Assembly: GCF_000477435.1 (NCBI RefSeq)
Contig: NC_022576.1
Location: 868,001-932,000 of the forward strand
Source: Candidatus Symbiobacter mobilis CR
GTDB taxonomy: Bacteria > Pseudomonadota > Gammaproteobacteria > Burkholderiales > Burkholderiaceae_C
DNA length: 64,000 bases
Direction: 5' to 3'
The stretch's first letter is position 1. Each line of letters opens with the position of its first letter. This document shows, piece by piece, positions 1 through 64,000 of this stretch. The position numbers and the translations under genes are program-made. Below the pieces are notes generated by a model that worked only from the letters and a program-made list of their open reading frames with translations, was not told the DNA's origin and ran no database searches.

Positions 1-1
1 C

Positions 2-268
2 CTGGTTTGCGCACGCAATACCGATGACTCGGCTACACAGCGCTTTGCCCGCATGGCACTGAAAAAACTGCACCTACGTTGTGCCGTGCATTGGGAACAT
101 CCGCTCCAACCGCACCGTTTGTGGCCATCCGTCAACATGAATCGGGCTGCCATACGCGACAAACTCCGACAACGTCTGTATGTAGCCGATCCCAGCGCCG
201 AGTTGGGCAATTCCAGCCAACTGGCCACTGTCATGCCTTGCACGATCAGAAATTCGCGCAATCCGTAG
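2..268 (+). CDS. possible 3' end of an unidentified gene entering from the left edge
   Basis: A frame is open from the first bases and stops at TAG 266-268, giving about 88 residues with no recognisable motif. It runs in the same direction as the Cmr operon, so it could be the tail of an upstream CRISPR-associated gene; nothing in the sequence proves this. The opposite strand also shows an open frame over the same bases, so coding is not certain. From 269 to 383 I see only the shared upstream element of the NE0113-family gene. Confidence 0.25.
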   Translation: MVCARNTDDSATQRFARMALKKLHLRCAVHWEHPLQPHRLWPSVNMNRAAIRDKLRQRLYVADPSAELGNSSQLATVMPCTIRNSRNP

Positions 269-332
269 CCCGGATCGATCGTGCGCAGAACCATCCAGTG
301 CAGCAACACGATCACGCCCCCACTCGATCGCG

Positions 333-342
333 GCAAGCTTGC
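333..342. promoter_or_regulatory. palindromic element GCAAGCTTGC, copy 1
   Basis: Perfect 10-bp palindrome followed by CAATTGCCCC, 41 bases before the first NE0113-family start. The same element, with a similar C-rich flank, recurs at 10898, 17734 and 21391, and in a shorter form at 21704. The recurrence in front of CRISPR-linked genes suggests an operator or a duplication mark. Its function is not known. Confidence 0.45.
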
Positions 343-383
343 CAATTGCCCCATCCCGCCAAACCGTGCCGACACTGCTCCCC

Positions 384-1538
384 ATGAACTCCTACGACCC
401 CCACCACCCCGCCGGCTATCCGCGCCGTGTTTTGATCGCTGTCAGCGGCTTGTCCCCGCAGATCGTCACCGAGACGATTTACGCCCTGGCCGCCGACCAA
501 GACGAGGCTTTCGTTCCTACCGAAGTCCATCTGCTGACCACCGCCACCGGCGCGCAGCGGGCCGAGCTTTCGCTGCTCAGTGAAGACCTTGGCTGGTTCC
601 ATAAATTACAGGACGACTTCCATCTGCCCGGTATCGCTTTCGACCGCAGCCATATCCATGTGATGCGCGATGCCCAGGGCAAGCCGTTGGGCGATATCCG
701 CACTCCGGCGGACAACCAGGCCGCTGCCGACTTCATCACCGCACAGGTTCGCGCTTTCACTGCCGACGATGCTTGCGCTCTGCACGCTTCCATCGCAGGC
801 GGGCGCAAGACGATGGGGTTTTATCTGGGCTACGCCTTGTCGCTCTATGGCCGTGCGCAGGATCGGCTGAGCCACGTCCTCGTCAGCGAGCCGTTCGAAT
901 CGAGCTACGAATTTTTCTACCCCACGCCCTATAGCCGTGTTTTGCAGGTGCGTGATGGGCAATTGGTCGATACCGCTCTTGCCCAGGTCACGCTGGCCAA
1001 CATCCCTTTCGTCAGCCTGCGCCATGGGCTGCCCGCCGCGCTGCTGGCAGGCACCGCCAGCTTCAATGACACCGTCGAAGCCGCCATTGCCGCATTGGCC
1101 CCACCCCGGCTGCGGCTGAACTTGCGCGGCCAATACATCGTTGCGGGCCAAATCCGCATCGCGCTACCGCCTGCGGAACTGGCACTGCTAGCCGTTTTTG
1201 CGCGCCGTGCGGAAATGGGCAAGGAACCCCTGCCCGCGCCTGCAAAGGGTGTTCCAGACCCAGACTGGGCAACGATCTACCTGCGCGAATACCGCCGCAT
1301 CACCGGCAACGATGCCGAAGACCAAGACCCCACGCACCGCGCATTGCGCAACGGCATGGACGGCGAATACTTCAGCGCCCGCAAATCCAAGCTGGAACGC
1401 CGAATCAAAAACGCGCTGGGTCCGGCGGCCAAAGCCTATCTGATCGCCGACGGCGGCACCCGCCCCCACCGTTACCAATTGGCTTTGGGCGCGGATGCGA
1501 TTGCGTTTGAGGAAATTCCAACTGTGTTCAACCCATAA
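384..1538 (+). CDS. CRISPR-associated CARF protein, NE0113 family (ring nuclease/Csm6-annotated), copy 1
   Basis: A 384-residue protein of the NE0113 family (TIGR02584 type), found with type III CRISPR systems. The N-terminal half is a Rossmann-like CARF domain: a strand-rich start (RRVLIAVSGLSPQIV) and the diagnostic loop ASIAGGRKTMGF near residues 135-146. The C-terminal third, with a lysine/arginine-rich helix then AYLIADGGT, looks like a winged helix. Databases call this family a ring nuclease or Csm6-like; no HEPN RxxxxH motif stands out here. The likely role is binding cyclic oligoadenylate, either to degrade it or to sense it. The start at 384 is shared with copy 2 and preferred over an upstream start at 339. 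The gene lies 25 bases before cmr1 and probably heads its operon. Copy 2 at 17785 is almost identical over the first half. Confidence 0.8.
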   Translation: MNSYDPHHPAGYPRRVLIAVSGLSPQIVTETIYALAADQDEAFVPTEVHLLTTATGAQRAELSLLSEDLGWFHKLQDDFHLPGIAFDRSHIHVMRDAQGKPLGDIRTPADNQAAADFITAQVRAFTADDACALHASIAGGRKTMGFYLGYALSLYGRAQDRLSHVLVSEPFESSYEFFYPTPYSRVLQVRDGQLVDTALAQVTLANIPFVSLRHGLPAALLAGTASFNDTVEAAIAALAPPRLRLNLRGQYIVAGQIRIALPPAELALLAVFARRAEMGKEPLPAPAKGVPDPDWATIYLREYRRITGNDAEDQDPTHRALRNGMDGEYFSARKSKLERRIKNALGPAAKAYLIADGGTRPHRYQLALGADAIAFEEIPTVFNP

Positions 1539-1563
1539 CCCCCATTTGCAAGGAGGAGTAGCG

Positions 1564-2676
1564 ATGACCATGTGTACCGTCGATTTGGGGGTGTCTTTCA
1601 CCACCCCGGCCTTTTTGGGCAACTCCAAGCAGGAGGCCCAATGGCGAACACCCCCGTTCAAAGCCCTATTGCGACAGTGGTGGCGAATCGTCCATGCGCC
1701 CAAAGTGGGCTATGACGTAGACAGGTTGCGGGAAGACGAAAACCGGCTTTTTGGCTATGCCGGGGATGAAAGCGGCGGAAAGTCGCTGGTGCGGATGCGG
1801 TTGTCGGGGTGGGAGGAAGGAAAACAGCGTGCATTGCCGAAGATGACCCCGGTTCAACATCCCGAAGTCAAGGATCGCAATACCAAACAAGCAATACCCA
1901 TTCCCCCATCGGTGTATTTGGGCTTTGGCCCTGTAACTACGCAGGGCAACCGCCCAGCCATCGCCCCCAACCCCAACAACCCGCTGTCCTGGCAGCTTCG
2001 ATTCCCTGTCAAGTACAAGGAAGAGTTGATGCAGGCACTGCAGTTGATCGCGTGGTTCGGTACCTTGGGTTCCCGTTCCCGTAACGGCTGGGGTTCCTTG
2101 TCCGTCACGGGAGACGGCATCAAGCCGTACACGGATTTGAGCGATAGCGCGTTGCAGCAGATCGCCAAAACATGCACGCTCGACGAAGCGCTCCAACGCG
2201 ACTGGCCCCATGCTCTGACGCAGACAGCGAATGGCCGGATCGCCGCATGGCGACTGGGCCAGATCACCAAAGCCGACAACAAGATAGCGGTAGGCGGCTT
2301 TGCGTCGTGGGAGGAACTGTTGACCGAATGGGCCAAGGTCAAGATCGAGCTGCGCACCAGCCTAGCCTTTCCACAGGGCGAAATGCCCCCCCACCCGCAA
2401 TTGCGAGACCGCCATGTCCTTGCCTACCCCGTAACCAACCATGGGGTTCGAGGAATCGGCAACGACAAACGCCTAGCAAGCAGCTTGCGCTGCAAGGTGC
2501 ATTGCCACCAGGGCAGGTATTTCGCCGTACTCGTGCATATGCCTTGCGGCATTTCCACCGACTTCACGCAATCGCCACCCAACATCGCGATGCAAAAGCA
2601 GGTATGGGAAAACGTGTATGCCCACCTCGATCAGAAACATCCCACACGCCTGACACGCATCAAAAAGGGAGCCTAA
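1564..2676 (+). CDS. cmr1: type III-B RAMP protein Cmr1
   Basis: A 370-residue Cmr1, the subunit that caps the spacer (3') end of the crRNA in the Cmr effector complex. The N terminus carries the family signature TTPAFLGN, then TPPFKALLRQWWR near residues 30-45, followed by RLFGYAG. A glycine-rich stretch, GTLGSRSRNGWGSL near 163-176, is a RAMP glycine loop. The ATG at 1564 is chosen because a strong site, AAGGAGGAG, lies just upstream; the frame is open further back but overlaps the previous gene. The stop is two bases before cmr2, so translation is probably coupled. Confidence 0.92.
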   Translation: MTMCTVDLGVSFTTPAFLGNSKQEAQWRTPPFKALLRQWWRIVHAPKVGYDVDRLREDENRLFGYAGDESGGKSLVRMRLSGWEEGKQRALPKMTPVQHPEVKDRNTKQAIPIPPSVYLGFGPVTTQGNRPAIAPNPNNPLSWQLRFPVKYKEELMQALQLIAWFGTLGSRSRNGWGSLSVTGDGIKPYTDLSDSALQQIAKTCTLDEALQRDWPHALTQTANGRIAAWRLGQITKADNKIAVGGFASWEELLTEWAKVKIELRTSLAFPQGEMPPHPQLRDRHVLAYPVTNHGVRGIGNDKRLASSLRCKVHCHQGRYFAVLVHMPCGISTDFTQSPPNIAMQKQVWENVYAHLDQKHPTRLTRIKKGA

Positions 2677-2678
2677 CC

Positions 2679-5600
2679 ATGACGAACTACACCCAAAAAC
2701 TCACCGCCTGGCTGCATGACCCCGCAGAAAAACAGCTTGTGCTGCTGCGAGACCCCGCAGGGCATGAAGGGGGGACGGTTGCCGCGCTCTCCAAACTGTT
2801 GGAGCTGAATCGACGCAAATTCGACAAGCGCGCGGACCACATGGCCGCCGCCGCAGACCGGCCCAATTGGCCGCGTGATGCCCACGCTGGCCGCTACCCC
2901 GCTTTTGAGGCCGTGCGTTTTGGCCACTGCGCGGAGCTGATTCACCCCTTGTCCGGCGAACGGTTGGCATTGCCGGGGTTGGAACTCGACGTAGAGCTGG
3001 ACGACATCAAAAAACAAAGCCAAGCGCATTTCCAAAGCCTGATTCGGGAAGACGACCGGCGCACCTTTCTGGCTTTCTGGCGCTTTGGCCCCGAAATACC
3101 GCAAGGGGACGATGTACAAGTCGGCGCGCTGTGGCCCTTGCTCCCTGCTGACTCGCGCACGCCCGACCACAGCATTTGGTCGCACCTCGATACCGTCAGC
3201 GCAATCCATACCGCGCTGGCCGGCGATGAGAACGGCCCCGACCAACCCGCGCTGCTGGTGATGAGCTTCGGCCCGGTGCAAGGGTTCATCGGGCAAGCGC
3301 GCAGCACGTCCGACTTGTGGGCGGGTTCGCATCTGCTTTCGACCCTGGTGTGGGAAGCCCTGCGCCCCATCGTTGCCGAGCTGGGGCCGGATGTAGTGGT
3401 GTTCCCCAACCTGCGCGGCGTGCCGTTGGTCGATGCCTGGCTGATGCAAGACCAAGATGGCGGGCCAGCCCTGCGTGATTTGTTCGAGCGGTACGGCAGC
3501 CCGTTGCTGGGTCGCGAAGACGACCGCAACCCGCTCTTTGCCGCCAGCCTGCCCAACAAGTTTCTGGCGATCGTTCCGTCCCGCCAAGCGCAAGCCTTGG
3601 CCGAATCCGCTTTGCAGGCGATCAAAGCCAAGGCATTGGAATGGGCCGAGCAAGCGGCGGAAAAAGTCTTTGAAGCAGCAGGCCGCACCATCAACGACGT
3701 GACCCGCGAACAAATCCGCGCCCAACTGGCGGACTTTCCCGAAGGGTATTGGGCGGCGGCCACATGGCCGCTGTTGAAAGAAGACCGGTCCGACCTGCAC
3801 GAGGTGGCTGGCAAGTTGCAGGAAGTGCTGCGCCAAATTCACCCCAACCTGGCTGAACAGGGCATATTCGAACCCGCAATCTGGCAATTGCTGAGCAAGG
3901 AACTGGAATTGGAAGGACTGCACTTTCTACGGCCCAACGCGGGAATCCTCTACCCCGCAGTCCACGCGCTGGCAGAGCGCCACCTTGCCGCCACCAAGGC
4001 GCTGCGGCCCTTTGCTGCTGCGCGGTACGAAGGGCACCGCTGCACCCTGACCGCCGAAGCCGAATGGCTGACCGACGACCGCGAGCACCTGGGGCTGAAC
4101 CGCACCGAACGCAATGCCCGCAGCGTATGGGGCGAACTGGCGCGGCGCAAACCAAGTTGGGTGAAAGAAGGCGAACACCTGGGCGCGCTGGCCACCCTCA
4201 AAAGAATGTGGCCCACGCTGTTTGCCGAGCGCGTTGCCGCGCTGACCGGAACCGGGGCCGAAACAGTACGCCGGTTCGTCGTCAGCACCCATGCGCTGGC
4301 GATTTCGACCTCACTGGAAAACGTGCTCGAAGAACTGCAAGACCCCGCCAAACCCCAGCGCAAAGCAGCCATCGAAAACGCCTTGGCCCACCTGCCAAAG
4401 GAACTGGCCCGATTCGAACCAACGGTATTGCCGCACCGCCTGGTGCAGGCCGTACACAAGGCTGGCCTATCGAAGCACCTGGACGACTTCAAACGCCTGC
4501 CCGCTGCGCTGGAGGAGCAGGAAGACAAGGCAAACAAAGCAGACAGCGATTCGACGCTGCGCACCCTGTGGGGCGATGTGCGGCCCGAAACCTACTACGC
4601 GCTGATCCTGATGGATGGAGACCGCATGGGCGGGTGGCTTTCCGGCGCGGACAAAGAAACCCGGCTGCAATACCGCAAAACCTGGCACAGCCAGATCCTC
4701 GGCAAGATGGATTTGTTGGAACAGCAGCACCCGGCATTGCGCGAATACCTCGATACACACCGCCCCGTTTCGCCGGGCCGCCATGGGGCGATTTCGCAAG
4801 CGTTGAACGACTTTTCCTCGCGGATTGCGCGGCACGTCGTCGAAGAATGTTGCAAGGGCAAACTGCTCTACGCAGGGGGCGACGACGTGCTCGCACTGGT
4901 GGCGGTCGATGATCTGTTTGATGCGATGCAATTGCTGCGTCTGGCGTACAGCGGGCTGGCTCCCGATCCAGCGATGCAGCTTGATGCTTTTGTCGGCGGA
5001 TTGGATGGGTTGAAGGGAACCAAGCCTTCCAAGCCCTCCAAGCCATTCCTGCTGAGCAAAGGCTGGGGCTATCTCGATGGCAGGCTGATGACGTTGATGG
5101 GCGCCAAAGCCACTGCGTCGATGGGTGCCGTCGTCGCGCACCACACCGCGCCGATGGGCATGGTGCTGCGGGAACTGCGGGCGGCGGAAAAGCAGGCGAA
5201 GAACACGCGCAGGCCGGTTCCCGCCGACCTGAACGCTGGAGGTGAAGGGAACCAACGCAATGGCAAACCCAAGGAATACGACCGCGACGCCTTTTGCCTG
5301 AAAGTGCTCAAACGCGGGGGCGGTGCCGTCACAGTAACCAGCCCCTGGTGGGCAGGCAAGCCGGGGGAACCGGACTTGGCCCGCAGCGCGTTGGCGTTGA
5401 TGAAGCAATTGGCCCAAGAGCTGGCGCTGACCGATTTTTCCCGTGGGGCGATTTACCGTGCGCAACTGTGGTTTGCCGGATTGACCGACGACGAAGGCGA
5501 CCGCGATAACGAACTGTGGCGCGAACGCATTGCGTGCTCCCTGTCTGCCCAATTCCAGCGACAAAAGGGCACGCCGGAAGTGGCGCGGAACGTGGTGGAC

Positions 5601-5741
5601 TTTGTTTGCGACGCAATGCGCCCCCGGCACCCCCGCACCGCCATCGAAAACTTTCTTGCCACCAGCGAATTCTTTGCCCGCGAAGCCCGCGCCATCAAGC
5701 AGGGCATCCGTTCCAGCGCCACCCAGGAGTCCCGTTCATGA
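2679..5741 (+). CDS. cmr2: type III-B Cas10/Cmr2, cyclic oligoadenylate synthase
   Basis: The large subunit of the Cmr complex, 1020 residues. The N terminus has the degenerate HD-like signature AWLHDPAEK (about 9-17). A palm-like segment has LMDGDRMGG near 646-654, and the cyclase palm has AGGDDVLALV with GGDD at 733-736. An intact GGDD implies synthesis of cyclic oligoadenylates from ATP when target RNA is bound, the signal for the Card1, Cad1 and NE0113 proteins in this window. The ATG at 2679 follows the cmr1 stop by two bases; the open frame extends back to 2172, but that part lies inside cmr1. The end overlaps cmr3 by ATGA. Whether the HD-like domain still cuts DNA cannot be told from sequence. 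Confidence 0.93.
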   Translation: MTNYTQKLTAWLHDPAEKQLVLLRDPAGHEGGTVAALSKLLELNRRKFDKRADHMAAAADRPNWPRDAHAGRYPAFEAVRFGHCAELIHPLSGERLALPGLELDVELDDIKKQSQAHFQSLIREDDRRTFLAFWRFGPEIPQGDDVQVGALWPLLPADSRTPDHSIWSHLDTVSAIHTALAGDENGPDQPALLVMSFGPVQGFIGQARSTSDLWAGSHLLSTLVWEALRPIVAELGPDVVVFPNLRGVPLVDAWLMQDQDGGPALRDLFERYGSPLLGREDDRNPLFAASLPNKFLAIVPSRQAQALAESALQAIKAKALEWAEQAAEKVFEAAGRTINDVTREQIRAQLADFPEGYWAAATWPLLKEDRSDLHEVAGKLQEVLRQIHPNLAEQGIFEPAIWQLLSKELELEGLHFLRPNAGILYPAVHALAERHLAATKALRPFAAARYEGHRCTLTAEAEWLTDDREHLGLNRTERNARSVWGELARRKPSWVKEGEHLGALATLKRMWPTLFAERVAALTGTGAETVRRFVVSTHALAISTSLENVLEELQDPAKPQRKAAIENALAHLPKELARFEPTVLPHRLVQAVHKAGLSKHLDDFKRLPAALEEQEDKANKADSDSTLRTLWGDVRPETYYALILMDGDRMGGWLSGADKETRLQYRKTWHSQILGKMDLLEQQHPALREYLDTHRPVSPGRHGAISQALNDFSSRIARHVVEECCKGKLLYAGGDDVLALVAVDDLFDAMQLLRLAYSGLAPDPAMQLDAFVGGLDGLKGTKPSKPSKPFLLSKGWGYLDGRLMTLMGAKATASMGAVVAHHTAPMGMVLRELRAAEKQAKNTRRPVPADLNAGGEGNQRNGKPKEYDRDAFCLKVLKRGGGAVTVTSPWWAGKPGEPDLARSALALMKQLAQELALTDFSRGAIYRAQLWFAGLTDDEGDRDNELWRERIACSLSAQFQRQKGTPEVARNVVDFVCDAMRPRHPRTAIENFLATSEFFAREARAIKQGIRSSATQESRS

Positions 5742-6976
5742 ACGCCATTCCCGTTTTCATCCAACCCACCGACACCCTGTTTCTGCGTGGCAACTCCGCA
5801 TTCGGTGGGGCTGGCGAACATGGCGTAGGCAGCCTGTTGCCGCAGCCTTCCGTACTGGCCGGGGCCTTGCGCAGCGCACTGCTTGCGCAACACCCCACAG
5901 AGCTTGCGCGCTTTGGCGCAAAGGGCTGCAATGAAGACCCGGCCCTGCAAGCCTGCCTGGGAACGCCCCAACAACCCGGCGCTTTTTCCCTGTGCGCCGT
6001 GGCGCTGGCCCAGTACCACGGCAACGCGGCAACGCCCATGGCGTACCTGCCCTTGCCTGCCGATTTGGTGGAAGTCGATGGGCAGCTCGTACCCCTGCAC
6101 CCCCAGCCGTGCCCGGAAGGAATCTGCCGCAGCGGGCCATTGCCCATGCAAGCCATGCTGCGCAGCGCAAGCCAGGCCAAGCCCGAAGGCGGCGTGTGGC
6201 TGAACTGGGCGGGCTGGTTGGCATACCTGCAAGGCCAGTTGCCCACGATCGATCAAACCGTGAAAACGTCGCACCTGGCCAAACCGGACCCCAGGCTTGG
6301 CATCGGCATGGACTCCACCACCCGCACCACGCAACAAGGGTTGATCTACACCACCGAGGGCTTTGCCTTTCGCCCTGCGGAACTTGGCCTGGCAAGCGGG
6401 AGTGGCGTAGGCGGGAGCGGCAAAGAGAGCAATGGCGAAACAGAACCACCCCCTGCAGGCGCAACAGGCTACCTTGCGGCAGTGGAAGGCATCGGTTCCC
6501 TGTTGCCAGCACAAGGGCTGTTGCGGCTGGGGGGCGATGGCCGCAGCGCACGGTGGCAACGTCTGGACGTTGCCGCATGGCGCGTGCCCACGCCACCGCC
6601 CGCAAAACGGTTCCGGCTCGTACTGCATACCCCCGGCTGGTTCAGCGGCGGCTGGCTGCCCGAAGGGGTGCAACGCAATGCAGCAGGCGACTACATCCTG
6701 CAAGGGAAAGGGTTTTCCGCAAGGCTGGTTTGCGCGGCGGCAGGGCGGCGCGAATGCATCAGCGGATGGGATTTGTACGAGTGGAAGCCCAAGTCCGCGC
6801 ACATGGTCGTTGGCGCAGGGTCGGTCTACTGGTTTGACGACTTCGACGGAGACTGGGACAAGCTTGCCGAATGGGTCGAAGCAGGACTATGGCCCCAGAA
6901 TCTTTCGACCGAACAAGCCCAGCGCCGCGCCGAAGGCTACAACCGTGCGTGGCTTGCGGCATGGCCACAAGATTGA
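5738..6976 (+). CDS. cmr3: type III-B RAMP protein Cmr3
   Basis: A 412-residue Cmr3. With Cmr2 it holds the 5' handle of the crRNA at the foot of the complex. The start shows the family pattern QPTDTLFLRGNSAFGG (about 9-24), followed by a glycine-rich LLPQPSVLAGALRSALL segment typical of Cmr3 and Csm4 RAMPs. Near residues 215-250 there is a glycine/serine-rich linker, then a second RAMP-like region with LLPAQGLLRLGGDGR. Its ATG overlaps the cmr2 stop by four bases (ATGA), indicating translational coupling. A 36-base gap, ending with a purine-rich GGAGAAAAAAACC site, leads to cmr4. Confidence 0.9.
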   Translation: MNAIPVFIQPTDTLFLRGNSAFGGAGEHGVGSLLPQPSVLAGALRSALLAQHPTELARFGAKGCNEDPALQACLGTPQQPGAFSLCAVALAQYHGNAATPMAYLPLPADLVEVDGQLVPLHPQPCPEGICRSGPLPMQAMLRSASQAKPEGGVWLNWAGWLAYLQGQLPTIDQTVKTSHLAKPDPRLGIGMDSTTRTTQQGLIYTTEGFAFRPAELGLASGSGVGGSGKESNGETEPPPAGATGYLAAVEGIGSLLPAQGLLRLGGDGRSARWQRLDVAAWRVPTPPPAKRFRLVLHTPGWFSGGWLPEGVQRNAAGDYILQGKGFSARLVCAAAGRRECISGWDLYEWKPKSAHMVVGAGSVYWFDDFDGDWDKLAEWVEAGLWPQNLSTEQAQRRAEGYNRAWLAAWPQD

Positions 6977-7012
6977 TCGTCCCCTCCCCCCCATTCACCG
7001 GAGAAAAAAACC

Positions 7013-7990
7013 ATGTTCACTGCAACCCGTCTTGCTTTTTACGCCGCAGTCAGCCCCGTCCACATGGGCGCGGGCAGCGCCATTGGCGCGATTGACAGCC
7101 CCATCCAGCGCGAAGTGCATACCCAGCACCCCAGCTTTGCCGGGTCCGGGCTGAAAGGCGCGCTGCGCCACCACTTTGCCAACCAATGGCCACGCGAAGG
7201 GGACAAGCCCAACGGGCTGATCGCCCGCATCTTCGGGCCGGACACCAATGCTTCAGACTACGCCGGAGCACTGTCGCTGACCGACGCGCAACTTGTTGCG
7301 CTGCCGGTTCGATCGCTGCGCAACGGCTTTGCCTACGTCACCAGCCCCCTGGCGCTGGCCCGATTGCGCAGGTTGGCGCTGCAAGCGGGGGTGGAATGCG
7401 GCTGGGAAGTACCCACCGTACCCCAAGCCGGGCAAGCGTTGTTGAGCGGAGCAGGATTGGCGGACAAAGACCAGCTTGTGCTCGAAGCGTTTGAATTCCG
7501 GCCCGCAAAGGTCGAACCCCTCCTTGCCAACATCGCCCAGTGGATTGCCAAGCACGCGCTGGCTGGAGCCGGGAACCAGTACTTTCAGCAAAAGTTTTGC
7601 GAAGACCTGGTTTTGTTGCATGACACGGACTTCAGCCACTTTGCCCGCCATGGCATGGTGGTGGAACCGCACGTTCGCATCAATGACCAAACCGGCACAG
7701 CAGACGGCGGCGGCTTGTTCTACGTCGAAAACCTGCCCCCCGAATCGCTGCTGGTCGGGCTGGTGCAAGCCAGCGACGAACACCGCGCCAAGCCCAAAGC
7801 GGGGGAAGACGGCGCAGCAGCATTGCCCAGGCTAGGCGCTTTGGACATCCTGACAGCCGTGCTGAACGGCACCACGGAACAACCCGGAATCCATGGCAAG
7901 GTGCTACAGATAGGCGGGGACGCCACGACCGGCCGGGGGTTGGTATTGGTGCAATGCGCACCACAAGAACCAAACCAACCAAAAGCTTGA
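7013..7990 (+). CDS. cmr4: type III-B backbone RAMP Cmr4, target-RNA nuclease
   Basis: A 325-residue Cmr4, the repeated backbone subunit that cuts bound target RNA every six bases. The signature VHMGAGSAIGAIDSPIQRE includes Asp28, which aligns with the catalytic aspartate of characterised Cmr4 proteins. FAGSGLKGALRHHF follows, the RAMP glycine-rich helix. Near the C terminus, ILTAVLNGT and GGDATTGRGLVLV complete the RAMP pattern. The length is normal. The stop overlaps a possible upstream cmr5 start by one base; the better cmr5 start is 12 bases on. RNA cleavage by this subunit would provide targeting independent of the cOA signal. Confidence 0.93.
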   Translation: MFTATRLAFYAAVSPVHMGAGSAIGAIDSPIQREVHTQHPSFAGSGLKGALRHHFANQWPREGDKPNGLIARIFGPDTNASDYAGALSLTDAQLVALPVRSLRNGFAYVTSPLALARLRRLALQAGVECGWEVPTVPQAGQALLSGAGLADKDQLVLEAFEFRPAKVEPLLANIAQWIAKHALAGAGNQYFQQKFCEDLVLLHDTDFSHFARHGMVVEPHVRINDQTGTADGGGLFYVENLPPESLLVGLVQASDEHRAKPKAGEDGAAALPRLGALDILTAVLNGTTEQPGIHGKVLQIGGDATTGRGLVLVQCAPQEPNQPKA

Positions 7991-8001
7991 TGGAGGCCAC
8001 G

Positions 8002-8565
8002 ATGAACCAACATGCAAACCAACCACGCGCCAAACTGACCACCAACAAAAACCCGCAAGATGGAAACAAGGCCAGCACGTTGAACCCACAACGCACGGAA
8101 TCACGCACGGCATCGGAACCCTACCCCGGCAAGAGAAGGCATTCCACAGAACCCTCCCCCACCGGGGGAGGGCAGGGTGAGGGCACACCCCAAACCCTGG
8201 ACCAACAACGCGCCAAACTGGCGTGGGGTTATGCGCAAGAGGGAATCAAGCAATACGGCTCAGATTACAAAAACCTAGCCAAAGGCGCGCCCGCGCTCAT
8301 CATGGGCAGTGGATTGATGCCAACGATGGCGTTTTACGAGGGGAAAAAAAGCGATCCTGCAAAAGCACTATTGCGTCACCTAATTTGTGGTTTGCATGAA
8401 CGAATTCCCACCATAAATCACCAGGAAAAAGATTTCCCTTCATTCATGAAATACTTACAAAATTCACTTTCACAAGACTATTTGCGCGCCACCGACGAAG
8501 CCTTGGAATTGCTGAAATGGATTCGGCAATTCGTCGATGCATTGGGAGGAGATAGCAATGCCTGA
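8002..8565 (+). CDS. cmr5: type III-B small subunit Cmr5 with unusual N-terminal extension
   Basis: Cmr5 forms the inner helical filament of the complex. The core (about residues 65-187, from LDQQRAKLAWGYAQEG to the end) looks like normal Cmr5: an all-helical small subunit with YKNLAKGAPALIMGSGLMPTMAFY. Residues 1-64 are extra, low in complexity, and contain an in-frame 8-bp inverted repeat. The sequence ACGCGCCAAACTG occurs both at the start of the extension and at the start of the core, as if the segment between were an insertion bounded by a duplication. The ATG at 8002 follows GGAGG by five bases; an in-frame ATG at 7990 is possible. The end overlaps cmr6 by eight bases. Confidence 0.85.
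   Translation: MNQHANQPRAKLTTNKNPQDGNKASTLNPQRTESRTASEPYPGKRRHSTEPSPTGGGQGEGTPQTLDQQRAKLAWGYAQEGIKQYGSDYKNLAKGAPALIMGSGLMPTMAFYEGKKSDPAKALLRHLICGLHERIPTINHQEKDFPSFMKYLQNSLSQDYLRATDEALELLKWIRQFVDALGGDSNA
8153..8171. repeat. REP-like palindrome inside cmr5
   Basis: CCTCCCCC and GGGGGAGG flank a 3-base loop, and the repeat-like flank GGCAGGGTGAGGG follows. Such C/G-rich palindromes are usually intergenic, yet here the sequence is translated within the Cmr5 extension. A near-perfect 20-base direct repeat (8018-8037 and 8201-8220, 19 of 20 identical) brackets it. Confidence 0.6.
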
Positions 8566-9898
8566 AAACATCGTATGGGTACCAGATCGCATCAAACCAA
8601 TTTTGTATGCAAATGCTAAAAATATCCCGCCTGGACACTTTTTTTTGATTTACCAAAATGACGTTTGTAATCCCAAAGAAAAAAAACACTTCCTAGAAAA
8701 AAGCTGCCCCCTCCCCCCATCCAGCGTAAAAACCGTCGAAGCCCTGATCCAACGCCAAACCGCGCTGGTAGCCACGTATGGCGCAAACGGCCTGCACTGG
8801 CACACCACCAGCACCGCGCCATTTGCCACAGGGTTGGGTAACGAGCACCCCATCGAAAACGGCTTTGCCTTCCTCACCCCCTACGGCTTGCCGTATCTGG
8901 CAGGCAGCGGGTTCAAAGGCATTCTTCGCCGTGCTGCGGAAGAACTGGCGCTGGACAACGACACCCAAAACGACGATGGCTGGACGTGGGTCGATATCTG
9001 GTGGCTGTTTGGCTTTGAAGGGGCAGTCAACAAGGGCAGCCAGTGGGACAGCGATAGCGACTTGGGCCACGCATTCGAGCGCGATAGCTACAAGCTGGCA
9101 GCCAACGCCAATTTGCATGAGTTGTTGCAACGGCTTGCCAACATCGACAAATCGATGGCCCGTTATGCCGATTCCAGCGACCGCACTGCTGCGGCCCAAG
9201 GCTTTCTGCAAGCCTGCCTGGCCGGTTCCACCCTACGCGGTGGACTGCAATGGCGTGGCGCGGTGGACTGCTGGGATGTCTACCCCCAACCCCAAGGCAA
9301 CCGCATGGTGGTGGAAATCATGACCCCGCACCATGGGCCGTATTACCGAGGAGACAGCAACCCCCACGACAGCCATTCGCCCATCCCTGTCAACTTTCTG
9401 GCCGTACCTGCAGGATCTGCATTCCACTTTTTTGCGGTATGCCATGCCCAGAAATTGCCGCAAGGGCTGCAAAACCGCTGGCGCGCATTGCTCGATGCCG
9501 CCATGCACCACGCCTGCGAATGGGTAGGGTTTGGTGCCAAAACATCGGTGGGGTACGGGGCCATGCAAAAACCCGCCCCCCTGCCACAGCCCGCCCCCGC
9601 CAAAGAACCCCGGGCTGCAACGACATCCACGGAACAGCCGATTGCCCCTGTGGAAGAAGGCATCATTTGGCAGGAGGCTACCTTGACGTACAGCCGCAAT
9701 ACCAGCGAAATCACTGCGGGGAATCCACCCAAAAAAACGAAGCCATTGAAGGGCGACTTGGCCAAGGCATTCCTCAATGCCTTACCCGAAAAACAGCGTA
9801 CTCGCCTAACCAAGGATGGCGCATTCAGAAACGTGCCCGTTGTGGTCAAGCAAGATGGCAATACTTGGGAACTATTGCGGCCTGCCACAACGGGGTGA
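8558..9898 (+). CDS. cmr6: type III-B RAMP protein Cmr6
   Basis: A 446-residue Cmr6, the RAMP that joins the Cmr4 backbone to Cmr1 at the head of the complex. The family core runs from about residue 85, with TGLGNEHPIENGFAFLTPYGLPYLAGSGFKG split over a short span, to WVGFGAKTSVGYGAM near residue 330. About 115 further residues follow (proline-rich linker, then a small basic-rich region), longer than the usual family end. The ATG at 8558 has a good GGAGGAG site and overlaps cmr5. It appears to be the last cmr gene; 142 bases without a clear gene follow before the toxin-antitoxin pair. Confidence 0.9.
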   Translation: MPENIVWVPDRIKPILYANAKNIPPGHFFLIYQNDVCNPKEKKHFLEKSCPLPPSSVKTVEALIQRQTALVATYGANGLHWHTTSTAPFATGLGNEHPIENGFAFLTPYGLPYLAGSGFKGILRRAAEELALDNDTQNDDGWTWVDIWWLFGFEGAVNKGSQWDSDSDLGHAFERDSYKLAANANLHELLQRLANIDKSMARYADSSDRTAAAQGFLQACLAGSTLRGGLQWRGAVDCWDVYPQPQGNRMVVEIMTPHHGPYYRGDSNPHDSHSPIPVNFLAVPAGSAFHFFAVCHAQKLPQGLQNRWRALLDAAMHHACEWVGFGAKTSVGYGAMQKPAPLPQPAPAKEPRAATTSTEQPIAPVEEGIIWQEATLTYSRNTSEITAGNPPKKTKPLKGDLAKAFLNALPEKQRTRLTKDGAFRNVPVVVKQDGNTWELLRPATTG

Positions 9899-10040
9899 CA
9901 TCAGTCCCCACCCACCGTTGATCGCCATTCCTCCCCCCAGCGGGCTACCGCATACATCCATTTTTGGGGGGAACCCATGGCAACGCTATGTACGCACGAA
10001 CGGCGCACAATATCGCGCATGATTTTCTGGGAGATGCACC

Positions 10041-10316
10041 ATGACTGCCACCGTCAAAGACACCCGTTTGCATATACGCTGCAACCAACAGGTGCGCCAC
10101 CTGCTCGACAAAGCCGCTGCCCATTCCCACATGAGCGTTTCCGAATTCGTGTTACAGAATGCCGTCCACCACGCGCAAGCGGTGTTGGCAGCCCACGAAA
10201 CCATCACCCTTTCGCAAGAGGACTTCGCCCTCTTTTTGAAGGCGCTGGATACACCGGTCACGCCCAATGCCGCGCTGCAACGCGCTTTTGCCTGCCACGA
10301 CGAGCAAGTGCGCTGA
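10041..10316 (+). CDS. TacA-like DUF1778 antitoxin
   Basis: A 91-residue protein of the DUF1778/TacA family, a ribbon-helix-helix antitoxin. The start, RLHIRCNQQVRHLLDKAA, followed by MSVSEFVLQNAV, fits the DNA-binding domain. The C-terminal half (LSQEDFALFLKALD) fits the toxin-neutralising segment. The next codon after its stop is the toxin start (TGAATG), so the two are translationally coupled. It should bind and repress its own promoter. Its position between the effector operon and the adaptation genes suggests it may stabilise the locus. Confidence 0.85.
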   Translation: MTATVKDTRLHIRCNQQVRHLLDKAAAHSHMSVSEFVLQNAVHHAQAVLAAHETITLSQEDFALFLKALDTPVTPNAALQRAFACHDEQVR

Positions 10317-10820
10317 ATGTCCGGCTATTCCATTCGCCCCCTCGACAGCGAAGCGGATACGGCGCGCTTTGACTGTGGTGATGCAGCGCTGAACGACTAT
10401 CTGCGCCGCTATGCCACCCAGGATGTCCGCCGCAACGTCACCCGCGCCTTCATTGCAAGTCCTCTCGAATCCTCCACGCGGATTGCCGGATTCTTCACTT
10501 TGAGCGCCGCCAGCATCCAGGCCGAGACGCTGCCTGAAAACTTGCGCAAGAAGCTGCCGCGCTACCCGGTGCCGGTGGCTCTGTTGGGCCGATTGGCTGT
10601 AGACCGCGAATTTCAGGGTAAGGGCCTTGGGTCGATTCTGCTGGCTGATGTCTGTCGGAAAGTCCATGCCGCCAGTCGCACCCTGGCCGTAGCCGGTATC
10701 GTGGTCGACGCAAAGTCGCCATCGGCATCCACCTTTTACCAACATTTCGGCTTTCTCGAACTACCCGGGCAGACATCTCGGCTGATCCTGCCCAGCAGTG
10801 GTTTTGCTGATCGAGGGTGA
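10317..10820 (+). CDS. TacT-like GNAT acetyltransferase toxin
   Basis: A 167-residue GNAT toxin. Members of this family acetylate the amino group of aminoacyl-tRNA and so stop translation. The acetyl-CoA loop appears as LAVDREFQGKGLGSILL (about 95-111), with Q/R-x-x-G-x-G fulfilled by QGKGLG, and FYQHFGFLELPG near the C terminus is the usual GNAT beta6-beta7 region containing the conserved tyrosine. It directly follows the antitoxin. The intact motifs suggest an active toxin. Confidence 0.87.
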   Translation: MSGYSIRPLDSEADTARFDCGDAALNDYLRRYATQDVRRNVTRAFIASPLESSTRIAGFFTLSAASIQAETLPENLRKKLPRYPVPVALLGRLAVDREFQGKGLGSILLADVCRKVHAASRTLAVAGIVVDAKSPSASTFYQHFGFLELPGQTSRLILPSSGFADRG

Positions 10821-10897
10821 TTCGCCCGAGCACTGCGCAACCCGGCAATCCAGCGCTCCCGTTCCGAGAGGGCAGACTTGGAGGGGGGTACACCCCC

Positions 10898-10907
10898 GCA
10901 AGCTTGC
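10898..10907. promoter_or_regulatory. palindromic element GCAAGCTTGC, copy 2
   Basis: The same palindrome as upstream of the NE0113 copies, followed by CATTCCGCCCC, 41 bases before the cas2 start. The spacing to the start codon equals that of copies 1, 3 and 4 in front of NE0113 genes (41 bases each). Confidence 0.45.
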
Positions 10908-10947
10908 CATTCCGCCCCCTCGCCAAAAAGGGCCAAACAATGCCTGC

Positions 10948-11232
10948 ATGGCACAACGGCTGTTTCATCTGGCGTGTTACGACGTAGCCAAGCCCCGTCG
11001 GCTCAAGGCTGCGCTCAAGCTCACGCGGGCGTATGCCACGGGCGGGCAAAAGTCTGTCCATGAAATTTTTCTGACGGCAGAGGAACGCGCCGCATTGCTG
11101 GCGGACATGGCCCTGCTGCTGGACCCGGAAGAGGATCGTTTTCTGCTGCTGCGGCTGGACCCGCGCAGCCACGTCTACACCTTGGGCAAGGCCATGCAGC
11201 CTGCCGATCCCGATTACTTTTACGTTGGCTGA
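10948..11232 (+). CDS. cas2: Cas2, G+C-rich copy
   Basis: A 94-residue Cas2, the dimer that bridges two Cas1 dimers during spacer integration. The N-terminal strand LFHLACYDVAKPRRL carries the conserved Asp12 of the ferredoxin-like fold. GGQKSVHEIFLTAEE and DRFLLLRLDPRS match later Cas2 strands. The ATG at 10948 gives the normal family length; a longer frame back to 10798 would overlap the toxin gene. It lies 66 bases before cas1 on the same strand. Its composition matches the cmr genes, unlike the second cas2. Confidence 0.83.
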   Translation: MAQRLFHLACYDVAKPRRLKAALKLTRAYATGGQKSVHEIFLTAEERAALLADMALLLDPEEDRFLLLRLDPRSHVYTLGKAMQPADPDYFYVG

Positions 11233-11298
11233 CCCCGAACGCGGCAAGGCAACCACTACAGCGACGACATCCACCACCCCAACGACAGAGGCAACACC

Positions 11299-12270
11299 AT
11301 GGCACTGCTGGTACTGGATCGCACCGAACTCGATATCCGCGTGGATGGCGACGCGCTGGCGCTGTACGAATCCGGCACGCGCCGGGGAACGGTGCCGATC
11401 AAGCTGATGGACCGCTGCGTGATCCATGGCGCACGCACCAAGCTCGATACCGGCGTGCTGCAACGGCTGGCCGAAGCAGGCGTAACGACCGTGCTGATCA
11501 GCCCCCGCGCCCAACGCAGGGCGGCCATCGTTCTGGGCAACCAGCACAACGACGCAGCCGTGCGCATCGCCCAAGCGTTGCGGGTAATGAACCAGCAGGA
11601 ATGCTGGCAATGGTCGGCTGGCATCGTGCGGGCCAAGCTGGCGCGGCAACGCAAAACGCTATCGCTGATGCAGCAAGAACGCCCCGATGCGCGCAAACCG
11701 TTGTTCGATGCGATCCAGACCATCGACAGCATTCAGGCGCATTTGCGCGAATTCGGCGCGACGACGGGGGCTGTCGCCAGCATCCGTGGATGGGAAGGCG
11801 CAGCGGCCCGCGCCTACTTTGCCGCGCTGGGCAGCGTATTCCCGCCCGCATTGGGTTTTGCCGGACGGAACCGCCGCCCGCCCAAAGACCCCGTGAACGT
11901 ATGCCTATCGCTGAGCTACACGATGCTGCACGCGCAAGCCATCCAGCAATGCACGATTACCGGGCTGGACCCGATGCTCGGCTTCTACCACCGCCCCGCC
12001 TTTGGCCGGGAAAGCCTGGCCAGCGACTTGATCGAACCCCTGCGCCCCGCAGTGGATGCCTGGGTATGGGAACTGCTGCGCAAAAGAGTGCTGCGAGAAG
12101 ACCACTTCAGCACCAACGAAACCGGCTGCATGATGGGCAAAGCAGGCAGGCAAATCTATTACACGGAATGGGAGGAAAACCAAAAACCCTGGCAACGGTG
12201 GCTGCGTGCGCAATGCCAGAACTTGGCTAAAACCTTGCGCAACAAGGGATCGCTATGCTTGGCGGAATAG
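11299..12270 (+). CDS. cas1: Cas1 integrase
   Basis: A 323-residue Cas1, the metal-dependent integrase that inserts new spacers at the leader end. The N-terminal beta domain ends near residue 85. In the helical domain the catalytic trio is visible: Glu166 in SIRGWEGAAA, His231 in LGFYHRPAFG and Asp243 in SLASDLIEP. It is not fused to a reverse transcriptase or Cas6. It sits between two different cas2 genes, and either could be its partner. Nothing appears broken, so the array was probably able to grow. Confidence 0.93.
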   Translation: MALLVLDRTELDIRVDGDALALYESGTRRGTVPIKLMDRCVIHGARTKLDTGVLQRLAEAGVTTVLISPRAQRRAAIVLGNQHNDAAVRIAQALRVMNQQECWQWSAGIVRAKLARQRKTLSLMQQERPDARKPLFDAIQTIDSIQAHLREFGATTGAVASIRGWEGAAARAYFAALGSVFPPALGFAGRNRRPPKDPVNVCLSLSYTMLHAQAIQQCTITGLDPMLGFYHRPAFGRESLASDLIEPLRPAVDAWVWELLRKRVLREDHFSTNETGCMMGKAGRQIYYTEWEENQKPWQRWLRAQCQNLAKTLRNKGSLCLAE

Positions 12271-12344
12271 ATTACAAGAATATAGTAATTCATCGATAAC
12301 AATTCTAATATCTCTAATATCTACCAGGTCATAGGAGTAAAACC

Positions 12345-12680
12345 ATGGGCACCAAGCTAAAAAATAAATACATTATAGCCTATGACATTTGTGACCCGAA
12401 AAGATATAACAAAATTCATAAAATTATCAAAAAATATGGACTTCCGCTACAGTATTCCGTTTATTTGCTAGATGTAACAAGATTAGAAATAGAAAAATTA
12501 GTTACAGAGTTACGCTCCCTGATAGACCCTGAGAAAGACGATATTCGCGGCTACTATATACCGCAGAATACGTGGAAAGTCAGCATGGGAACAAGTATCG
12601 TGCCGAATGACGTTCTGCCTGGCTTATGGAAAGACCAGACCACAGCAGAACAAGATGACCAGTATGCTTTATTCACGTAA
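12345..12680 (+). CDS. cas2: second Cas2, A+T-rich copy
   Basis: A 111-residue Cas2 with Asp14 in YIIAYDICDPKRYNKIHK. YSVYLLDVTRLEIEKLV follows, then DPEKDDIRGYYIP. The base composition is far more A+T-rich than cas1 and the first cas2, and the protein is not close to the first copy, so it is not a recent duplicate. An AGGAG-like site precedes the ATG. It lies 74 bases after cas1. It probably arrived with the A+T-rich block that includes the next gene and the CRISPR leader. Confidence 0.87.
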   Translation: MGTKLKNKYIIAYDICDPKRYNKIHKIIKKYGLPLQYSVYLLDVTRLEIEKLVTELRSLIDPEKDDIRGYYIPQNTWKVSMGTSIVPNDVLPGLWKDQTTAEQDDQYALFT

Positions 12681-12809
12681 CAGAAAAAAGTTAGTTTTTA
12701 GTTGAATTTTTTAATATAAATCGCAAAATAATAAATTTAGTTAGCATAGAGACCATACTGCCTCACAAAAATCTAGCTGCACAGATAGTACAAATATAAA
12801 AATGTCATC

Positions 12810-12853
12810 AGGCGATAAATAGGCGATAAATAGGCGATAAATAGGCGATAAAT
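12810..12853. repeat. four tandem copies of an 11-bp unit
   Basis: AGGCGATAAAT is repeated four times without change, ending 39 bases before the TPR/OB-like start codon. This could be an iteron-like or operator array, or a slippage product. The surrounding 200 bases are A+T-rich and otherwise without a gene. Confidence 0.85.
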
Positions 12854-12892
12854 AGCTTGATATCTATTACCCATAAAATCATTGAAGATACA

Positions 12893-14329
12893 ATGAATTC
12901 CCGAGAAATATTTACATTGCGCAAGCAGGGTCGATCTGCTGAAGCACTGCAAATAGCGCGGGAGGCATATCCCGGCAATGAAAATGATCTATGGTTATTG
13001 CGCGCCTATGCATGGTCAATGTATGATCATGTTAAATCTATTATTGACCGTTGTGAAGCAAAAAAAATTTCACCGTATACAATAGGCAGCCGACTTTCGC
13101 CACTCATGCGCGAATTTCTGCATATAGCCAATCCATTGCGTAGCGATTCAGTCTTTTCGCACATGAACCGACTGGCACTAAAATCGTCACGGTATTGGCC
13201 TGATTTTTTAGGTTATGCCCGCTGGGTCGGAGCTGATAATTTTACAGGGGAAGATAAGAAACCTTTTGTGACCCAAGAAGGCAAGATTGTGGAAAGCTTC
13301 TATAAGCGCTACATACGTGCTATTTGTCGCGAAACGGCTGCTAAAGCAACAGATAAACAAACACGTCCACAATGGATAGAATGGGGAAGTCAAATTCTGA
13401 AGCGATCATTAAAAATAGAACCTAATGATCTATGGTTCAATTATTACCAAAGCAAGCTACACCTCGCCCAGGGCCAACCAGATTTGGCCTTGCAACGCTT
13501 AATCCCGGTTCTGTTACAACATTCCACAGCGGCTTGGCCTTGGGGATTGTTAGGAGATATTTTTGAAACTACGAGACCAGAAGACACTTTGATTTGCTAC
13601 GCCTATGCAACGCAGTTAGCACGTAAGGAAATTGAAGTAGCAAAAATCCGCATCCAGTTAGCACAACGCCTAGCATTGGTTGAACGCTACAATGAGGCGG
13701 CGAACCAAGCATGGTTGGCTATACAATACAGAAAAATAAATGGCTACCGCATTCCCCAGGGTTTACAAAATATTTTGGCCAATAATTGGTACCACGATGC
13801 AGTGGCCAACAATACCCTACAACCGTTGCCCCCAATGCATTCAGTTGCTTGCAAAATATTGCAAGAACTCCATCGACAAAGACTTACATATACACGAGGC
13901 GTAATCGATCAAAATCATAGCACAAATGCGCTTACTTTTCTGGCTACGGGAACTGAATCTGGGATTGGGTTATGGAACAAAAAGTTCCCAGAAATTGCAA
14001 AACTTCCATCTGGAACCGTTATCGAGATTGGACGCAGAGAAACAGATGGCCCCCCACTTGACTGGAAAATCTCTGAACTCCAAGAAATCACTGGGCTTTG
14101 TCAAGCATTCTCAGGTACTGTCATACGTCAAGCTGATAAAGATTTTGCATTTGTTCGTTGCGAGTTGGGAGATGTTTTTGTACCGCCTGAACTGGCCAAG
14201 AATTTTGATCCGGTGCAACAATATAATGTAAAAGGAAAAGCAATGAGAAAAATTAATAAACAAGGAAAATCATGCTGGAGCGCAATACATTGTATTCTAC
14301 AAGATTTATACATAAATCAAGCTCTGTAA
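12893..14329 (+). CDS. TPR-like helical repeat protein with C-terminal OB/cold-shock-like domain
   Basis: A 478-residue protein not named with certainty. The first 40 residues (FTLRKQGRSAEALQIAREA) and the middle (FNYYQSKLHLAQGQPDLALQRLIPVL; YAYATQLARKEIEVAKIRIQLAQRL) look like tetratricopeptide repeats. The last 80 residues, FSGTVIRQADKDFAFVR then DVFVPPELAK and VKGKAMRKINK, have the alternating strand pattern of an OB or cold-shock nucleic-acid-binding domain. No catalytic motif is seen. The gene is A+T-rich, like the second cas2 before it and the leader after it. The ATG at 12893 is chosen over a more upstream start at 12857. A role in RNA handling or in the CRISPR system is only a guess from position. 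Confidence 0.6.
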   Translation: MNSREIFTLRKQGRSAEALQIAREAYPGNENDLWLLRAYAWSMYDHVKSIIDRCEAKKISPYTIGSRLSPLMREFLHIANPLRSDSVFSHMNRLALKSSRYWPDFLGYARWVGADNFTGEDKKPFVTQEGKIVESFYKRYIRAICRETAAKATDKQTRPQWIEWGSQILKRSLKIEPNDLWFNYYQSKLHLAQGQPDLALQRLIPVLLQHSTAAWPWGLLGDIFETTRPEDTLICYAYATQLARKEIEVAKIRIQLAQRLALVERYNEAANQAWLAIQYRKINGYRIPQGLQNILANNWYHDAVANNTLQPLPPMHSVACKILQELHRQRLTYTRGVIDQNHSTNALTFLATGTESGIGLWNKKFPEIAKLPSGTVIEIGRRETDGPPLDWKISELQEITGLCQAFSGTVIRQADKDFAFVRCELGDVFVPPELAKNFDPVQQYNVKGKAMRKINKQGKSCWSAIHCILQDLYINQAL

Positions 14330-14538
14330 CATAAATAAAAACGATATGCATAATATCTAAAGATATTAGCTATTCCATCCAAAAAAATTTGGAAAGTGAG
14401 TGTGGTATGATGCCACCAAGCCAATACAGGAACCATGAAAACCTAAGCTGCAAGCGAGTAGCTGGTTTTTTTCAGTTGGGAATAATCTTCAAGTCGCAAC
14501 GCAACTTATTGAAAACAAAAGATTTTTTGACGGTTGGA
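14330..14538 (+). promoter_or_regulatory. CRISPR leader region
   Basis: An A+T-rich, gene-free stretch between the TPR/OB-like gene and the first repeat. The opposite array end carries the degenerate last repeat, so this side is the leader and transcription should run rightward. TATGAT at 14406-14411 could be a -10 box, without a convincing -35. Confidence 0.65.
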
Positions 14539-15714
14539 GTCTAAAGACATGCCCTGATCTCAAAGGGATTAAGACCCACTAGTGCGTTCCACCAGTCGAG
14601 GCACTCAACGTCTAAAGACATGCCCTGATCTCAAAGGGATTAAGACTTCCACAACTGCCCAAGCATACGGAACATCGTAGTCTAAAGACATGCCCTGATC
14701 TCAAAGGGATTAAGACTTGCGCGTTGTTACGTGTAACCAATGCCATGATGGTCTAAAGACATGCCCTGATCTCAAAGGGATTAAGACGTCCCCTCCTTCA
14801 TCCACGCTACTTACGCGCACAGTCTAAAGACATGCCCTGATCTCAAAGGGATTAAGACACCCACGCCGCAATCTCATCGTCACTTTTGCTCAGTCTAAAG
14901 ACATGCCCTGATCTCAAAGGGATTAAGACTTATTCAGGATCTGTTGATGCATCGCATTACCGTCTAAAGACATGCCCTGATCTCAAAGGGATTAAGACGA
15001 CAACGTCATGGCGACGTTTATTGGGGGGTACGTCTAAAGACATGCCCTGATCTCAAAGGGATTAAGACAAACAATACATTACAGGGACTGACGCCTACCT
15101 GGGTCTAAAGACATGCCCTGATCTCAAAGGGATTAAGACCCTGATCAGGGAAGGACCGTACTGGTACGCTACGTCTAAAGACATGCCCTGATCTCAAAGG
15201 GATTAAGACCTTTGTAGATCAGCGCATTCTTTGCGCCGCTACGGTCTAAAGACATGCCCTGATCTCAAAGGGATTAAGACAATATAAAGTCTACTTGTAA
15301 TGCTTAAATCTTGTCTAAAGACATGCCCTGATCTCAAAGGGATTAAGACCTTCCACAATTGACCAAGCATCCTAAACATAGTAGGTCTAAAGACATGCCC
15401 TGATCTCAAAGGGATTAAGACAGTTTATCTTTACCAAAATGGTTAGCTAAATCAGTCTAAAGACATGCCCTGATCTCAAAGGGATTAAGACTTATTCAGG
15501 ACGTGTGCATGGAGCGCATTGCGTCTAAAGACATGCCCTGATCTCAAAGGGATTAAGACAGAAACTTAATTACAGGGTATTTAATACTCTTAGTCTAAAG
15601 ACATGCCCTGATCTCAAAGGGATTAAGACTTTACTCTCCCACCAAGTCTTCTTTCTATATTCGTCTAAAGACATGCCCTGATCTCAAAGGGATTAAGACC
15701 CACCGGATAGATTA
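14539..15714 (+). CRISPR. CRISPR array, leader-side part: 17 repeats, spacers 1-16 and the left part of spacer 17
   Basis: The repeat is 37 bp, starting GTCTAAAGACATGCCCTGAT and ending AAGGGATTAAGAC; GTCT/AGAC ends and an inner CCCT/AGGG pair can form stems. Repeats start at 14539, 14610, 14680, 14751, 14822, 14893, 14962, 15032, 15103, 15173, 15244, 15313, 15385, 15455, 15523, 15593 and 15663, all identical. Spacers are 31-35 bases. Spacer 17 is cut after 15 bases by the insertion sequence. Spacers 2 and 12, and 6 and 14, are diverged copies of the same target sites. The last eight bases of the repeat, ATTAAGAC, would be the crRNA 5' handle. Confidence 0.98.
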
Positions 15715-16624
15715 GAGCCTATTTCAGTAGGCAATATGCCCTTAAAGTGATTAGGGCGCAAGTGAGGTGCAACATGGCGATATACGTTTCAGGAAGTTTT
15801 TCCCAACGCACCAGAATTCGGCGAAAGCGATTCATCCAGCTATGTGTACGTTCTACTACCCAGCGCCGTGCCTTGAAACCAGCTTCTTGCTTTATAGATT
15901 TAGCTTCTTCGCCTCTGGAACGAATGTGAGCCGTAAAGCCAAATTCTTTGACGATCTCTCTTACTTCATCAAAATCGTATCCTTTGTCCAAGCAGATGCC
16001 TTGTGGTTTTGTATCCGTCGGGTCTGGTCGTTTTGCTTTGATGTCTTCCAGCGTACTCCTGACCAACTTCATGTCGTGCCGATTCGCACCGTCGATGGCG
16101 ACGGCAAGCGGTATGCCTGCACCATCAGTAAGCACACTGCGCTTGACACCTTGCTTGCCTCGATCTGTTGGGTTGGCCCCAGTTGTTTGCTGACCTGCTA
16201 GGGGCGCTTTGGTTAACGCTCCATCCATGGATGTCCATGCCCAATCGATGCCTTGGGATTTGTCGTATTCGACCAATTGTTGTATCCAAAGGGCTGAAAA
16301 TACACCTGCTTTCGTCCATTCGCGAAAGCGTCGATAGGCAGAACTGCACGAGCAAATTCCCGTCATGTTTAAGGCGTTCCACTGGCAGCCAGTTCGCAAT
16401 ACGAAAAGAATTGCGTTCATTGCGCTGCGATCAGATACACGCGGATTATGGCAACCAAGGGGATGTTTTTTGGGTTCAGGGAGCGATGATTTTATTATTC
16501 CCCAGAGTGCATCATGCAATCTCCACCCATCATCATGAAATATCAGGCCCATAATTTTCCTCATCTGGGTTATTGCGACTGTGATGATTAATATTATATA
16601 TCATTAGCCTACTGAAATAGGCTC
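15715..16624 (-). mobile_element. IS5-family insertion sequence (IS427-like) inside spacer 17
   Basis: A 910-bp element with perfect 18-bp inverted ends, starting GAGCCTATTT at 15715 and ending AAATAGGCTC at 16624, flanked by a TA duplication (15713-15714 and 16625-16626). The two spacer pieces, 15 and 19 bases counting one TA, add up to 34, the normal spacer length, so the insertion is exact. One intact transposase lies on the minus strand. Confidence 0.93.
15719..16552 (-). CDS. IS5-family DDE transposase
   Basis: A transposase of 277 residues, full length in a single frame. The N terminus has LPEPKKHPLGCHNPRVSDR and FVLRTGCQWNAL, typical of the DUF4096-type head of IS5 proteins. The DDE residues appear in WTSMDGALTK (Asp), CLDKGYDFDEV (Asp) and RRWVVERTHSWMNRFRRI (Glu). 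The second of two nearby ATGs, at 16552, is chosen because AGGA lies directly upstream; the other is at 16564. The stop codon lies within the left inverted repeat. The frame and ends are undamaged, so the element is probably young. Confidence 0.93.
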   Translation of the reverse strand: MGLIFHDDGWRLHDALWGIIKSSLPEPKKHPLGCHNPRVSDRSAMNAILFVLRTGCQWNALNMTGICSCSSAYRRFREWTKAGVFSALWIQQLVEYDKSQGIDWAWTSMDGALTKAPLAGQQTTGANPTDRGKQGVKRSVLTDGAGIPLAVAIDGANRHDMKLVRSTLEDIKAKRPDPTDTKPQGICLDKGYDFDEVREIVKEFGFTAHIRSRGEEAKSIKQEAGFKARRWVVERTHSWMNRFRRILVRWEKLPETYIAMLHLTCALITLRAYCLLK

Positions 16625-16626
16625 TA

Positions 16627-17590
16627 ATCCGGCATATCCTCTTCTGTCTAAAGACATGCCCTGATCTCAAAGGGATTAAGACAGAGACCAACTCTTCTGT
16701 CTTATTCATAAAAAAGTCTAAAGACATGCCCTGATCTCAAAGGGATTAAGACGGTAGCTTCAGCAGCTACCACACCCGCTCCCGCAGTCTAAAGACATGC
16801 CCTGATCTCAAAGGGATTAAGACCCCCTTTTCAGGAAGTGTATCGAAATCTGGTTCAGTCTAAAGACATGCCCTGATCTCAAAGGGATTAAGACATCTAA
16901 ACCAGTAAGATAACCAGTAGGAATACCGTCTAAAGACATGCCCTGATCTCAAAGGGATTAAGACATACTCTACCCACTTAGCGGTGTCTCCGCCAGCGTC
17001 TAAAGACATGCCCTGATCTCAAAGGGATTAAGACCCATCTGCCCGTTCAAATTGGGCCTGAGATTGAGGTCTAAAGACATGCCCTGATCTCAAAGGGATT
17101 AAGACTCTTCCAATGCATAGAAAAATGAGGCCATTACGTCTAAAGACATGCCCTGATCTCAAAGGGATTAAGACATTTTTGGCTTACCTAGCCTTCGCCA
17201 CTCTTTGTCTAAAGACATGCCCTGATCTCAAAGGGATTAAGACGTAGCGATATTTCGTTATTGAGCTTTGGCTGGGTCTAAAGACATGCCCTGATCTCAA
17301 AGGGATTAAGACTCCTCTTTAACTTGAGTAGGATAATCAGAGCGTCTAAAGACATGCCCTGATCTCAAAGGGATTAAGACTTCCAAAGATCTCTCATGAG
17401 ATCCTCCTTCGGAGTCTAAAGACATGCCCTGATCTCAAAGGGATTAAGACCATGCCAAAGGCACAGTCCGCCGACGAGCTTGAGTCTAAAGACATGCCCT
17501 GATCTCAAAGGGATTAAGACACTACTAGACCGACATCCTCCAGCGCGTAGAAGGTCTAAAGACATGCCCTGATCTCAAAGGGATTAAGAA
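16627..17590 (+). CRISPR. CRISPR array, trailer-side part: 14 repeats, rest of spacer 17 and spacers 18-30
   Basis: This continues the same array after the insertion sequence. Repeats start at 16646, 16716, 16787, 16858, 16928, 16998, 17069, 17138, 17207, 17276, 17344, 17414, 17484 and 17554. All but the last are identical to the leader-side repeats. The last (17554-17590) ends AAGAA instead of AAGAC, as usual at the old end of an array. Spacers 24 and 30 share a target site. Spacer 28 covers a ribosome-binding site and start codon in antisense. Spacer 19 contains GGTAGCT and AGCTACC, which could fold back in the crRNA. Confidence 0.98.
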
Positions 17591-17668
17591 TTTCTGAATA
17601 AGCATATATATGCTTACCATCAATCTTAATAAATACCCTTATTACCGTGCTTCCTACCGCCCGGTAGC

Positions 17669-17691
17669 AACGGTCACGTTCACCGGAATCA
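17669..17691. repeat. fragment resembling an IS21-type end
   Basis: Just behind the array, CGGTCACGTTCACCGGAATC closely matches the terminal repeat of the IS21-derived scar at 25454-25884. No transposase is nearby. The surrounding 194-base trailer (17591-17784) otherwise shows no gene. Confidence 0.4.
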
Positions 17692-17733
17692 GCATGCAGC
17701 GGTGTCACATACGACACAAAATCCGCCACACCA

Positions 17734-17743
17734 GCAAGCTTGC
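17734..17743. promoter_or_regulatory. palindromic element GCAAGCTTGC, copy 3
   Basis: The palindrome is followed by CATTCCCCCC and lies 41 bases before the second NE0113-family start, in the same arrangement as copy 1. Confidence 0.45.
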
Positions 17744-17784
17744 CATTCCCCCCATCCCGCAAAACCGCACCGACACTGCTCCCC

Positions 17785-18927
17785 ATGAACTCCTACGACC
17801 CCCACCAACCCGCCGGCTATCCGCGCCGTGTTTTGATCGCCGTCAGCGGCTTGTCCCCGCAGATCGTCACCGAGACGATTTACGCCCTGGCCGCCGACCA
17901 GGACGAGGCTTTCGTTCCTACTGAAGTCCATCTGCTGACCACCGCCACCGGCGCGCAGCGTGCAGAGCTTTCGCTGCTCAGTGAAGACCTGGGCTGGTTC
18001 CACAAGTTGCAGGCCGACTTCCATCTGCCCGGTATCGCTTTCGACCGCAGCCATATCCATGTGATGCGCGATGCCCAGGGCAAGCCATTGGGCGATATCC
18101 GCACTCCGGCGGACAACCAGGCCGCTGCCGACTTCATCACCGCGCAGGTTCGCGCTTTCACTGCCGACGACGCTTGCGCTCTGCACGCTTCCATCGCAGG
18201 CGGGCGCAAGACGATGGGGTTTTATCTGGGCTACGCCTTGTCGCTCTATGGCCGTGCGCAGGATCGGCTGAGCCACGTCCTCGTCAGCGAGCCGTTCGAA
18301 TCGAGTTACGACTTTTTCTACCCCACGCCCTATAGCCGTGTTTTGAGGCTGCTCAATAACCAGTTGGCCGACAGCGTAAACGCCCAGGTCACGCTGGCGA
18401 ATATCCCTTTCGTCAGCCTGCGCCATGGGCTGCCATCCGCGTTGTTGGCAGGCACGGCCAGCTTCAATGACACCGTCGAGGCCGCCATTGCCGCATTGGC
18501 CCCACCCCGGCTGCGGCTGCATTTGCGCGGCCAATACATCGTCGCAGGCACAACCCGCATTGCGCTACCGCCTGCGGAACTGGCGCTGCTGGCCGTTTTT
18601 GCGCGCCGTGCGGAAATGGGCAAAGAACCCCTGCCCGCACCCGCAAAGGGTGTTCCAGACAAAGACTGGGCAACGATCTACCTGCGCGAATACCGCCGCA
18701 TCACCGGCAACGATGCCGAAAACCAAGACCCCACGCACCGCGCATTGCGCAAAGGTATGGACGGTGAGTACTTCAGCATCCACAAATCGAGGCTGCACAA
18801 AACACTCAAGAACACATTGGGGCCGAGCGCCAATGCCTATCTGATCGCCGACGGCGGCACCCGCCCCCGCCTTTACCAATTGGCATTGAATGCGGATGCG
18901 ATTGCATTTGAGGAAACAGTGGTGTAG
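17785..18927 (+). CDS. CRISPR-associated CARF protein, NE0113 family, copy 2
   Basis: A 380-residue protein nearly identical to copy 1 at 384 over residues 1-190 (CARF domain, loop ASIAGGRKTMGF). It is more diverged in a short stretch near 190-200 (RLLNNQLADSVN here) and in the C-terminal winged-helix-like part (SIHKSRLHKTLKNTLG). The pattern of identical and diverged blocks suggests duplication with gene conversion or recombination. It stands directly behind the CRISPR array and is followed by an A+T-rich block, so it is probably transcribed on its own. As with copy 1, the role is probably cOA binding or degradation; the activity cannot be read from sequence. Confidence 0.8.
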   Translation: MNSYDPHQPAGYPRRVLIAVSGLSPQIVTETIYALAADQDEAFVPTEVHLLTTATGAQRAELSLLSEDLGWFHKLQADFHLPGIAFDRSHIHVMRDAQGKPLGDIRTPADNQAAADFITAQVRAFTADDACALHASIAGGRKTMGFYLGYALSLYGRAQDRLSHVLVSEPFESSYDFFYPTPYSRVLRLLNNQLADSVNAQVTLANIPFVSLRHGLPSALLAGTASFNDTVEAAIAALAPPRLRLHLRGQYIVAGTTRIALPPAELALLAVFARRAEMGKEPLPAPAKGVPDKDWATIYLREYRRITGNDAENQDPTHRALRKGMDGEYFSIHKSRLHKTLKNTLGPSANAYLIADGGTRPRLYQLALNADAIAFEETVV

Positions 18928-19120
18928 GAAGGCAACGGAAAGTCGAATGACATTCCATGAAAAAATATGCACTGTATAAATTACAAGTTTGGTCAAAGCG
19001 CAAATTCATAGCATTTACTGAAAGATGGGTTCTGAAACAGCGCCCCAACAATAAATATTTGATCAACATACCCTATCACATCCAAACCAACAAACAATAG
19101 TCAATATTCTGCTATCCATT

Positions 19121-20848
19121 ATGGCAAATACTTATTTGATTGTTACGTATTCAGAAAAAGATGCCGCCAAAGCGCTTGGCGCAAAATGGGACAGTGTGCA
19201 AAGATCATGGTATGTACCTGAAGGCCGTGAACTGGCTCCATTTTCGCAATGGCTACCCAAAGATGGGGTTGCGACCAAAGCAACAATACAAAATAATGCA
19301 GTAGAGAATCGGGATCATAGTGAGCTGGCAGCCCCTGCCACGCGGGGTATATCTCTTTCTGCATTATTGGGAGGAGTTTCTACAATCGTTTCACGTGCTT
19401 ACCAAACTGGCGTGTGGGTCATGGTGGAAGTGGAAGAGTTGTATACAGTCAGTGGTCACATTTATCTTGGTGTTTCGGAACGGGACCACAACGGTGGTGT
19501 ATTAGCCAAGTCCCAAGCTGTAATCTGGCAACGTACTGCACAAACAATCCTGCCAAAATTTCAGAGCGACACGGGAATCCAGTTTGCACCTGGAATGAAG
19601 ATTCTGGTTCGCGGACGGCCAATATATCATCAACGCTATGGCTTTACTATCACTATTGATAATATTGACTCAGAATATACGCTAGGTGAACTAGCAGCCA
19701 AAAAGAGGAAAATCCGTGAACGCCTGAAAACAGAGGGTGTTTTTACTGCAAATAAGCAACTTCCTTATCCATGGGATTTCAATGTAGTCTTGGTTATTGC
19801 TCCTGCTGGTGGCGCAGGTTTGGGCGACTTCCAAGCAGAAGCAGAACGACTCGAACAATTCGGTATTTGCCATTTTGACTATATTTATAGCCGGTTTCAA
19901 GGCGAAGGTGCTGCCAGAGAAATTTGTGATAAATTGCAAAAGGCAATGTCGATTTATATTAGTCAAAATAACACATTGCCCGATGCTGTTGTAATTATTC
20001 GTGGCGGTGGCCCGGTCAACGACATCGCATGGCTCAATGACTATGACTTGGCTAGATATATTTGCGATTTGCCAGTACCAGCTTTGACAGGGATTGGCCA
20101 TGAACGTGACAGTACAGTGCTGGATGAAGTAGCAAACTGTAAGTACGATACTCCTTCTAAAGTTATTGCAGGCATCGAACAGACTATTAAACAAAGAACC
20201 TCGGATGCAAAAATCATATTTGAACAACTTATCAATACTGGAATAAGATACATACAAGAATCAAAGTTAAATACGACACTCTTGGATACTGAAGTCCGTA
20301 GAAATGCAATGCAGCAACTTACCCAAGGTCGTAAAACTACTTTGGCGTTGATCAACGAAATGAAACTGAATGCATTGAATGAAATCCGTATTGCTTCAGA
20401 TCTTTCTGCTGGTGCCCTGCAGTTTATAAAAACAGAAGCAAAAGTCCATGTACAGCAAGCAAAACAATCTGTGCCTACCCTCTGGAATCAAATCGTCAAT
20501 GATGCCAACCATAGCCTGAAAGCAGCATCGGCTTCGACTTTTATGATGGCTACTACCGTGCTGGACAACGCACGTATCGAAGCTGCCATTGCCAGAAACG
20601 TCACAAAAGATTCCATGGAAATAATTGGTACTTCGGCAAAACAAATCGTGCAATCTGCAAAAAATGACAGCAAGGCATTGATGCGGGAAATAGTTGGCCA
20701 AGGGCCAGAAAAAACGCTGAAACGTGGATTTGCAATTATTCGTAATCAGGAAGGCAAACCAATAACCCGGGCGGCACAGACTGTGACTGGATCTACAATC
20801 GAAATTCAATTTATTGATGCAAACGTTTCAGCAAATATTGACCAATAA
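19121..20848 (+). CDS. exonuclease VII large-subunit-like protein with DUF5710-like head
   Basis: A 575-residue XseA-like protein. Residues 3-45 (YLIVTYSEKDAAKALGAKWD, then WYVPEG) match the DUF5710 type, a small domain often attached to mobile-element DNA enzymes. The OB-fold region is near 80-180. The catalytic core has VIIRGGGPVNDIAWLND, LARYICDLPVPALTGIGHE and DSTVLDEVANCKYDTPS, the conserved XseA pattern including the GxGHExD motif. A long helical tail follows. The gene is A+T-rich and unlike a core xseA. An XseB-like gene follows after 18 bases. ExoVII cuts single-stranded DNA from both ends; its presence in a CRISPR island suggests defence or mobile-element processing, by inference only. 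Confidence 0.83.
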   Translation: MANTYLIVTYSEKDAAKALGAKWDSVQRSWYVPEGRELAPFSQWLPKDGVATKATIQNNAVENRDHSELAAPATRGISLSALLGGVSTIVSRAYQTGVWVMVEVEELYTVSGHIYLGVSERDHNGGVLAKSQAVIWQRTAQTILPKFQSDTGIQFAPGMKILVRGRPIYHQRYGFTITIDNIDSEYTLGELAAKKRKIRERLKTEGVFTANKQLPYPWDFNVVLVIAPAGGAGLGDFQAEAERLEQFGICHFDYIYSRFQGEGAAREICDKLQKAMSIYISQNNTLPDAVVIIRGGGPVNDIAWLNDYDLARYICDLPVPALTGIGHERDSTVLDEVANCKYDTPSKVIAGIEQTIKQRTSDAKIIFEQLINTGIRYIQESKLNTTLLDTEVRRNAMQQLTQGRKTTLALINEMKLNALNEIRIASDLSAGALQFIKTEAKVHVQQAKQSVPTLWNQIVNDANHSLKAASASTFMMATTVLDNARIEAAIARNVTKDSMEIIGTSAKQIVQSAKNDSKALMREIVGQGPEKTLKRGFAIIRNQEGKPITRAAQTVTGSTIEIQFIDANVSANIDQ

Positions 20849-20866
20849 TTATAAGGATTTTATATT

Positions 20867-21202
20867 ATGAACGCGACATTCAAAGCAGCATATAAAACAC
20901 TAAAAACTAATGCAGATACCTTGCGCAAACAGCATGAACCGAATATCGACGACTTGTTGCAGATCGTCACTGAATCTGTTGCAGCATACAAAATTTGCCA
21001 GGAACGGATCAACGCTGTTGAAAAAGCTTTGGAAAAAGCTTTGCATGATGCAGACACACCAACAAGTGAAGCACCCAAGGGAGAACAGGTTGCCCAGCAT
21101 TCTTCGCCACCCAAGCAGGACGAAAAAATTGATGACGATATAGACGAAGACGATATAGACGAAGAAACAGATTATTCCTACGATAAAGATGTACCATTTT
21201 AG
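20867..21202 (+). CDS. exonuclease VII small-subunit-like protein with SSB-like acidic tail
   Basis: A protein of 111 residues. Residues 1-62 are helical, with VAAYKICQERINAVEKALEKAL resembling the helix that XseB uses to bind XseA. Residues 63-111 form a disordered, very acidic tail (DDDIDEDDIDEE) that ends in YDKDVPF. That end resembles the SSB C-terminal tip (acidic run, then Asp-x-Pro-Phe), which recruits repair and replication proteins. XseB proteins are usually about 80 residues and lack such a tail. It is co-directional with the XseA-like gene, 18 bases behind it, and A+T-rich. It could link the nuclease to SSB partners; this is inference. Confidence 0.68.
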   Translation: MNATFKAAYKTLKTNADTLRKQHEPNIDDLLQIVTESVAAYKICQERINAVEKALEKALHDADTPTSEAPKGEQVAQHSSPPKQDEKIDDDIDEDDIDEETDYSYDKDVPF

Positions 21203-21253
21203 TTCTAAGGCTATAAAACTGCTTTCGCAGCACATTACGAATATATTATTTGA

Positions 21254-21290
21254 ACCTGAAGACATACCCTACCTTCAAAGGGGTTAAGAA
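21254..21290 (+). repeat. solitary vestigial CRISPR repeat
   Basis: A 37-base sequence matching the array repeat at about 27 of 37 positions (it includes GAAGACATACCCT and TTCAAAGGGG). It ends TTAAGAA like the degenerate last repeat of the array. The following bases (TTTTTGAATA, then TACCCTGATTACTACCGTGC) match the array trailer. It is the remains of a second array end. Confidence 0.75.
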
Positions 21291-21390
21291 TTTTTGAATA
21301 GACAAACATATTCTTACCACATTCTTACCAATCAATCACAAGAAATACCCTGATTACTACCGTGCCAACTACTGCATGGCACACACACCG

Positions 21391-21400
21391 GCAAGCTTGC
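21391..21400. promoter_or_regulatory. palindromic element GCAAGCTTGC, copy 4
   Basis: The palindrome is followed by CAATTCCCCC, 41 bases before the start of the NE0113 remnant, matching the arrangement of copies 1 and 3. Confidence 0.45.
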
Positions 21401-21441
21401 CAATTCCCCCAACCCACAAAACCGCGCCGACACTGCTCCCC

Positions 21442-21696
21442 ATGAAATCCTACGACTCTGACCACCGCCACCGGCGCGCAGCGCGCAAAGGCATGGACGG
21501 TGAGTACTTCGGCATCCACAACTCAAAGCTGCACAAAATCCTCAAGAACAAATTGGGTCCTGCAGCCAATGCCTATCTGATCGCGGACGGCGGAACCTGC
21601 CCCTACCGTTATCAATTGGGATTGAGTGCTGACACGATTGCGGTTGAGGCAACGATGGTGGAAGAAGGCAACGGAAAGTCGGATGACACCCTGTAA
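21442..21696 (+). pseudogene. remnant of a third NE0113-family CARF gene
   Basis: The first codons (ATG AAA TCC TAC GAC) match the other copies. The sequence then jumps to CTGACCACCGCCACCGGCGC, which in the intact copies lies about 150 bases further in and in another frame, and then jumps again to the C-terminal part from KGMDGEYF onward. Two internal deletions removed nearly the whole CARF domain. An open frame of 84 codons survives, with a tail similar to copy 2 (KLHKILKNKLGPAANAYL). No function is expected. Together with the vestigial repeat before it, this is a decayed copy of the array end plus NE0113 unit. Confidence 0.85.
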
Positions 21697-21703
21697 CAAC
21701 ACC

Positions 21704-21713
21704 GCAAGCTTGC
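21704..21713. promoter_or_regulatory. palindromic element GCAAGCTTGC, copy 5
   Basis: A further palindrome seven bases behind the NE0113 remnant, followed by CATGGAAG instead of the C-rich flank. The rest of 21714-22037 shows no convincing gene. Confidence 0.35.
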
Positions 21714-22037
21714 CATGGAAGACTTTTTCCGAAATTGGCCCAACAATGCACCCATGCCAACGCAATACCCAATTTCCGATGCAGCAAGCACACCATCAGT
21801 CGCGCACCATCATGCAAAGCCAATCGAGAACATCGAAAGTATCCAGACCAATGCGCTATATGTAGGCACGTGCATAATTTCTCACCATCCAACCCGGTTG
21901 GGAATAACATTGCGGCTAATGGTCCATGCCTGTTAAGAAAAATTTTTAACCTACATTGCGCAGATTGAAAAGCATATAGTTTATTGCGTTACCATCTCAA
22001 CCAAGTATCGTCTCCACAAATAACTTTTTCAAGAAAA

Positions 22038-23132
22038 ATGAACACTGTAATGAAAAATTCAATCAATGCACACAGGTCTTTTTCTGGCAAAGAGGAGGCC
22101 CCTCTCCATTTGCTAGTTGAACGCGAAAAGAAACTGCATCAACTGCACGTTGAGTTACCAGTCAGGATAAAATTATTAAACAATGGATCATTGATACAAA
22201 TTACTTACAACAACATTGTTTTGCTGGGTGCTGTGTGCCGCCAATTGATACATCAAATTGGCAGCAGAGCATGGGGGTATAGCCTGGATTATCAGAAAAT
22301 AAGCAAAAATTGGTCGGAAAAATTTTCTAGCAACTGTATTGCTCTAGAGCAAGAACTGGAATCGGTTTTTGATCGTTTCGATCTAACCATTCGTTACGAA
22401 AAAGACAGAATTGGAAATAACAAAATATACGGAATTGTCTCTCCAAATTTTGTCAATGTGAATCAGATTGATTTTCGCGAACAGTTTTTGTCCAAAATCA
22501 AGAAATCTACTTATTTGACCCCTATCAGCAATGGAATGAAATTTGATCGTTACAATAGGGTAATAGAAACCTTTGACTTCAATAATCCAGATTATCAGAC
22601 TTCATACAGCTATGGATTGGTATATGCAAAAAATAATGGCTACGAATCATACAAAGTAAATTGGGAAAGAACAATCCTCATTTGCACAAATGGTCTTACT
22701 GCAATTGAATCCAATGAATCTATTTGGAAGCACACCAAAGATATTGATTTGCATGACTTCATTACCCAAACCGTTCAAGTCGGAATTATCAATCAAAAAC
22801 ATATTGAAGAAAGAATAGAATTATCCCAAAATTCTTTACTTCACAGAAGCACCTTTGACGAGTTGATGAGGAGATTGTCTTTATCCAATGCATCGAAAAA
22901 CCGTATCCAAAGCCGTCTTGCCATAGAATCTAATGCCGTGGGCAACAATCAGTGGGCTTTAAGCCAATCTTTAACTTGGCTCGGCACACATGAAAAAGCT
23001 ATACCTATTAGAAACCAAGAGCAATTAACAAGATTGGGTACTGATATTCTAGAAAGTTCACTGGAACATGTATTAGAACAACCGCCTCAAATAATGCGTG
23101 ATCAATCATACGGATTGGTTATGCCTAAATAA
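22038..23132 (+). CDS. DUF932-like protein of unknown function
   Basis: A 364-residue, A+T-rich gene. YSYGLVYAKNNGYESYKVNWERTILICTNGL is split over residues 190-225, and AVGNNQWALSQSLTWLGTH lies near the end; both resemble the phage/plasmid DUF932 family, whose function is unknown. No nuclease or ATPase motif is seen. The ATG at 22038 is preferred over a TTG-initiated longer form from 21984; an ATG at 22050 is also possible. It forms, with the next gene and the ExoVII pair, an A+T-rich block unlike the flanking cas genes, pointing to transfer from a mobile element. Confidence 0.5.
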   Translation: MNTVMKNSINAHRSFSGKEEAPLHLLVEREKKLHQLHVELPVRIKLLNNGSLIQITYNNIVLLGAVCRQLIHQIGSRAWGYSLDYQKISKNWSEKFSSNCIALEQELESVFDRFDLTIRYEKDRIGNNKIYGIVSPNFVNVNQIDFREQFLSKIKKSTYLTPISNGMKFDRYNRVIETFDFNNPDYQTSYSYGLVYAKNNGYESYKVNWERTILICTNGLTAIESNESIWKHTKDIDLHDFITQTVQVGIINQKHIEERIELSQNSLLHRSTFDELMRRLSLSNASKNRIQSRLAIESNAVGNNQWALSQSLTWLGTHEKAIPIRNQEQLTRLGTDILESSLEHVLEQPPQIMRDQSYGLVMPK

Positions 23133-23186
23133 TTCTCAAAAAATACATAATACATATTGTAACGCAAGCAATCACGCCTTAAAGAT

Positions 23187-23849
23187 ATGTTCAGAGAGAT
23201 TTGTTTGGTGTGCCCCAATGATAAACACTACAGAAAATGGCTGAAAGATAATAATTTTATTTCTGACCCAAAACGAATACCCTGCCCTTTTGCGCACGAA
23301 TACCATCTTCAATTATACAAATTGGAGAATATTATTCGATCGATCATCAAACTCCATCTCGAAGAATGCCCAAATCGCATTCTTCAATGGAATAATAGAA
23401 ATAAATATGGTCGATACAGGATACACTATCGTGAATTAGACTATGTTTATGCGCCAGATCAAACACCTAGATTATTTATAGAAATCAAACATAGAGAAAC
23501 CACGACCACAGGCAAAGACGGTATCGCCCAGATCAAAAAATCGTTATTTATTGCGCAACATGCATGGCAAAATGTTTCCGGTGTTTGCATCAATGTCATG
23601 ATGGCTGATATATTAGGTATTGAAACAGATATTATTCCTGATTTTATTCCTCTGACTGAGATTCCGACTGTTCTGGCATCTGAATCTCAACCGCACGATG
23701 AGATTCATGTATTATGGCTAGACTCTAAGGAAGTGGCGACTTTTGCGATTGAGCATGGATTATTGACAAAAGAAGAAGTGGACGATTTACCTAGATTGCA
23801 CAAATTGGCAAGGAACCCCACGAAGTATCTCAACACGGAATTTGAGTAG
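23187..23849 (+). CDS. putative PD-(D/E)XK nuclease-fold protein
   Basis: A protein of 220 residues without a recognised family. Asp85 in YRELDYVYAP, then Glu99 and Lys101 in LFIEIKHRET, fit the D-x(n)-E-x-K pattern of PD-(D/E)XK nucleases. The conserved-looking GIAQIKKSLFIAQHAW helix follows. The N terminus has CLVCPNDKHYRKWL and PCPF, with three cysteines that might bind metal. A+T-rich, 54 bases behind the DUF932-like gene. It may act with it or with the ExoVII pair. Activity is an inference from three residues and their spacing. Confidence 0.45.
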   Translation: MFREICLVCPNDKHYRKWLKDNNFISDPKRIPCPFAHEYHLQLYKLENIIRSIIKLHLEECPNRILQWNNRNKYGRYRIHYRELDYVYAPDQTPRLFIEIKHRETTTTGKDGIAQIKKSLFIAQHAWQNVSGVCINVMMADILGIETDIIPDFIPLTEIPTVLASESQPHDEIHVLWLDSKEVATFAIEHGLLTKEEVDDLPRLHKLARNPTKYLNTEFE

Positions 23850-24042
23850 CGTTATTTTTTTGCAATACAGGCTGTATAAACGCCCGACGCTACCCCAACC
23901 CTAGAACGATAGCCAATACATCAAATCCAAGGAGGCCACACAAAAAGTCATTGATTAGATGGACAATGCATAAGGTCGGTTCGCGTTTGCAATACCAACG
24001 CGCCGTACGTCAGCAACCTTTTTCACATACTGAAGGTTTTTT

Positions 24043-25251
24043 ATGCCGAAATACGCCACCCATCTGTGCCTGGTTTCCGACCAAGCCACCCCAAACCTGT
24101 TGCCGGTTCTCGACCCTACATGGCAGCCCCGCAAAGTGGTGCTGGCCCGTAGCAAACAGATGGTCGACCGCGCTGAGGCGCTGGCCAAGGTGCTACGCCC
24201 CCGGTGCCACGGGATAGAAATTGCCATGCGCGATTTGCCCGATGCCTACGACTACGCGGCGTTGTCTGACAACTTTTTGGACTTTCTGGCAGGTTGCGAG
24301 GGCGAGGACGTTGCGCTGAACGTCACCGGCGGTACCAAGCTGATGGCCGTTGCCGCGCAGGAAGTCTTTCGTTCCGAAGGCAAACCGGTGTTCTATGTCA
24401 ACGTCCAAACCGACGAGGTGATCGTTATCGGCCAAAGCGCACGCTGGCAGCCTTTGGTCAGCAAGCTGACGGTGCGCGAGATGCTCGAAGTGCATGGCCA
24501 CACAGTCAGCCCCATTCGGCAAATCCAAGTCACCGCGCCGCAGCGCGATGTAACGGCCAGGCTGCTGGACCATCTTCAAAGTGCTGCGGAGGCTTTTGGA
24601 ACGCTCAATTACCTTGCACAGCTCGCCGAAGGCAAGCCGGGGCTTACCACGCAGATTGACAAGAAGAATTCAAAATGGAAAGCGTTGCAAGCATTGCTGT
24701 TTTTGTTGGAAGACGCGCAAATGTTGCGGCTGGATGGAGACAAGCTGACCTTTGCCGACGAAGAAGCCCGCCGCTTTGTGCAAGGCGAATGGCTGGAAAA
24801 GCACGTCTACCAGACGCTGCAAGGCCTGCAAGGCAAATACGCTTCGATCAGCGATGTGGTGACGGGGGTCGAGCTGGAATTCGACCAGCGCTCCCGCCGC
24901 ACGGGCAAGCCATTGACCCGCAACGAAATCGATGTGGCCTGCCTGTACCACAACACCTTGCATTTGATTGAATGCAAAACGGCCAACTACGCCAAAGAGC
25001 CAGGCGACCAGGACGACAAAGCCGCAACGGTGCTCTACAAGCTGGAATCGCTGCAAAAGCTGGGCGGCTTGCGCACCAAAACGATGATCGTCGACCTGCG
25101 CGGCCATCTGGCCGACCAGGACGCGAACCGCAACCGCGCCGAAGAATCCAATATCCTGATTGTTCACGGCAGGGAATTGCACGACCTGCGCAATGTGCTG
25201 GAGCGGAAATGGTTCTCGAAAGGGGGGGAGGGAAAGGGAACCCATGCCTGA
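24043..25251 (+). CDS. card1: Card1/Can2-type cOA-activated nuclease (CARF + PD-(D/E)XK), copy A
   Basis: A 402-residue protein of the DUF1887 type. Residues 1-135 form the CARF domain with the ligand loop LNVTGGTKLM (92-101). Residues 160-235 look like a helical/winged linker. The nuclease domain is near 245-380, with Glu249 (GEWLEKHVY), Asp297 (NEIDVACLYH) and Glu310-Cys-Lys312 (LHLIECKTANY). Characterised relatives are switched on by cyclic tetra-adenylate and cut or nick nucleic acids non-specifically, causing dormancy of the infected cell. All active-site residues are present. It overlaps the start of a truncated cad1 by eight bases. Copy B at 26913 is very similar; the two seem to come from a tandem duplication. 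Confidence 0.9.
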   Translation: MPKYATHLCLVSDQATPNLLPVLDPTWQPRKVVLARSKQMVDRAEALAKVLRPRCHGIEIAMRDLPDAYDYAALSDNFLDFLAGCEGEDVALNVTGGTKLMAVAAQEVFRSEGKPVFYVNVQTDEVIVIGQSARWQPLVSKLTVREMLEVHGHTVSPIRQIQVTAPQRDVTARLLDHLQSAAEAFGTLNYLAQLAEGKPGLTTQIDKKNSKWKALQALLFLLEDAQMLRLDGDKLTFADEEARRFVQGEWLEKHVYQTLQGLQGKYASISDVVTGVELEFDQRSRRTGKPLTRNEIDVACLYHNTLHLIECKTANYAKEPGDQDDKAATVLYKLESLQKLGGLRTKTMIVDLRGHLADQDANRNRAEESNILIVHGRELHDLRNVLERKWFSKGGEGKGTHA

Positions 25252-25390
25252 TCGGAACATCCTGCTTTGCACCCTCTGCGCAAGCTGGGCCGTCATTCCC
25301 GAAGTGTTCGGGTGGCTGGCCCCTGCGATGTTGGATTTGTACGCCCAGCATCCGGCCAATGTGTCCAAGACATGCCCCAAATATGGATGA
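25244..25390 (+). pseudogene. truncated 5' fragment of cad1
   Basis: The first 38 codons match the intact cad1 at 28108 almost exactly (one Ala/Thr change). Matching sequence stops at 25359, after which unrelated sequence adds ten codons and a stop. The CARF ligand loop and the whole deaminase domain are missing. The eight-base overlap with the upstream Card1-type gene is the same as in the intact pair, so the two genes were duplicated together before this copy was cut. Confidence 0.9.
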
Positions 25391-25453
25391 AGCCCACCCT
25401 TGCCAAGCCCGCATTGCGTTACTTCGCACGATGGGGCGTAGCAGCACTGAAAT

Positions 25454-25884
25454 GCGTATTCCGGCAACGTGACCGGCGATTCCGGCGAACGTCACCGGAT
25501 AGTCAGTGTTGCGCGTTTTGCGTTGATGCCGAGCTGTTTTTTCGGCTCAATCTCCCTTTCTGGTTTGGAATTTCTTCATTCATAGGCCCCTGCCAACCCC
25601 ACGTATTTGGTGACTGCCCCTTTGGAAATGCCTAGAGCATGGGCAATTTGTTGGTGGGACTTTCCACCTTCGAATTGGAGACGCAAGGCATCTTTGAGTT
25701 TGCGCATAGTGATCCGTAAAGCAGGCATCGGTAGCTCCTTGCAAAAATGCTCGAAGCTACCTGACCCGTAGGCTTCGTTGTGCGCAACACCGCTCCGTCG
25801 GCCTATACCGCCGTGCCGACTGCCATGACCGCTCGTATCGGTCACGTTCGCCGGAATCACCGGTTACGCTGGACCGGAATACTC
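25454..25884. mobile_element. decayed IS21-derived element
   Basis: The ends are imperfect inverted repeats of about 40 bases: the left carries ATTCCGGCAACGTGACCGG and GGCGAACGTCACCGGA, and the right carries the reverse arrangement (CGGTCACGTTCGCCGGAAT, then CTGGACCGGAATAC). Repeated blocks of this type are typical of IS21 ends. Only a short piece of the IstA transposase remains inside, so the element cannot move by itself. Confidence 0.6.
25576..25728 (-). pseudogene. IstA (IS21 transposase) N-terminal fragment
   Basis: Fifty residues, MRKLKDALRLQFEGGKSHQQ followed by IAHALGISKGAVTKYVGLA, match the N-terminal helix-turn-helix of IS21-family transposases. The catalytic domain and IstB are absent. 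The minus-strand frame remains open further upstream to 25860, but that part is the element end and not a protein I recognise. Confidence 0.7.
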
Positions 25885-25950
25885 AGCGAGGCTGCACCGG
25901 CGAGCGTACACCCCGGATTCCGCTTCACTCCATCCGGGCTACGGGGTGGG

Positions 25951-26010
25951 CTGGGAGCGAGGGGTGTCTCGCCCTCGGGTATTTCGAGGGCAAGATGCCC
26001 TCGCTCCCAG
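25951..26010. repeat. large REP/BIME-like hairpin
   Basis: CTGGGAGCGAGGG (25951-25963) pairs with CCCTCGCTCCCAG (25998-26010), and inside these GCCCTCG pairs with CGAGGGC around a 7-base loop. This makes a long two-part stem in the gap before the DUF4160 gene. It could be a chromosomal repeat of the REP type or act as a terminator-like barrier. The rest of 25391-26105 holds only the IS21 scar. Confidence 0.75.
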
Positions 26011-26105
26011 CGGTACCACATGACTTTGCATCGCACCCGCAGCCACTCGCCACACATCTTGAGCAGGTAAACTGACAACATTAGCTATATCACGAGGAAT
26101 ACAAC

Positions 26106-26372
26106 GTGCCAATCATTTCTATGTTCTACGGCATCATCATCCGCCTGTACTTGATCGACAACCAGCACCACAACCTGCCTCACATTCATGCCAGATACGC
26201 TGAATTCGAGGCATCAATTGGCCTTGGCGACGGTGAAATTCTTGCAGGTGAATTGCCCCGCAAGCAGTTGCGTCTGGTACAGGCTTGGATAGAACTTCAT
26301 CGTGACGAACTAATGGCAAACTGGGAACTCGCCGTCAGTGGAGAGAATCCCTACAAAATCGAACCACTTTGA
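26106..26372 (+). CDS. DUF4160 protein, probable toxin-antitoxin partner
   Basis: An 88-residue DUF4160 protein, with FYGIIIRLYLIDNQHHNLPH and IHARYAEFEASI, then LPRKQLRLVQAWIELHRDELMANWE. Family members are small proteins usually paired with DUF2442, and the pair is widely regarded as a toxin-antitoxin-like module. The GTG at 26106 is chosen because GAGGA lies seven bases before it; an ATG five codons later is possible. The next gene starts ten bases after its stop. The pair lies between the two Card1-type copies and has split what was once a tandem duplication. Confidence 0.8.
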   Translation: MPIISMFYGIIIRLYLIDNQHHNLPHIHARYAEFEASIGLGDGEILAGELPRKQLRLVQAWIELHRDELMANWELAVSGENPYKIEPL

Positions 26373-26382
26373 GGAACCCGCC

Positions 26383-26655
26383 ATGTATTGGGATGTTAAA
26401 ACCGTTAAACCGCTGCCGGACTTCCGTATTTATTTCGAAATTGAGGACGGCCGTAAGGGTATTTTCGACTTGAAACCCTTTCTCGACCATGGTGTATTTC
26501 GAGAGCTTCGGGACGTGCATTATTTCAATCGGGTAGGCATTCTGTTTGGTGCAGTAACTTGGCCAAACGAACAGGACATCGCCCCGGAAACCCTGCTGTC
26601 TGGAATGACCCCTGTGGAATCAACAGCGTCTAATCGGGTAGGCAACGGCTGCTAA
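26383..26655 (+). CDS. DUF2442 protein, partner of DUF4160
   Basis: A protein of 90 residues. MYWDVKTVKPLPDFRIYFEI, GIFDLKPFLDHGVFRELRD and GAVTWPNEQDIAPETL form the DUF2442 pattern. The ATG at 26383 has a GAGGA site. The C-terminal end after the family core (SGMTPVESTASNRVGNGC) looks like read-through into intergenic sequence and may be altered. Probably the second half of the small module begun by DUF4160; which of the two is the toxin is not clear from sequence. Confidence 0.78.
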   Translation: MYWDVKTVKPLPDFRIYFEIEDGRKGIFDLKPFLDHGVFRELRDVHYFNRVGILFGAVTWPNEQDIAPETLLSGMTPVESTASNRVGNGC

Positions 26656-26835
26656 CCGTCGCCTACCACACCACCCACCGTGCGGGGCCGGAGTAAGAGC
26701 CTCGTATTCATGATTCAAGAAGATACAAGGCTCTAAGAATGCAGGGATACCAGTGAACCAGCGGAAGCTGTAAGCAATGGATTCTTCACGCTGGGCAGAA
26801 ATGCCAGATCGCGCCAAATTGCGGCATTGGACTGG

Positions 26836-26855
26836 ATTCCCGCTTTCGCGGGAAT
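26836..26855. repeat. short chromosomal palindrome (ATTCCCGC...GCGGGAAT)
   Basis: Two 8-base arms around TTTC form a hairpin of a type common in intergenic regions of many proteobacteria. It lies in the 257-base gap before copy B of the Card1-type gene. The rest of that gap shows no gene. Confidence 0.75.
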
Positions 26856-26912
26856 GACGGATCAATCGAACCGTCTATCGTCGTTTTTTCTTTTTTCCAA
26901 GGAGATGTCCCC

Positions 26913-28115
26913 ATGCCCCAATACGCCACCCATCTGTGCCTGGTTTCGGCCCAACCCACCCCGAATCTGCTTCCGGTTCTCGACCCCGCATGGCAGCCCC
27001 GCAAAGTAGTGCTGGCCTGTAGCAAAGAGATGGTCGACCGCGCTGAGGCGCTGGCCAAGGTACTCCGCCCCCGGTGCCACGGGATCGAAATTGCCATGCG
27101 CGATTTGCCCGATGCCTACGACTACGCGGCGTTGTCTGACAACTTTTTGGACTTTCTGGCAGGTTGCGAGGGCGAGGACGTTGCGCTGAACGTCACCGGC
27201 GGTACCAAGCTGATGGCCGTTGCCGCGCAGGAAGCCTTTCGATCCGAAGGCAAGCCGGTGTTCTATGTCAACGTCCAAACCGACGAGGTGATCGTTATCG
27301 GCCAAAGCGCACGCTGGCAGCCTTTGGTCAGCAAGCTGACGGTGCGCGAGATGCTCGAAGTGCATGGCCATACCGTCAGCCCCATTCGGCACATCCAAAT
27401 TACTGCGGCCCAGCGCGATGTCACAGCCAGGCTGGTGGACCATGCGTACACCGATGCGGAGGCATTTAGCACGCTCAACCACCTTGCGCAGTCTGCCGAA
27501 GACAAGCCCGGGCTTGCCACCCAGATCGACCCCAAAGCATTGCAAGCATTGCAGGCGTTGCTGTTCTTGTTGGAAGACGCGCAAATGTTGCGGCTGGATG
27601 GAGACAAGCTGACCTTTGCCGACGAGGAAGCCCGCCGCTTTGTGCAAGGCGAATGGCTGGAAAAGCACGTCTACCAGACACTGAAAGACCTGCAAGGCAA
27701 ATACGCTTCGATCAGCGATGTGGTGACGGGGGTCGAGCTGGAATTCGACCAGCGCTCCCGCCGCACGGGCAAGCCGTTGACCCGCAACGAAATCGATGTG
27801 GCCTGCCTGTACCACAACACCTTGCATTTGATCGAATGCAAAACGGCCAGCTACGCCAAAGACCCAGGCGGCCAAGACGACAAAGCCGCAACGGTGCTCT
27901 ACAAGCTGGAAACGCTGCAAGAGCTGGGCGGCTTGCGCACCCAAACGATGATCGTCGATCTGCGCGGCCATCTGGCCGACCACCCCGCGCACCGTAGCCG
28001 TGCCGAAGAATCCAATATCCTGATTGTTCGCGGCAGGGAACTGCGCGACCTGCGCAATGTGCTGGAGCGGAAATGGTTCTCGAAAGGGAGGGAGGGAAAG
28101 GGAACCCATGCCTGA
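26913..28115 (+). CDS. card1: Card1/Can2-type cOA-activated nuclease, copy B
   Basis: A 400-residue second copy of the CARF-PD-(D/E)XK nuclease, with the same CARF loop (LNVTGGTKLM) and active site (NEIDVACLYH...LIECK). It differs from copy A mainly at residues 170-215, where copy B has LVDHAYTDAEAFSTLNHLAQ and lacks two residues. The similarity begins at the start codon, while the upstream bases differ, so each copy has its own promoter and ribosome site (here AAGGAGATG before the ATG). Its stop overlaps the intact cad1 by eight bases, so the nuclease and deaminase are made together. Intact motifs in both copies suggest both work, perhaps with different ligand thresholds. Confidence 0.9.
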   Translation: MPQYATHLCLVSAQPTPNLLPVLDPAWQPRKVVLACSKEMVDRAEALAKVLRPRCHGIEIAMRDLPDAYDYAALSDNFLDFLAGCEGEDVALNVTGGTKLMAVAAQEAFRSEGKPVFYVNVQTDEVIVIGQSARWQPLVSKLTVREMLEVHGHTVSPIRHIQITAAQRDVTARLVDHAYTDAEAFSTLNHLAQSAEDKPGLATQIDPKALQALQALLFLLEDAQMLRLDGDKLTFADEEARRFVQGEWLEKHVYQTLKDLQGKYASISDVVTGVELEFDQRSRRTGKPLTRNEIDVACLYHNTLHLIECKTASYAKDPGGQDDKAATVLYKLETLQELGGLRTQTMIVDLRGHLADHPAHRSRAEESNILIVRGRELRDLRNVLERKWFSKGREGKGTHA

Positions 28116-30252
28116 TCGGAACATCCTGCTTTGCGCCCTCTGCGCAAGCTGGGCCGTCATTCCCGAAGTGTTCGGGTGGCTGGCCCCTGCGATGTTGGAT
28201 TTGTACGCCCAGCATCCGGCCAAACAGTCTTTGGATGCCATTCGTTCGCGCTACGGGCTGGCTGCGCCATCCGAGCTATGGATCTGCACCACGCAGGGCG
28301 CGCAAACCCTGGCCAGTTTGGATCGCCTGCGCGCCTGGTGGGAAGGGCTGGGGCGGCCTTGCCCTTTGCGGATTTGGTGTGCGCAGGGCACCGACCAATT
28401 GGCCACCCAGCGCGAGTGCGACCACATTCGTGAATTGACGTTCCGCGTCACCCTGCTTGCCAGCCATCAATGCGGCAGGCAGGGGCAATTGCTGCTTTCC
28501 CTAGCCGGTGGGCGCAAGACGATGAGCGCGGATTTGCAGACGGCGGGTTCGCTGTTCGGCGCGCACGCATGGCTGCATGTGGTGGGGCCGGAACCGATGC
28601 CCGCTGCGTTGATGGCCAGAACCGAGGCCGAACGGCAAGCGCAAATCAACCTGTTCCAACACCCTTTGCCGCCGGAGCTGGCTGCGGCGATCACCCCCCT
28701 GGTTGCAGGAACGGGCACCCGCAATGAGCTGCTCGATATCGAGATCGACGGGCTGCGGGTGGACGACCGGAGTTTTTCCGTTCCCCTGCCGGATTCGGGC
28801 GCGGAATGCGCTTGGCCGTTGCCGCAAACCGGCCCCTTGTTGCAGGATGAATTGCAGCGCCGCCTGCACGAAAGCAGCCGGTTGATGGGCAACTTTCTGG
28901 CGCATCTGGCGGAATCCGAGCACCACGAAAACTGGCGCAGTCTGTACCGTCTGCCGCCTGCGCAGATTCAGATGCTCCGCAGTACGGTGTTGACCGCAGC
29001 GCATTTGCCTGCGCTACATGCCCTACCCAAGGCGGATTTGCACCGGCATTTGGGCGGGTGCCTGGGCATGGATGCGCAACGGGTGGTGGCGCAGGCCATT
29101 CTGGCGACGTATTCCGAAACAGACCGCACCCGCTTCCTCCATCGCGTTGCGCCGTGGCTTTCCGCAGCAGAGTGGCCGTGGAATTGGCCCCAGTCGCTGG
29201 AAGCGCATGGGCGCGACCGCCCTGCCCTATCCGCCACCTTGTTGTTGCACGCCAGCCCCGCGCAGTTGCAGCACAACCTGTACGCCGTGACGGAACCCCG
29301 CGTTGCCCTGCGCGCATCCTCCCAGGGCTTTGCGGCGTATGAGCGGCCGGGGGAACTCAGCGGTTCCGCCCTGTTGGCGCACCCTGCCGCGCTGGCGCCG
29401 TATGCGCAATCCATCGTGGAACAGGCGCGTAGGGAAGGGTTGGCGTACCTGGAATTGCGCGGCACCCCGCAGCGCTACCGCCCGCAAGACCCCACCGGGT
29501 TTCTGCGCGATTTGTGTACGGCCCTGGAACGGGCCGGTGCCCGCGTTCGGCCCGTTGCCGACCCTGCCGCGACGGCCTGGCCCCGGGTGGGGTTCGTTTG
29601 GATTCTGAACCGCCGCCACAGCGACCATGCCCAGGTGGTGCAGCAGGCCGTGCAGGCCCACCGGGAACTGGGGCACTTTCTGCTGGGGCTGGATTTGGCG
29701 GGGGACGAAGGTACGCGCTGCCCGGAAGCCCTGGCCCCAGCCTTTCAGCCCGCTTTTGCGGAGTGCCTGCCGGTGACGATCCACGCTGGGGAAGGCGAAC
29801 CCGCCGACAACATCTGGCAGGCCGCCTACCACTTGCACGCCGACCGCATCGGCCACGGGCTGACGTTGACGCACAACCCCGCGCTGATGGCGCGGTTCCG
29901 CGACCGCAGCATCTGCCTGGAACTGTGCCCCAGCTCCAACCGCGAAGTGGTGGGGTACCGCGACCCCGATCACCCTGCCACCGCCGGCCAACCCGACTAC
30001 CCCTTGCGGGAATTCATCCAGGCCGGCCTGCCCGTGGCCTTGTGTACGGACAACCCTGCGATTTCCCGCACTTCCCTACCCGAGGAATACCTGGCCGCAA
30101 GCCGGATGACCCCCCAAGGCTTGACCGTATGGGAAGCGCTGGCTCTGACCCGCCAAGCCTTCGTCCACGCCTTTTTGCCCAGCGCGGAACGCGAAGTGCT
30201 GCTCAAACGGATGGATGCGCAGATTTTTGAGTGGGCGGGGACACTGGGCTGA
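28108..30252 (+). CDS. cad1: Cad1-type CARF-adenosine deaminase fusion
   Basis: A 714-residue protein. Residues 1-175 form a CARF domain with the ligand loop LSLAGGRKTMSAD (130-142). A helical linker spans about 180-300. The C-terminal part is an adenosine deaminase: zinc motif LHRHLGG (His312, His314), VTIHAGEGE (His559, Glu562), DRIGHGLTL (His583) and ALCTDNPAIS (Asp648). Characterised Cad1 proteins respond to cyclic oligoadenylates from Cas10 and convert ATP to ITP, stopping growth of infected cells. All deaminase signatures are present. It follows the Card1-type copy B by an eight-base overlap. A strongly damaged copy lies at 25244. The substrate here is inferred from the family. Confidence 0.88.
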   Translation: MPDRNILLCALCASWAVIPEVFGWLAPAMLDLYAQHPAKQSLDAIRSRYGLAAPSELWICTTQGAQTLASLDRLRAWWEGLGRPCPLRIWCAQGTDQLATQRECDHIRELTFRVTLLASHQCGRQGQLLLSLAGGRKTMSADLQTAGSLFGAHAWLHVVGPEPMPAALMARTEAERQAQINLFQHPLPPELAAAITPLVAGTGTRNELLDIEIDGLRVDDRSFSVPLPDSGAECAWPLPQTGPLLQDELQRRLHESSRLMGNFLAHLAESEHHENWRSLYRLPPAQIQMLRSTVLTAAHLPALHALPKADLHRHLGGCLGMDAQRVVAQAILATYSETDRTRFLHRVAPWLSAAEWPWNWPQSLEAHGRDRPALSATLLLHASPAQLQHNLYAVTEPRVALRASSQGFAAYERPGELSGSALLAHPAALAPYAQSIVEQARREGLAYLELRGTPQRYRPQDPTGFLRDLCTALERAGARVRPVADPAATAWPRVGFVWILNRRHSDHAQVVQQAVQAHRELGHFLLGLDLAGDEGTRCPEALAPAFQPAFAECLPVTIHAGEGEPADNIWQAAYHLHADRIGHGLTLTHNPALMARFRDRSICLELCPSSNREVVGYRDPDHPATAGQPDYPLREFIQAGLPVALCTDNPAISRTSLPEEYLAASRMTPQGLTVWEALALTRQAFVHAFLPSAEREVLLKRMDAQIFEWAGTLG

Positions 30253-30267
30253 CTGCCGGGTGCGATC

Positions 30268-30285
30268 CCCTACTCGAATAGGCTC
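30268..30285. repeat. solo sequence resembling the IS5-family element end
   Basis: This matches the 18-bp inverted end of the insertion sequence in the array at 15 of 18 positions (ACT..AATAGGCTC) and is likewise followed by TAA. No second end is near. It may be a leftover of an old insertion at the island edge. Confidence 0.4.
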
Positions 30286-30320
30286 TAATTCGATTGACAA
30301 AACCTGAAAGGAGAGCAGAA

Positions 30321-30545
30321 ATGCAAGTGCAGCGCGTGTTGAGCCGTGTCGACAATGGGCCTCTTGTCATTCCGCTTCCGGAAAGCTTCCATCACCATCG
30401 GGTGGAAGTTATCGTCCTGACACTGGAAGAGAATGAACCAGAGCCGATACAGCGCCAGCCTCACCCCGATATCGCAGGACAGGTCAAGATTCACAGTGAT
30501 ATCTTGACTTCAGCCCCGGAACAGGATTGGGATTTGTCACGATGA
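30321..30545 (+). CDS. VapB-like antitoxin
   Basis: Seventy-four residues. MQVQRVLSRVDNGPLVIPLP followed by ESFHHHRVEVIVLTLEE is the short DNA-binding beta-rich head seen in small antitoxins of this kind, and an acidic/proline-rich tail (ENEPEPIQRQPHPDI) should wrap the toxin. The ATG at 30321 has an AGGAGAG site. The toxin start overlaps its stop (ATGA). It should repress the pair. Identification rests mainly on the partner gene. Confidence 0.7.
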   Translation: MQVQRVLSRVDNGPLVIPLPESFHHHRVEVIVLTLEENEPEPIQRQPHPDIAGQVKIHSDILTSAPEQDWDLSR

Positions 30546-30931
30546 TTATTCTGGATACCCATATTTGGTTATGGTGGATCGGGAAGGATCACCAAAACCT
30601 GAAAAACATTTGGTGTGATCGGATTTATCAGGAGAACGAGGTGGGTGTCTCGGCAATTTCCTGTTTTGAGGTCGCCTGGCTGGTGCAACACGACCGCATC
30701 GAAATTTCCGAGCCTTTAGAGCGCTGGTTTGACAAGGCGTTGTCTGGCTCTGGCATTGGTTTGATGGCGATCACTCCGGAGATTTCCCGTATAGCGGTGC
30801 AACTGCCCGAACATCATCGTGACCCACAGGATCGACTCATCATCGCCACTGCCCTGGCACATGATGCATTCTTGATTTCTGCGGATGGAAAATTTACGCT
30901 ATATCACGAGTTGCAGGGTCGGCTATTGTGA
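30542..30931 (+). CDS. VapC-like PIN-domain toxin
   Basis: A 129-residue PIN ribonuclease. Asp5 lies in [11 protein letters not shown], a glutamate in [11 protein letters not shown] near residue 42, and the C-terminal acid cluster in [27 protein letters not shown] is also typical. Relatives cut tRNA or rRNA. The gene overlaps the antitoxin by four bases and its last nine bases overlap the end of the convergent histidine kinase, so the island boundary with core genes is abrupt here. Confidence 0.88.
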
Positions 30932-33457
30932 TGGGTGCGATGCTGTAGACAGATCATCACGCCGCAACCAGCGTGACAGGGCTTGGCTCAGTGCTTCCAA
31001 CCCCACCGGTTTGGTGAGGAAATCGTCCATCCCGGAATCCATACAACGCTGGCGGTCTTCGTCAAAAGCGCCTGCCGTCAGCGCGACGATGGGGAGATGC
31101 CCCCGGCCTGCATCCTCTTCCCAGGCGCGGATGGTCTGGGTTGCGGTGCAGCCGTCCATGATCGGCATTTGCACGTCCATCAGCACCAAATCCGGCAAGG
31201 TCACATCGGGCACAGCTTGGGATCGCCGGATCCGCTCTACGGCCTCTGCGCCGTTTTCCGCAAGCTCTGCCTGCAACCCCAATGACTGCAACAGCACGGC
31301 GATGACCTTCTGGTTGGTGGGGTTGTCTTCGACAACAAGAATCGTTCCAGACAGCACGGCCTGCGCGGCAGCACGCTGCGCCGCATTCCCTTCCCTGGCG
31401 GGAGCAATATCGCCCTGCTCCCACGGCAGGCAGACCCGGAACCAGAACCGCGACCCCTGCCCCACGGTGCTTTCCACGCCGACGCTGCCCTCCATCAGCT
31501 TGGCAAAGCCACGAACGATCGACAACCCCAGCCCCGTGCCTTCGTACTGCCGGGTGGGGGAGCTGTCCACCTGAGAAAAAGGCTGGAACAGCAGCGACTG
31601 CTTCTCCTCGGGAATCCCCACTCCGGTATCGGTGACGGAAAACTCCAGCACCGCCTTATCGCCTTCCCGCAAGACTTCCCGCGCCTGCACCCGCACCGTA
31701 CCGTGCTGCGTGAACTTGATCGCGTTGCTGACGAAGTTGGAAAGCATCTGACGCAAGCGGTGGGCATCTCCCACGTAGCGCCGCCCGGATTGCACAGCAG
31801 TGCCATCCCAACCCACCTGAAGCTGCACATGTTTCGCTTTCGCAGCCTCGGCAAACCAATCCCGCACTTCCTGCATGACATCCAAGGGGTCGACAGGCTG
31901 GTGTTCAAGGCGGAACCGGCCCGCTTCCACCTTGGCTAGGTCCAGGATGTCATTGAGGATATTCAGCAGCGCCTTGCCCGAGTGCAAGATGATGCGTGCG
32001 TAGTCCGCTCGTTCTTCGGGAAGCACTTCGGGGAGCATGAGCATCTGCGCCATCCCCAGGATGCCGTTCATCGGGGTGCGAATCTCGTGGCTCATCGTCG
32101 CAAGGAAGCGGGTCTTGGCCTGGTTGGCTTCTTCCGCAGCGTGCTTGGCTTCCTGCAACTGGCGGGAGGTGCGCGCCCGGTCTTCTTCGGCGCGCAATTT
32201 GTCCACCCCTACCCCGACGTTGGCGGCCAATTGCTCCAGCAACGATAGCTCCTCGTCCAAAAACCCGTGGGCTTGCGACACGTACACCATCATCGCCCCG
32301 AATATCCCATCGACCCCATGACTGGCGGGAATGGGGAACGCAGCCGCAGAAACATAGCCCCGCCGTATCGCTACCTCCATCCAAGGGGCATAGTGGGGGT
32401 CTGCGGCAATGGTCTGCATACACACTGGCTGGCGTTCCCGAATGGCGCGCCCTGTAGGCCCGCGCCCCCGCTCGCTCTCGTCCCAGCGTATGTCTACCAC
32501 GTCGAGATAGCTGTGCTCGTCCCCCGCAGCGGCCACTGGCAGCACCGTCTTGCGTTCGTCGTCCATCGCCTGGCCAATCCACACCAGCGCATACCTACCG
32601 TCTTGGTGGACGATGCGGCACGCCTCGTCGAGCAATTGCGCCAACCCTTGCGCATGGACGATGGCTTGGCTCGTCAGGCTCAGCGCACGGTAGGCGCTGT
32701 TGGCGCGCTGCAATGCGGCGCTGCTGACATCGGCATCGATCAACGCCTGCCCCCCCGTGACCTTCAAGGTATGCAGCGATGCGACCAAATCGTCGAACTC
32801 GTCGTGCAGCGTCGCTGGGCGCGTGGGCGTGGGCATCGCAGGTGCCTTGCGCAGGTCTTGTGGGGTGATGTCGCACAGCTCATCCGCCAGCACCAACATG
32901 CGCCGACGAACATAAGCGTGGTAGATCGCCCCGCTGACGAGTACGACGAGCAGGATCACCGCCGTATTACCGGCAAGCTGGGTCAACCCGTGCCGCAACG
33001 CCTGTTGCCGGTGCTCGCGCAAGTCCACGGTCAGGCTCAGCGTTCCCAACGGATGCAGCCATCCTCCGTCCGAATGCATTAAGGGAAAGGTATGCACCAG
33101 TGCTTCGTCTGTGGACACTGCGCGGCCCACGACAAACACCTTGCCTTCCACAGGTTGCAGGCGCACCGTAGCGATGTCCGGCAGATGGAGCAAGCTCGTC
33201 AGTTGCAGCCGCGCCTGTTCGATATCGAACTGCCACAGGCTTTTGACGAGGGGTGGCACAGCGAACGCACCGCAGGCAACAAGGTACCTGTCGAGGGCCG
33301 CAATCCGATCACGGTAGCCGGAATAGGCTTCGGCAATCGAGATCAGCACAGCAAACAGGCCGCCGAAAAACAGCGACCACAGCAGCAGCTTGCGGGTAAT
33401 CCGGCTATGGATGCCGAGGAACCCCAACTTTTTCGCCCTGTCGGCGCGCCTAGCCAC
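30923..33457 (-). CDS. hybrid histidine kinase with GAF and receiver domains
   Basis: An 844-residue membrane sensor. TM1 is near 22-44, a periplasmic domain spans about 45-160, and TM2 is near 162-180; a HAMP-like linker follows. A GAF domain spans about 265-415. Then HisKA with His457 ([15 protein letters not shown]), HATPase with [13 protein letters not shown] and GTGLGLSIV, and a receiver with Asp761 ([13 protein letters not shown]). The GTG start is supported by GAGGAAG just upstream. It lies nine bases behind a periplasmic binding-protein gene on the same strand, which may deliver the ligand signal. The output is unknown; no response regulator gene adjoins. Confidence 0.9.
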
Positions 33458-33466
33458 GTTGCTTCC

Positions 33467-34204
33467 TCAGGGACGTTGCACGGACGAGAGGATGCGGTCG
33501 TAGCTGCCGTCTGCCTTGAGTTGCCGCAGGGTCTGCGTCCACTGCGCGACCAAAGGCTCGTGCTTCTTGTGCAAATACAGATACATATCCACGTCCCTCA
33601 ATGGCGGGGAAAGGGGCACGATCCCGGTCAACCCCATCTTGCGCACCAGCGCCTGCCCATCGGCCAAGGTGTACAAGGCTAGGTCGATACGCCCGTTTTC
33701 GAGCATGCGGAGCATCTGTTCGGGTTCGTCGACCTTGTTGACGATTCTCGCCCCCATTGCGTTGGCCTCAAACATCTTCCAGCCGTGGATGAAAGCCACG
33801 CGGTAGGGACGCAAACTGTCCCACCCCTTGTCCAACACGATGGTTTTGTCCCGGGCAAAAGCCACGAACTGGATGGCGATGTACTTCTCCGGAATCTGCA
33901 CGAGGTTGGGATACTTCTGCGAGAGGCCCGCGATCCGCAGCCCCTCGCCATCTACTTCACCCAGGTTGGCGGAGACCAGCGAACGCTCCGAAGGCAGGCG
34001 AACGATCTCCAGCTCCCGGCCCATACGGCGCAGCACCTCCTTCGAGAGGGCTTCCAGCGCCGCGCTATCGAGCGGGGTGTTGTTGGTGCTGATCGTGAAC
34101 GCGAATTGCTGCGCCATCGCAGCGCTGGGGGCCAGCGTGAAGGCCATGGCCAGCCCCGCGATACATGCCAGGATGCGAAACATCTTCGTACAGAACCGGA
34201 CCAT
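33467..34204 (-). CDS. periplasmic family-3 solute-binding protein
   Basis: A protein of 245 residues with a signal peptide (MFRILACIAGLAMAFTLAPS up to AMAQQ). The rest resembles the amino-acid-type binding proteins of family 3: FTISTNNTPLD, YRVAFIHGWKMFE, GRIDLALYTLADGQ. No transporter genes are near; the neighbour downstream is a hybrid kinase, so the protein probably serves as its periplasmic sensor part. The ATG at 34204 follows a GGGAGGA site; a start 24 bases earlier is open but lacks a site. Confidence 0.82.
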   Translation of the reverse strand: MVRFCTKMFRILACIAGLAMAFTLAPSAAMAQQFAFTISTNNTPLDSAALEALSKEVLRRMGRELEIVRLPSERSLVSANLGEVDGEGLRIAGLSQKYPNLVQIPEKYIAIQFVAFARDKTIVLDKGWDSLRPYRVAFIHGWKMFEANAMGARIVNKVDEPEQMLRMLENGRIDLALYTLADGQALVRKMGLTGIVPLSPPLRDVDMYLYLHKKHEPLVAQWTQTLRQLKADGSYDRILSSVQRP

Positions 34205-34365
34205 ATCGTTCGTCCTCCCTGGATGCAAATCACCCCCAACGGCACTCTGGCGTAGGGGGAAAAAAGGTTGAAATTGTGCTACCGGCTACCGTCGCATGGG
34301 GGTTGCGAATGGTACTTGCCACGTAGCAATCATGCAAGTAGCCCGAATGATGCACAGCCGCCCCA

Positions 34366-37300
34366 TCACACCAACACGCGCTCTACCCCCCCATCATTCA
34401 CCAGCGCGACAAAGTCCGCCATCCACGCTGTACCCCAGTGCTGCCGTGCGAGTTCCACGACGAGGTAATCCGCTTCGAGCACCCCGTCGTCGAGGTCTTC
34501 GCGAAAGCGCGATAGCCCTTGCAGACATGCCGGGCAACTGGTGAGGATGCGCACCGTGTCGGTATCACCCTGCGCGGCGCGCAATTGGTTGGCGCCACAA
34601 CGAAGCTCCTCCTCCTTGCGGAATCGCACCTGGGTGGAAATGTCCGGGCGATGCACGGCCAGTGTGCCGGATTCGCCGCAGCAGCGGTCAGATTCGAGCA
34701 CGCCCTTGCCCAGCAGCCCCGTGACCGTTTCCATCGCCGGGCGCAATTTCATCGGGCTGTGGCAGGGGTCGTGGAACAGGTACGCCCCGCCTTGCTGCGG
34801 CGCAGTCCAACCTTTTTCGAGCAGGTATTCGTGGATGTCGACGATGCGGCAGCCGGGAAAAATTTCGCCGAAAGCGTAGTCCAGCAATTGGTCGTAGCAG
34901 GTTCCGCAACTGACGACGACGGTACGGATGTCCATGTAGTTAAGCGTGTTGGCCACCCGGTGGAAGAGCACGCGGTTGTCCGTGATCAGCTTTTCCGCGC
35001 AATCGAACTGCCCGTTCCCACGCTGGGGGTAGCCGCAACACAGGTACCCCGGCGGCAGCACGGTCTGCACCCCCGCCTTCCACAGCATCGCGAGCGTCGC
35101 CAGCCCAACCTGGCTGAATAGCCGCTCCGACCCGCATCCGGGGAAATAAAACACCGCCTCGGTCTCGGTCGTCGTGGCACGGGGGTCGCGAACGATGGGG
35201 ACGTACTCGCGGTCTTCGATGTCGAGCAAGGCGCGCATCGTCCTGCGAGGCAGGTGCGCGGGCATCTTTTTGTTGACGAAGTGGATGATCTGCTCGACGA
35301 CGGGCGCTGGCCCCAACGTCGCCGGTGGGCGCCGGGTTTGCCTGCGGGCGACGACCCGCAGCGCCTGCGCGGCCATCCGCTGTGCGCGCATCGCCATATG
35401 CACTGTCACCCAACGCAACAGCTTGATGGTCTGGGGCTGGGTGGCGTTGAGCAAGGCCATTGCCGCCTTTCCGGCAGGACGGGTGCTTTTCTGGCCCATC
35501 TTGCGCAGCAAATTGCGCATGGCCATCGACACATCGCCAAAGTCGATCTTGACCGGGCAAGGGGGCAGGCATTTGTGGCAGACAGTGCAGTGGTCGGCAA
35601 CGTCTTCGAATTCCTGCCAGTGGCGGATCGACACGCCCCGGCGCGTCTGTTCCTCGTACAAAAAGGCTTCCACCAACAACGAGGTCGCGAGGATTTTGTT
35701 GCGCGGGCTGTACAGCAGATTGGCCCGGGGCACGTGCGTGGAGCACACGGGCTTGCACTTGCCGCAGCGTAGGCAGTCCTTGACGGCAGCGGCGATTTGG
35801 CCGATGTCGCTTTGCTGCAAGAGCAGCGATTCGTGCCCCATCAGCCCAAAGCTGGGGGTGTAGGCGTCTTGCAGATCCGCAGCACGAACGCCTGCTTCCG
35901 GCATGCCGCGCAGCAGCTTGCCCCGGTTGAAATGCCCATGGGGGTCAATGCGGGCCTTGTAGCGGGCAAAAGGCTCCAGGTCTTCGTCGCGCAAAAACTC
36001 CAGCTTGGTGATGCCGATGCCATGCTCGCCGGAAATCACGCCACCGAGGCTGCGTGCCAGTTCCATGATGCGGCGCACGGCCTCGTGCGCGGTGCGCAGC
36101 ATGGCGTAGTCGTCGCTATTGACGGGAATGTTGGTATGGACGTTCCCATCCCCCGCGTGCATGTGCAGCGCCACCCACACCCTGCCCTTGAGCACCTTGC
36201 GGTGGATTTGCGCGCATTCACGCAGGATCGGGGCAAAGGCATCCCCCGCAAAAATGCGTTGCAAGGGCTGGCGCAATTGGGTCTTCCAGCTCGCGCGCAG
36301 GCTGTGATCCTGCAAAGGCTCGAACAGCGCTTCCACGTCGCGCAGCCAGCTTGCCCACAGCGTGCGCACCTCGGCAATCAATGCCAGCGCTTGCGCAACC
36401 CGGTCTTCGAGCAGCTCTGCGGCGGGGACTTCTTCGGCGTCGTGATCCATCGGCAAGGTTCCGCAGGCAAAAAATGCCTCCAGTGCATCGCAGAGGGCCA
36501 GTTTGTTGCGCAGACTCAACTCGATATTGATGCGATCGATCCCGTCGGTGTACTCCGCCATGCGCGGCAAGGGAATCACCACATCCTCGTTGATCTTGAA
36601 GGCGTTGGTGTGGCGGCTGATTGCCGCAGTGCGCTTGCGGTCGAGCCAGAACTTTTTGCGCGCTTCGGGGCTAACGGCGATGAAGCCCTCCCCATGCCGT
36701 GCATTGGCGATGCGCACCACGCTGTCCGCAGCACGCGCAGCCACGTCGGGGTCTTCCGCAGCAACGTCGGCAAAGAGCACCATCTTCGGCACCCCGTTGG
36801 CGGCGGTTCGGCGCGACTTCATCGCATAGCCCACGGCGCGCAAGTAACGGTCGTCGAGATGCTCCAGCCCCGCCAGAACTGCCCCCCCCGCCGCGCCCTG
36901 GGCAAAGAAGAAATCGCGAATCTCGACGATGGCGGGGACGGCCTCTCTCGCGTTGCCGAAGAATTCCAGGCAGACGGTGCGGATGTGCGCAGGCATCTGG
37001 TGTACCACCCAGCGTGCGCTGGTGATGAGGCCATCGCAACCTTCTTTCTGGATGCCGGGCAGCCCGCTGAGGAATTTGTCGGTGACGTCCTTGCCCAACC
37101 CCTCCTTGCGGAATGCACTGCCGGGGATGTCGAGAAACTCGGTGCGCAGCAGGGTTTTGCCGTCCGCAGCAAAGTGGCGCAGCTCGAAACGCGCCTCATC
37201 CACGTCGTGGATCTTGCCGAGGTTGTGGTTCCAGCGAATGACTTCTAGCCACTGCGCATCGGGAGTGACCATGCGCCAGCTTGCCAGGTTGTCCAGCGCA

Positions 37301-38223
37301 GTACCCCAGAGCACGGCCTTCTTGCCCCCGGCGTTCATTGCGATGTTGCCGCCGATGCACGAGGCCTCGACCGAGGTCGTGTCCACGGCAAAGACGTACC
37401 CGGCACGCTCCGCAGCATCCACCACGCGCTGCGTCACCACCCCGGCCTGCGTCCAGACGGTCGGTACATCCCGATCCAGCCCCGGAAGGCGAACGAATTC
37501 GACCTCGGTAACGGTATCGAGCTTTTCGGTGTTGAGGACGGCGCTCTTCCACGTCAACGGGATGGCCCCGCCGGTGTAGCCCGTTCCACCCCCTCGGGGG
37601 ATGACCGTCAGCCCCAGCTCAATGCACGCGCCAACCAGACGGGCCAGCTCTTCTTCGCTATCCGGCATCAAGACGACGAAGGGATATTCGACGCGCCAGT
37701 CGGTGGCGTCGGTCACGTGGCTGACGCGGGAGAGCGCATCGAACCGGATGTTGTCCCGCGCAGTGATGCGCGAGAGGGCGCGCAAGGTACGGCGGCGCAG
37801 CGTGGCAATGTCGTCAAAAAAGGCGTCAAAAGCCCAGACGGCGTGGTGCGCGGCATCCAGGAGCCGACCGACGATGGCATCCTTGTCGGGGTCAAGTTCC
37901 GGGGTGCGGCGCTTGTCGATATCCCCGAGCCGGTGGTACATCGCATGCACCAGCCATTGCAGGCGCTTCGGGCTGTCGAGCAGGTCATCCTGCAAATAGG
38001 GGTTGCGCTGGACGACCCAAATGTCGCCGAGCACCTCGTACAACATGCGTGCGGAGCGCCCGGTGCGGCGCTCCGTACGCAAGCGGTTGAGCCAGTGCCA
38101 TGCATTTGCCCCCAGTAGACGCACGACGATTTCGTGGTCAGAGAACGAGGTGTAGTTGTAGGGAATCTCGCGAATACGCGCCGATTCGGCATACGCGCAT
38201 CCTTGGGCCACTGATGACGACAT
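34366..38223 (-). CDS. DUF3683 FAD-linked oxidase/Fe-S oxidoreductase fusion (D-lactate/glycolate dehydrogenase-like)
   Basis: A very long protein of 1285 residues. The first 130 residues ([20 protein letters not shown]) are DUF3683-like. An FAD-binding PCMH domain follows, with [19 protein letters not shown] and [13 protein letters not shown], then an FAD-linked oxidase C-terminal part ([32 protein letters not shown]). Cysteine clusters [11 protein letters not shown] and [14 protein letters not shown] bind two 4Fe-4S centres, and two CCG-type domains ([21 protein letters not shown]) follow. It probably oxidises a 2-hydroxy acid and passes electrons to the respiratory chain. The ATG at 38223 is preferred to an upstream TTG at 38268. 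This layout is common in Burkholderiales. Confidence 0.88.
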
Positions 38224-38316
38224 AACGATGCAAAAAGAAAAGCCGGGCAAAACCGGGTGCGTCGCCAAGGCGGCGCAGGCCCCCGGGGCCCGGCAAGAAC
38301 AATGGAAGCAGAACGA

Positions 38317-40422
38317 CTACCAGGGTTGGGAAGACCAATCCCCGTTCTGGTAGTAATGTACTTGTTCGTTCCAGAGCTGGGCGCGATCCGAACTGGTATC
38401 CCGCATTCCCTCGACGACCGATTGCATGGGCACCCTGGGTTGCAAATCGGGCTTGGCCAGATCAATGTCATAGCGATGTAGCTCATTGCGGGTGAAGTCG
38501 TAGTAGTCGTTGGGCGCACCTGTGGCCCACGTCGAAGGAGTCTCGTGGACTTGCACGGGCAGTGCCACACGAACGGTTTGCCCCACGCGCAGCAGGGCAA
38601 TGCCGTGGTGGTCGTGCAGCACCGTCGCATTGGTTCCGCGCTGACCAATGATGTGGCGCGCGGCCTCCTTGGGGTTGGCCGGGTCACGCAAGTCGATGAG
38701 TGACAGCTTGACCCCCTGGTACCACGCAAAGCGGCCGTCGCTGGTATCTTGGTTTTCCGTCACCACGGCATCCTTGCCCACACCCAAGAGCAGGGTGTCG
38801 GTCAGCGGGAAGAGGTAGTCCGAATAGCCCTCGACATGCAATTCCCCAGCGATATACGGATCGGTGGGGTCGCTGAGGTCGAGCACGTACAGGGGGTCGG
38901 TCAGCCTATAGGTGACGAGGTACCCGCGCATTCCCAGAAAACGCGAGGCATAAAGCTGCTCGCCCGACTTGCCCAATGGCGCGGGGCGCGCTGCGTTGGG
39001 TAGTTCCCCGACCACGACAAGGCTGCCGGAACGCTCTTGCAGGATCGACAGATGCCCAGGGGATTCCTCCTCGGCAGCATCGGCTGCATCGGCAGTAGTT
39101 GAAGCATCGGAAGCAGTGGTGGCATCCGCCATCGCCAACCCTACCCAGCCACGGAAAACTTGCTCGGTCTGCGTTACGACGCGCAGCGAACCCTCATGCT
39201 CCCCTAACCGGAACGACTTGCGGTTGGGGTCAAAACCGAGGTGCCCCGGAACATTGCCCGACCCCCGGTACGCGATTTGCAGGCCGTCGAGCGCGAATTT
39301 GTGGATGTCCGTACTGGTCTTTCCTGCATACGCAATGAAGCGCCCGCTGAAAGCGTAAGGGGTTCGCGTCGTCGCCAAATAGATGCTTTGTGTGGAGAGA
39401 TAGAAGGCTTCCGTTCCACCCAGAAAGCAGCGTGCAGCGTGCCGGGAACCTGCATTCGCCACATCGATGGCAGCGATGGTGACGATGTCTGCGCTGGGGG
39501 TGCCGTTGTCCGGCTGTACCAGGCAGGATTCGGGATCGACGAGCGCGGTGGGGGTTCCGCCATCCATGGCGATCGTCGGAAGCACATCTTTGGGGTCGAG
39601 TGCTTGCAGCACGTCCTCGTTCTCGGCCTTGACCGACTCCTGCCAGGAAGCATCCAGCCCCGGAACCGTCGCCGTGTTGCGAAGCACGAGGTAGAGCGTG
39701 GAACCGACGCGCCGTGAACCCACCCACTGCGCGGAGATGTGCTGCACGCCAAGCAGGCGCATCGTGGTGGGGTCGCTGACATCGATGAAAGCCAGTTCCG
39801 TCCCGCCCTGCGTCCATGCAGCCGGGGTGAACCACCTGTCGTACCCACCCCCATCGCCCGCAGCAAGCGCAATGAGCTGCTTGCGCTCGGTATCGAGGTA
39901 GATGCCCAGCCCGCGTACATCCTTCGAGAACGGCAACGTCAGCGTGTCGATCTTCAACAACGATGCATCTGCTGCCGCAGCATCGAAGCGATGGCGCCGC
40001 AATAGGGAGCGCGTGGTACCCGCGCTGGAATCCGGATCCAGACTGTAGACATCGACTCCATCAGACTTGACGACGTCTAGCTCGTCGACGCCGATTTCCT
40101 GCACCGTCGTCTCGGAAAAGGCTGCGGCCCCTGCGGTGGTGGGAGCGGCCTCGGCCACGGCATCCAGCGCCAGGTATTTGTTCTGGTACTGCACGGAATC
40201 CTGCCCCAGCGCCGTGCGAAGCTGGGTGGTAAAGGTATCGCCCGTGGCTTGGCGCAGACTCCAGGGGTTTTGCGCGGCAACGACATCGCCGTGCTGTGAC
40301 GGGTCATCCTCCGGGGCCAAGGTGGTCGTATCCCCCCCGCCGCACCCAGCGAGCATCCATAGGAATGCCACCACAACGCCCCTCCACGCGCCCTGCCAGT
40401 ATTGGCCTCTGCTGCCTGTCAT
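38317..40422 (-). CDS. beta-propeller-domain lipoprotein
   Basis: A protein of 701 residues with a lipoprotein signal: VVVAFLWMLAGCGGG, lipobox LAGC with Cys near residue 27. The body resembles secreted proteins with a C-terminal beta-propeller (COG4880 type): EIGVDELDVVKSDGVDVYSL, LAFIDVSDPTTMRLLG, YVLDLSDPTDPYIAGEL, LSLIDLRDPANPKEAARH. An alanine/threonine-rich insertion near 445-475 is low in complexity. A strong GGGAGG site lies before the ATG. Probably anchored in the outer membrane; function unknown. Convergence and operon signs are absent. Confidence 0.82.
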   Translation of the reverse strand: MTGSRGQYWQGAWRGVVVAFLWMLAGCGGGDTTTLAPEDDPSQHGDVVAAQNPWSLRQATGDTFTTQLRTALGQDSVQYQNKYLALDAVAEAAPTTAGAAAFSETTVQEIGVDELDVVKSDGVDVYSLDPDSSAGTTRSLLRRHRFDAAAADASLLKIDTLTLPFSKDVRGLGIYLDTERKQLIALAAGDGGGYDRWFTPAAWTQGGTELAFIDVSDPTTMRLLGVQHISAQWVGSRRVGSTLYLVLRNTATVPGLDASWQESVKAENEDVLQALDPKDVLPTIAMDGGTPTALVDPESCLVQPDNGTPSADIVTIAAIDVANAGSRHAARCFLGGTEAFYLSTQSIYLATTRTPYAFSGRFIAYAGKTSTDIHKFALDGLQIAYRGSGNVPGHLGFDPNRKSFRLGEHEGSLRVVTQTEQVFRGWVGLAMADATTASDASTTADAADAAEEESPGHLSILQERSGSLVVVGELPNAARPAPLGKSGEQLYASRFLGMRGYLVTYRLTDPLYVLDLSDPTDPYIAGELHVEGYSDYLFPLTDTLLLGVGKDAVVTENQDTSDGRFAWYQGVKLSLIDLRDPANPKEAARHIIGQRGTNATVLHDHHGIALLRVGQTVRVALPVQVHETPSTWATGAPNDYYDFTRNELHRYDIDLAKPDLQPRVPMQSVVEGMRDTSSDRAQLWNEQVHYYQNGDWSSQPW

Positions 40423-40609
40423 CGCACACCTCCCTCATCGGTATTCGTAAAAAAAATGATGCGTTTAGCCTAGGCAGTCTATCGACCTGGCCCTATTCCC
40501 GCAATAGCCCCAATAGCCAAGCGCAGAGCGCTGCACTCTGCGCCCATTTCCTCCGTAATACCGGGGAGCACAATCCCTGCCCACTGCATGCATTGGAGGA
40601 AAGCGTGTG

Positions 40610-41617
40610 ATGAATATCCTGCTCACCGGGGGAACCGGCTACATCGGCTCGCACACGGCGGTGGTATTGGCCCAGGCGGGGCACCAGATCGTGCTGCTGG
40701 ACAACCTTAGCAATAGCGACATCAGCGTTTTGGCTCGCGTCAAGGCGCTAACACGAAGCCACATCGCGTTCGTCCACGGCGACGTACGCAACCAAGAGCT
40801 AGTCCACAAGGTACTGATGGATCACCACATCGACGCGGTCATCCACTTTGCCGGTGTCAAGGCAGTGGGGGAATCTGTCGAACAGCCATTGCGGTACTAC
40901 GACATCAACGTGGGTGGAACGTTGTCACTGCTCAAAGCCATGCGCCATGCGCGTGTGTTTACGCTAGTTTTCAGCAGTAGCTCGACTGTCTACGGCAACC
41001 CGCAATACCTGCCCATTGACGAGGATCACCCCACGCGGTGTACCAACCCGTATGGACGCAGCAAACTGCACGTCGAGGAAATGCTGGCTGACCTGGCTGC
41101 CGCAGACCCGCATTGGCGCATCGCCCTGCTGCGCTACTTCAATCCGATCGGCGCGCACGACAGTGGCCTGATCGGCGAAGACCCCAACGACATCCCAAAC
41201 AACCTCGTTCCCTACATCGCGCGCGTCGCCGCTGGCAAGCTCGAATGTTTGCGCGTCTTCGGCAACGACTACCCCACCCCGGATGGCACGGGAGTGCGCG
41301 ATTACATCCACGTCGTCGATCTGGCCGAAGGCCACATGGCCGCGCTGCAAGCATTGGCGCGCACGAACCAGTCCCTGCACGTCTATAACCTGGGAACCGG
41401 ACAAGGCTACAGCGTGCTCGAAGTCGTTCGCGCATTCGAACAAGCCAGTGGCAAGACGATTCCTTACCACATTGCCCCCCGCCGCGCCGGCGACATAGCC
41501 ACGTGTTACGCCCAAGCTGCCCGTGCCGAAGCAGCACTGGGATGGAAAGCCCAGCGAACCCTGCAAGACATGTGCGCCAGCGCCTGGAAGTTCCAGGCCA
41601 GCCTGGTGCTGGAGTGA
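40610..41617 (+). CDS. galE: UDP-glucose 4-epimerase
   Basis: A 335-residue GalE, interconverting UDP-glucose and UDP-galactose (or the N-acetyl forms) for surface polysaccharide. The Rossmann NAD motif ILLTGGTGYIGSHTAV lies at the N terminus. The catalytic residues are SSSSTVYG (Ser/Thr) and NPYGRSKLHVEE (Tyr-x3-Lys); RYFNPIGAH and GDYPTPDGTGVRDYIHV-like segments are typical. GAGGAAAG precedes the start; a GTG one codon earlier is equally possible. The gene stands alone between a divergent lipoprotein gene and a convergent signalling gene. Confidence 0.95.
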   Translation: MNILLTGGTGYIGSHTAVVLAQAGHQIVLLDNLSNSDISVLARVKALTRSHIAFVHGDVRNQELVHKVLMDHHIDAVIHFAGVKAVGESVEQPLRYYDINVGGTLSLLKAMRHARVFTLVFSSSSTVYGNPQYLPIDEDHPTRCTNPYGRSKLHVEEMLADLAAADPHWRIALLRYFNPIGAHDSGLIGEDPNDIPNNLVPYIARVAAGKLECLRVFGNDYPTPDGTGVRDYIHVVDLAEGHMAALQALARTNQSLHVYNLGTGQGYSVLEVVRAFEQASGKTIPYHIAPRRAGDIATCYAQAARAEAALGWKAQRTLQDMCASAWKFQASLVLE

Positions 41618-41627
41618 ACCTAGCAGA

Positions 41628-41642
41628 TTCCCATAGTGGGAA
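41628..41642. terminator. short hairpin between convergent genes
   Basis: TTCCCA and TGGGAA around a 3-base loop, between galE and the convergent GGDEF-EAL gene. There is no T-run, so its role as a terminator is uncertain. Confidence 0.3.
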
Positions 41643-41661
41643 CTACTGAGAGCTACTGCGG

Positions 41662-44600
41662 CTACTGAGGCCGTGCCGGGATTTCCCCCGTCGAAGGCAC
41701 TGCGCTGCGCAGGCTGCGCAATTCGTCGAGCAAGCGTTGGCTCAAGGTTTCGACGGCAGCCAGTTCTGCAGTCACCTGGCCGCCCTGCTGCGCCGAAGCA
41801 ATCTCCAGCAATTTTTGCGCTCGCTGGTGCAAAGTCTGGTGGAGGTTCTGCAAAGAACCAAACCCGGGGTGGTGGTCGAAGCGCTGCCGCGTCGCGGGCC
41901 GGTTCAGCCACTGCCCGAAGCGACAACCGTTGGGGTCAAGCTGCGGGGGAGATTGGGTACGTTGCTGCACCGCCGTGCGCAACTGCTTGCACCATGCGCG
42001 GTGCTCTACTTCAGCCAACAGACTAGGCACGTCCTGCGGGCCGACGGCACGGCTGTGCGTCCACATTTCCGGCGCCCTCCATGACGTGATCCATGGCTGC
42101 ACACCGGAAGCCGGCATGGGCCGGGCAATCGCGTACCCCTGCCCGAATTCGCAGCCAAATTCGATGAGCGCACGCCCATGCAACAGGGTTTCCACCCCCT
42201 CGGCCAGCACGCGGCGGTCAAAGTTGCGCGCCAGCCCCAGCACGATATTGACGATCGTGGCGTGCTCGGCATCGTCGAGCATCCCGCGTACAAAGCTTTG
42301 GTCGATCTTCAGCGTGCGGGCCTGCAATTGTTTGAGGAAGGTCAATGACGAATACCCCGTGCCAAAGTCGTCCAGCGCGCATTCCACGCCCATATCGTGC
42401 AGCCGCGTGATCAGCGCCGAGACCAGGGCAATGTTTTCGAGGGCTCCCGTTTCCAGGATTTCGAGCTGAAGCTGGTGCGACTGCACGGTCGGGGACGCTC
42501 CAAGCTGGCGTTCCAGCCTTTGGGGAAAGTCGGGGTCCAACAACTGCTGCGCGTCGATGTTGACGCTGACGATGGTATGCATCCCCTGCGCATTCCATCT
42601 GGCTGTTTGCTCCAAAGCGGCTTCGATGACCCAGTCCCCCAGCTTGATCGCCAAGGGGTGCTTGTCCAGTAGAGGGATGAACGCCGCCGGGGCCAGCAAG
42701 CCGCGTTCCGGGTGCTGCCAACGGATCAGCGCCTCGAACCCCACGAGCCTGCCGCTCGTGAAATGCACCTTGGGCTGGTAATACAGAACGAATTGGTTCG
42801 CCGCCAATGCCTGACGAACCTCGTCGATGCGCAACAGGCGTTCGCGCTTGCTTTCGTCCTTGAGGGTGTCGAAGACATAGTGGCGGTTTTTTCCTGCCTG
42901 TTTGGCCAAATACATAGCCTGGTCTGCCCGGCGCAGCAATTGCTCCGCATCGTTGCGCTCGGTATGCGCAAGCACCGCCAGGCCGACGCTCGCAGTGATC
43001 GTCAGGGTCACTCCTTCCACGTCCAAGGGCTGCGCAACTGCCGCGAGCACACGTTCCACCGGCGCGGTATACGCCCCCACATGCGCCAGACGCGGGAGCA
43101 TCACCGCAAATTCGTCGCCGCCGATATGTGCCAGGAAGCCTTCCTCCCCCACTGCCTTGCCCAGACGGCGGGCAATCTCGACGATGAGCCGGTTGGCCGC
43201 TTCCTCGCCAAAGTTGCGGTTGTGCGCAGCAAAGCCATCGAGATCGATATAGGCCACGGCGATGGGAAAGCGGCGCGGACAAAGCGCGATGGTTTCATCA
43301 AGCAGTTCAACGAACACTTTGCGGTTGGGTAGCCCAGTGAGTGCGTCATGGTGCGTGAGGTACGCAATACGCTCGTCATGGGTCTTGCGCTCGCTGATGT
43401 CGATGCTGATCCCCACAACCAGCACAGGCGCGCCCATTGCGTCGCGTTGCATCACGCGGCCTATGCTGCGGCACCACACCCAGTGGCCTTGGCAGTGGCG
43501 CAAGCGCATTTCCAGCTCGAACCGCTGCGTCTCTCCGCGCAGTTGCCGGGCCATCTGTTCCCGCTCCTTGTCGCGATCCTCCGGGTGGATCAGCGCCAGG
43601 TATTCGTCGTGGGAGACATCGCCGGGTGGCTCTGCCGGGTACCCGAGAATGGCTGCGGATCGGCCATCGAAACGCACCCTACCTTGTACCAAATCCCATT
43701 CCCAGGTTCCGGCCTGCGCCGCGTCGATGGCGTTTTGCAGACGCAGGCGCTCGGCATCCAAAGTTTGGGCAGCCTCGTGACGCTCCGTCACGTCCCTGCC
43801 AATCCCCAGCACCCCAACCAGTTTGCTCCCTGCACCCAGCAGGCGCACCTTGGTCGTATCAAACAGTACCCTTTTTGGCTCCACGCCATCGACCCATTCC
43901 TCATTCCGGAGCGGCTCGCTGCTTCCCAAGGCCGCTTCGTCATGGTTGCGAAACCATGCCACTTGGTGCGCGGGGTAAAAGTCTGCGTCCGTTTTTCCGA
44001 TGACGCCTGCTTCATCTGTATGCAAAAACGATGCGTAGGCGCGGTTGCAAGAAAGATAAACCCCTTGAGGATCTTTGAGCCAGATCAGATCCGGGATGGT
44101 GTCGAGCAAGGTCCGCAGATGTGATTCGCTGTGCCGCAGCGCCTCCTCGGCCCGATGGCGTTCGGTGACGTCGGTGAAGATCGCCAACATGCTGGCCTTG
44201 TTCCCCAAGGTGACGGGAACGCGATCAATCCTGGCCAGAAAGGTGCTGCCGTCCTTGCGTAATACGGGGATGTCGAGCGCTGTGCGGTGTTCCACCGTGC
44301 GCATGCGCTCGAATTCACCGACAACCTGCGGCCAGAGTTCGTTGGGGTGGATGTCCAGCGGGCCAAGCTCCAGCAACTCTTCCAGCGGGTACCCCAACAT
44401 CTGGCAAAACCAGCGGTTGGCAAACAGAAAACAGTTCGTTGCCGCATCCGCTGCCACCAGCCCGGTGGGGATGTTGTCAACCACCGTTCGCAGCACTTCT
44501 TCGACCGAGGGTTCCTCTCCCGTTCCATCACTCCCGACCAACAACCGCCAACGGTCTTCGCTGTTCTGCAGTGCCGATTCCGCACGCTGGCGGGCGAGCT

Positions 44601-45138
44601 TTTCATTCATCAGATCGATGGCCTGCGAGCACACCGTCTGGTACATGTGCAGCACAGTCTGGATCAACAGGCCCGTGGCGCCACGCATTTGCTCGTCGGC
44701 CAGCGCATGAGCCAGCTGCACGCTCAACCCCGCCCGCACGGCTTGCATGGCCAACGCCATGCGCTTATCGCTGTCGAGGATGTGGAACGCGAGCCAGCGG
44801 GTCAAATAGGAGAACAGCTCGTCAAGCACCGCTTGCAGCGGGCGATTGCGCGACCGAAGGTCATCGATGCGGGCAGCGAAGCTCTGATGGATCTCGACAT
44901 GTTCCCGGAACCACTCGTCACCATCGAGTACTGTTTTCCAAATGCGTTCTTCGGTACGAAAGTGGTACGCCGCATAGTCGGCAAGCTCAGCGAGGATGGT
45001 GAGCAAATCCGAGGCACGCACCCCCAGCATGTGCTGCTGCGCAAGACGATTGAGCAATCCCACCAGGTTCTTGTGCTGCTCGTCGATTTCGGCAATCGAC
45101 GTTTCCAGATGGGCCGTCCAGGGAAAGATCTCGAACAT
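41662..45138 (-). CDS. hemerythrin-PAS-GGDEF-EAL-CZB signalling protein
   Basis: A cytoplasmic c-di-GMP enzyme of about 1158 residues with an unusual layout. The N-terminal 135 residues are bacteriohemerythrin (EIDEQHKNL, YAAYHFRTEE, EHVEIHQSF, WLAFHILDSDK), a di-iron oxygen sensor. Three PAS/PAC regions follow. The GGDEF domain has an intact HIGGDEFAVM; the EAL domain has GFEALIRW and DDFGTGYSSL. The last 110 residues match the CZB zinc-binding domain (EHRAWC, GCRFGQWL, HQTLHQRA), usually found in chemoreceptors and diguanylate cyclases. Oxygen and zinc or redox inputs may thus adjust one enzyme. The ATG at 45138 is chosen; a GTG at 45165 is possible. Confidence 0.9.
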   Translation of the reverse strand: MFEIFPWTAHLETSIAEIDEQHKNLVGLLNRLAQQHMLGVRASDLLTILAELADYAAYHFRTEERIWKTVLDGDEWFREHVEIHQSFAARIDDLRSRNRPLQAVLDELFSYLTRWLAFHILDSDKRMALAMQAVRAGLSVQLAHALADEQMRGATGLLIQTVLHMYQTVCSQAIDLMNEKLARQRAESALQNSEDRWRLLVGSDGTGEEPSVEEVLRTVVDNIPTGLVAADAATNCFLFANRWFCQMLGYPLEELLELGPLDIHPNELWPQVVGEFERMRTVEHRTALDIPVLRKDGSTFLARIDRVPVTLGNKASMLAIFTDVTERHRAEEALRHSESHLRTLLDTIPDLIWLKDPQGVYLSCNRAYASFLHTDEAGVIGKTDADFYPAHQVAWFRNHDEAALGSSEPLRNEEWVDGVEPKRVLFDTTKVRLLGAGSKLVGVLGIGRDVTERHEAAQTLDAERLRLQNAIDAAQAGTWEWDLVQGRVRFDGRSAAILGYPAEPPGDVSHDEYLALIHPEDRDKEREQMARQLRGETQRFELEMRLRHCQGHWVWCRSIGRVMQRDAMGAPVLVVGISIDISERKTHDERIAYLTHHDALTGLPNRKVFVELLDETIALCPRRFPIAVAYIDLDGFAAHNRNFGEEAANRLIVEIARRLGKAVGEEGFLAHIGGDEFAVMLPRLAHVGAYTAPVERVLAAVAQPLDVEGVTLTITASVGLAVLAHTERNDAEQLLRRADQAMYLAKQAGKNRHYVFDTLKDESKRERLLRIDEVRQALAANQFVLYYQPKVHFTSGRLVGFEALIRWQHPERGLLAPAAFIPLLDKHPLAIKLGDWVIEAALEQTARWNAQGMHTIVSVNIDAQQLLDPDFPQRLERQLGASPTVQSHQLQLEILETGALENIALVSALITRLHDMGVECALDDFGTGYSSLTFLKQLQARTLKIDQSFVRGMLDDAEHATIVNIVLGLARNFDRRVLAEGVETLLHGRALIEFGCEFGQGYAIARPMPASGVQPWITSWRAPEMWTHSRAVGPQDVPSLLAEVEHRAWCKQLRTAVQQRTQSPPQLDPNGCRFGQWLNRPATRQRFDHHPGFGSLQNLHQTLHQRAQKLLEIASAQQGGQVTAELAAVETLSQRLLDELRSLRSAVPSTGEIPARPQ

Positions 45139-45312
45139 CGTATGCAACGCCGTCGTCAGAATCACTACCTAGCAAAATCCTACTAATCGAAACCCATTCA
45201 CCGCCAATACTCCACCCCGTAAAACCTGCCAATCACCCACTTTCATGCTGCTTTCACGGCAAGTATCGCACCCCAGTGCCAACCCCAAATCGTGGGCTAT
45301 ACTGGTTTTCGC

Positions 45313-45345
45313 CCCCCCTCGATACCCTCGTTTTGGGGGGTTTTT
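45313..45345 (+). terminator. Rho-independent-type terminator
   Basis: CCCCCC and GGGGGG separated by 16 bases and followed by TTTTTC. It lies before the rhodanese gene with no + strand gene in front, so it could stop a small transcript or act as an attenuator for the rhodanese gene. Confidence 0.55.
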
Positions 45346-45393
45346 CTTTGCATTTTCGGTATATTTTTCTTGTACTTTTCTTGGGAGCAACTC

Positions 45394-45858
45394 ATGGATA
45401 AGCGTGGTTTCATCAAAGTGGTATCCGTCGCAATGCTGGGGGCAGGGTTGTGGTTCGCTGCCGTTGCACCGTCCGTGGCAGCGACGACTCCCCCTACCCT
45501 CAAAGGTGTGACGGTCGTAGGCCCTGCGGAAGTGAAGAAGATTCAAGATGCTGGTGGCGCGATCATCGATACCCGCGTGACGGTCGAGTTCACCGAAAAA
45601 ACCATCAAGGGCGCCAAAGGGGTGTTTTACCGCGAGAAAAGCCCCAAGGACGTGAACTTCGATGCCAGCATCGATTCCTTCGACCTCGGCAAACTCCCCG
45701 CCGACAAGTCTGTGCCAGTCGTCTTCTTCTGCAACGGAGCGGAATGCTGGAAGAGCTACAAGGCTGCCGTCCTCGCGCTCAAGGCTGGGCACACCAAGGT
45801 CTACTGGTTCCGTGATGGCTTACCGGCTTGGATCAAAGCCGGGTTGCCCACCCAATAA
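45394..45858 (+). CDS. exported rhodanese-like protein
   Basis: A protein of 154 residues with a signal peptide (KVVSVAMLGAGLWFAAVAPS up to VAA). The rhodanese domain has GGAIIDTRVTVEF and the active-site loop VVFFCNGAECWKSYKAA with its cysteine, then YWFRDGLPAWIKAGLP. It probably carries sulfur in the periplasm, but single-domain rhodaneses have many roles. GGGAG precedes the ATG. The next gene, a chemoreceptor, starts 137 bases on; no clear link. Confidence 0.88.
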   Translation: MDKRGFIKVVSVAMLGAGLWFAAVAPSVAATTPPTLKGVTVVGPAEVKKIQDAGGAIIDTRVTVEFTEKTIKGAKGVFYREKSPKDVNFDASIDSFDLGKLPADKSVPVVFFCNGAECWKSYKAAVLALKAGHTKVYWFRDGLPAWIKAGLPTQ

Positions 45859-45995
45859 GTTTTCCACGATCGCACCTTCGCCCATTGCCTCGCGCAGTCT
45901 CGCAGTACGGCGGGATTGCGTGAGGAGGTTTTGCTAGACGCCGGGGTTGGTGCATCCCCCGTGAATGCTCGTTCCCCATCCCGGAGTTCTCCGCC

Positions 45996-47786
45996 ATGTC
46001 CAGCGATATGTCCATACGCAGCCGCCTGGGGCTGCTATCTGCCCTCAGCGTTCTCGGGGTGATCTTTCTGCTCGGGGTAGTCGTCGTTTCCAACCGTATC
46101 GCCCATTCGGCCCTCGCCCACGTATATGAGGCTCGCACCGTGACGTTGGTGCGCATGCAGCAGCTCGATGGTTTGTTACAGGAAATTCGTTTTCGTACTG
46201 CGGGAGTGTTGCTTGATCAGCTTCCCATGCATGGGTCACTCTTGCACCTCAAGAGTTCCCGTATCCGCATCAATACTCTGTGGGACGAATTGCAACCCGC
46301 TTTCCAATCCTTGCACGACATTGAAGAACTAGCGGAACCCATCAAATCATTGCAGTCGAATTGGTCCAAAGTCAGCTCCGTGCTCACGCAAATAGAGCAG
46401 GCATACGGCACAGATGCCAAAGAGCCGCTGGTCGTCGTCTTGGAAGAGGTATGGCCTACGCTCCACAAGGGGGTGGTGCAGCCCTTGGAAACTGCCATCC
46501 CCCTCGTACAGGAACAGGCCAAACAAGCATATTTGGAGGCCGATGCCAAAAGTCGGAAGTGGCTGCTGATTGGCATGGCATGCGGCCTGGTCTGCCTGAC
46601 TGCGCTGGTTTTTGCAGCGTTTATGACTGGGCGTGCCATCTTCATTCCCATCCAACGCGCAGAAGTCTCGATGCACGACATGGCTGCGGGGAATCTGACT
46701 GTTCCCGTCACTACCAATTCGAATGATGAGCTTGGTCGCATCCTGGTGTGCCTGGAAGGGTTGCGCCACAGTTGGGTGCAGGTGGTCACCGGAGTTCGTG
46801 GCAGTGCGGAAAACGTCGCTACCGCCAGCGCGGAAATCGCACAAGGGAACCTGGATCTTTCCAACCGCACGGAAAGCCAGGCTTCTGCGCTGCAAGAGAC
46901 TGCGTCAAGCATGGACGAGCTGAATTCCGCCGTGCAGCACAACGCAGACAACGCTCGACAAGCCAACCAACTGGCGATGAACGCCAGCGCAATCGCCGCG
47001 CAAGGGGGCATGGTCGTCTCCCAGGTCGTCGACACGATGCGAGGCATCAACGACTCTTCCCGCAAGATCAACGACATCATCAGCGTCATCGACGGCATTG
47101 CTTTCCAAACCAACATCCTCGCGCTCAACGCTGCTGTGGAAGCAGCACGTGCCGGGGAACAAGGGCGAGGTTTCGCCGTAGTGGCCTCCGAAGTGCGTTC
47201 GCTTGCAGGGCGCAGCGCGGAAGCAGCCAAGGAAATCAAATCGCTCATCAATGCCAGCGTCGAGCAGGTGGAACGAGGCTCCGATCTTGTCGATCAAGCT
47301 GGCGCGACGATGGAAGAAGTGGTATCGGCTATCAAGCGCGTCACCGACATCATGGGCGAAATCAGCTCCGCGAGTTCTGAACAAAGCCACGGCGTTCTCC
47401 AAGTAAGCCAAGCCATCTCGCACATGGATGAAGTGACCCAGCAAAACGCCGCACTCGTCGAGGAAATGGCCGCAGCGGCCAGCAGCCTCAACAGCCAAGC
47501 CCAAGAGTTGGTACAGGCCGTTGCCATGTTCAAGCTTGGGGTTTCCGACCGCAACGCCATGCACGACTGGATGCCCCCTCCCCGTCATCGTCAGCGTGCT
47601 AACACGCCACCGCTGCGTTCGAGCCAGTCCCACTCTTTCGCTGGCAACGAGCGTCGCGCCGAACCTGCTTCGGCCGCTCCCACCTCTGGCGCAACCAAAC
47701 CCCAAGCCGCCGCAAGGGTGCCCGCCGCCGCAAAACCAGAACCGCAACCCGAAGCCGCCGCCAGCGAGGATTGGGAAACCTTCTAA
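45996..47786 (+). CDS. methyl-accepting chemotaxis protein
   Basis: A protein of 596 residues. TM1 is near 10-30, a periplasmic four-helix ligand domain spans about 31-185, and TM2 is near 190-213. HAMP follows ([21 protein letters not shown]). The signalling hairpin contains the conserved tip [20 protein letters not shown], complete with [21 protein letters not shown] proline/alanine-rich tail ends EDWETF, which resembles the CheR/CheB docking pentapeptide (x-W-x-x-F, as in NWETF). So the receptor is probably adapted by methylation. No other chemotaxis genes are in the window. Confidence 0.93.
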
Positions 47787-47928
47787 CCCAATACATCCGG
47801 TGCAACAACGCGGCGTAGCTATTGCGGTATAGGACCAGTAACAGTCTCGATACCGCGCCCCAAGAAGAACCTTGGTTGTTCTGACCCCGGGTTACTGAGA
47901 CGCCAGGTTCCTGGGTTCGGCGGCCGGT

Positions 47929-49446
47929 TCAATCCCCCAGTTTGCTTTCCACGACTTGGAAAGCGCAGGGTGTTTTTTGCCACGCCAGGGTTTCTTCCCG
48001 CAGCAAGTGTGCGGATTGTGGGAAACGGCGTGCCCAGTCGCTATGGACATGCAGCAGGTGGCCATTGCGCCGTTGGGGGTCACGAACCAGGCAAACGCCC
48101 TGCACATCGGGGTCGTGCCGTGCGTGGCACAGGGCCACGGCAAGCCGCAAGGCTAACAATTCCCGCACGAGTGGCTCGTCCTCGAAGTCGATATTCAGCT
48201 TGCGCAGCTTGCCCCGGTGTCCCAACACCAGCAACCCCAGGCGGTGCTGCTGTGCCTGGGTAAAGCCCATGGCGTCCGCGTTTTCCAAGATGTACGCGCC
48301 GTGCTTGTGGGCATCCGTATGCGAGATATGGCAGCCGATCTCGTGCAGCCTGCACGCCCAGCGCAGTTCGCGCGCTCCCGGCGTATCGTCCCGCTCTGGC
48401 GCCCCCGGAGCGCAAAGTTGGCCGTAGAGCAATGCAGCCACCCGGGCCACCCGCTCCCCGTGAACAGGGTCGGCGCAAAATTTCTCGACCAGCCGATCGA
48501 CGGTGTGCGCTTGCACATCGGTGTGCTGGCTATCCCGGTTCATCAGATCCGCCAAAAGGCCATGGCGCAACCCGCCCGATGCCTGGCGCAGGGTCTGTAT
48601 GCCCAGCAGATCGAAAAGCGCCCGCAGGATGCTCACGCCCCCGCCGATGATGGCCTTGCGGTCTTCCTTGATGCCCTCCATGGCCAAGTTTTCTGCGTTC
48701 CCGGCAGCAATAAGCTGCGCCTGCAACCATGCCAAACCCTCCATGCACACTTCCCCCGGCGCATAGCCCGCTGCAACCAGCGCATCCCCAACGGCATTGA
48801 CTGTCCCCGCCGAACCATACGCCTTATCCCACAAACCACTGCCGCAATGCACCAGCGCTTCGTCGATCACGGCTTTGGCAGCAATCTGCGCGACATCGAA
48901 GGCCTGGGCCGACCACACCCCTTGCCCAAAAAACCGCTGCGACCAGGAAATGCTCCCTAGCCGGTACGACTCCATGAACCCCGGCCGCAACCCCTGCCCC
49001 AGGATGACTTCGGTCGATCTTCCACCGATGTCGATGACCAGCCTTCGCTCCTCTGGCGTGGGAGGAATGGCCTGCGCCACTCCGGCGTAGATCAGCCTTG
49101 CCTCTTCCCTGCCGGAGATCAAGTCGATCGGGTATCCCAGCAGCTCGGTGGCGCGAACCAAGAATTCATCGCGATTCTTCGCCTCCCGCACGGTTTGCGT
49201 GGCCACGGCACGCACGTTCTCTTTGGGAAAGCCCTGGATTCGCTTGCCAAAGGCTGCGACGCAATCCCAGGCTTTTTGCAGCGCTTCCGGTTGGAGGTTC
49301 CGCGCTGCATCCAACCCCCCACCCAGGCGGATCGTCTCCTTGCGGTACTCGGTTCGCACATAGCGGCCGTTGTCCGCCGTGCCGATCTCCAACCGAAAGC
49401 TGTTAGACCCCAAATCGATAGCAGCCCATAGCGTCGCATTCTTCAT
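47929..49446 (-). CDS. ppx: exopolyphosphatase/pppGpp phosphohydrolase family
   Basis: A protein of 505 residues. AAIDLGSNSFRLEIG at the N terminus and VIDIGGRSTEVILG near 140-153 are the phosphate-binding loops of the Ppx/GppA actin-fold; TQTVREAKNRDEFL and YGSAGTVNAVG are typical. The C-terminal helical part has HEIGCHISHTDAHKHGAYIL, an HD-like segment. It should release phosphate from long-chain polyphosphate or hydrolyse pppGpp. The ATG at 49446 has a GGGGGAG site; the open frame extends further upstream without signal. The name ppx is from the family; a separate gppA cannot be excluded. Confidence 0.9.
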   Translation of the reverse strand: MKNATLWAAIDLGSNSFRLEIGTADNGRYVRTEYRKETIRLGGGLDAARNLQPEALQKAWDCVAAFGKRIQGFPKENVRAVATQTVREAKNRDEFLVRATELLGYPIDLISGREEARLIYAGVAQAIPPTPEERRLVIDIGGRSTEVILGQGLRPGFMESYRLGSISWSQRFFGQGVWSAQAFDVAQIAAKAVIDEALVHCGSGLWDKAYGSAGTVNAVGDALVAAGYAPGEVCMEGLAWLQAQLIAAGNAENLAMEGIKEDRKAIIGGGVSILRALFDLLGIQTLRQASGGLRHGLLADLMNRDSQHTDVQAHTVDRLVEKFCADPVHGERVARVAALLYGQLCAPGAPERDDTPGARELRWACRLHEIGCHISHTDAHKHGAYILENADAMGFTQAQQHRLGLLVLGHRGKLRKLNIDFEDEPLVRELLALRLAVALCHARHDPDVQGVCLVRDPQRRNGHLLHVHSDWARRFPQSAHLLREETLAWQKTPCAFQVVESKLGD

Positions 49447-49767
49447 GGCTCCCCCTATCAACAAAGCCAGGACGTACGCAAAATCGTCCCAGCGATGCAT
49501 ACCCTCGCAGACAGTACCAAGCAGTACGGCAAGTGGGTGGAACGACGCTGGGGCGATGTAGCGTAAGTCCAAAAGTTTTGGATCGTACCTTTGTCGACGC
49601 TGGCCCCCGCATACCCCCGGCGTACAAGCAGGGGCATCTTTTTCGGCACATTGCCCACTCCGATAAAGCGAAAAAAACCCTGAAGTCCCGTTCCATTTCG
49701 CCGATGAATCATGTAACCCTATTTCCAGCATGCACGCTGACGGGTTTCATCCACAAGGGGATCGGCA
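49447..49767. other. intergenic region between divergent genes
   Basis: 321 bases between ppx and the EF-hand-like gene. I see no gene or RNA. It should hold two divergent promoters. An imperfect C/G-rich inverted pair near 49590-49640 followed by T-runs may be a terminator-like structure. Confidence 0.4.
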
Positions 49768-50808
49768 ATGAAGATCATGCAATCCAACATCAGCTTGTAC
49801 GGAGAGCACACTCAGGCTTCCCATCGCACCCAGCAAACCTCCTTGCGGATATCGTCAGGCAACGAACAGCCCGCAACTAGAGCGAACCCTGCGGGGGTGA
49901 CGTTCTCCCTATCGCGGGCTGCCCAGGATGCGCTTGCCCGGTCGATGGCATCCTCAGCCTCAGAGAACGCCAAAGGCGTCTCTTCTTCGGATTCTTCGCC
50001 CCTGGAACCGAAGATGCGCCTTCTGGCGAACATGATCGAAGCCCTCACGGGCCAGCCCGTGCGCGTCTTCCAGGCACACGCGGCGTCCCGCGAGGATGCC
50101 CGGGTGTCGATACGCCAGTCGATGCAATCCTCTTCCGTCGATATGGAATTGGCCACCTACGAGCGCGTGGCCGAAATGGAATCGACCCGTTTCCGCGCAG
50201 AAGGAGTCATCCAGACTGCGGACGGGCAGGCATTTGCCTTCGACGTCGAGCTGGAAATGCACCGCGCATACGTCCAAGAAAGCTACCAGTCCACACGGAT
50301 TGGGACGCAGCAAGCCGCTGCCCCCCTCACCGATCCGCTGCTCCTGCAATTCGACGGTACCGGCGTGGAATTGCAAGACATGCAGTTTTCGTTCGACCTG
50401 AACGTCGATGGCACCCTCGACAGCATTGCCATGCCCGCCACGGGCAGCGGGTTCCTGGCACTGGATCGCAATGGGAATGGCGCCATCGACGACGGCAGCG
50501 AGCTTTTTGGCCCCCGCAGCGGAGACGGCTTTGCAGACCTGGCAGAGCACGACCAAGACGGCAATGGCTGGATCGACGAAAACGATCCCGTCTTCTCGCA
50601 ATTGCGTGTGTGGACGGCCGATGCCCAGGGCGCACAAACGCTGTCCACGCTCGAACAATCCGGCGTGGGAGCGCTCTATCTAGGGCGGGTACAAACCCCC
50701 TTCTCCGTACAGACTGACGACCACCGCACGCTGGGGCAGGTACGCAGCTCGGGAGTCTTCCTGACTGAAGCCGGGGACGTCAAAACCATGCACCAGGTCG
50801 ATCTCTGA
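49768..50808 (+). CDS. conserved hypothetical protein with EF-hand-like calcium loops
   Basis: A protein of 346 residues. The N-terminal 60 residues are polar and variable. The central region (MELATYERVAEMESTRFRAE) and FDGTGVELQDMQFSFDLNVDG resemble proteins of unknown function in motile proteobacteria. Calcium-loop-like stretches are DLNVDGTLD, LDRNGNGAIDDGSELFGPRS and HDQDGNGWIDENDP. No signal peptide is evident. It may be a surface or secreted protein. GGGGATCGGCA precedes the ATG. Confidence 0.75.
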   Translation: MKIMQSNISLYGEHTQASHRTQQTSLRISSGNEQPATRANPAGVTFSLSRAAQDALARSMASSASENAKGVSSSDSSPLEPKMRLLANMIEALTGQPVRVFQAHAASREDARVSIRQSMQSSSVDMELATYERVAEMESTRFRAEGVIQTADGQAFAFDVELEMHRAYVQESYQSTRIGTQQAAAPLTDPLLLQFDGTGVELQDMQFSFDLNVDGTLDSIAMPATGSGFLALDRNGNGAIDDGSELFGPRSGDGFADLAEHDQDGNGWIDENDPVFSQLRVWTADAQGAQTLSTLEQSGVGALYLGRVQTPFSVQTDDHRTLGQVRSSGVFLTEAGDVKTMHQVDL

Positions 50809-50820
50809 GCGCATGTTCCC

Positions 50821-50851
50821 AAGGTGCGCCTCATGGACTATCTGGGTTCAA
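50821..50851 (+). repeat. half copy of the MITE-like end
   Basis: AAGGTGCGCCT followed by TGGACTATCTGGGTTCAA. The same string lies at 52232-52262 behind rodA. The copy here covers the last codon of rodA, so that gene probably borrowed its stop from the repeat or was trimmed by it. Confidence 0.6.
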
Positions 50852-52002
50852 CCCGGCATGAGCCGACGTGATCGGGCGATCGACATCAGGATCCCCAGAC
50901 ATACGCCCAGGGTAACCATCGCCGTGCCCCCATAGCTCAAAAAGGGCAACGGAATACCGACGACGGGAAGGATGCCGCTGACCATGCCCAGATTGACGAA
51001 GGCATAACAAAAAATGATGACCGCAATGGCCCCACCAAGAAGCCGGGCAAACATCGTGGGTGCATCGACCGCAATCGCCAGGGCACGCAATACCAGCGAC
51101 ACATAGAGCGCCACCAGCACCAGCACTCCCAGCAATCCGAATTCTTCAGCGTAGGCGGCAAAAACGAAGTCGGTCGTCCGCTCCGGGATGAACTCCAGGT
51201 GTGTCTGCGTCCCTTTCATGAATCCCTTGCCCCACACCCCACCAGAGCCAATGGCGATCATTCCCTGGATGATGTGAAACCCCTTGCCAAGGGGGTCTTT
51301 CCATGGGTCGAGCAAAGTACACACTCGCTGCTGCTGGTAGTCATACAACACGGGCCAGCGCACGCCCTGCGCGCACAGTTCCGGTTCCCACACGATCAGC
51401 AGCAAAATGCCCACACCGCCCAGGATCAGGGGGGGCAGTACCAAGGTCCAGCTCAACCCGGCAAAGTACATCACCGCCATGCCCGCAGTCAGTACGAGCA
51501 GCGCCGTACCCAAATCCGGCTGATGCATGATCAGCCCGACCGGAATCGACAGCATGGCAAAAGCCACCAGAAAGTCCGCAGCGCGGAGCTGGCCTTCGCG
51601 CTTCTGAAACCACCATGCCAGCACGAGCGGAACGGCGATTTTGAGCACCTCGCTGGGCTGAATCGTGATGCCCACATCAAGCCAGCGCTGCGCCCCCTTG
51701 CGCGCCACGCCAAAGAGCGCCACGGCTACCAGCAAGCACACACCCACGACGTAGACAGGAACGGCCAGCTCCATCCATCTCTGGGGCGGAATGTGCATCA
51801 CCACCAGCAGGACAGCCAAAGCAATGAGCATGTTGCGGGCGTGATCGACGAAACGGGTGCCATGGTCATGACCGGAGGAATACATCACCAGCAACCCCAG
51901 ACCAGCCAACCCCACCGCCGCAATAGCCAACGGGACATCGAACCCCTGCACCCAACGGAACAGGCGGTGCATCAACGTGGGGTTGGACAGCGCAGTAGCC
52001 AC
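50848..52002 (-). CDS. rodA: RodA peptidoglycan glycosyltransferase (SEDS)
   Basis: A 384-residue SEDS-family integral membrane protein with about ten TM segments. Signatures include GARRWL-type KGAQRWLDVGITIQPSEVLKIA, HQPDLGTALLVL with the catalytic aspartate, ERTTDFVFAAYAEEFGLLG, and IPLPFLSYGGTAM near the end. It polymerises lipid II for the side wall and so keeps rod shape. The GTG at 52002 gives normal length. The partner PBP2 (mrdA) and mreBCD are not in the window; the usual order would place mrdA upstream. That side is occupied by a MITE-like repeat and a histidine kinase. Confidence 0.95.
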   Translation of the reverse strand: MATALSNPTLMHRLFRWVQGFDVPLAIAAVGLAGLGLLVMYSSGHDHGTRFVDHARNMLIALAVLLVVMHIPPQRWMELAVPVYVVGVCLLVAVALFGVARKGAQRWLDVGITIQPSEVLKIAVPLVLAWWFQKREGQLRAADFLVAFAMLSIPVGLIMHQPDLGTALLVLTAGMAVMYFAGLSWTLVLPPLILGGVGILLLIVWEPELCAQGVRWPVLYDYQQQRVCTLLDPWKDPLGKGFHIIQGMIAIGSGGVWGKGFMKGTQTHLEFIPERTTDFVFAAYAEEFGLLGVLVLVALYVSLVLRALAIAVDAPTMFARLLGGAIAVIIFCYAFVNLGMVSGILPVVGIPLPFLSYGGTAMVTLGVCLGILMSIARSRRLMPG

Positions 52003-52078
52003 GGGAAAATTATCCCAAAGCAGCTTGGGTGGTCACCGACCCCCCGGACATCGATTCCCTCCGTGAACTGATGGATCA

Positions 52079-52262
52079 GTTCAACCCAGATAGTCCACTA
52101 GGGTTTGCAGGGCAGGTGGATGCAGTGGCGAGGCAGTTTTGGCCTGACTGAGGCGTTCATAGCTTGAGCTATGAACAACGAAGAAGGGCAAAAATGGCCG
52201 CCAATGCGCCGCCTGCACGGAAACAGCACCGAAGGTGCGCCTAGTGGACTATCTGGGTTCAA
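52079..52262. mobile_element. MITE-like element
   Basis: 184 bases bounded by a perfect 19-bp inverted repeat (AACCCAGATAGTCCACTAG at 52084-52102 and its reverse complement at 52241-52259), extended by two bases with one mismatch. No gene lies inside except the start of the next open frame. The right half recurs at 50821-50851. Confidence 0.55.
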
Positions 52263-55200
52263 GGTGGAATCGCGGTTGATACACTCAAAATTCTTCTCTC
52301 TTTCCCCTCTTTCCCCTCTTTCCCCTCTTCCCCCTCTGCCCACGGTAGCCGTTGGGCAGTGTCTGCGGTATCTCCTCCCCTGCGTTTTCGTGTTCTGGCG
52401 TACTTTGTCTCCCCTGTGGCCCCGGATTCGTATTTTTGGCTTGGCCCTTGGGATCTGGCTGCTGGGAACGTCTGCGTCCGTACTGACGGCCATCAGCGTC
52501 GAACACCGGCTGATGCGGACTGCGGAAGACCAGTTCCATCGCATCGCCGACAGCGTCCGGCACGAAGTCATTCTCCGACTTCAACGCCCGCTATATCTGC
52601 TGAGCACGACGCGTACCCACGTTCTCCACTCACCGGACTTCCATCGGCTGCAATTTGCGCAATACGCATCCGCCCAGGATTTCGTTTTTCTTTTTGCGGG
52701 GATTCGTGGCATCGGATGGATAGAGAGGGTTCCCCGCGATGCCTTGCCACAGTGGCTCGAACAAGAACGAGCCGATCAAGCACCCGACCTACAGATCCAT
52801 GATTTGGGCATCACTGACGATGACCCTCTCTACCTCATCAAGTACTACGAGCCTAACGGTCGTAACACAGGCGGGTTGGGTGTGGATGTGGGTTCCGAAG
52901 CCCACCGTCGTCATGCCATCGAGTCGGCCATCGACCGGGGTACGCCGACGTTGACTGCTCCAGTACATCTGCTTCGCGATCATTTCCACTCGATCGGTAC
53001 GGTGCTGTACCTCCCGGTATACCGGTCTGGAGCGTGGACCCATTCCCCCGCTACGCGCCGCACCGCGCTGCTGGGCGTGCTGTACGCACCTCTCTCGCTG
53101 CATGAATTGCTCAGCGGGGTTGACCTCATGACCTCCGAATACCTTGGGTTGAGTTTGTACGACGACGCTCCCGCGCAAGGACGGCCCAAGCTGCTATTCC
53201 AGAACATGACTCCCGCCGGGCAACAGTTCCAATCCACCCTGCCCATCGAAATCTACGGGCGATCCTTGTCGCTGATCGTCACCAGTAGTTCCAGCTACAC
53301 GCATGCAATGGCCAATCCGTTGGCGTGGTTGATTGGTCTGGGTGGTTCGTTCACCAGCACATTGCTGGCGCTGTTGCTCTGGTTGCAAGTCAACAAACGC
53401 CGTAGAGCGGAACTGTTGGCACAGAGCATGACGCAGGATTTGCAACGGCTGGCCCTCGTCGCGCAAAACACCTCCAACGCCGTCATCATTACCGACCTCA
53501 AACGGCGCATCACTTGGGTCAATCCTGGTTTCGAACGGCTTAGCGGATACACCGCCGAAGAAGTCGTGGGCAGGTCGCCCAGCCTGCTCCAGTGCAGGAA
53601 TACAGATCCGGCGACGATCCGACAAATGCGCGAGGCGCTCAACGCAGGCAGAGGATTCCAGGGTGAACTTCTCAATCGGCGCAGAGACGGCAAGGAATAC
53701 TGGCTATCGATGGATATCCAGCCGATCCACGATTCCCAGGGCAGCGTGACTGGCTTTCTGGCCGTCGAATCCGACATCACCGAGCGCAAGCAGCAGCAAA
53801 GCAGACTGGAGTCTGCCATGCGGGAAAACGATGCGCTCATGAGCACGCTCGACCTGTTCGGCATCGTCTCGACCACCGACGAGCATGGGTGCATCACCAG
53901 CGTCAACGATGCGTTTTGTCACATCAGCGGATACAGCCGCGAAGAGCTTATCGGGCACAACCACAAGATCCTCCACTCCGGCATACATCCCAGCTCGTTC
54001 TGGGACGACATGTGGACATGCATCCGCAGCGGCTACCCGTGGAGGGGCGAAGTCTGCAACAGGGCCAAGGATCTAAGCCTATTCTGGGTCGACACCTTCA
54101 TTGCGTCCTTCATTGGCGACGATGGCAAACCCGCCAAGTTTGTAGGCATCCGCATCGACATCACTGCACGCAAGCTGGCCGAACAGTCCCTGCACTGGAA
54201 CCAGTCCCTGCTGCGGATGATGTCCGAGTCTTCTCCCCTCGGGTTTCTCGTCGTCGATGGCCGTACCGACAAGGTGTTGTATTCCAACCGGCGGTTTTAC
54301 GAAATCTGGGGCATTTCCGCACTGTCTGGCGACGTGGACGCAGGGCGCATGGGGTTCGCGGCATTGCGCGCTACCTGTCAACCCATGTTGTCCAACGATT
54401 GCGTGGACTGCGGCCCGGACAACGAACTGCTCGACCCCGAAAACCGTAGCACGGTCGAAGGCGAGCTTGCTTTTGTCGGCAAGCGCACAGTACGCTGGTT
54501 TTCCACGCAAATCCGGGACGAAAAAGACCACTACTTCGGCCGGTTCTATCTCTTCGAGGAAATCACCGAGCGCCGCCGCAGCGAAGCGTTGGCGCAGCAA
54601 TACGCAGACTTGCTGGCCGGGTCGATTGATGCACTCGACGACGCCTTTGCGCTGTACGACGACCAAGACACGCTCGTCATCTGCAACCAGCGATACCGGG
54701 ATGTATACCCGCTCTGCACCGATGTCATCCAGCCGGGGCACAGCTTTGAGTCTGTGTTACGGGTCGGGATCGAACGGGGCCAATTCCAACTGGATACACC
54801 AGATGCAGAGCAATGGCTTGCGGAGCGGTTGGCTTTGCACCGGAAATCGTCTTCCCGCTTCAACCAGCGGCTCAACGATGGGCGCACGCTGCGGATCGTC
54901 GAACGCCGCATGCCCAATGGATACACAGTGGGGTTCCGTGTCGATATCACCGACCTGGTTGCCGCCACCGAAGCTGCCCAAGAGGCCTCGCGATCCAAGA
55001 GCCAGTTCCTGGCCAATATGAGCCACGAGATTCGCACCCCCATGAATGCGGTGCTCGGCATGCTTACGTTGCTGCGCAAGACGGAGCTAAGCCCCCAACA
55101 GGCGGATTACGCCAGCAAGAGTGAAAGCGCGGCGCAATCGCTGTTGGCGCTCATCAACGACATCCTTGACCTTTCCAAGGCTGAGGCAGGCAAGATGACG

Positions 55201-56127
55201 CTCGACCCCCATCCGTTCCATCTAGCGCAACTGGTGTCGGATCTGCGGGTCATCGTCGATGCCTACATCGGCAATCGCCCCGTGCAATATGAACCCGACA
55301 TCGACCCCGCGCTGCCTGCGATGCTGACCGGTGACTCCATGCGCATCAAACAGGTGTTGGTCAACCTCTGCGGCAACGCCGTCAAGTTCACCCCCAAAGG
55401 GCGCGTCACCTTGTCAATCCGCGCAGTACACCATACCCCCGACGCCGTGCATGTGCAGTTCTCGGTGCAAGACGAAGGCATTGGCATCGCCCCGGAGAAC
55501 CAGGCACGCATCTTCAGCGGGTTCACGCAAGCGGAATCTTCTACCAGCCGCCGCTACGGCGGAACCGGCCTGGGTTTGGCAATCAGCCAGCGGTTGATTG
55601 CATTGATGGGCGGCAAGCTCGAATTGCAAAGCGAACTAGGCAGCGGAAGCCAGTTTCACTTCACCGTTCCTCTCCAGACCGTTGCGTTCGACGCCATGCC
55701 CCAGCCTTCGACGCAGACGGCGAGCGATGCCCCAGGCTCCCGGCTACAGGGCATGCGCATTCTGGTTGCCGAAGATAACGCGGTCAATCGCCAGATCGCC
55801 CAAGAATTGCTCCGTGGAGAAGGCGCTCTCGTCACCTTGACAGAAGACGGTCAAGAAGCAGTCGATGCCGTATTGGCCAGCGAAACGCCCTTCGACGTGG
55901 TGTTAATGGACATGCAGATGCCCGTGATGGATGGCCTCACCGCCACCCGCGTACTGCGCGAATACCGCGATGCCGATACCCTGCCCATCGTCGCGATGAC
56001 CGCCAACGCCATGGATTCCGACCGCACCGCGTGCCTCGAAGCGGGGATGAACGAACACGTCGGCAAGCCCTTCCACATCAACGGGCTGGTACAGATGCTA
56101 CGGAAGGTGACTGGGCGCGCTGCGTAA
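52171..56127 (+). CDS. CHASE-PAS hybrid histidine kinase with receiver domain
   Basis: The longest possible form has 1318 residues, but its ATG lies within a MITE-like repeat and the true start may be nearer 52400; no good site decides it. After TM1 ([19 protein letters not shown]) comes a periplasmic CHASE domain ([31 protein letters not shown]), then TM2 near residues 385-405. PAS/PAC domains follow (at least four), then HisKA ([18 protein letters not shown]), HATPase ([26 protein letters not shown]) and a receiver ([13 protein letters not shown]). CHASE domains sense small extracellular ligands. A run of TTTCCCCTC repeats codes for Ser-Pro-Leu units near the N terminus. Confidence 0.87.
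52298..52336 (+). repeat. 9-bp tandem repeat (TCTTTCCCC) in the kinase N-terminal region
   Basis: About four units, the last diverged. Because the unit is nine bases, copy changes would keep the frame, adding or removing Ser-Pro-Leu. If translation begins further downstream the repeat is in the 5' untranslated part. Confidence 0.75.
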
Positions 56128-56166
56128 TGACGTAATGGCCGCTCTACGGAGGACCGGCAGCCCGGG

Positions 56167-57405
56167 CTACGCTGCTTGGAGCGTGACGCGAACGAACTTG
56201 CGCTTCCCAACCTGTAGCACGTAGGTTCCGGTTCCAAGCCGCAGCGCTTTGTCCGACACCGCGCAGCCATCCACGCGCACCCCCCCTGCGTCGATCAACC
56301 TGTTGGCCTCGCCGATCGACGCAGTCAGCCCCACGCGCTTGCACAACGCCCCAATGCCGGTGGCGTGCTCCCCGGCTTCGAGGGGGATATCCACCTCCCG
56401 GATGTCGTGGGGGATGCCTCCGGCGCTACGCAAAGCAAAGTCTTCCTCCGCAGCACGCGCAGCGGCAGCGCCGTGAAAACGCGCCGTAATCTCGCGCGCC
56501 AGGGCAACTTTCGCCTCCTTGGGGTTGCGCCCTTCCTCCACTTCGCGCTGCAGCGCGGCAATGCGCGATGCCGACTCGAAACTCAACAAGGGGTACCAAC
56601 GCCACATCAGTGCATCGGAAATGCTGAGCACCTTGGCATACATCGTGTTGGCGTCCTCACACACGGCGATGTAGTTCCCCTTGCTCTTGGACATTTTGTC
56701 GACCCCATCCAAGCCTTCAAGCAACGGCATCGTCAGGATGCACTGCGGCTCCTGCCCACACTCTGCCTGCAAATGTCGGCCCATGAGCAAATTGAATTGC
56801 TGGTCGGTTCCCCCGACTTCGAGGTCGCTGCGCAAAACCACGGAATCGTGCCCCTGCATCAATGGGTAGAGAAACTCGTGCAGCCCAATCGGCAAGCCAG
56901 CGCGAAAACGGTCATGGAAATCATTGCGCTCCATCATCCGCGCCACCGTGTACCGCGCAGCCAACTGCACCAAGCCCCGCGCTCCCATCGCGTCGAACCA
57001 CTCGCTGTTGTAGCGAATCTCCGTCCGCTGCGCATCAAGCACTAGGGATGCCTGGCGGAAATAGGTCTGTGCATTGGCTTCGATCTGCTCGCGGGAAAGG
57101 GAAGGCCGCATGCTGTTTCTGCCGGTCGGGTCGCCGATCAGGGTCGTGAAATCACCAATCAGCAGCACGATGGTATGACCCAAATCCTGCAATTGCCGCA
57201 TCTTGTTGAGTACAACGGTGTGCCCGAGGTGGATGTCCGGGGCTGTCGGGTCCAGCCCCAGCTTGATGCGCAACGGGGTGCGCGTAGCCTCGGAACGCGC
57301 CAATTTGGCAGCCCATTCCTGCTCGGAGACCAGCGATTCGCAGCCTCGCAAAGTCAAGGCCAACGCTTCGCGAACGCGCTCACTGACGACGGGATTGGCA
57401 CTCAT
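56167..57405 (-). CDS. tyrS: tyrosyl-tRNA synthetase
   Basis: A 412-residue TyrS. The class I motifs are HLGHTVVL (HIGH-like) near residue 57 and KMSKSKGNYI (KMSKS) near 233. VGGTDQQFNLLMGR and LTMPLLEGLDG lie between. The C-terminal S4 RNA-binding domain is ASIGEANRLIDAGGVRVDG. The ATG at 57405 gives the standard start (MSANPVVSERV); the frame stays open further upstream but matches nothing. Confidence 0.96.
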   Translation of the reverse strand: MSANPVVSERVREALALTLRGCESLVSEQEWAAKLARSEATRTPLRIKLGLDPTAPDIHLGHTVVLNKMRQLQDLGHTIVLLIGDFTTLIGDPTGRNSMRPSLSREQIEANAQTYFRQASLVLDAQRTEIRYNSEWFDAMGARGLVQLAARYTVARMMERNDFHDRFRAGLPIGLHEFLYPLMQGHDSVVLRSDLEVGGTDQQFNLLMGRHLQAECGQEPQCILTMPLLEGLDGVDKMSKSKGNYIAVCEDANTMYAKVLSISDALMWRWYPLLSFESASRIAALQREVEEGRNPKEAKVALAREITARFHGAAAARAAEEDFALRSAGGIPHDIREVDIPLEAGEHATGIGALCKRVGLTASIGEANRLIDAGGVRVDGCAVSDKALRLGTGTYVLQVGKRKFVRVTLQAA

Positions 57406-57907
57406 AACAAAGGGGGGAGAAAGAAAACGAATAGGCCGATTGCCATGCAACGACCACGACACTTTCGGCAACCCCGAAAAAAGAACTGGGGAGCGAAGGA
57501 AAAACCGTCCGACAAGAATGGACCGCTTTACACCGCTATACACACCGCTTTAGGCCGCAATACACAGCTATAGCCTGCTACATGCGACTATTGGCTGCTA
57601 TTTGCCGCTATTTGCTGCTATGGGCTGCTGTATTGGCGACGAAAGGCGGCGATAAGCCAGCTATACGACCGCTATACTTACAGCATTGGTTTGAAAGCCG
57701 CGCCGAACTGGAATCCGCAAGATTCTAGGTTTTCGTCCAGCCAATGTCGTGGGTGTTGCGCCCCGGCTTCTGCGGCACATTCCCCACGCCTCTCGTACCT
57801 TCCGCAAGCGCTCCAGCATGCTTGGATTGCCTTGTGCCATGGACTAACGGGGTGCGTCTTGCCCCGGGTCGGCCCCTGCGTCGTACCGGTTCTTTTCCCA
57901 ACGTCTC
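57406..57907. other. gene-free region with degenerate GCTAT-type repeats
   Basis: About 500 bases between the divergent tyrS and M23 genes. From 57540 to 57680 short units such as CCGCTATA, GCTGCTAT and GCCGCTATTT recur irregularly. I find no RNA gene or protein. Promoters of both genes must lie here. Confidence 0.55.
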
Positions 57908-59377
57908 GTGGACTGCGCAGTGATCGAACCCCGTACTTCCCCCCGCTTCCGCCCCGTTGCTCTCCCTGCCTCTTCGTTGTCTCCCTACTCATTGCGCACT
58001 GCCCCCACACCCCCTCTTTTTTCCTCGCTGCTGTCTTCGCTACTGTCCTCACTATTTACGCGGCCGACCAGGCAAGTTCTCTCTTTGCTGGCCGCAGTGT
58101 GGCTCACGGGCGCTGGCGCTGCGTTGGCTGTGGTGTCCCTCGCCCCGGATGCTGCCGATCTTCCCGTTCGTGACGTGCTGGAATCCGTTGCGAACCTGAC
58201 CCAGATTGGCAGCAATGCAGACGAGGAAGCAGGTGCCGCAGAACCCGCCCCACTGCTGCTGTATCGCTCGGACACCACGCGCCACAACGATACGGCGGAT
58301 ACCTTATTGCGACGCATGGGGGTCGATGACCCCGCCGCTGCCGCCTTCCTGCGCAATGACCCCACGGCCCGCCAGATTCTGGGGCGTAGCGGAAAGTTCG
58401 TCAGCACGGAATCGCTGCCCAACCGGCAGATGCATCGCCTCGTGGCGCGCTGGGCTGCGGAAGAACCCTCCTTGGACAAACCCTCTCCATTTCTCCGCCT
58501 CGTCGTCGAGCGCACGGATTCCGGCTTTCGCTCCTTGTTGGAAAGCGCAACGTTGGAACGTTCGACCCGGCTGGCCAGCGCGACGATCCGCAGCTCGCTA
58601 TTTGCCGCCGCCGACGCAGCATCCGTACCGGACAGCATCGCTTTGGAATTGGCGGAAATTTTTTCCGGCGACATCGACTTCCATCGCGCCCTGCGCAAGG
58701 GAGACCGTTTTTCCGTCGTATACGAAACCCTGGAAGCAGACGGAGAAGTGCTGCGCACCGGCAAGGTTCTGGCCGCAGAGTTCGTCAACCGTGGCAAGAC
58801 CTACCGGGCGATGTGGTTCGCTGGATCGCAAGGAACCGGCGCCTACTTCACCCCCGAAGGGCTAAGCCTGCGCAAGCCTTTCCTGGCGTCCCCCGTGGCG
58901 TTTTCCCGCATCACCAGCGGGTTTTCGATGCGTCTGCATCCCATCCTCGGAACGATGCGGCATCACCGTGGCATCGACTACGCTGCGCCCACCGGCACCC
59001 CCATCCGCTCGGTGGGAGACGGCGTCGTGACCTTCACGGGTCGGCAGGGAGGCTATGGCAATGTCGTCTTCGTTCAACACGATGCCAAAAACTCGACGGT
59101 GTACGGGCACCTGAGCCGTATCGATGTCCGTAAGGGGCAAACCATCACCCAAGGGCAACGCATCGGCGCAGTGGGATCCACTGGCTGGGCAACCGGCCCG
59201 CATCTGCACTTCGAGTTCCGCGTATCCGGCGTCCACATCGACCCCCTGACCATCGCACGCCAAGCTGCCTCCCCATCCTTGCCGACTGCGATGCGTCCTT
59301 CTTTCGAACGCATCGCCACCCAGATGCGCCAGCACCTCGCTGCTGCGCGGCAAATCGAACCCACCAGCATGCAATGA
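57908..59377 (+). CDS. M23-family peptidoglycan endopeptidase
   Basis: A protein of up to 489 residues. A single TM anchor (VLSLLAAVWLTGAGAALAVV) is near 56-75. The LytM/M23 domain near residues 340-455 has the zinc ligands in HHRGIDYAAPTGTPI (first His/Asp) and GPHLHFEFRV (HxH), with GNVVFVQHDAKNSTVYGHLS between. It should cut peptide cross-links or regulate amidases in the periplasm. The GTG at 57908 is uncertain; another GTG four codons on, or later starts, are possible. The region before the TM is proline/serine-rich and may be partly non-coding. Confidence 0.88.
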   Translation: MDCAVIEPRTSPRFRPVALPASSLSPYSLRTAPTPPLFSSLLSSLLSSLFTRPTRQVLSLLAAVWLTGAGAALAVVSLAPDAADLPVRDVLESVANLTQIGSNADEEAGAAEPAPLLLYRSDTTRHNDTADTLLRRMGVDDPAAAAFLRNDPTARQILGRSGKFVSTESLPNRQMHRLVARWAAEEPSLDKPSPFLRLVVERTDSGFRSLLESATLERSTRLASATIRSSLFAAADAASVPDSIALELAEIFSGDIDFHRALRKGDRFSVVYETLEADGEVLRTGKVLAAEFVNRGKTYRAMWFAGSQGTGAYFTPEGLSLRKPFLASPVAFSRITSGFSMRLHPILGTMRHHRGIDYAAPTGTPIRSVGDGVVTFTGRQGGYGNVVFVQHDAKNSTVYGHLSRIDVRKGQTITQGQRIGAVGSTGWATGPHLHFEFRVSGVHIDPLTIARQAASPSLPTAMRPSFERIATQMRQHLAAARQIEPTSMQ

Positions 59378-59464
59378 TCCGGCAGCCGTCCAGGTAGCCG
59401 CGCTCTCCTAGCACTGCCAAACCGTAGGCTGGATATCTCACCCCCCAGCCCTCTCCCGCAAGAA

Positions 59465-60607
59465 ATGTTTGCCAACGTTAGCGCCTTACGGGGTGTGGCT
59501 GTCGGGCTGATGTCTGGCACCTCCCTCGACGGCGTGGACGGGGTGCTGTTGCGCATCGATGGGGCAGCTTTCCAGGTTGTGGCGCGCGCCAGCCAAGCCA
59601 TGCCCCCCGCGTTGGCTGGCGAGCTCCTCGCGCTGCAACACAGCGGCAATGACGAATTGCACCGCGCCGCCCTGGCCTCGAACGCATTGATGGAGGTGTA
59701 TGCCCACGTCGTGCAACAACTGTTGCAGGATGCCGCGATGGATGCGCAAGACATCGACACCATCGGTGCGCACGGCCAAACCGTTCGCCACAGCCCCTCC
59801 CCCCAAGACCCGCTGCACGGTTACACAATCCAGCTTGCCAACCCCGCCTTGCTGGCAGAACGAACGGGAATCGACGTCGTGGCCGATTTCCGCAGCCGGG
59901 ACGTCGCCGCAGGGGGGCAAGGCGCCCCGCTCGTCCCCTTCTTCCACCGCCTTGCATTCGGCAGTGACGGCACCTCCACTGCCGTACTGAACCTCGGTGG
60001 CATCGCCAACCTATCGGTGTTGGTTGCGGGCGCCGACAACGATGGGATAGGCTTCGACTGCGGCCCCGGCAACGTGCTGATGGATGCCTGGGCGCGTCGC
60101 CACCTGGGGCAGCCCATGGATCGCGATGGGGCCTGGGCAGCTACGGGTCGGGTGCATGGGGACCTACTACAAAGGATGGGCAGCGACCCGTACTTCCATC
60201 GCCCCCCGCCCAAAAGCACAGGGCGGGATCGCTTTCACGAAGCATGGCTTGCAGTGCATTGCCAAGACTTTGCCGATGTGCCCGCCGCCGATGTCCAAGC
60301 CACGCTGGCAGAGCTGACCGCAGCCTCCTGCGCAGACTGCGTGTTGCGCTACGCCCCAGGCTGCCAACGGCTCATCGTCTGCGGTGGCGGTGCGTACAAC
60401 CGGCATGTGCTGGGGCGAATCCAACAACGGCTGCCTGAAGTGCAGGTAGGCATTTCCGACGACTACGGCCTGCACGCCACGATGGTCGAAGCGTGCGCCT
60501 TCGCTTGGATGGCGCTGCTGGCCCAGCACCGCATCGCCCTGCCTCTGCCCCGCGTAACAGGTGCGAGCGGGCCTCGCATCCTGGGTGCCTGGTACCCCGG
60601 GCGGTAG
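59465..60607 (+). CDS. anmK: anhydro-N-acetylmuramic acid kinase
   Basis: A 380-residue AnmK, which opens and phosphorylates 1,6-anhydroMurNAc from recycled cell wall, giving MurNAc-6-phosphate. Signatures are VGLMSGTSLDGVDGVL, IGAHGQTVRHSP, DFRSRDVAAGGQGAPLVPFF, LNLGGIANLSVL and FDCGPGNVLMDAW, then ICGGGAYNRHVL near the end. It follows the M23 peptidase by 87 bases on the same strand; together they fit wall turnover. The start at 59465 matches the family length. Confidence 0.95.
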   Translation: MFANVSALRGVAVGLMSGTSLDGVDGVLLRIDGAAFQVVARASQAMPPALAGELLALQHSGNDELHRAALASNALMEVYAHVVQQLLQDAAMDAQDIDTIGAHGQTVRHSPSPQDPLHGYTIQLANPALLAERTGIDVVADFRSRDVAAGGQGAPLVPFFHRLAFGSDGTSTAVLNLGGIANLSVLVAGADNDGIGFDCGPGNVLMDAWARRHLGQPMDRDGAWAATGRVHGDLLQRMGSDPYFHRPPPKSTGRDRFHEAWLAVHCQDFADVPAADVQATLAELTAASCADCVLRYAPGCQRLIVCGGGAYNRHVLGRIQQRLPEVQVGISDDYGLHATMVEACAFAWMALLAQHRIALPLPRVTGASGPRILGAWYPGR

Positions 60608-60629
60608 GGTAGTAGACATGGACGAGGAA

Positions 60630-61139
60630 CTACGGCTGTGCCGTCAACAACGACAACCGTTGCACCATGCCGCGAGCATGAGCATGCGTCAGCGCCATGC
60701 CCAGCGCATCCGCAGCATCAGGGCCGGGCAGCCCGGAAAGGCCCAGCAAGCGGCGCGCCATCTCCTGAATCTGGCCTTTGCTGGCCCTTCCCCACCCAAC
60801 GACAGCCTGCTTCATCTGCAACGCCGTGTACTCGGCCACGGGCAGTCCGCATGACACCAGTGCGGTGATCACCGCGCCCCGCGCCTGCCCCAGCAACAAG
60901 GTGGACTGCGGGTTGACGTTGACGAAAACGATCTCGACCGACGCGCAATCGGGGCGGTAGCGCTCAACCACCTCCCGCACCCCGTCGTAGAGCACTTTGA
61001 GCCGATCCGGCAGCGGGTCCTTGCCCAGATGCCGGGTCGAAATGGTTCCACTGGCTACGTAACCCAGCGTCAAGGACTGGGTGTCGATCACGCCAAATCC
61101 CGTGGTGCGCAACCCTGGATCGATACCGAGAATCCTCAT
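60630..61139 (-). CDS. ruvC: Holliday junction resolvase RuvC
   Basis: A 169-residue RuvC, which cuts Holliday junctions in concert with RuvAB. The catalytic acids are in [15 protein letters not shown] (Asp7), [15 protein letters not shown] (Glu) and [15 protein letters not shown] (Asp pair). GGAAGGGC lies before the ATG. ruvAB is not in the window on this side. The gene converges on anmK with only 22 bases between the two ends. Confidence 0.96.
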
Positions 61140-61316
61140 GCCCTTCCTGCAATGGGTGCGTCCAATAGATGCAAATGAGATGCAACAAGTGCAAGAACGT
61201 GTGGACGTACAGCTCTACCGCTGCTCCCTGCCCTGGCTGGCCTTGACCTTACCGGACCTGACCCCTGCCCCCTTGATCGAACCTGACAACCACCCCCCGT
61301 ACAATGTTCGTTTCCC

Positions 61317-61406
61317 GGAGAGGTGGCAGAGCGGTCGAATGTACCTGACTCGAAATCAGGCGATGGGGTAACCCATCCGGGGGTTCGAATCCCCCCCTCT
61401 CCGCCA
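61317..61406 (+). tRNA. tRNA-Ser (anticodon CGA)
   Basis: A 90-base cloverleaf with a long variable arm, as in class II tRNAs. Acceptor GGAGAGG pairs with CCTCTCC; the anticodon stem-loop CCTGA-CTCGAAA-TCAGG gives CGA, reading UCG; the T-arm has GGGGGTTCGAATCCCCC. CCA is encoded at 61404-61406. TACAAT at 61300-61305 is a likely -10 box. Confidence 0.96.
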
Positions 61407-61415
61407 GAATTCAGT

Positions 61416-61443
61416 AAAAAAGCGCCTTTCAGGGCGCTTTTTT
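61416..61443 (+). terminator. Rho-independent terminator behind tRNA-Ser
   Basis: AAAAAAGCGCC and GGCGCTTTTTT around TTTCAG, ten bases after the tRNA. The A-run and T-run flank a strong stem, so it may work in both directions, also for the convergent helicase gene. Confidence 0.9.
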
Positions 61444-61542
61444 ACTTCTTTCTCCCTTCTGCTGATCCTTGGTATGCCGTTCATTGCCAAGGAGTAGTTG
61501 CCAAAAACAGCCGGGGCAAGAAGATCGAGCATGCGCCAACAA

Positions 61543-64000
61543 TCACCATCCCTGAGACAGCATCTCCCGCATGCTCAACCCATTCAGCACCGAGGCGCAG
61601 GTCTCCCAGTCCGCATCCTCCACCTTGCTGTACTTGACATCAAACGGGTTGCGCGTGGCGGTAGTACGGTCGATGAGTTGATTGGCGGCGGCCTCGTCGT
61701 TCATCGCCACTTGCACCCATACGTCTTCCAGCGTATCGGGAATCTGGCCGAACAGTCCGTGAATCGCTTCGAGCCGGTCGGCCAGAACCTGATGTACGCG
61801 ATCCTCTACCGAGTCGCGGTAACGCAGGTTGGCAATCCAGATTTCATTGCGCGCCTGGCCGATGCGCTGGATGCGGCCCTTGCGTTGCTCCAGCCGGGTC
61901 GGATTCCACGGCAAGTCGATATTGATGAGTGTACCCAGGCGTTGCAGGTTCAAGCCTTCCGATGCGGCATCGGTGCCTAGCATCAGCTTGAGGTCACCCG
62001 CGCGTACACGTCCTTTGAGTACATTGCGGTCGCAACGCTGAAACCGACCGTCACGCCAGAAGCCGGAACGGTTGCTGCCCGCATAAAGCCCAATGTCCAT
62101 GCCCGCAAACTCTGCCCGCTTGACCATTTCGTCGCCAATCCAGCGCACCGTGTCGTAATACTGCGAGAACAAGATACAGCCCCGGTCTAGCCAGCTCGCG
62201 GACACTCCCGGATGGGTGCCACGCAGATAGCCAATCAGAGCCTCTAGCTTGGGGTCGTTGTTTCCACCTTGCTTGAGCAGGCTCAGGCATCGTCGTAACG
62301 AATCAATTTCTTTGTCTGTGAAGTTCTTGAAATCACTGGCCCCCTGCGGCGGCCGCCCCACCTGAACCGGCACCTCTTCTTCAGGGTCATCATCATCTTC
62401 TTCATCCGGGGTATCAGGCTCTTCGCCCAGCAGCTTGGCAACGGTGCGTCGCCCGGCTTCCATCGAGCTACCCATGCGCCGCAACAACAAAGTCTTGAAA
62501 AAGCCAGCACCTTTAACCCGTTGCTGGAGCAACTGCGAAAACTCTTCCGCCTCCGCATAGGCATCACGCAGGTAACTACCCAAAACCAGCGCGCCCTCGT
62601 TGTCTTCGCCAAACAACTCCACTGTCACCTTGGGCAGAAAATAGCCGCCTGTGGCCGGGTTGATGGTCGCCTCCAGGTAGGCGCGGGTGCGGCGCACGAT
62701 GCAGCGCAGCAGCGGGTTGAAGTTGGCACCGTACTCGGGCAGCAGCCCGTTTTGCAGTTGCACGCGGCGAATGGCGGGGGATAGCTTGTCCAGACTCTCG
62801 GGGGTGAATTGCCAGCACGTATCGCTGGCATCCAGGCTGCGACGTATCCGGTCAAAAGCCGGGTTTTCAAACTTGGATGGCAAGGGGTCGCGCACATACT
62901 CCCAACCACTGCGCACATCCGCAGTCGGCACCTCGGCATCGCCGGTCGCAATGTCCAGGCAGCGGCTGGCCTGAAACCACGGGCTGGAATGCGTCCAGCC
63001 CCCCAGCACGCCGTCATTGCCCTGCGACAAAATGTGCAGTAAATCCCACGCCTCCACCGGGTGCAGTTGCACCGGGGTAGCGGTGGCCAGCAACATGCTC
63101 TTGGTCTTGGGGCCAATGTCGCGCAAAAAAGCCATCAGCTTGTTGGGCTCGGCGCGCTCGTTGACTTCGTCGGCGTCGGCATCCACCTTGGGCACCTTGC
63201 GGCGGCGGGCGCGGTGCGCCTCATCCACGATCACGCAGGTGTAGCGGCGGCTCAGCAATTGTCCAACGGCTTCAGATAAGCCGCGCACCACCAGCCCCTG
63301 CGACACCAGCCCAATGCGCCGTGGGCACTTGCCCAGCGACTTGGCTCCCTCAGATGGGTACTCCAGGTCGTTCTCATCCACCCACGCCTTGCCATTCCAG
63401 CGGGCAGAGGGCAAGGACAGCAACTCCATCAACTCGTCTTGCCACTGTTGCAATAGTGGCTTGGGCGCGAGCACCAGAATCGGCCCGCCCTCCGGGTCGT
63501 CCAGCGCCATCAGCATGGCAGCCATGGCCAACTGCACCGTCTTGCCCAGCCCCACCTGGTCAGCCAGCACCAAGCGCGCACCGCCCAGCCGATGCCGCTC
63601 CAGCGCCAGCCTGGCAAAGTATTTCTGGTGCGGCCACAAGCCCTGATCGCGCCGGTACACCGGTGTTTCCACTGCCGCTGCAGCCGCTACCAGGGTGGGG
63701 TCGGCAATCGCTGTCAACTCAGCGGGTTCAATGACGGTACGGGAAACAATGCGCTGCACGTCCTGCACAATGAACGGGCAAACGCTTAAATCCACAGCAC
63801 GCGGGTCGTTCCACAGTGCATCAAACTCCTCCTGCACCCAGGCGATGGTGTCGGGATCGTTGTCCTCCCACAGCAACTCGTAGTTCAGCTTCCAGGCCGA
63901 CAGGCTCTCGTTCACACTGCCCATGAACGAGGTTGCAGTACCGTCGGCATAGCGCAGCACCCCTGCTTTGCCGTGAATCAGGCCAAACGCTGAATCGGGC
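61543..64000 (-). CDS. PLD-like nuclease-SNF2 helicase fusion, 5' part outside the window
   Basis: At least 818 residues, running off the right edge. The visible N-terminal part, SAFGLIHGKAGVLRYADG followed by TATSFMGSVNES, is a phospholipase D-like motif (H-x-K, then GS-x-N). The SNF2/DEAD-like motor follows: VLADQVGLGKTVQLAMA (Walker A), CVIVDEAHRARR (DEAH), LLATATPVQLHP, and C-terminal LMLGTDAASEGLNLQRLG and RKGRIQRIGQARNEIW. Such fusions occur in defence and restriction-like loci and in some repair roles. An acidic insertion (DEEDDDDPEEEVP) is near residue 540. It ends 99 bases beyond the tRNA-Ser terminator. Neighbours outside the window would decide its role. Confidence 0.85.
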   Translation of the reverse strand, partial: PDSAFGLIHGKAGVLRYADGTATSFMGSVNESLSAWKLNYELLWEDNDPDTIAWVQEEFDALWNDPRAVDLSVCPFIVQDVQRIVSRTVIEPAELTAIADPTLVAAAAAVETPVYRRDQGLWPHQKYFARLALERHRLGGARLVLADQVGLGKTVQLAMAAMLMALDDPEGGPILVLAPKPLLQQWQDELMELLSLPSARWNGKAWVDENDLEYPSEGAKSLGKCPRRIGLVSQGLVVRGLSEAVGQLLSRRYTCVIVDEAHRARRRKVPKVDADADEVNERAEPNKLMAFLRDIGPKTKSMLLATATPVQLHPVEAWDLLHILSQGNDGVLGGWTHSSPWFQASRCLDIATGDAEVPTADVRSGWEYVRDPLPSKFENPAFDRIRRSLDASDTCWQFTPESLDKLSPAIRRVQLQNGLLPEYGANFNPLLRCIVRRTRAYLEATINPATGGYFLPKVTVELFGEDNEGALVLGSYLRDAYAEAEEFSQLLQQRVKGAGFFKTLLLRRMGSSMEAGRRTVAKLLGEEPDTPDEEDDDDPEEEVPVQVGRPPQGASDFKNFTDKEIDSLRRCLSLLKQGGNNDPKLEALIGYLRGTHPGVSASWLDRGCILFSQYYDTVRWIGDEMVKRAEFAGMDIGLYAGSNRSGFWRDGRFQRCDRNVLKGRVRAGDLKLMLGTDAASEGLNLQRLGTLINIDLPWNPTRLEQRKGRIQRIGQARNEIWIANLRYRDSVEDRVHQVLADRLEAIHGLFGQIPDTLEDVWVQVAMNDEAAANQLIDRTTATRNPFDVKYSKVEDADWETCASVLNGLSMREMLSQGW

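Follow-up and report, generated by a model that had tools for sequence, protein, structure and literature searches.

The locus described here lies in a 64,000-nt stretch of the Candidatus Symbiobacter mobilis CR genome (NC_022576.1, positions 868,001-932,000 of the forward strand), which is called the window below and to which all of the coordinates are relative. Profile matches across the 64-kb window placed a type III-B operon next to a card1B/cad1 gene pair, with the following genes all on the plus strand: cmr1 (1564..2676), cas10/cmr2 (2679..5741, whose start was estimated from the HD motif and the position at which cmr1 ends), cmr3 (5516..6976, the ORF as listed, in which the match starts at residue 82), cmr4 (7013..7990), cmr5 (7954..8565, also the ORF as listed, with a match starting near residue 82) and cmr6 (8537..9898). 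The initial annotation had described a complete Cmr operon with an apparently active cyclic oligoadenylate synthase; Cmr1, 3, 4, 5 and 6 as well as Cas10/Cmr2 were all found, and a motif check confirmed the GGDD motif in Cas10, together with an HD motif. The profile matches to cas1 (11299..12270) and cas2 (12345..12680) are followed by a CRISPR array of 31 repeats of 37 nt with at most 4 mismatches (14539..17590), all on the plus strand, which is interrupted by a transposase gene on the minus strand (15719-16564). A second GGDD Cas10, of type III-A, is located just beyond the edge of the window, which brings the genome to two. Neither Csx16 nor Crn2 was found in this genome.

Further downstream, two intact plus-strand genes, card1A (24043..25251, 402 aa) and card1B (26913..28115, 400 aa), encode proteins with a CARF and a PD-(D/E)XK nuclease domain, as assigned using Pfam, PADLOC and the motif residues; Card1_endonuc and CARF_Card1 scored above the Pfam cut-off in both alike. 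Both nucleases had been recognised from the start, but as two separate genes, while they are the result of one duplication whose accompanying cad1 stump had been missed. The copies share 92.7% identity over 1317 aligned nt, from the ATG on into cad1, and card1A overlaps by the same 8 nt as card1B with the 5' end of a second cad1 (25244..25359, plus strand), a stump of 116 nt that has one difference from cad1 and a frame that ends after 48 codons. The segment between the copies (25360..26912, strand not assigned) contains 33-nt inverted repeats that are 88% complementary (25465-25497 and 25839-25871), an ORF on the minus strand (25576-25860) with weak Pfam matches to HTH domains, and genes for DUF4160 (26106-26372) and DUF2442 (26338-26655) proteins. 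The HTH fragment may conceivably derive from an IS21-like element. A simple Nei-Gojobori script gave a dN/dS of 0.32 for the two card1 copies, whose linker is mosaic, with a dS of 0.66 in residues 166-225 compared to 0.15 and 0.08 elsewhere.

The cad1 gene (28108..30252, plus strand) encodes a CARF and adenosine-deaminase protein of 714 aa. The ORF at 28024-30252 matched Pfam A_deaminase and, weakly, Cas_NE0113, and it scored 694 bits for CARF_ADA in PADLOC; within it, the ATG at 28108 is the likely start. Given this start, the eight-base overlap with card1B that had been reported earlier holds, as the sequence ATGCCTGA (28108..28115, plus strand) contains both the stop of card1B, at 28115, and the start of cad1. 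A purine-rich stretch at the end of card1B, GAAAGGGAGGGAGGGAAAGGGAA (28082..28104, plus strand), may serve as the ribosome-binding site of cad1. A scan of 23800-30400 revealed no promoter-like site, so that co-transcription of the pair is a presumption.

Both Card1 copies conserve the residues for predicted cA4 binding and nuclease activity. In the alignment with Can2, for which the cA4 contacts S19, T42, K99 and Y118 and the nuclease residues E276 and D278 were named (PMC7969007), S12, S37, K99 and Y118 of both copies occupy the contact positions, with Ser at position 37 where Can2 has Thr, and E293/D295 (copy B numbering) align with E276/D278; the ECK motif (E308/K310, copy B numbering) is kept as well. 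Thus, likeness to Card1/Can2 extends to both domains, the four contact positions and the E/D...ECK residues in each copy, whereas the duplication, the mosaic linker and the overlap with cad1 set the genes of the window apart.

The zinc and catalytic motifs that had been noted for the deaminase are present in the cad1 product. H312, H559, E562, H583 and D648 align with the metal and catalytic residues H243, H448, E451, H472 and D533 of BabCad1 (PMC11645235), G316 and N649 with the ATP-selecting Gly264 and Asn549 of TaqCad1, and K137 with the motif-II lysine that binds cyclic oligoadenylate (TaqCad1 K106, BabCad1 K104). All of these, together with H314, are conserved in the window Cad1, and all save H314 match TaqCad1 or BabCad1 residues named in PMC12669630 and PMC11645235. 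Residue 549 of TaqCad1 appears both as Asp and as Asn in the text of PMC12669630; chain 9ebt, taken as TaqCad1 because its numbering fits, has Asn, and the N649 column is Asp in 7 of the 79 alignment rows with a letter. The structure model has the Cad1 fold, and the protein is a probable ATP deaminase, predicted from these residues to convert ATP to ITP. It is longer than BabCad1, TaqCad1 and LngCAAD (714 aa vs 600-635), shares about 27% identity with them over the structural alignment, and differs from them in CARF motif I (A10/C12), in the overlap with a nuclease gene and at the hexamer-interface residue W349 of BabCad1, which aligns with R467. In motif I, which has been linked to cyclic oligoadenylate cleavage, C12 replaces a Gly that is found in 118 of the 118 comparable homologues among those listed, accompanied by T10A, while S14 is kept.

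In order to place this arrangement among relatives, Cad1 loci from other genomes were compared; two peptide patterns had retrieved 104, of which the best 80 were used, a choice that favours conserved relatives. Many of these loci are on short contigs; 65 were evaluable downstream and 62 upstream over 1300 nt; the starts of cad1, Card1 and Csx1 were picked by script near the profile start. A same-strand Card1 lies within 1300 nt downstream of cad1 in 26 of the 65 loci (within 100 nt in 15) and upstream in 0 of 62. The two genes overlap in 8/65 loci, or in 10/75 if only 600 nt are required, always by exactly 4 nt (ATGA), and the records concerned include ones named Rhodoferax, Nitrosomonas and several Methylococcales. 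Nuclease-deaminase coupling recurs in relatives, and the gene overlap behind the joint translation that the initial annotation had singled out as the novel part of this locus is, in the opposite order, not confined to it; the survey for card1-cad1 overlaps that it had proposed did reveal a recurrent overlap, but as cad1-card1, with no same-strand card1-first pair within 1300 nt. Neither gene needs the other: 39 of the 65 evaluable Cad1 loci lack a downstream Card1 at close range, and of the 15 Card1 loci that the class sample took from other genomes, 14 showed no Cad1 in the fetched stretch of 3 to 15 kb. Two loci were kept outside the counts: in L059, Card1 is encoded on the opposite strand, 119 nt upstream of cad1, and in L085 it lies 8.6 kb upstream. 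The nearest downstream match in L092, at 278 nt, is a partial Card1, and a whole one lies at 682 nt. An apparent flanking of cad1 by card1 on both sides in Methylococcales was rejected, as the flanking proteins are CARF-HEPN (Csx1). Seven proteins initially taken as Card1, upstream in L032, L033, L034, L039, L040 and L083 and downstream in L038, are all Csx1: PADLOC assigned L032, L033 and L083 to this family, and so did a model derived from these proteins for all seven. Csx16, which has been reported as a cA4-specific ring nuclease (PMC12409355), precedes cad1 by at most 700 nt in 9 of 66 loci. The corrected table of Csx16 against a downstream effector reads 7/18/2/30, and the Fisher p of 0.065 for this association belongs to the classes before the Csx1 correction, not to that table.

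The trees of the two genes agree with each other. The two Card1 copies form one clade (100/100). It is joined by eight betaproteobacterial Card1s (100/99), of which six are encoded downstream of cad1; six of the seven Csx1 proteins (not L083) and a few similar ones served as the outgroup. In the FastTree phylogeny of Cad1 with local supports, the window protein falls within a betaproteobacterial clade (0.96) whose members, where they have a Card1, have it downstream. Its position beside L017/L018 inside that clade is unsupported (0.03), and L067, which is near it, is a locus without Card1. Across 28 cad1/card1 pairs, the Mantel r was 0.78, which none of 2000 permutations reached, a correlation that is confounded by species descent. 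The card1-then-cad1 order of the window looks derived when set against these relatives. From the persistence of another card1 followed by the stump of cad1, we infer that a tandem duplication of the pair and loss of the outer copies gave this order; by eye, no cad1 remnant was seen before card1A and no card1 remnant after cad1. Spread by plasmid or phage was considered and dismissed, as Cad1 had no match in the plasmid collection (E 1e-20) or in viral contigs and Card1 had none in phages (E 1e-10).

We consider it probable, at roughly 0.6, that the pair is an effector operon in which one signal, probably cA4, acts on two targets through the Card1 nuclease and the Cad1 deaminase. Cas10 would sense phage RNA and produce a cyclic oligoadenylate, most likely cA4, that would open Card1, with predicted DNA nicking and RNA cutting, and the same molecule would open Cad1, with predicted conversion of ATP to ITP. 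That one signal could cause nucleic-acid damage and ATP depletion together, as had been suggested, is plausible because both proteins keep the residues for activity and cA4-type signalling. As their genes overlap, the two proteins are probably produced jointly and at a fixed ratio. Their pairing is not confined to this genome, since many relatives have cad1 followed by card1, some with the ATGA overlap, and some of these behind Csx16; in this lineage the order would have turned to card1 followed by cad1. Co-occurring type III effectors usually share one signal, and differing signals are very rare, according to PMC11229360. Counting against a single signal, the ligand varies among the Cad1s that have been characterised (cA6 is preferred by BabCad1, cA4 by TaqCad1 and LngCAAD; PMC12669630), motif I of the window protein is changed and W349 of BabCad1 aligns with R467.

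It is also conceivable, but rather unlikely, that the two genes are passive neighbours, independent accessory effectors gathered in a type III island whose overlap reflects genome compaction. The many Cad1 loci without a downstream Card1, the Card1 loci without Cad1 and the 11 of 28 downstream Card1s that are more than 100 nt from cad1 would fit such a gathering, whereas the exact 4-nt overlap in 10/75 loci, the recurrence in one order and the agreement of the cad1 and card1 trees speak against it. A distinctly improbable arrangement is that of two channels, in which Card1 answers to cA4 and Cad1 to cA6, so that the pair resists cA4-specific phage ring nucleases; the preference of BabCad1 for cA6 (PMC11645235, PMC12669630), a motif I unlike that of the relatives compared and the two GGDD Cas10s, III-A and III-B, point in this direction, against which stand the rarity of effectors with different signals at one locus and the reportedly cA4-specific Csx16 that precedes cad1 in some relatives. 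Highly doubtful is the notion that Cad1 is decaying and no longer senses its ligand, the second cad1 copy having already been lost. The window protein does depart from the relatives at 6 of the 238 columns with a conservation of 97% or more (other homologues: mean 1.2, maximum 7), G12C occurs in no other homologue compared, its branch is long (0.46 vs 0.06-0.36 in the nearest kin) and one cad1 copy is a stump; yet the 714-aa frame is open, the metal, catalytic and ATP-selecting residues are kept and the model retains the Cad1 fold.

A tentative and on balance unlikely reading is that Cad1 is not only a second weapon but also the timer of Card1. Can2-type nucleases are reported not to destroy their own activator (PMC7969007), while TaqCad1 cleaves cA4 (PMC12669630); the Cad1 CARF domain or an adjacent Csx16 would destroy the activator, and the overlap would fix the nuclease-to-timer ratio. 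The brake may be lost here, turning a reversible arrest into a one-way response, because no Csx16 or Crn2 was found, Card1 is doubled and the cleavage motif of Cad1 is altered in a way that no relative compared shares. Several cA4 effectors that share a locus and one cyclic oligoadenylate are known (Hoikkala et al. 2024; Zhu et al. 2021), which the present locus would resemble, and a recurrent pair makes their balance testable. In Hoikkala et al. (PMC11229360), the main text contains neither "Cad1" nor "deaminase", and the latter word is also absent from Zhu et al. (PMC7969007). A Cad1-Card1 operon appears undescribed in the open literature searched, a scope beyond which the CARF classification of Makarova et al. 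2020 lies. The pair ties a nuclease of the Can2 type, which is without ring-nuclease activity (PMC7969007), to a relative of the cA4-cleaving TaqCad1 (PMC12669630), and through it the dosage and timing of a type III response become directly testable. The window amounts to a natural experiment, in which the gene order is reversed, card1 is present twice, the cleavage motif of Cad1 is altered, and neither Csx16 nor Crn2 was found.

The two NE0113 CARF proteins that had been noted were both found on the plus strand (339..1538 and 17740..18927), the second with 91% amino acid identity to the first. Their proposed role as an off-switch is weakly supported. A regulator is likelier, because the model of copy 2 combines a CARF domain with a winged helix that was OmpR-like in fold comparison, and direct transcription control was predicted for the family by Makarova et al. 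2014 (PMC4012209). Pfam gave no convincing C-terminal domain in 13 NE0113 proteins, and no solved structure was matched by sequence. The proteins may nevertheless have ring-nuclease activity, as the CARF part of the model also resembles ring nucleases and copy 2, an NE0113-type CARF protein, exceeds the NCBIfam cut-off for TIGR02584, a family that NCBIfam names ring nuclease.

Our comparative analysis indicates that the locus is a rearranged and duplicated variant of a Cad1-Card1 pairing, with an unusual Cad1 sensor domain. In the source genome, a single contig of 2.99 Mb of which the window covers positions 868001-932000, the Pfam and PADLOC domains identified two genes for Card1-type nucleases, card1A (24043-25251) and card1B (26913-28115), and a Cad1-type gene, cad1 (28108-30252). 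These genes and the overlap of card1B with cad1, which had been reported in the initial annotation, are real: the two reading frames share ATGCCTGA (8 nt), and the cad1 start is directly preceded by a purine-rich stretch. The coupling of the nuclease to the deaminase is not peculiar to this genome; the pairing recurs, mostly in the opposite order, and no description of it was found in the open papers that were searched.

The protein search for Cad1, in which scoring was limited to 8000 candidates, returned at least 645 proteins at E <= 1e-10, and the 120 listed matches shared at least 60% identity with the query. A single scan of the genome collection found 104 Cad1 loci, and the following counts refer to the best 80 of these. 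Among the 65 loci with at least 1300 nt downstream of cad1, a same-strand Card1 gene was found within 1300 nt in 26, within 100 nt in 15 and overlapping cad1 in eight; when only 600 nt were required, the respective values were 28, 17 and 10 of 75. All of these Card1 overlaps were 4 nt long (ATGA). Upstream of cad1, no same-strand Card1 gene was present within 1300 nt in the 62 loci that held at least 1400 nt there, and a single locus (L059) had one on the opposite strand. Csx1 (CARF-HEPN) occurred within that distance upstream in six of the 62, in one case overlapping by 1 nt; at a single locus it lay downstream, overlapping by 4 nt. Pairs in the order cad1-card1 were found in betaproteobacteria, including Rhodoferax and Nitrosomonas, and in Methylococcales, and in a less similar form in Bacteroidota and Kiritimatiellota. 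Cad1 was present in 10 of the 89 genomes of the window's own genus, this genome included. Card1 occurs more often without Cad1 than with it: only one of the 15 Card1 loci from other genomes (class sample, 369) had cad1 in the fetched stretch, and its Card1 sequence was identical to that of the Cad1 locus L033. In one locus (L027, 4757-6286), the ring nuclease Csx16 and Card1 were fused in one ORF, and in two genomes of the same genus csx16 lay directly 5' of card1 (L134, 5489-7184; L135, 705-2306), and neither of the stretches fetched from them showed a cad1.

The two card1 copies align over 1317 nt, beginning with the first base of the gene and continuing into cad1, at 92.7% identity. Behind card1A, the cad1 homology extends for 116 nt with a single difference from cad1, and its frame stops after 48 codons; the card1/cad1 overlap is therefore older than the duplication. 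In the Card1 tree, the window's copies were each other's closest kin and grouped with eight betaproteobacterial Card1 proteins, of which six are encoded downstream of cad1 and the other two have no cad1. The window's Cad1 fell within a betaproteobacterial clade whose Card1-bearing members have Card1 downstream (L022 and L057 not counted), and a locus just outside this clade, L067, lacked Card1. The order in the window, card1 then cad1, therefore looks derived. It could have arisen when a cad1-card1 pair was duplicated in tandem and the outer genes were then lost, a route with which the surviving cad1 stump agrees. A dN/dS of 0.32 between the copies and the presence of every checked motif residue in both argue that both nucleases are maintained in a working state. 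The linker (residues 166-225) was much more diverged than the ends (dS 0.66 versus 0.15 and 0.08), and this mosaic pattern suggests that the copies recombined with each other or with another allele. NE0113 is likewise represented by two gene copies (339-1538 and 17740-18927; 91.8% over 1183 nt, dN/dS 0.30), with a divergence about equal to that of card1 and a homology confined to approximately the gene body.

In Cad1, alignment and conservation showed that the residues for metal binding and catalysis (H312, H314, H559, E562, H583 and D648) are kept, as are the motif-II lysine (K137) and two residues characteristic of ATP deaminases, G316 and N649, which aligned with G264 and N549 of TaqCad1. 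All of these except H314 correspond to residues named for BabCad1 (PMC11645235) or TaqCad1 (PMC12669630). The best matches of the structure model (mean pLDDT 85.2, pTM 0.62) were Cad1 structures. Both Card1 copies keep the nuclease residues and the cA4-contact positions of Can2, unlike VC1899, which according to PMC7969007 lacks control by cA4 and does not keep these contacts. The Cad1 CARF domain is unusual in its sequence, since motif I reads LLCALCASW. Position 12 was glycine in all 118 other proteins with a letter there among the 120 listed matches (alignment of 121 rows, two gapped at this position, including what is probably a shorter record of the window's Cad1 itself) and in 77 of 77 other genome loci; position 10 was threonine in 117 of 118 and threonine or serine in 77 of 77, respectively. 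As the stump encodes Thr10 and Cys12, Cys12 predates the duplication, and Ala10 probably arose after it. Section 7 of PMC12669630 attributes the degradation of cyclic oligoadenylates by TaqCad1 largely to motif I. In the window's Cad1, the altered motif might abolish cleavage, change the ligand or have no effect.

The locus also contains Cmr1 to Cmr6, with a Cas10 bearing HD and GGDD, Cas1 and Cas2 genes and a CRISPR array of 31 repeats that is split by a transposase gene. Immediately upstream, beyond the window edge, lies a type III-A set (L137, 6977-17749; genome 856976-867748) with Cas6, Csm2, Csm5 and a second Cas10 with HD and GGDD, and the effectors may therefore be served by two cyclases, the III-B and the III-A Cas10. 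A DDE-transposase-like ORF is situated between cas10 and csm2 of this set, and csm5 is followed by a gene for a HEC-02-like ATPase. Within the window, the gene at 12857-14329, which separates cas2 from the CRISPR array, encodes a DUF7017 protein that also has an S1/CSD domain of the TOTE type (PADLOC PDC-M16B, 645 bits). Between the array and card1A, there is a gene for the exonuclease VII large subunit with DUF5710 at its N-terminus (19121-20848), which is adjoined by a weak match to the small subunit (20867-21202). The ORFs at 21984-23132 and 23187-23849 had no Pfam, PADLOC or NCBIfam matches; in the latter, a D...EIK pattern resembling that of PD-(D/E)XK nucleases was seen by eye.
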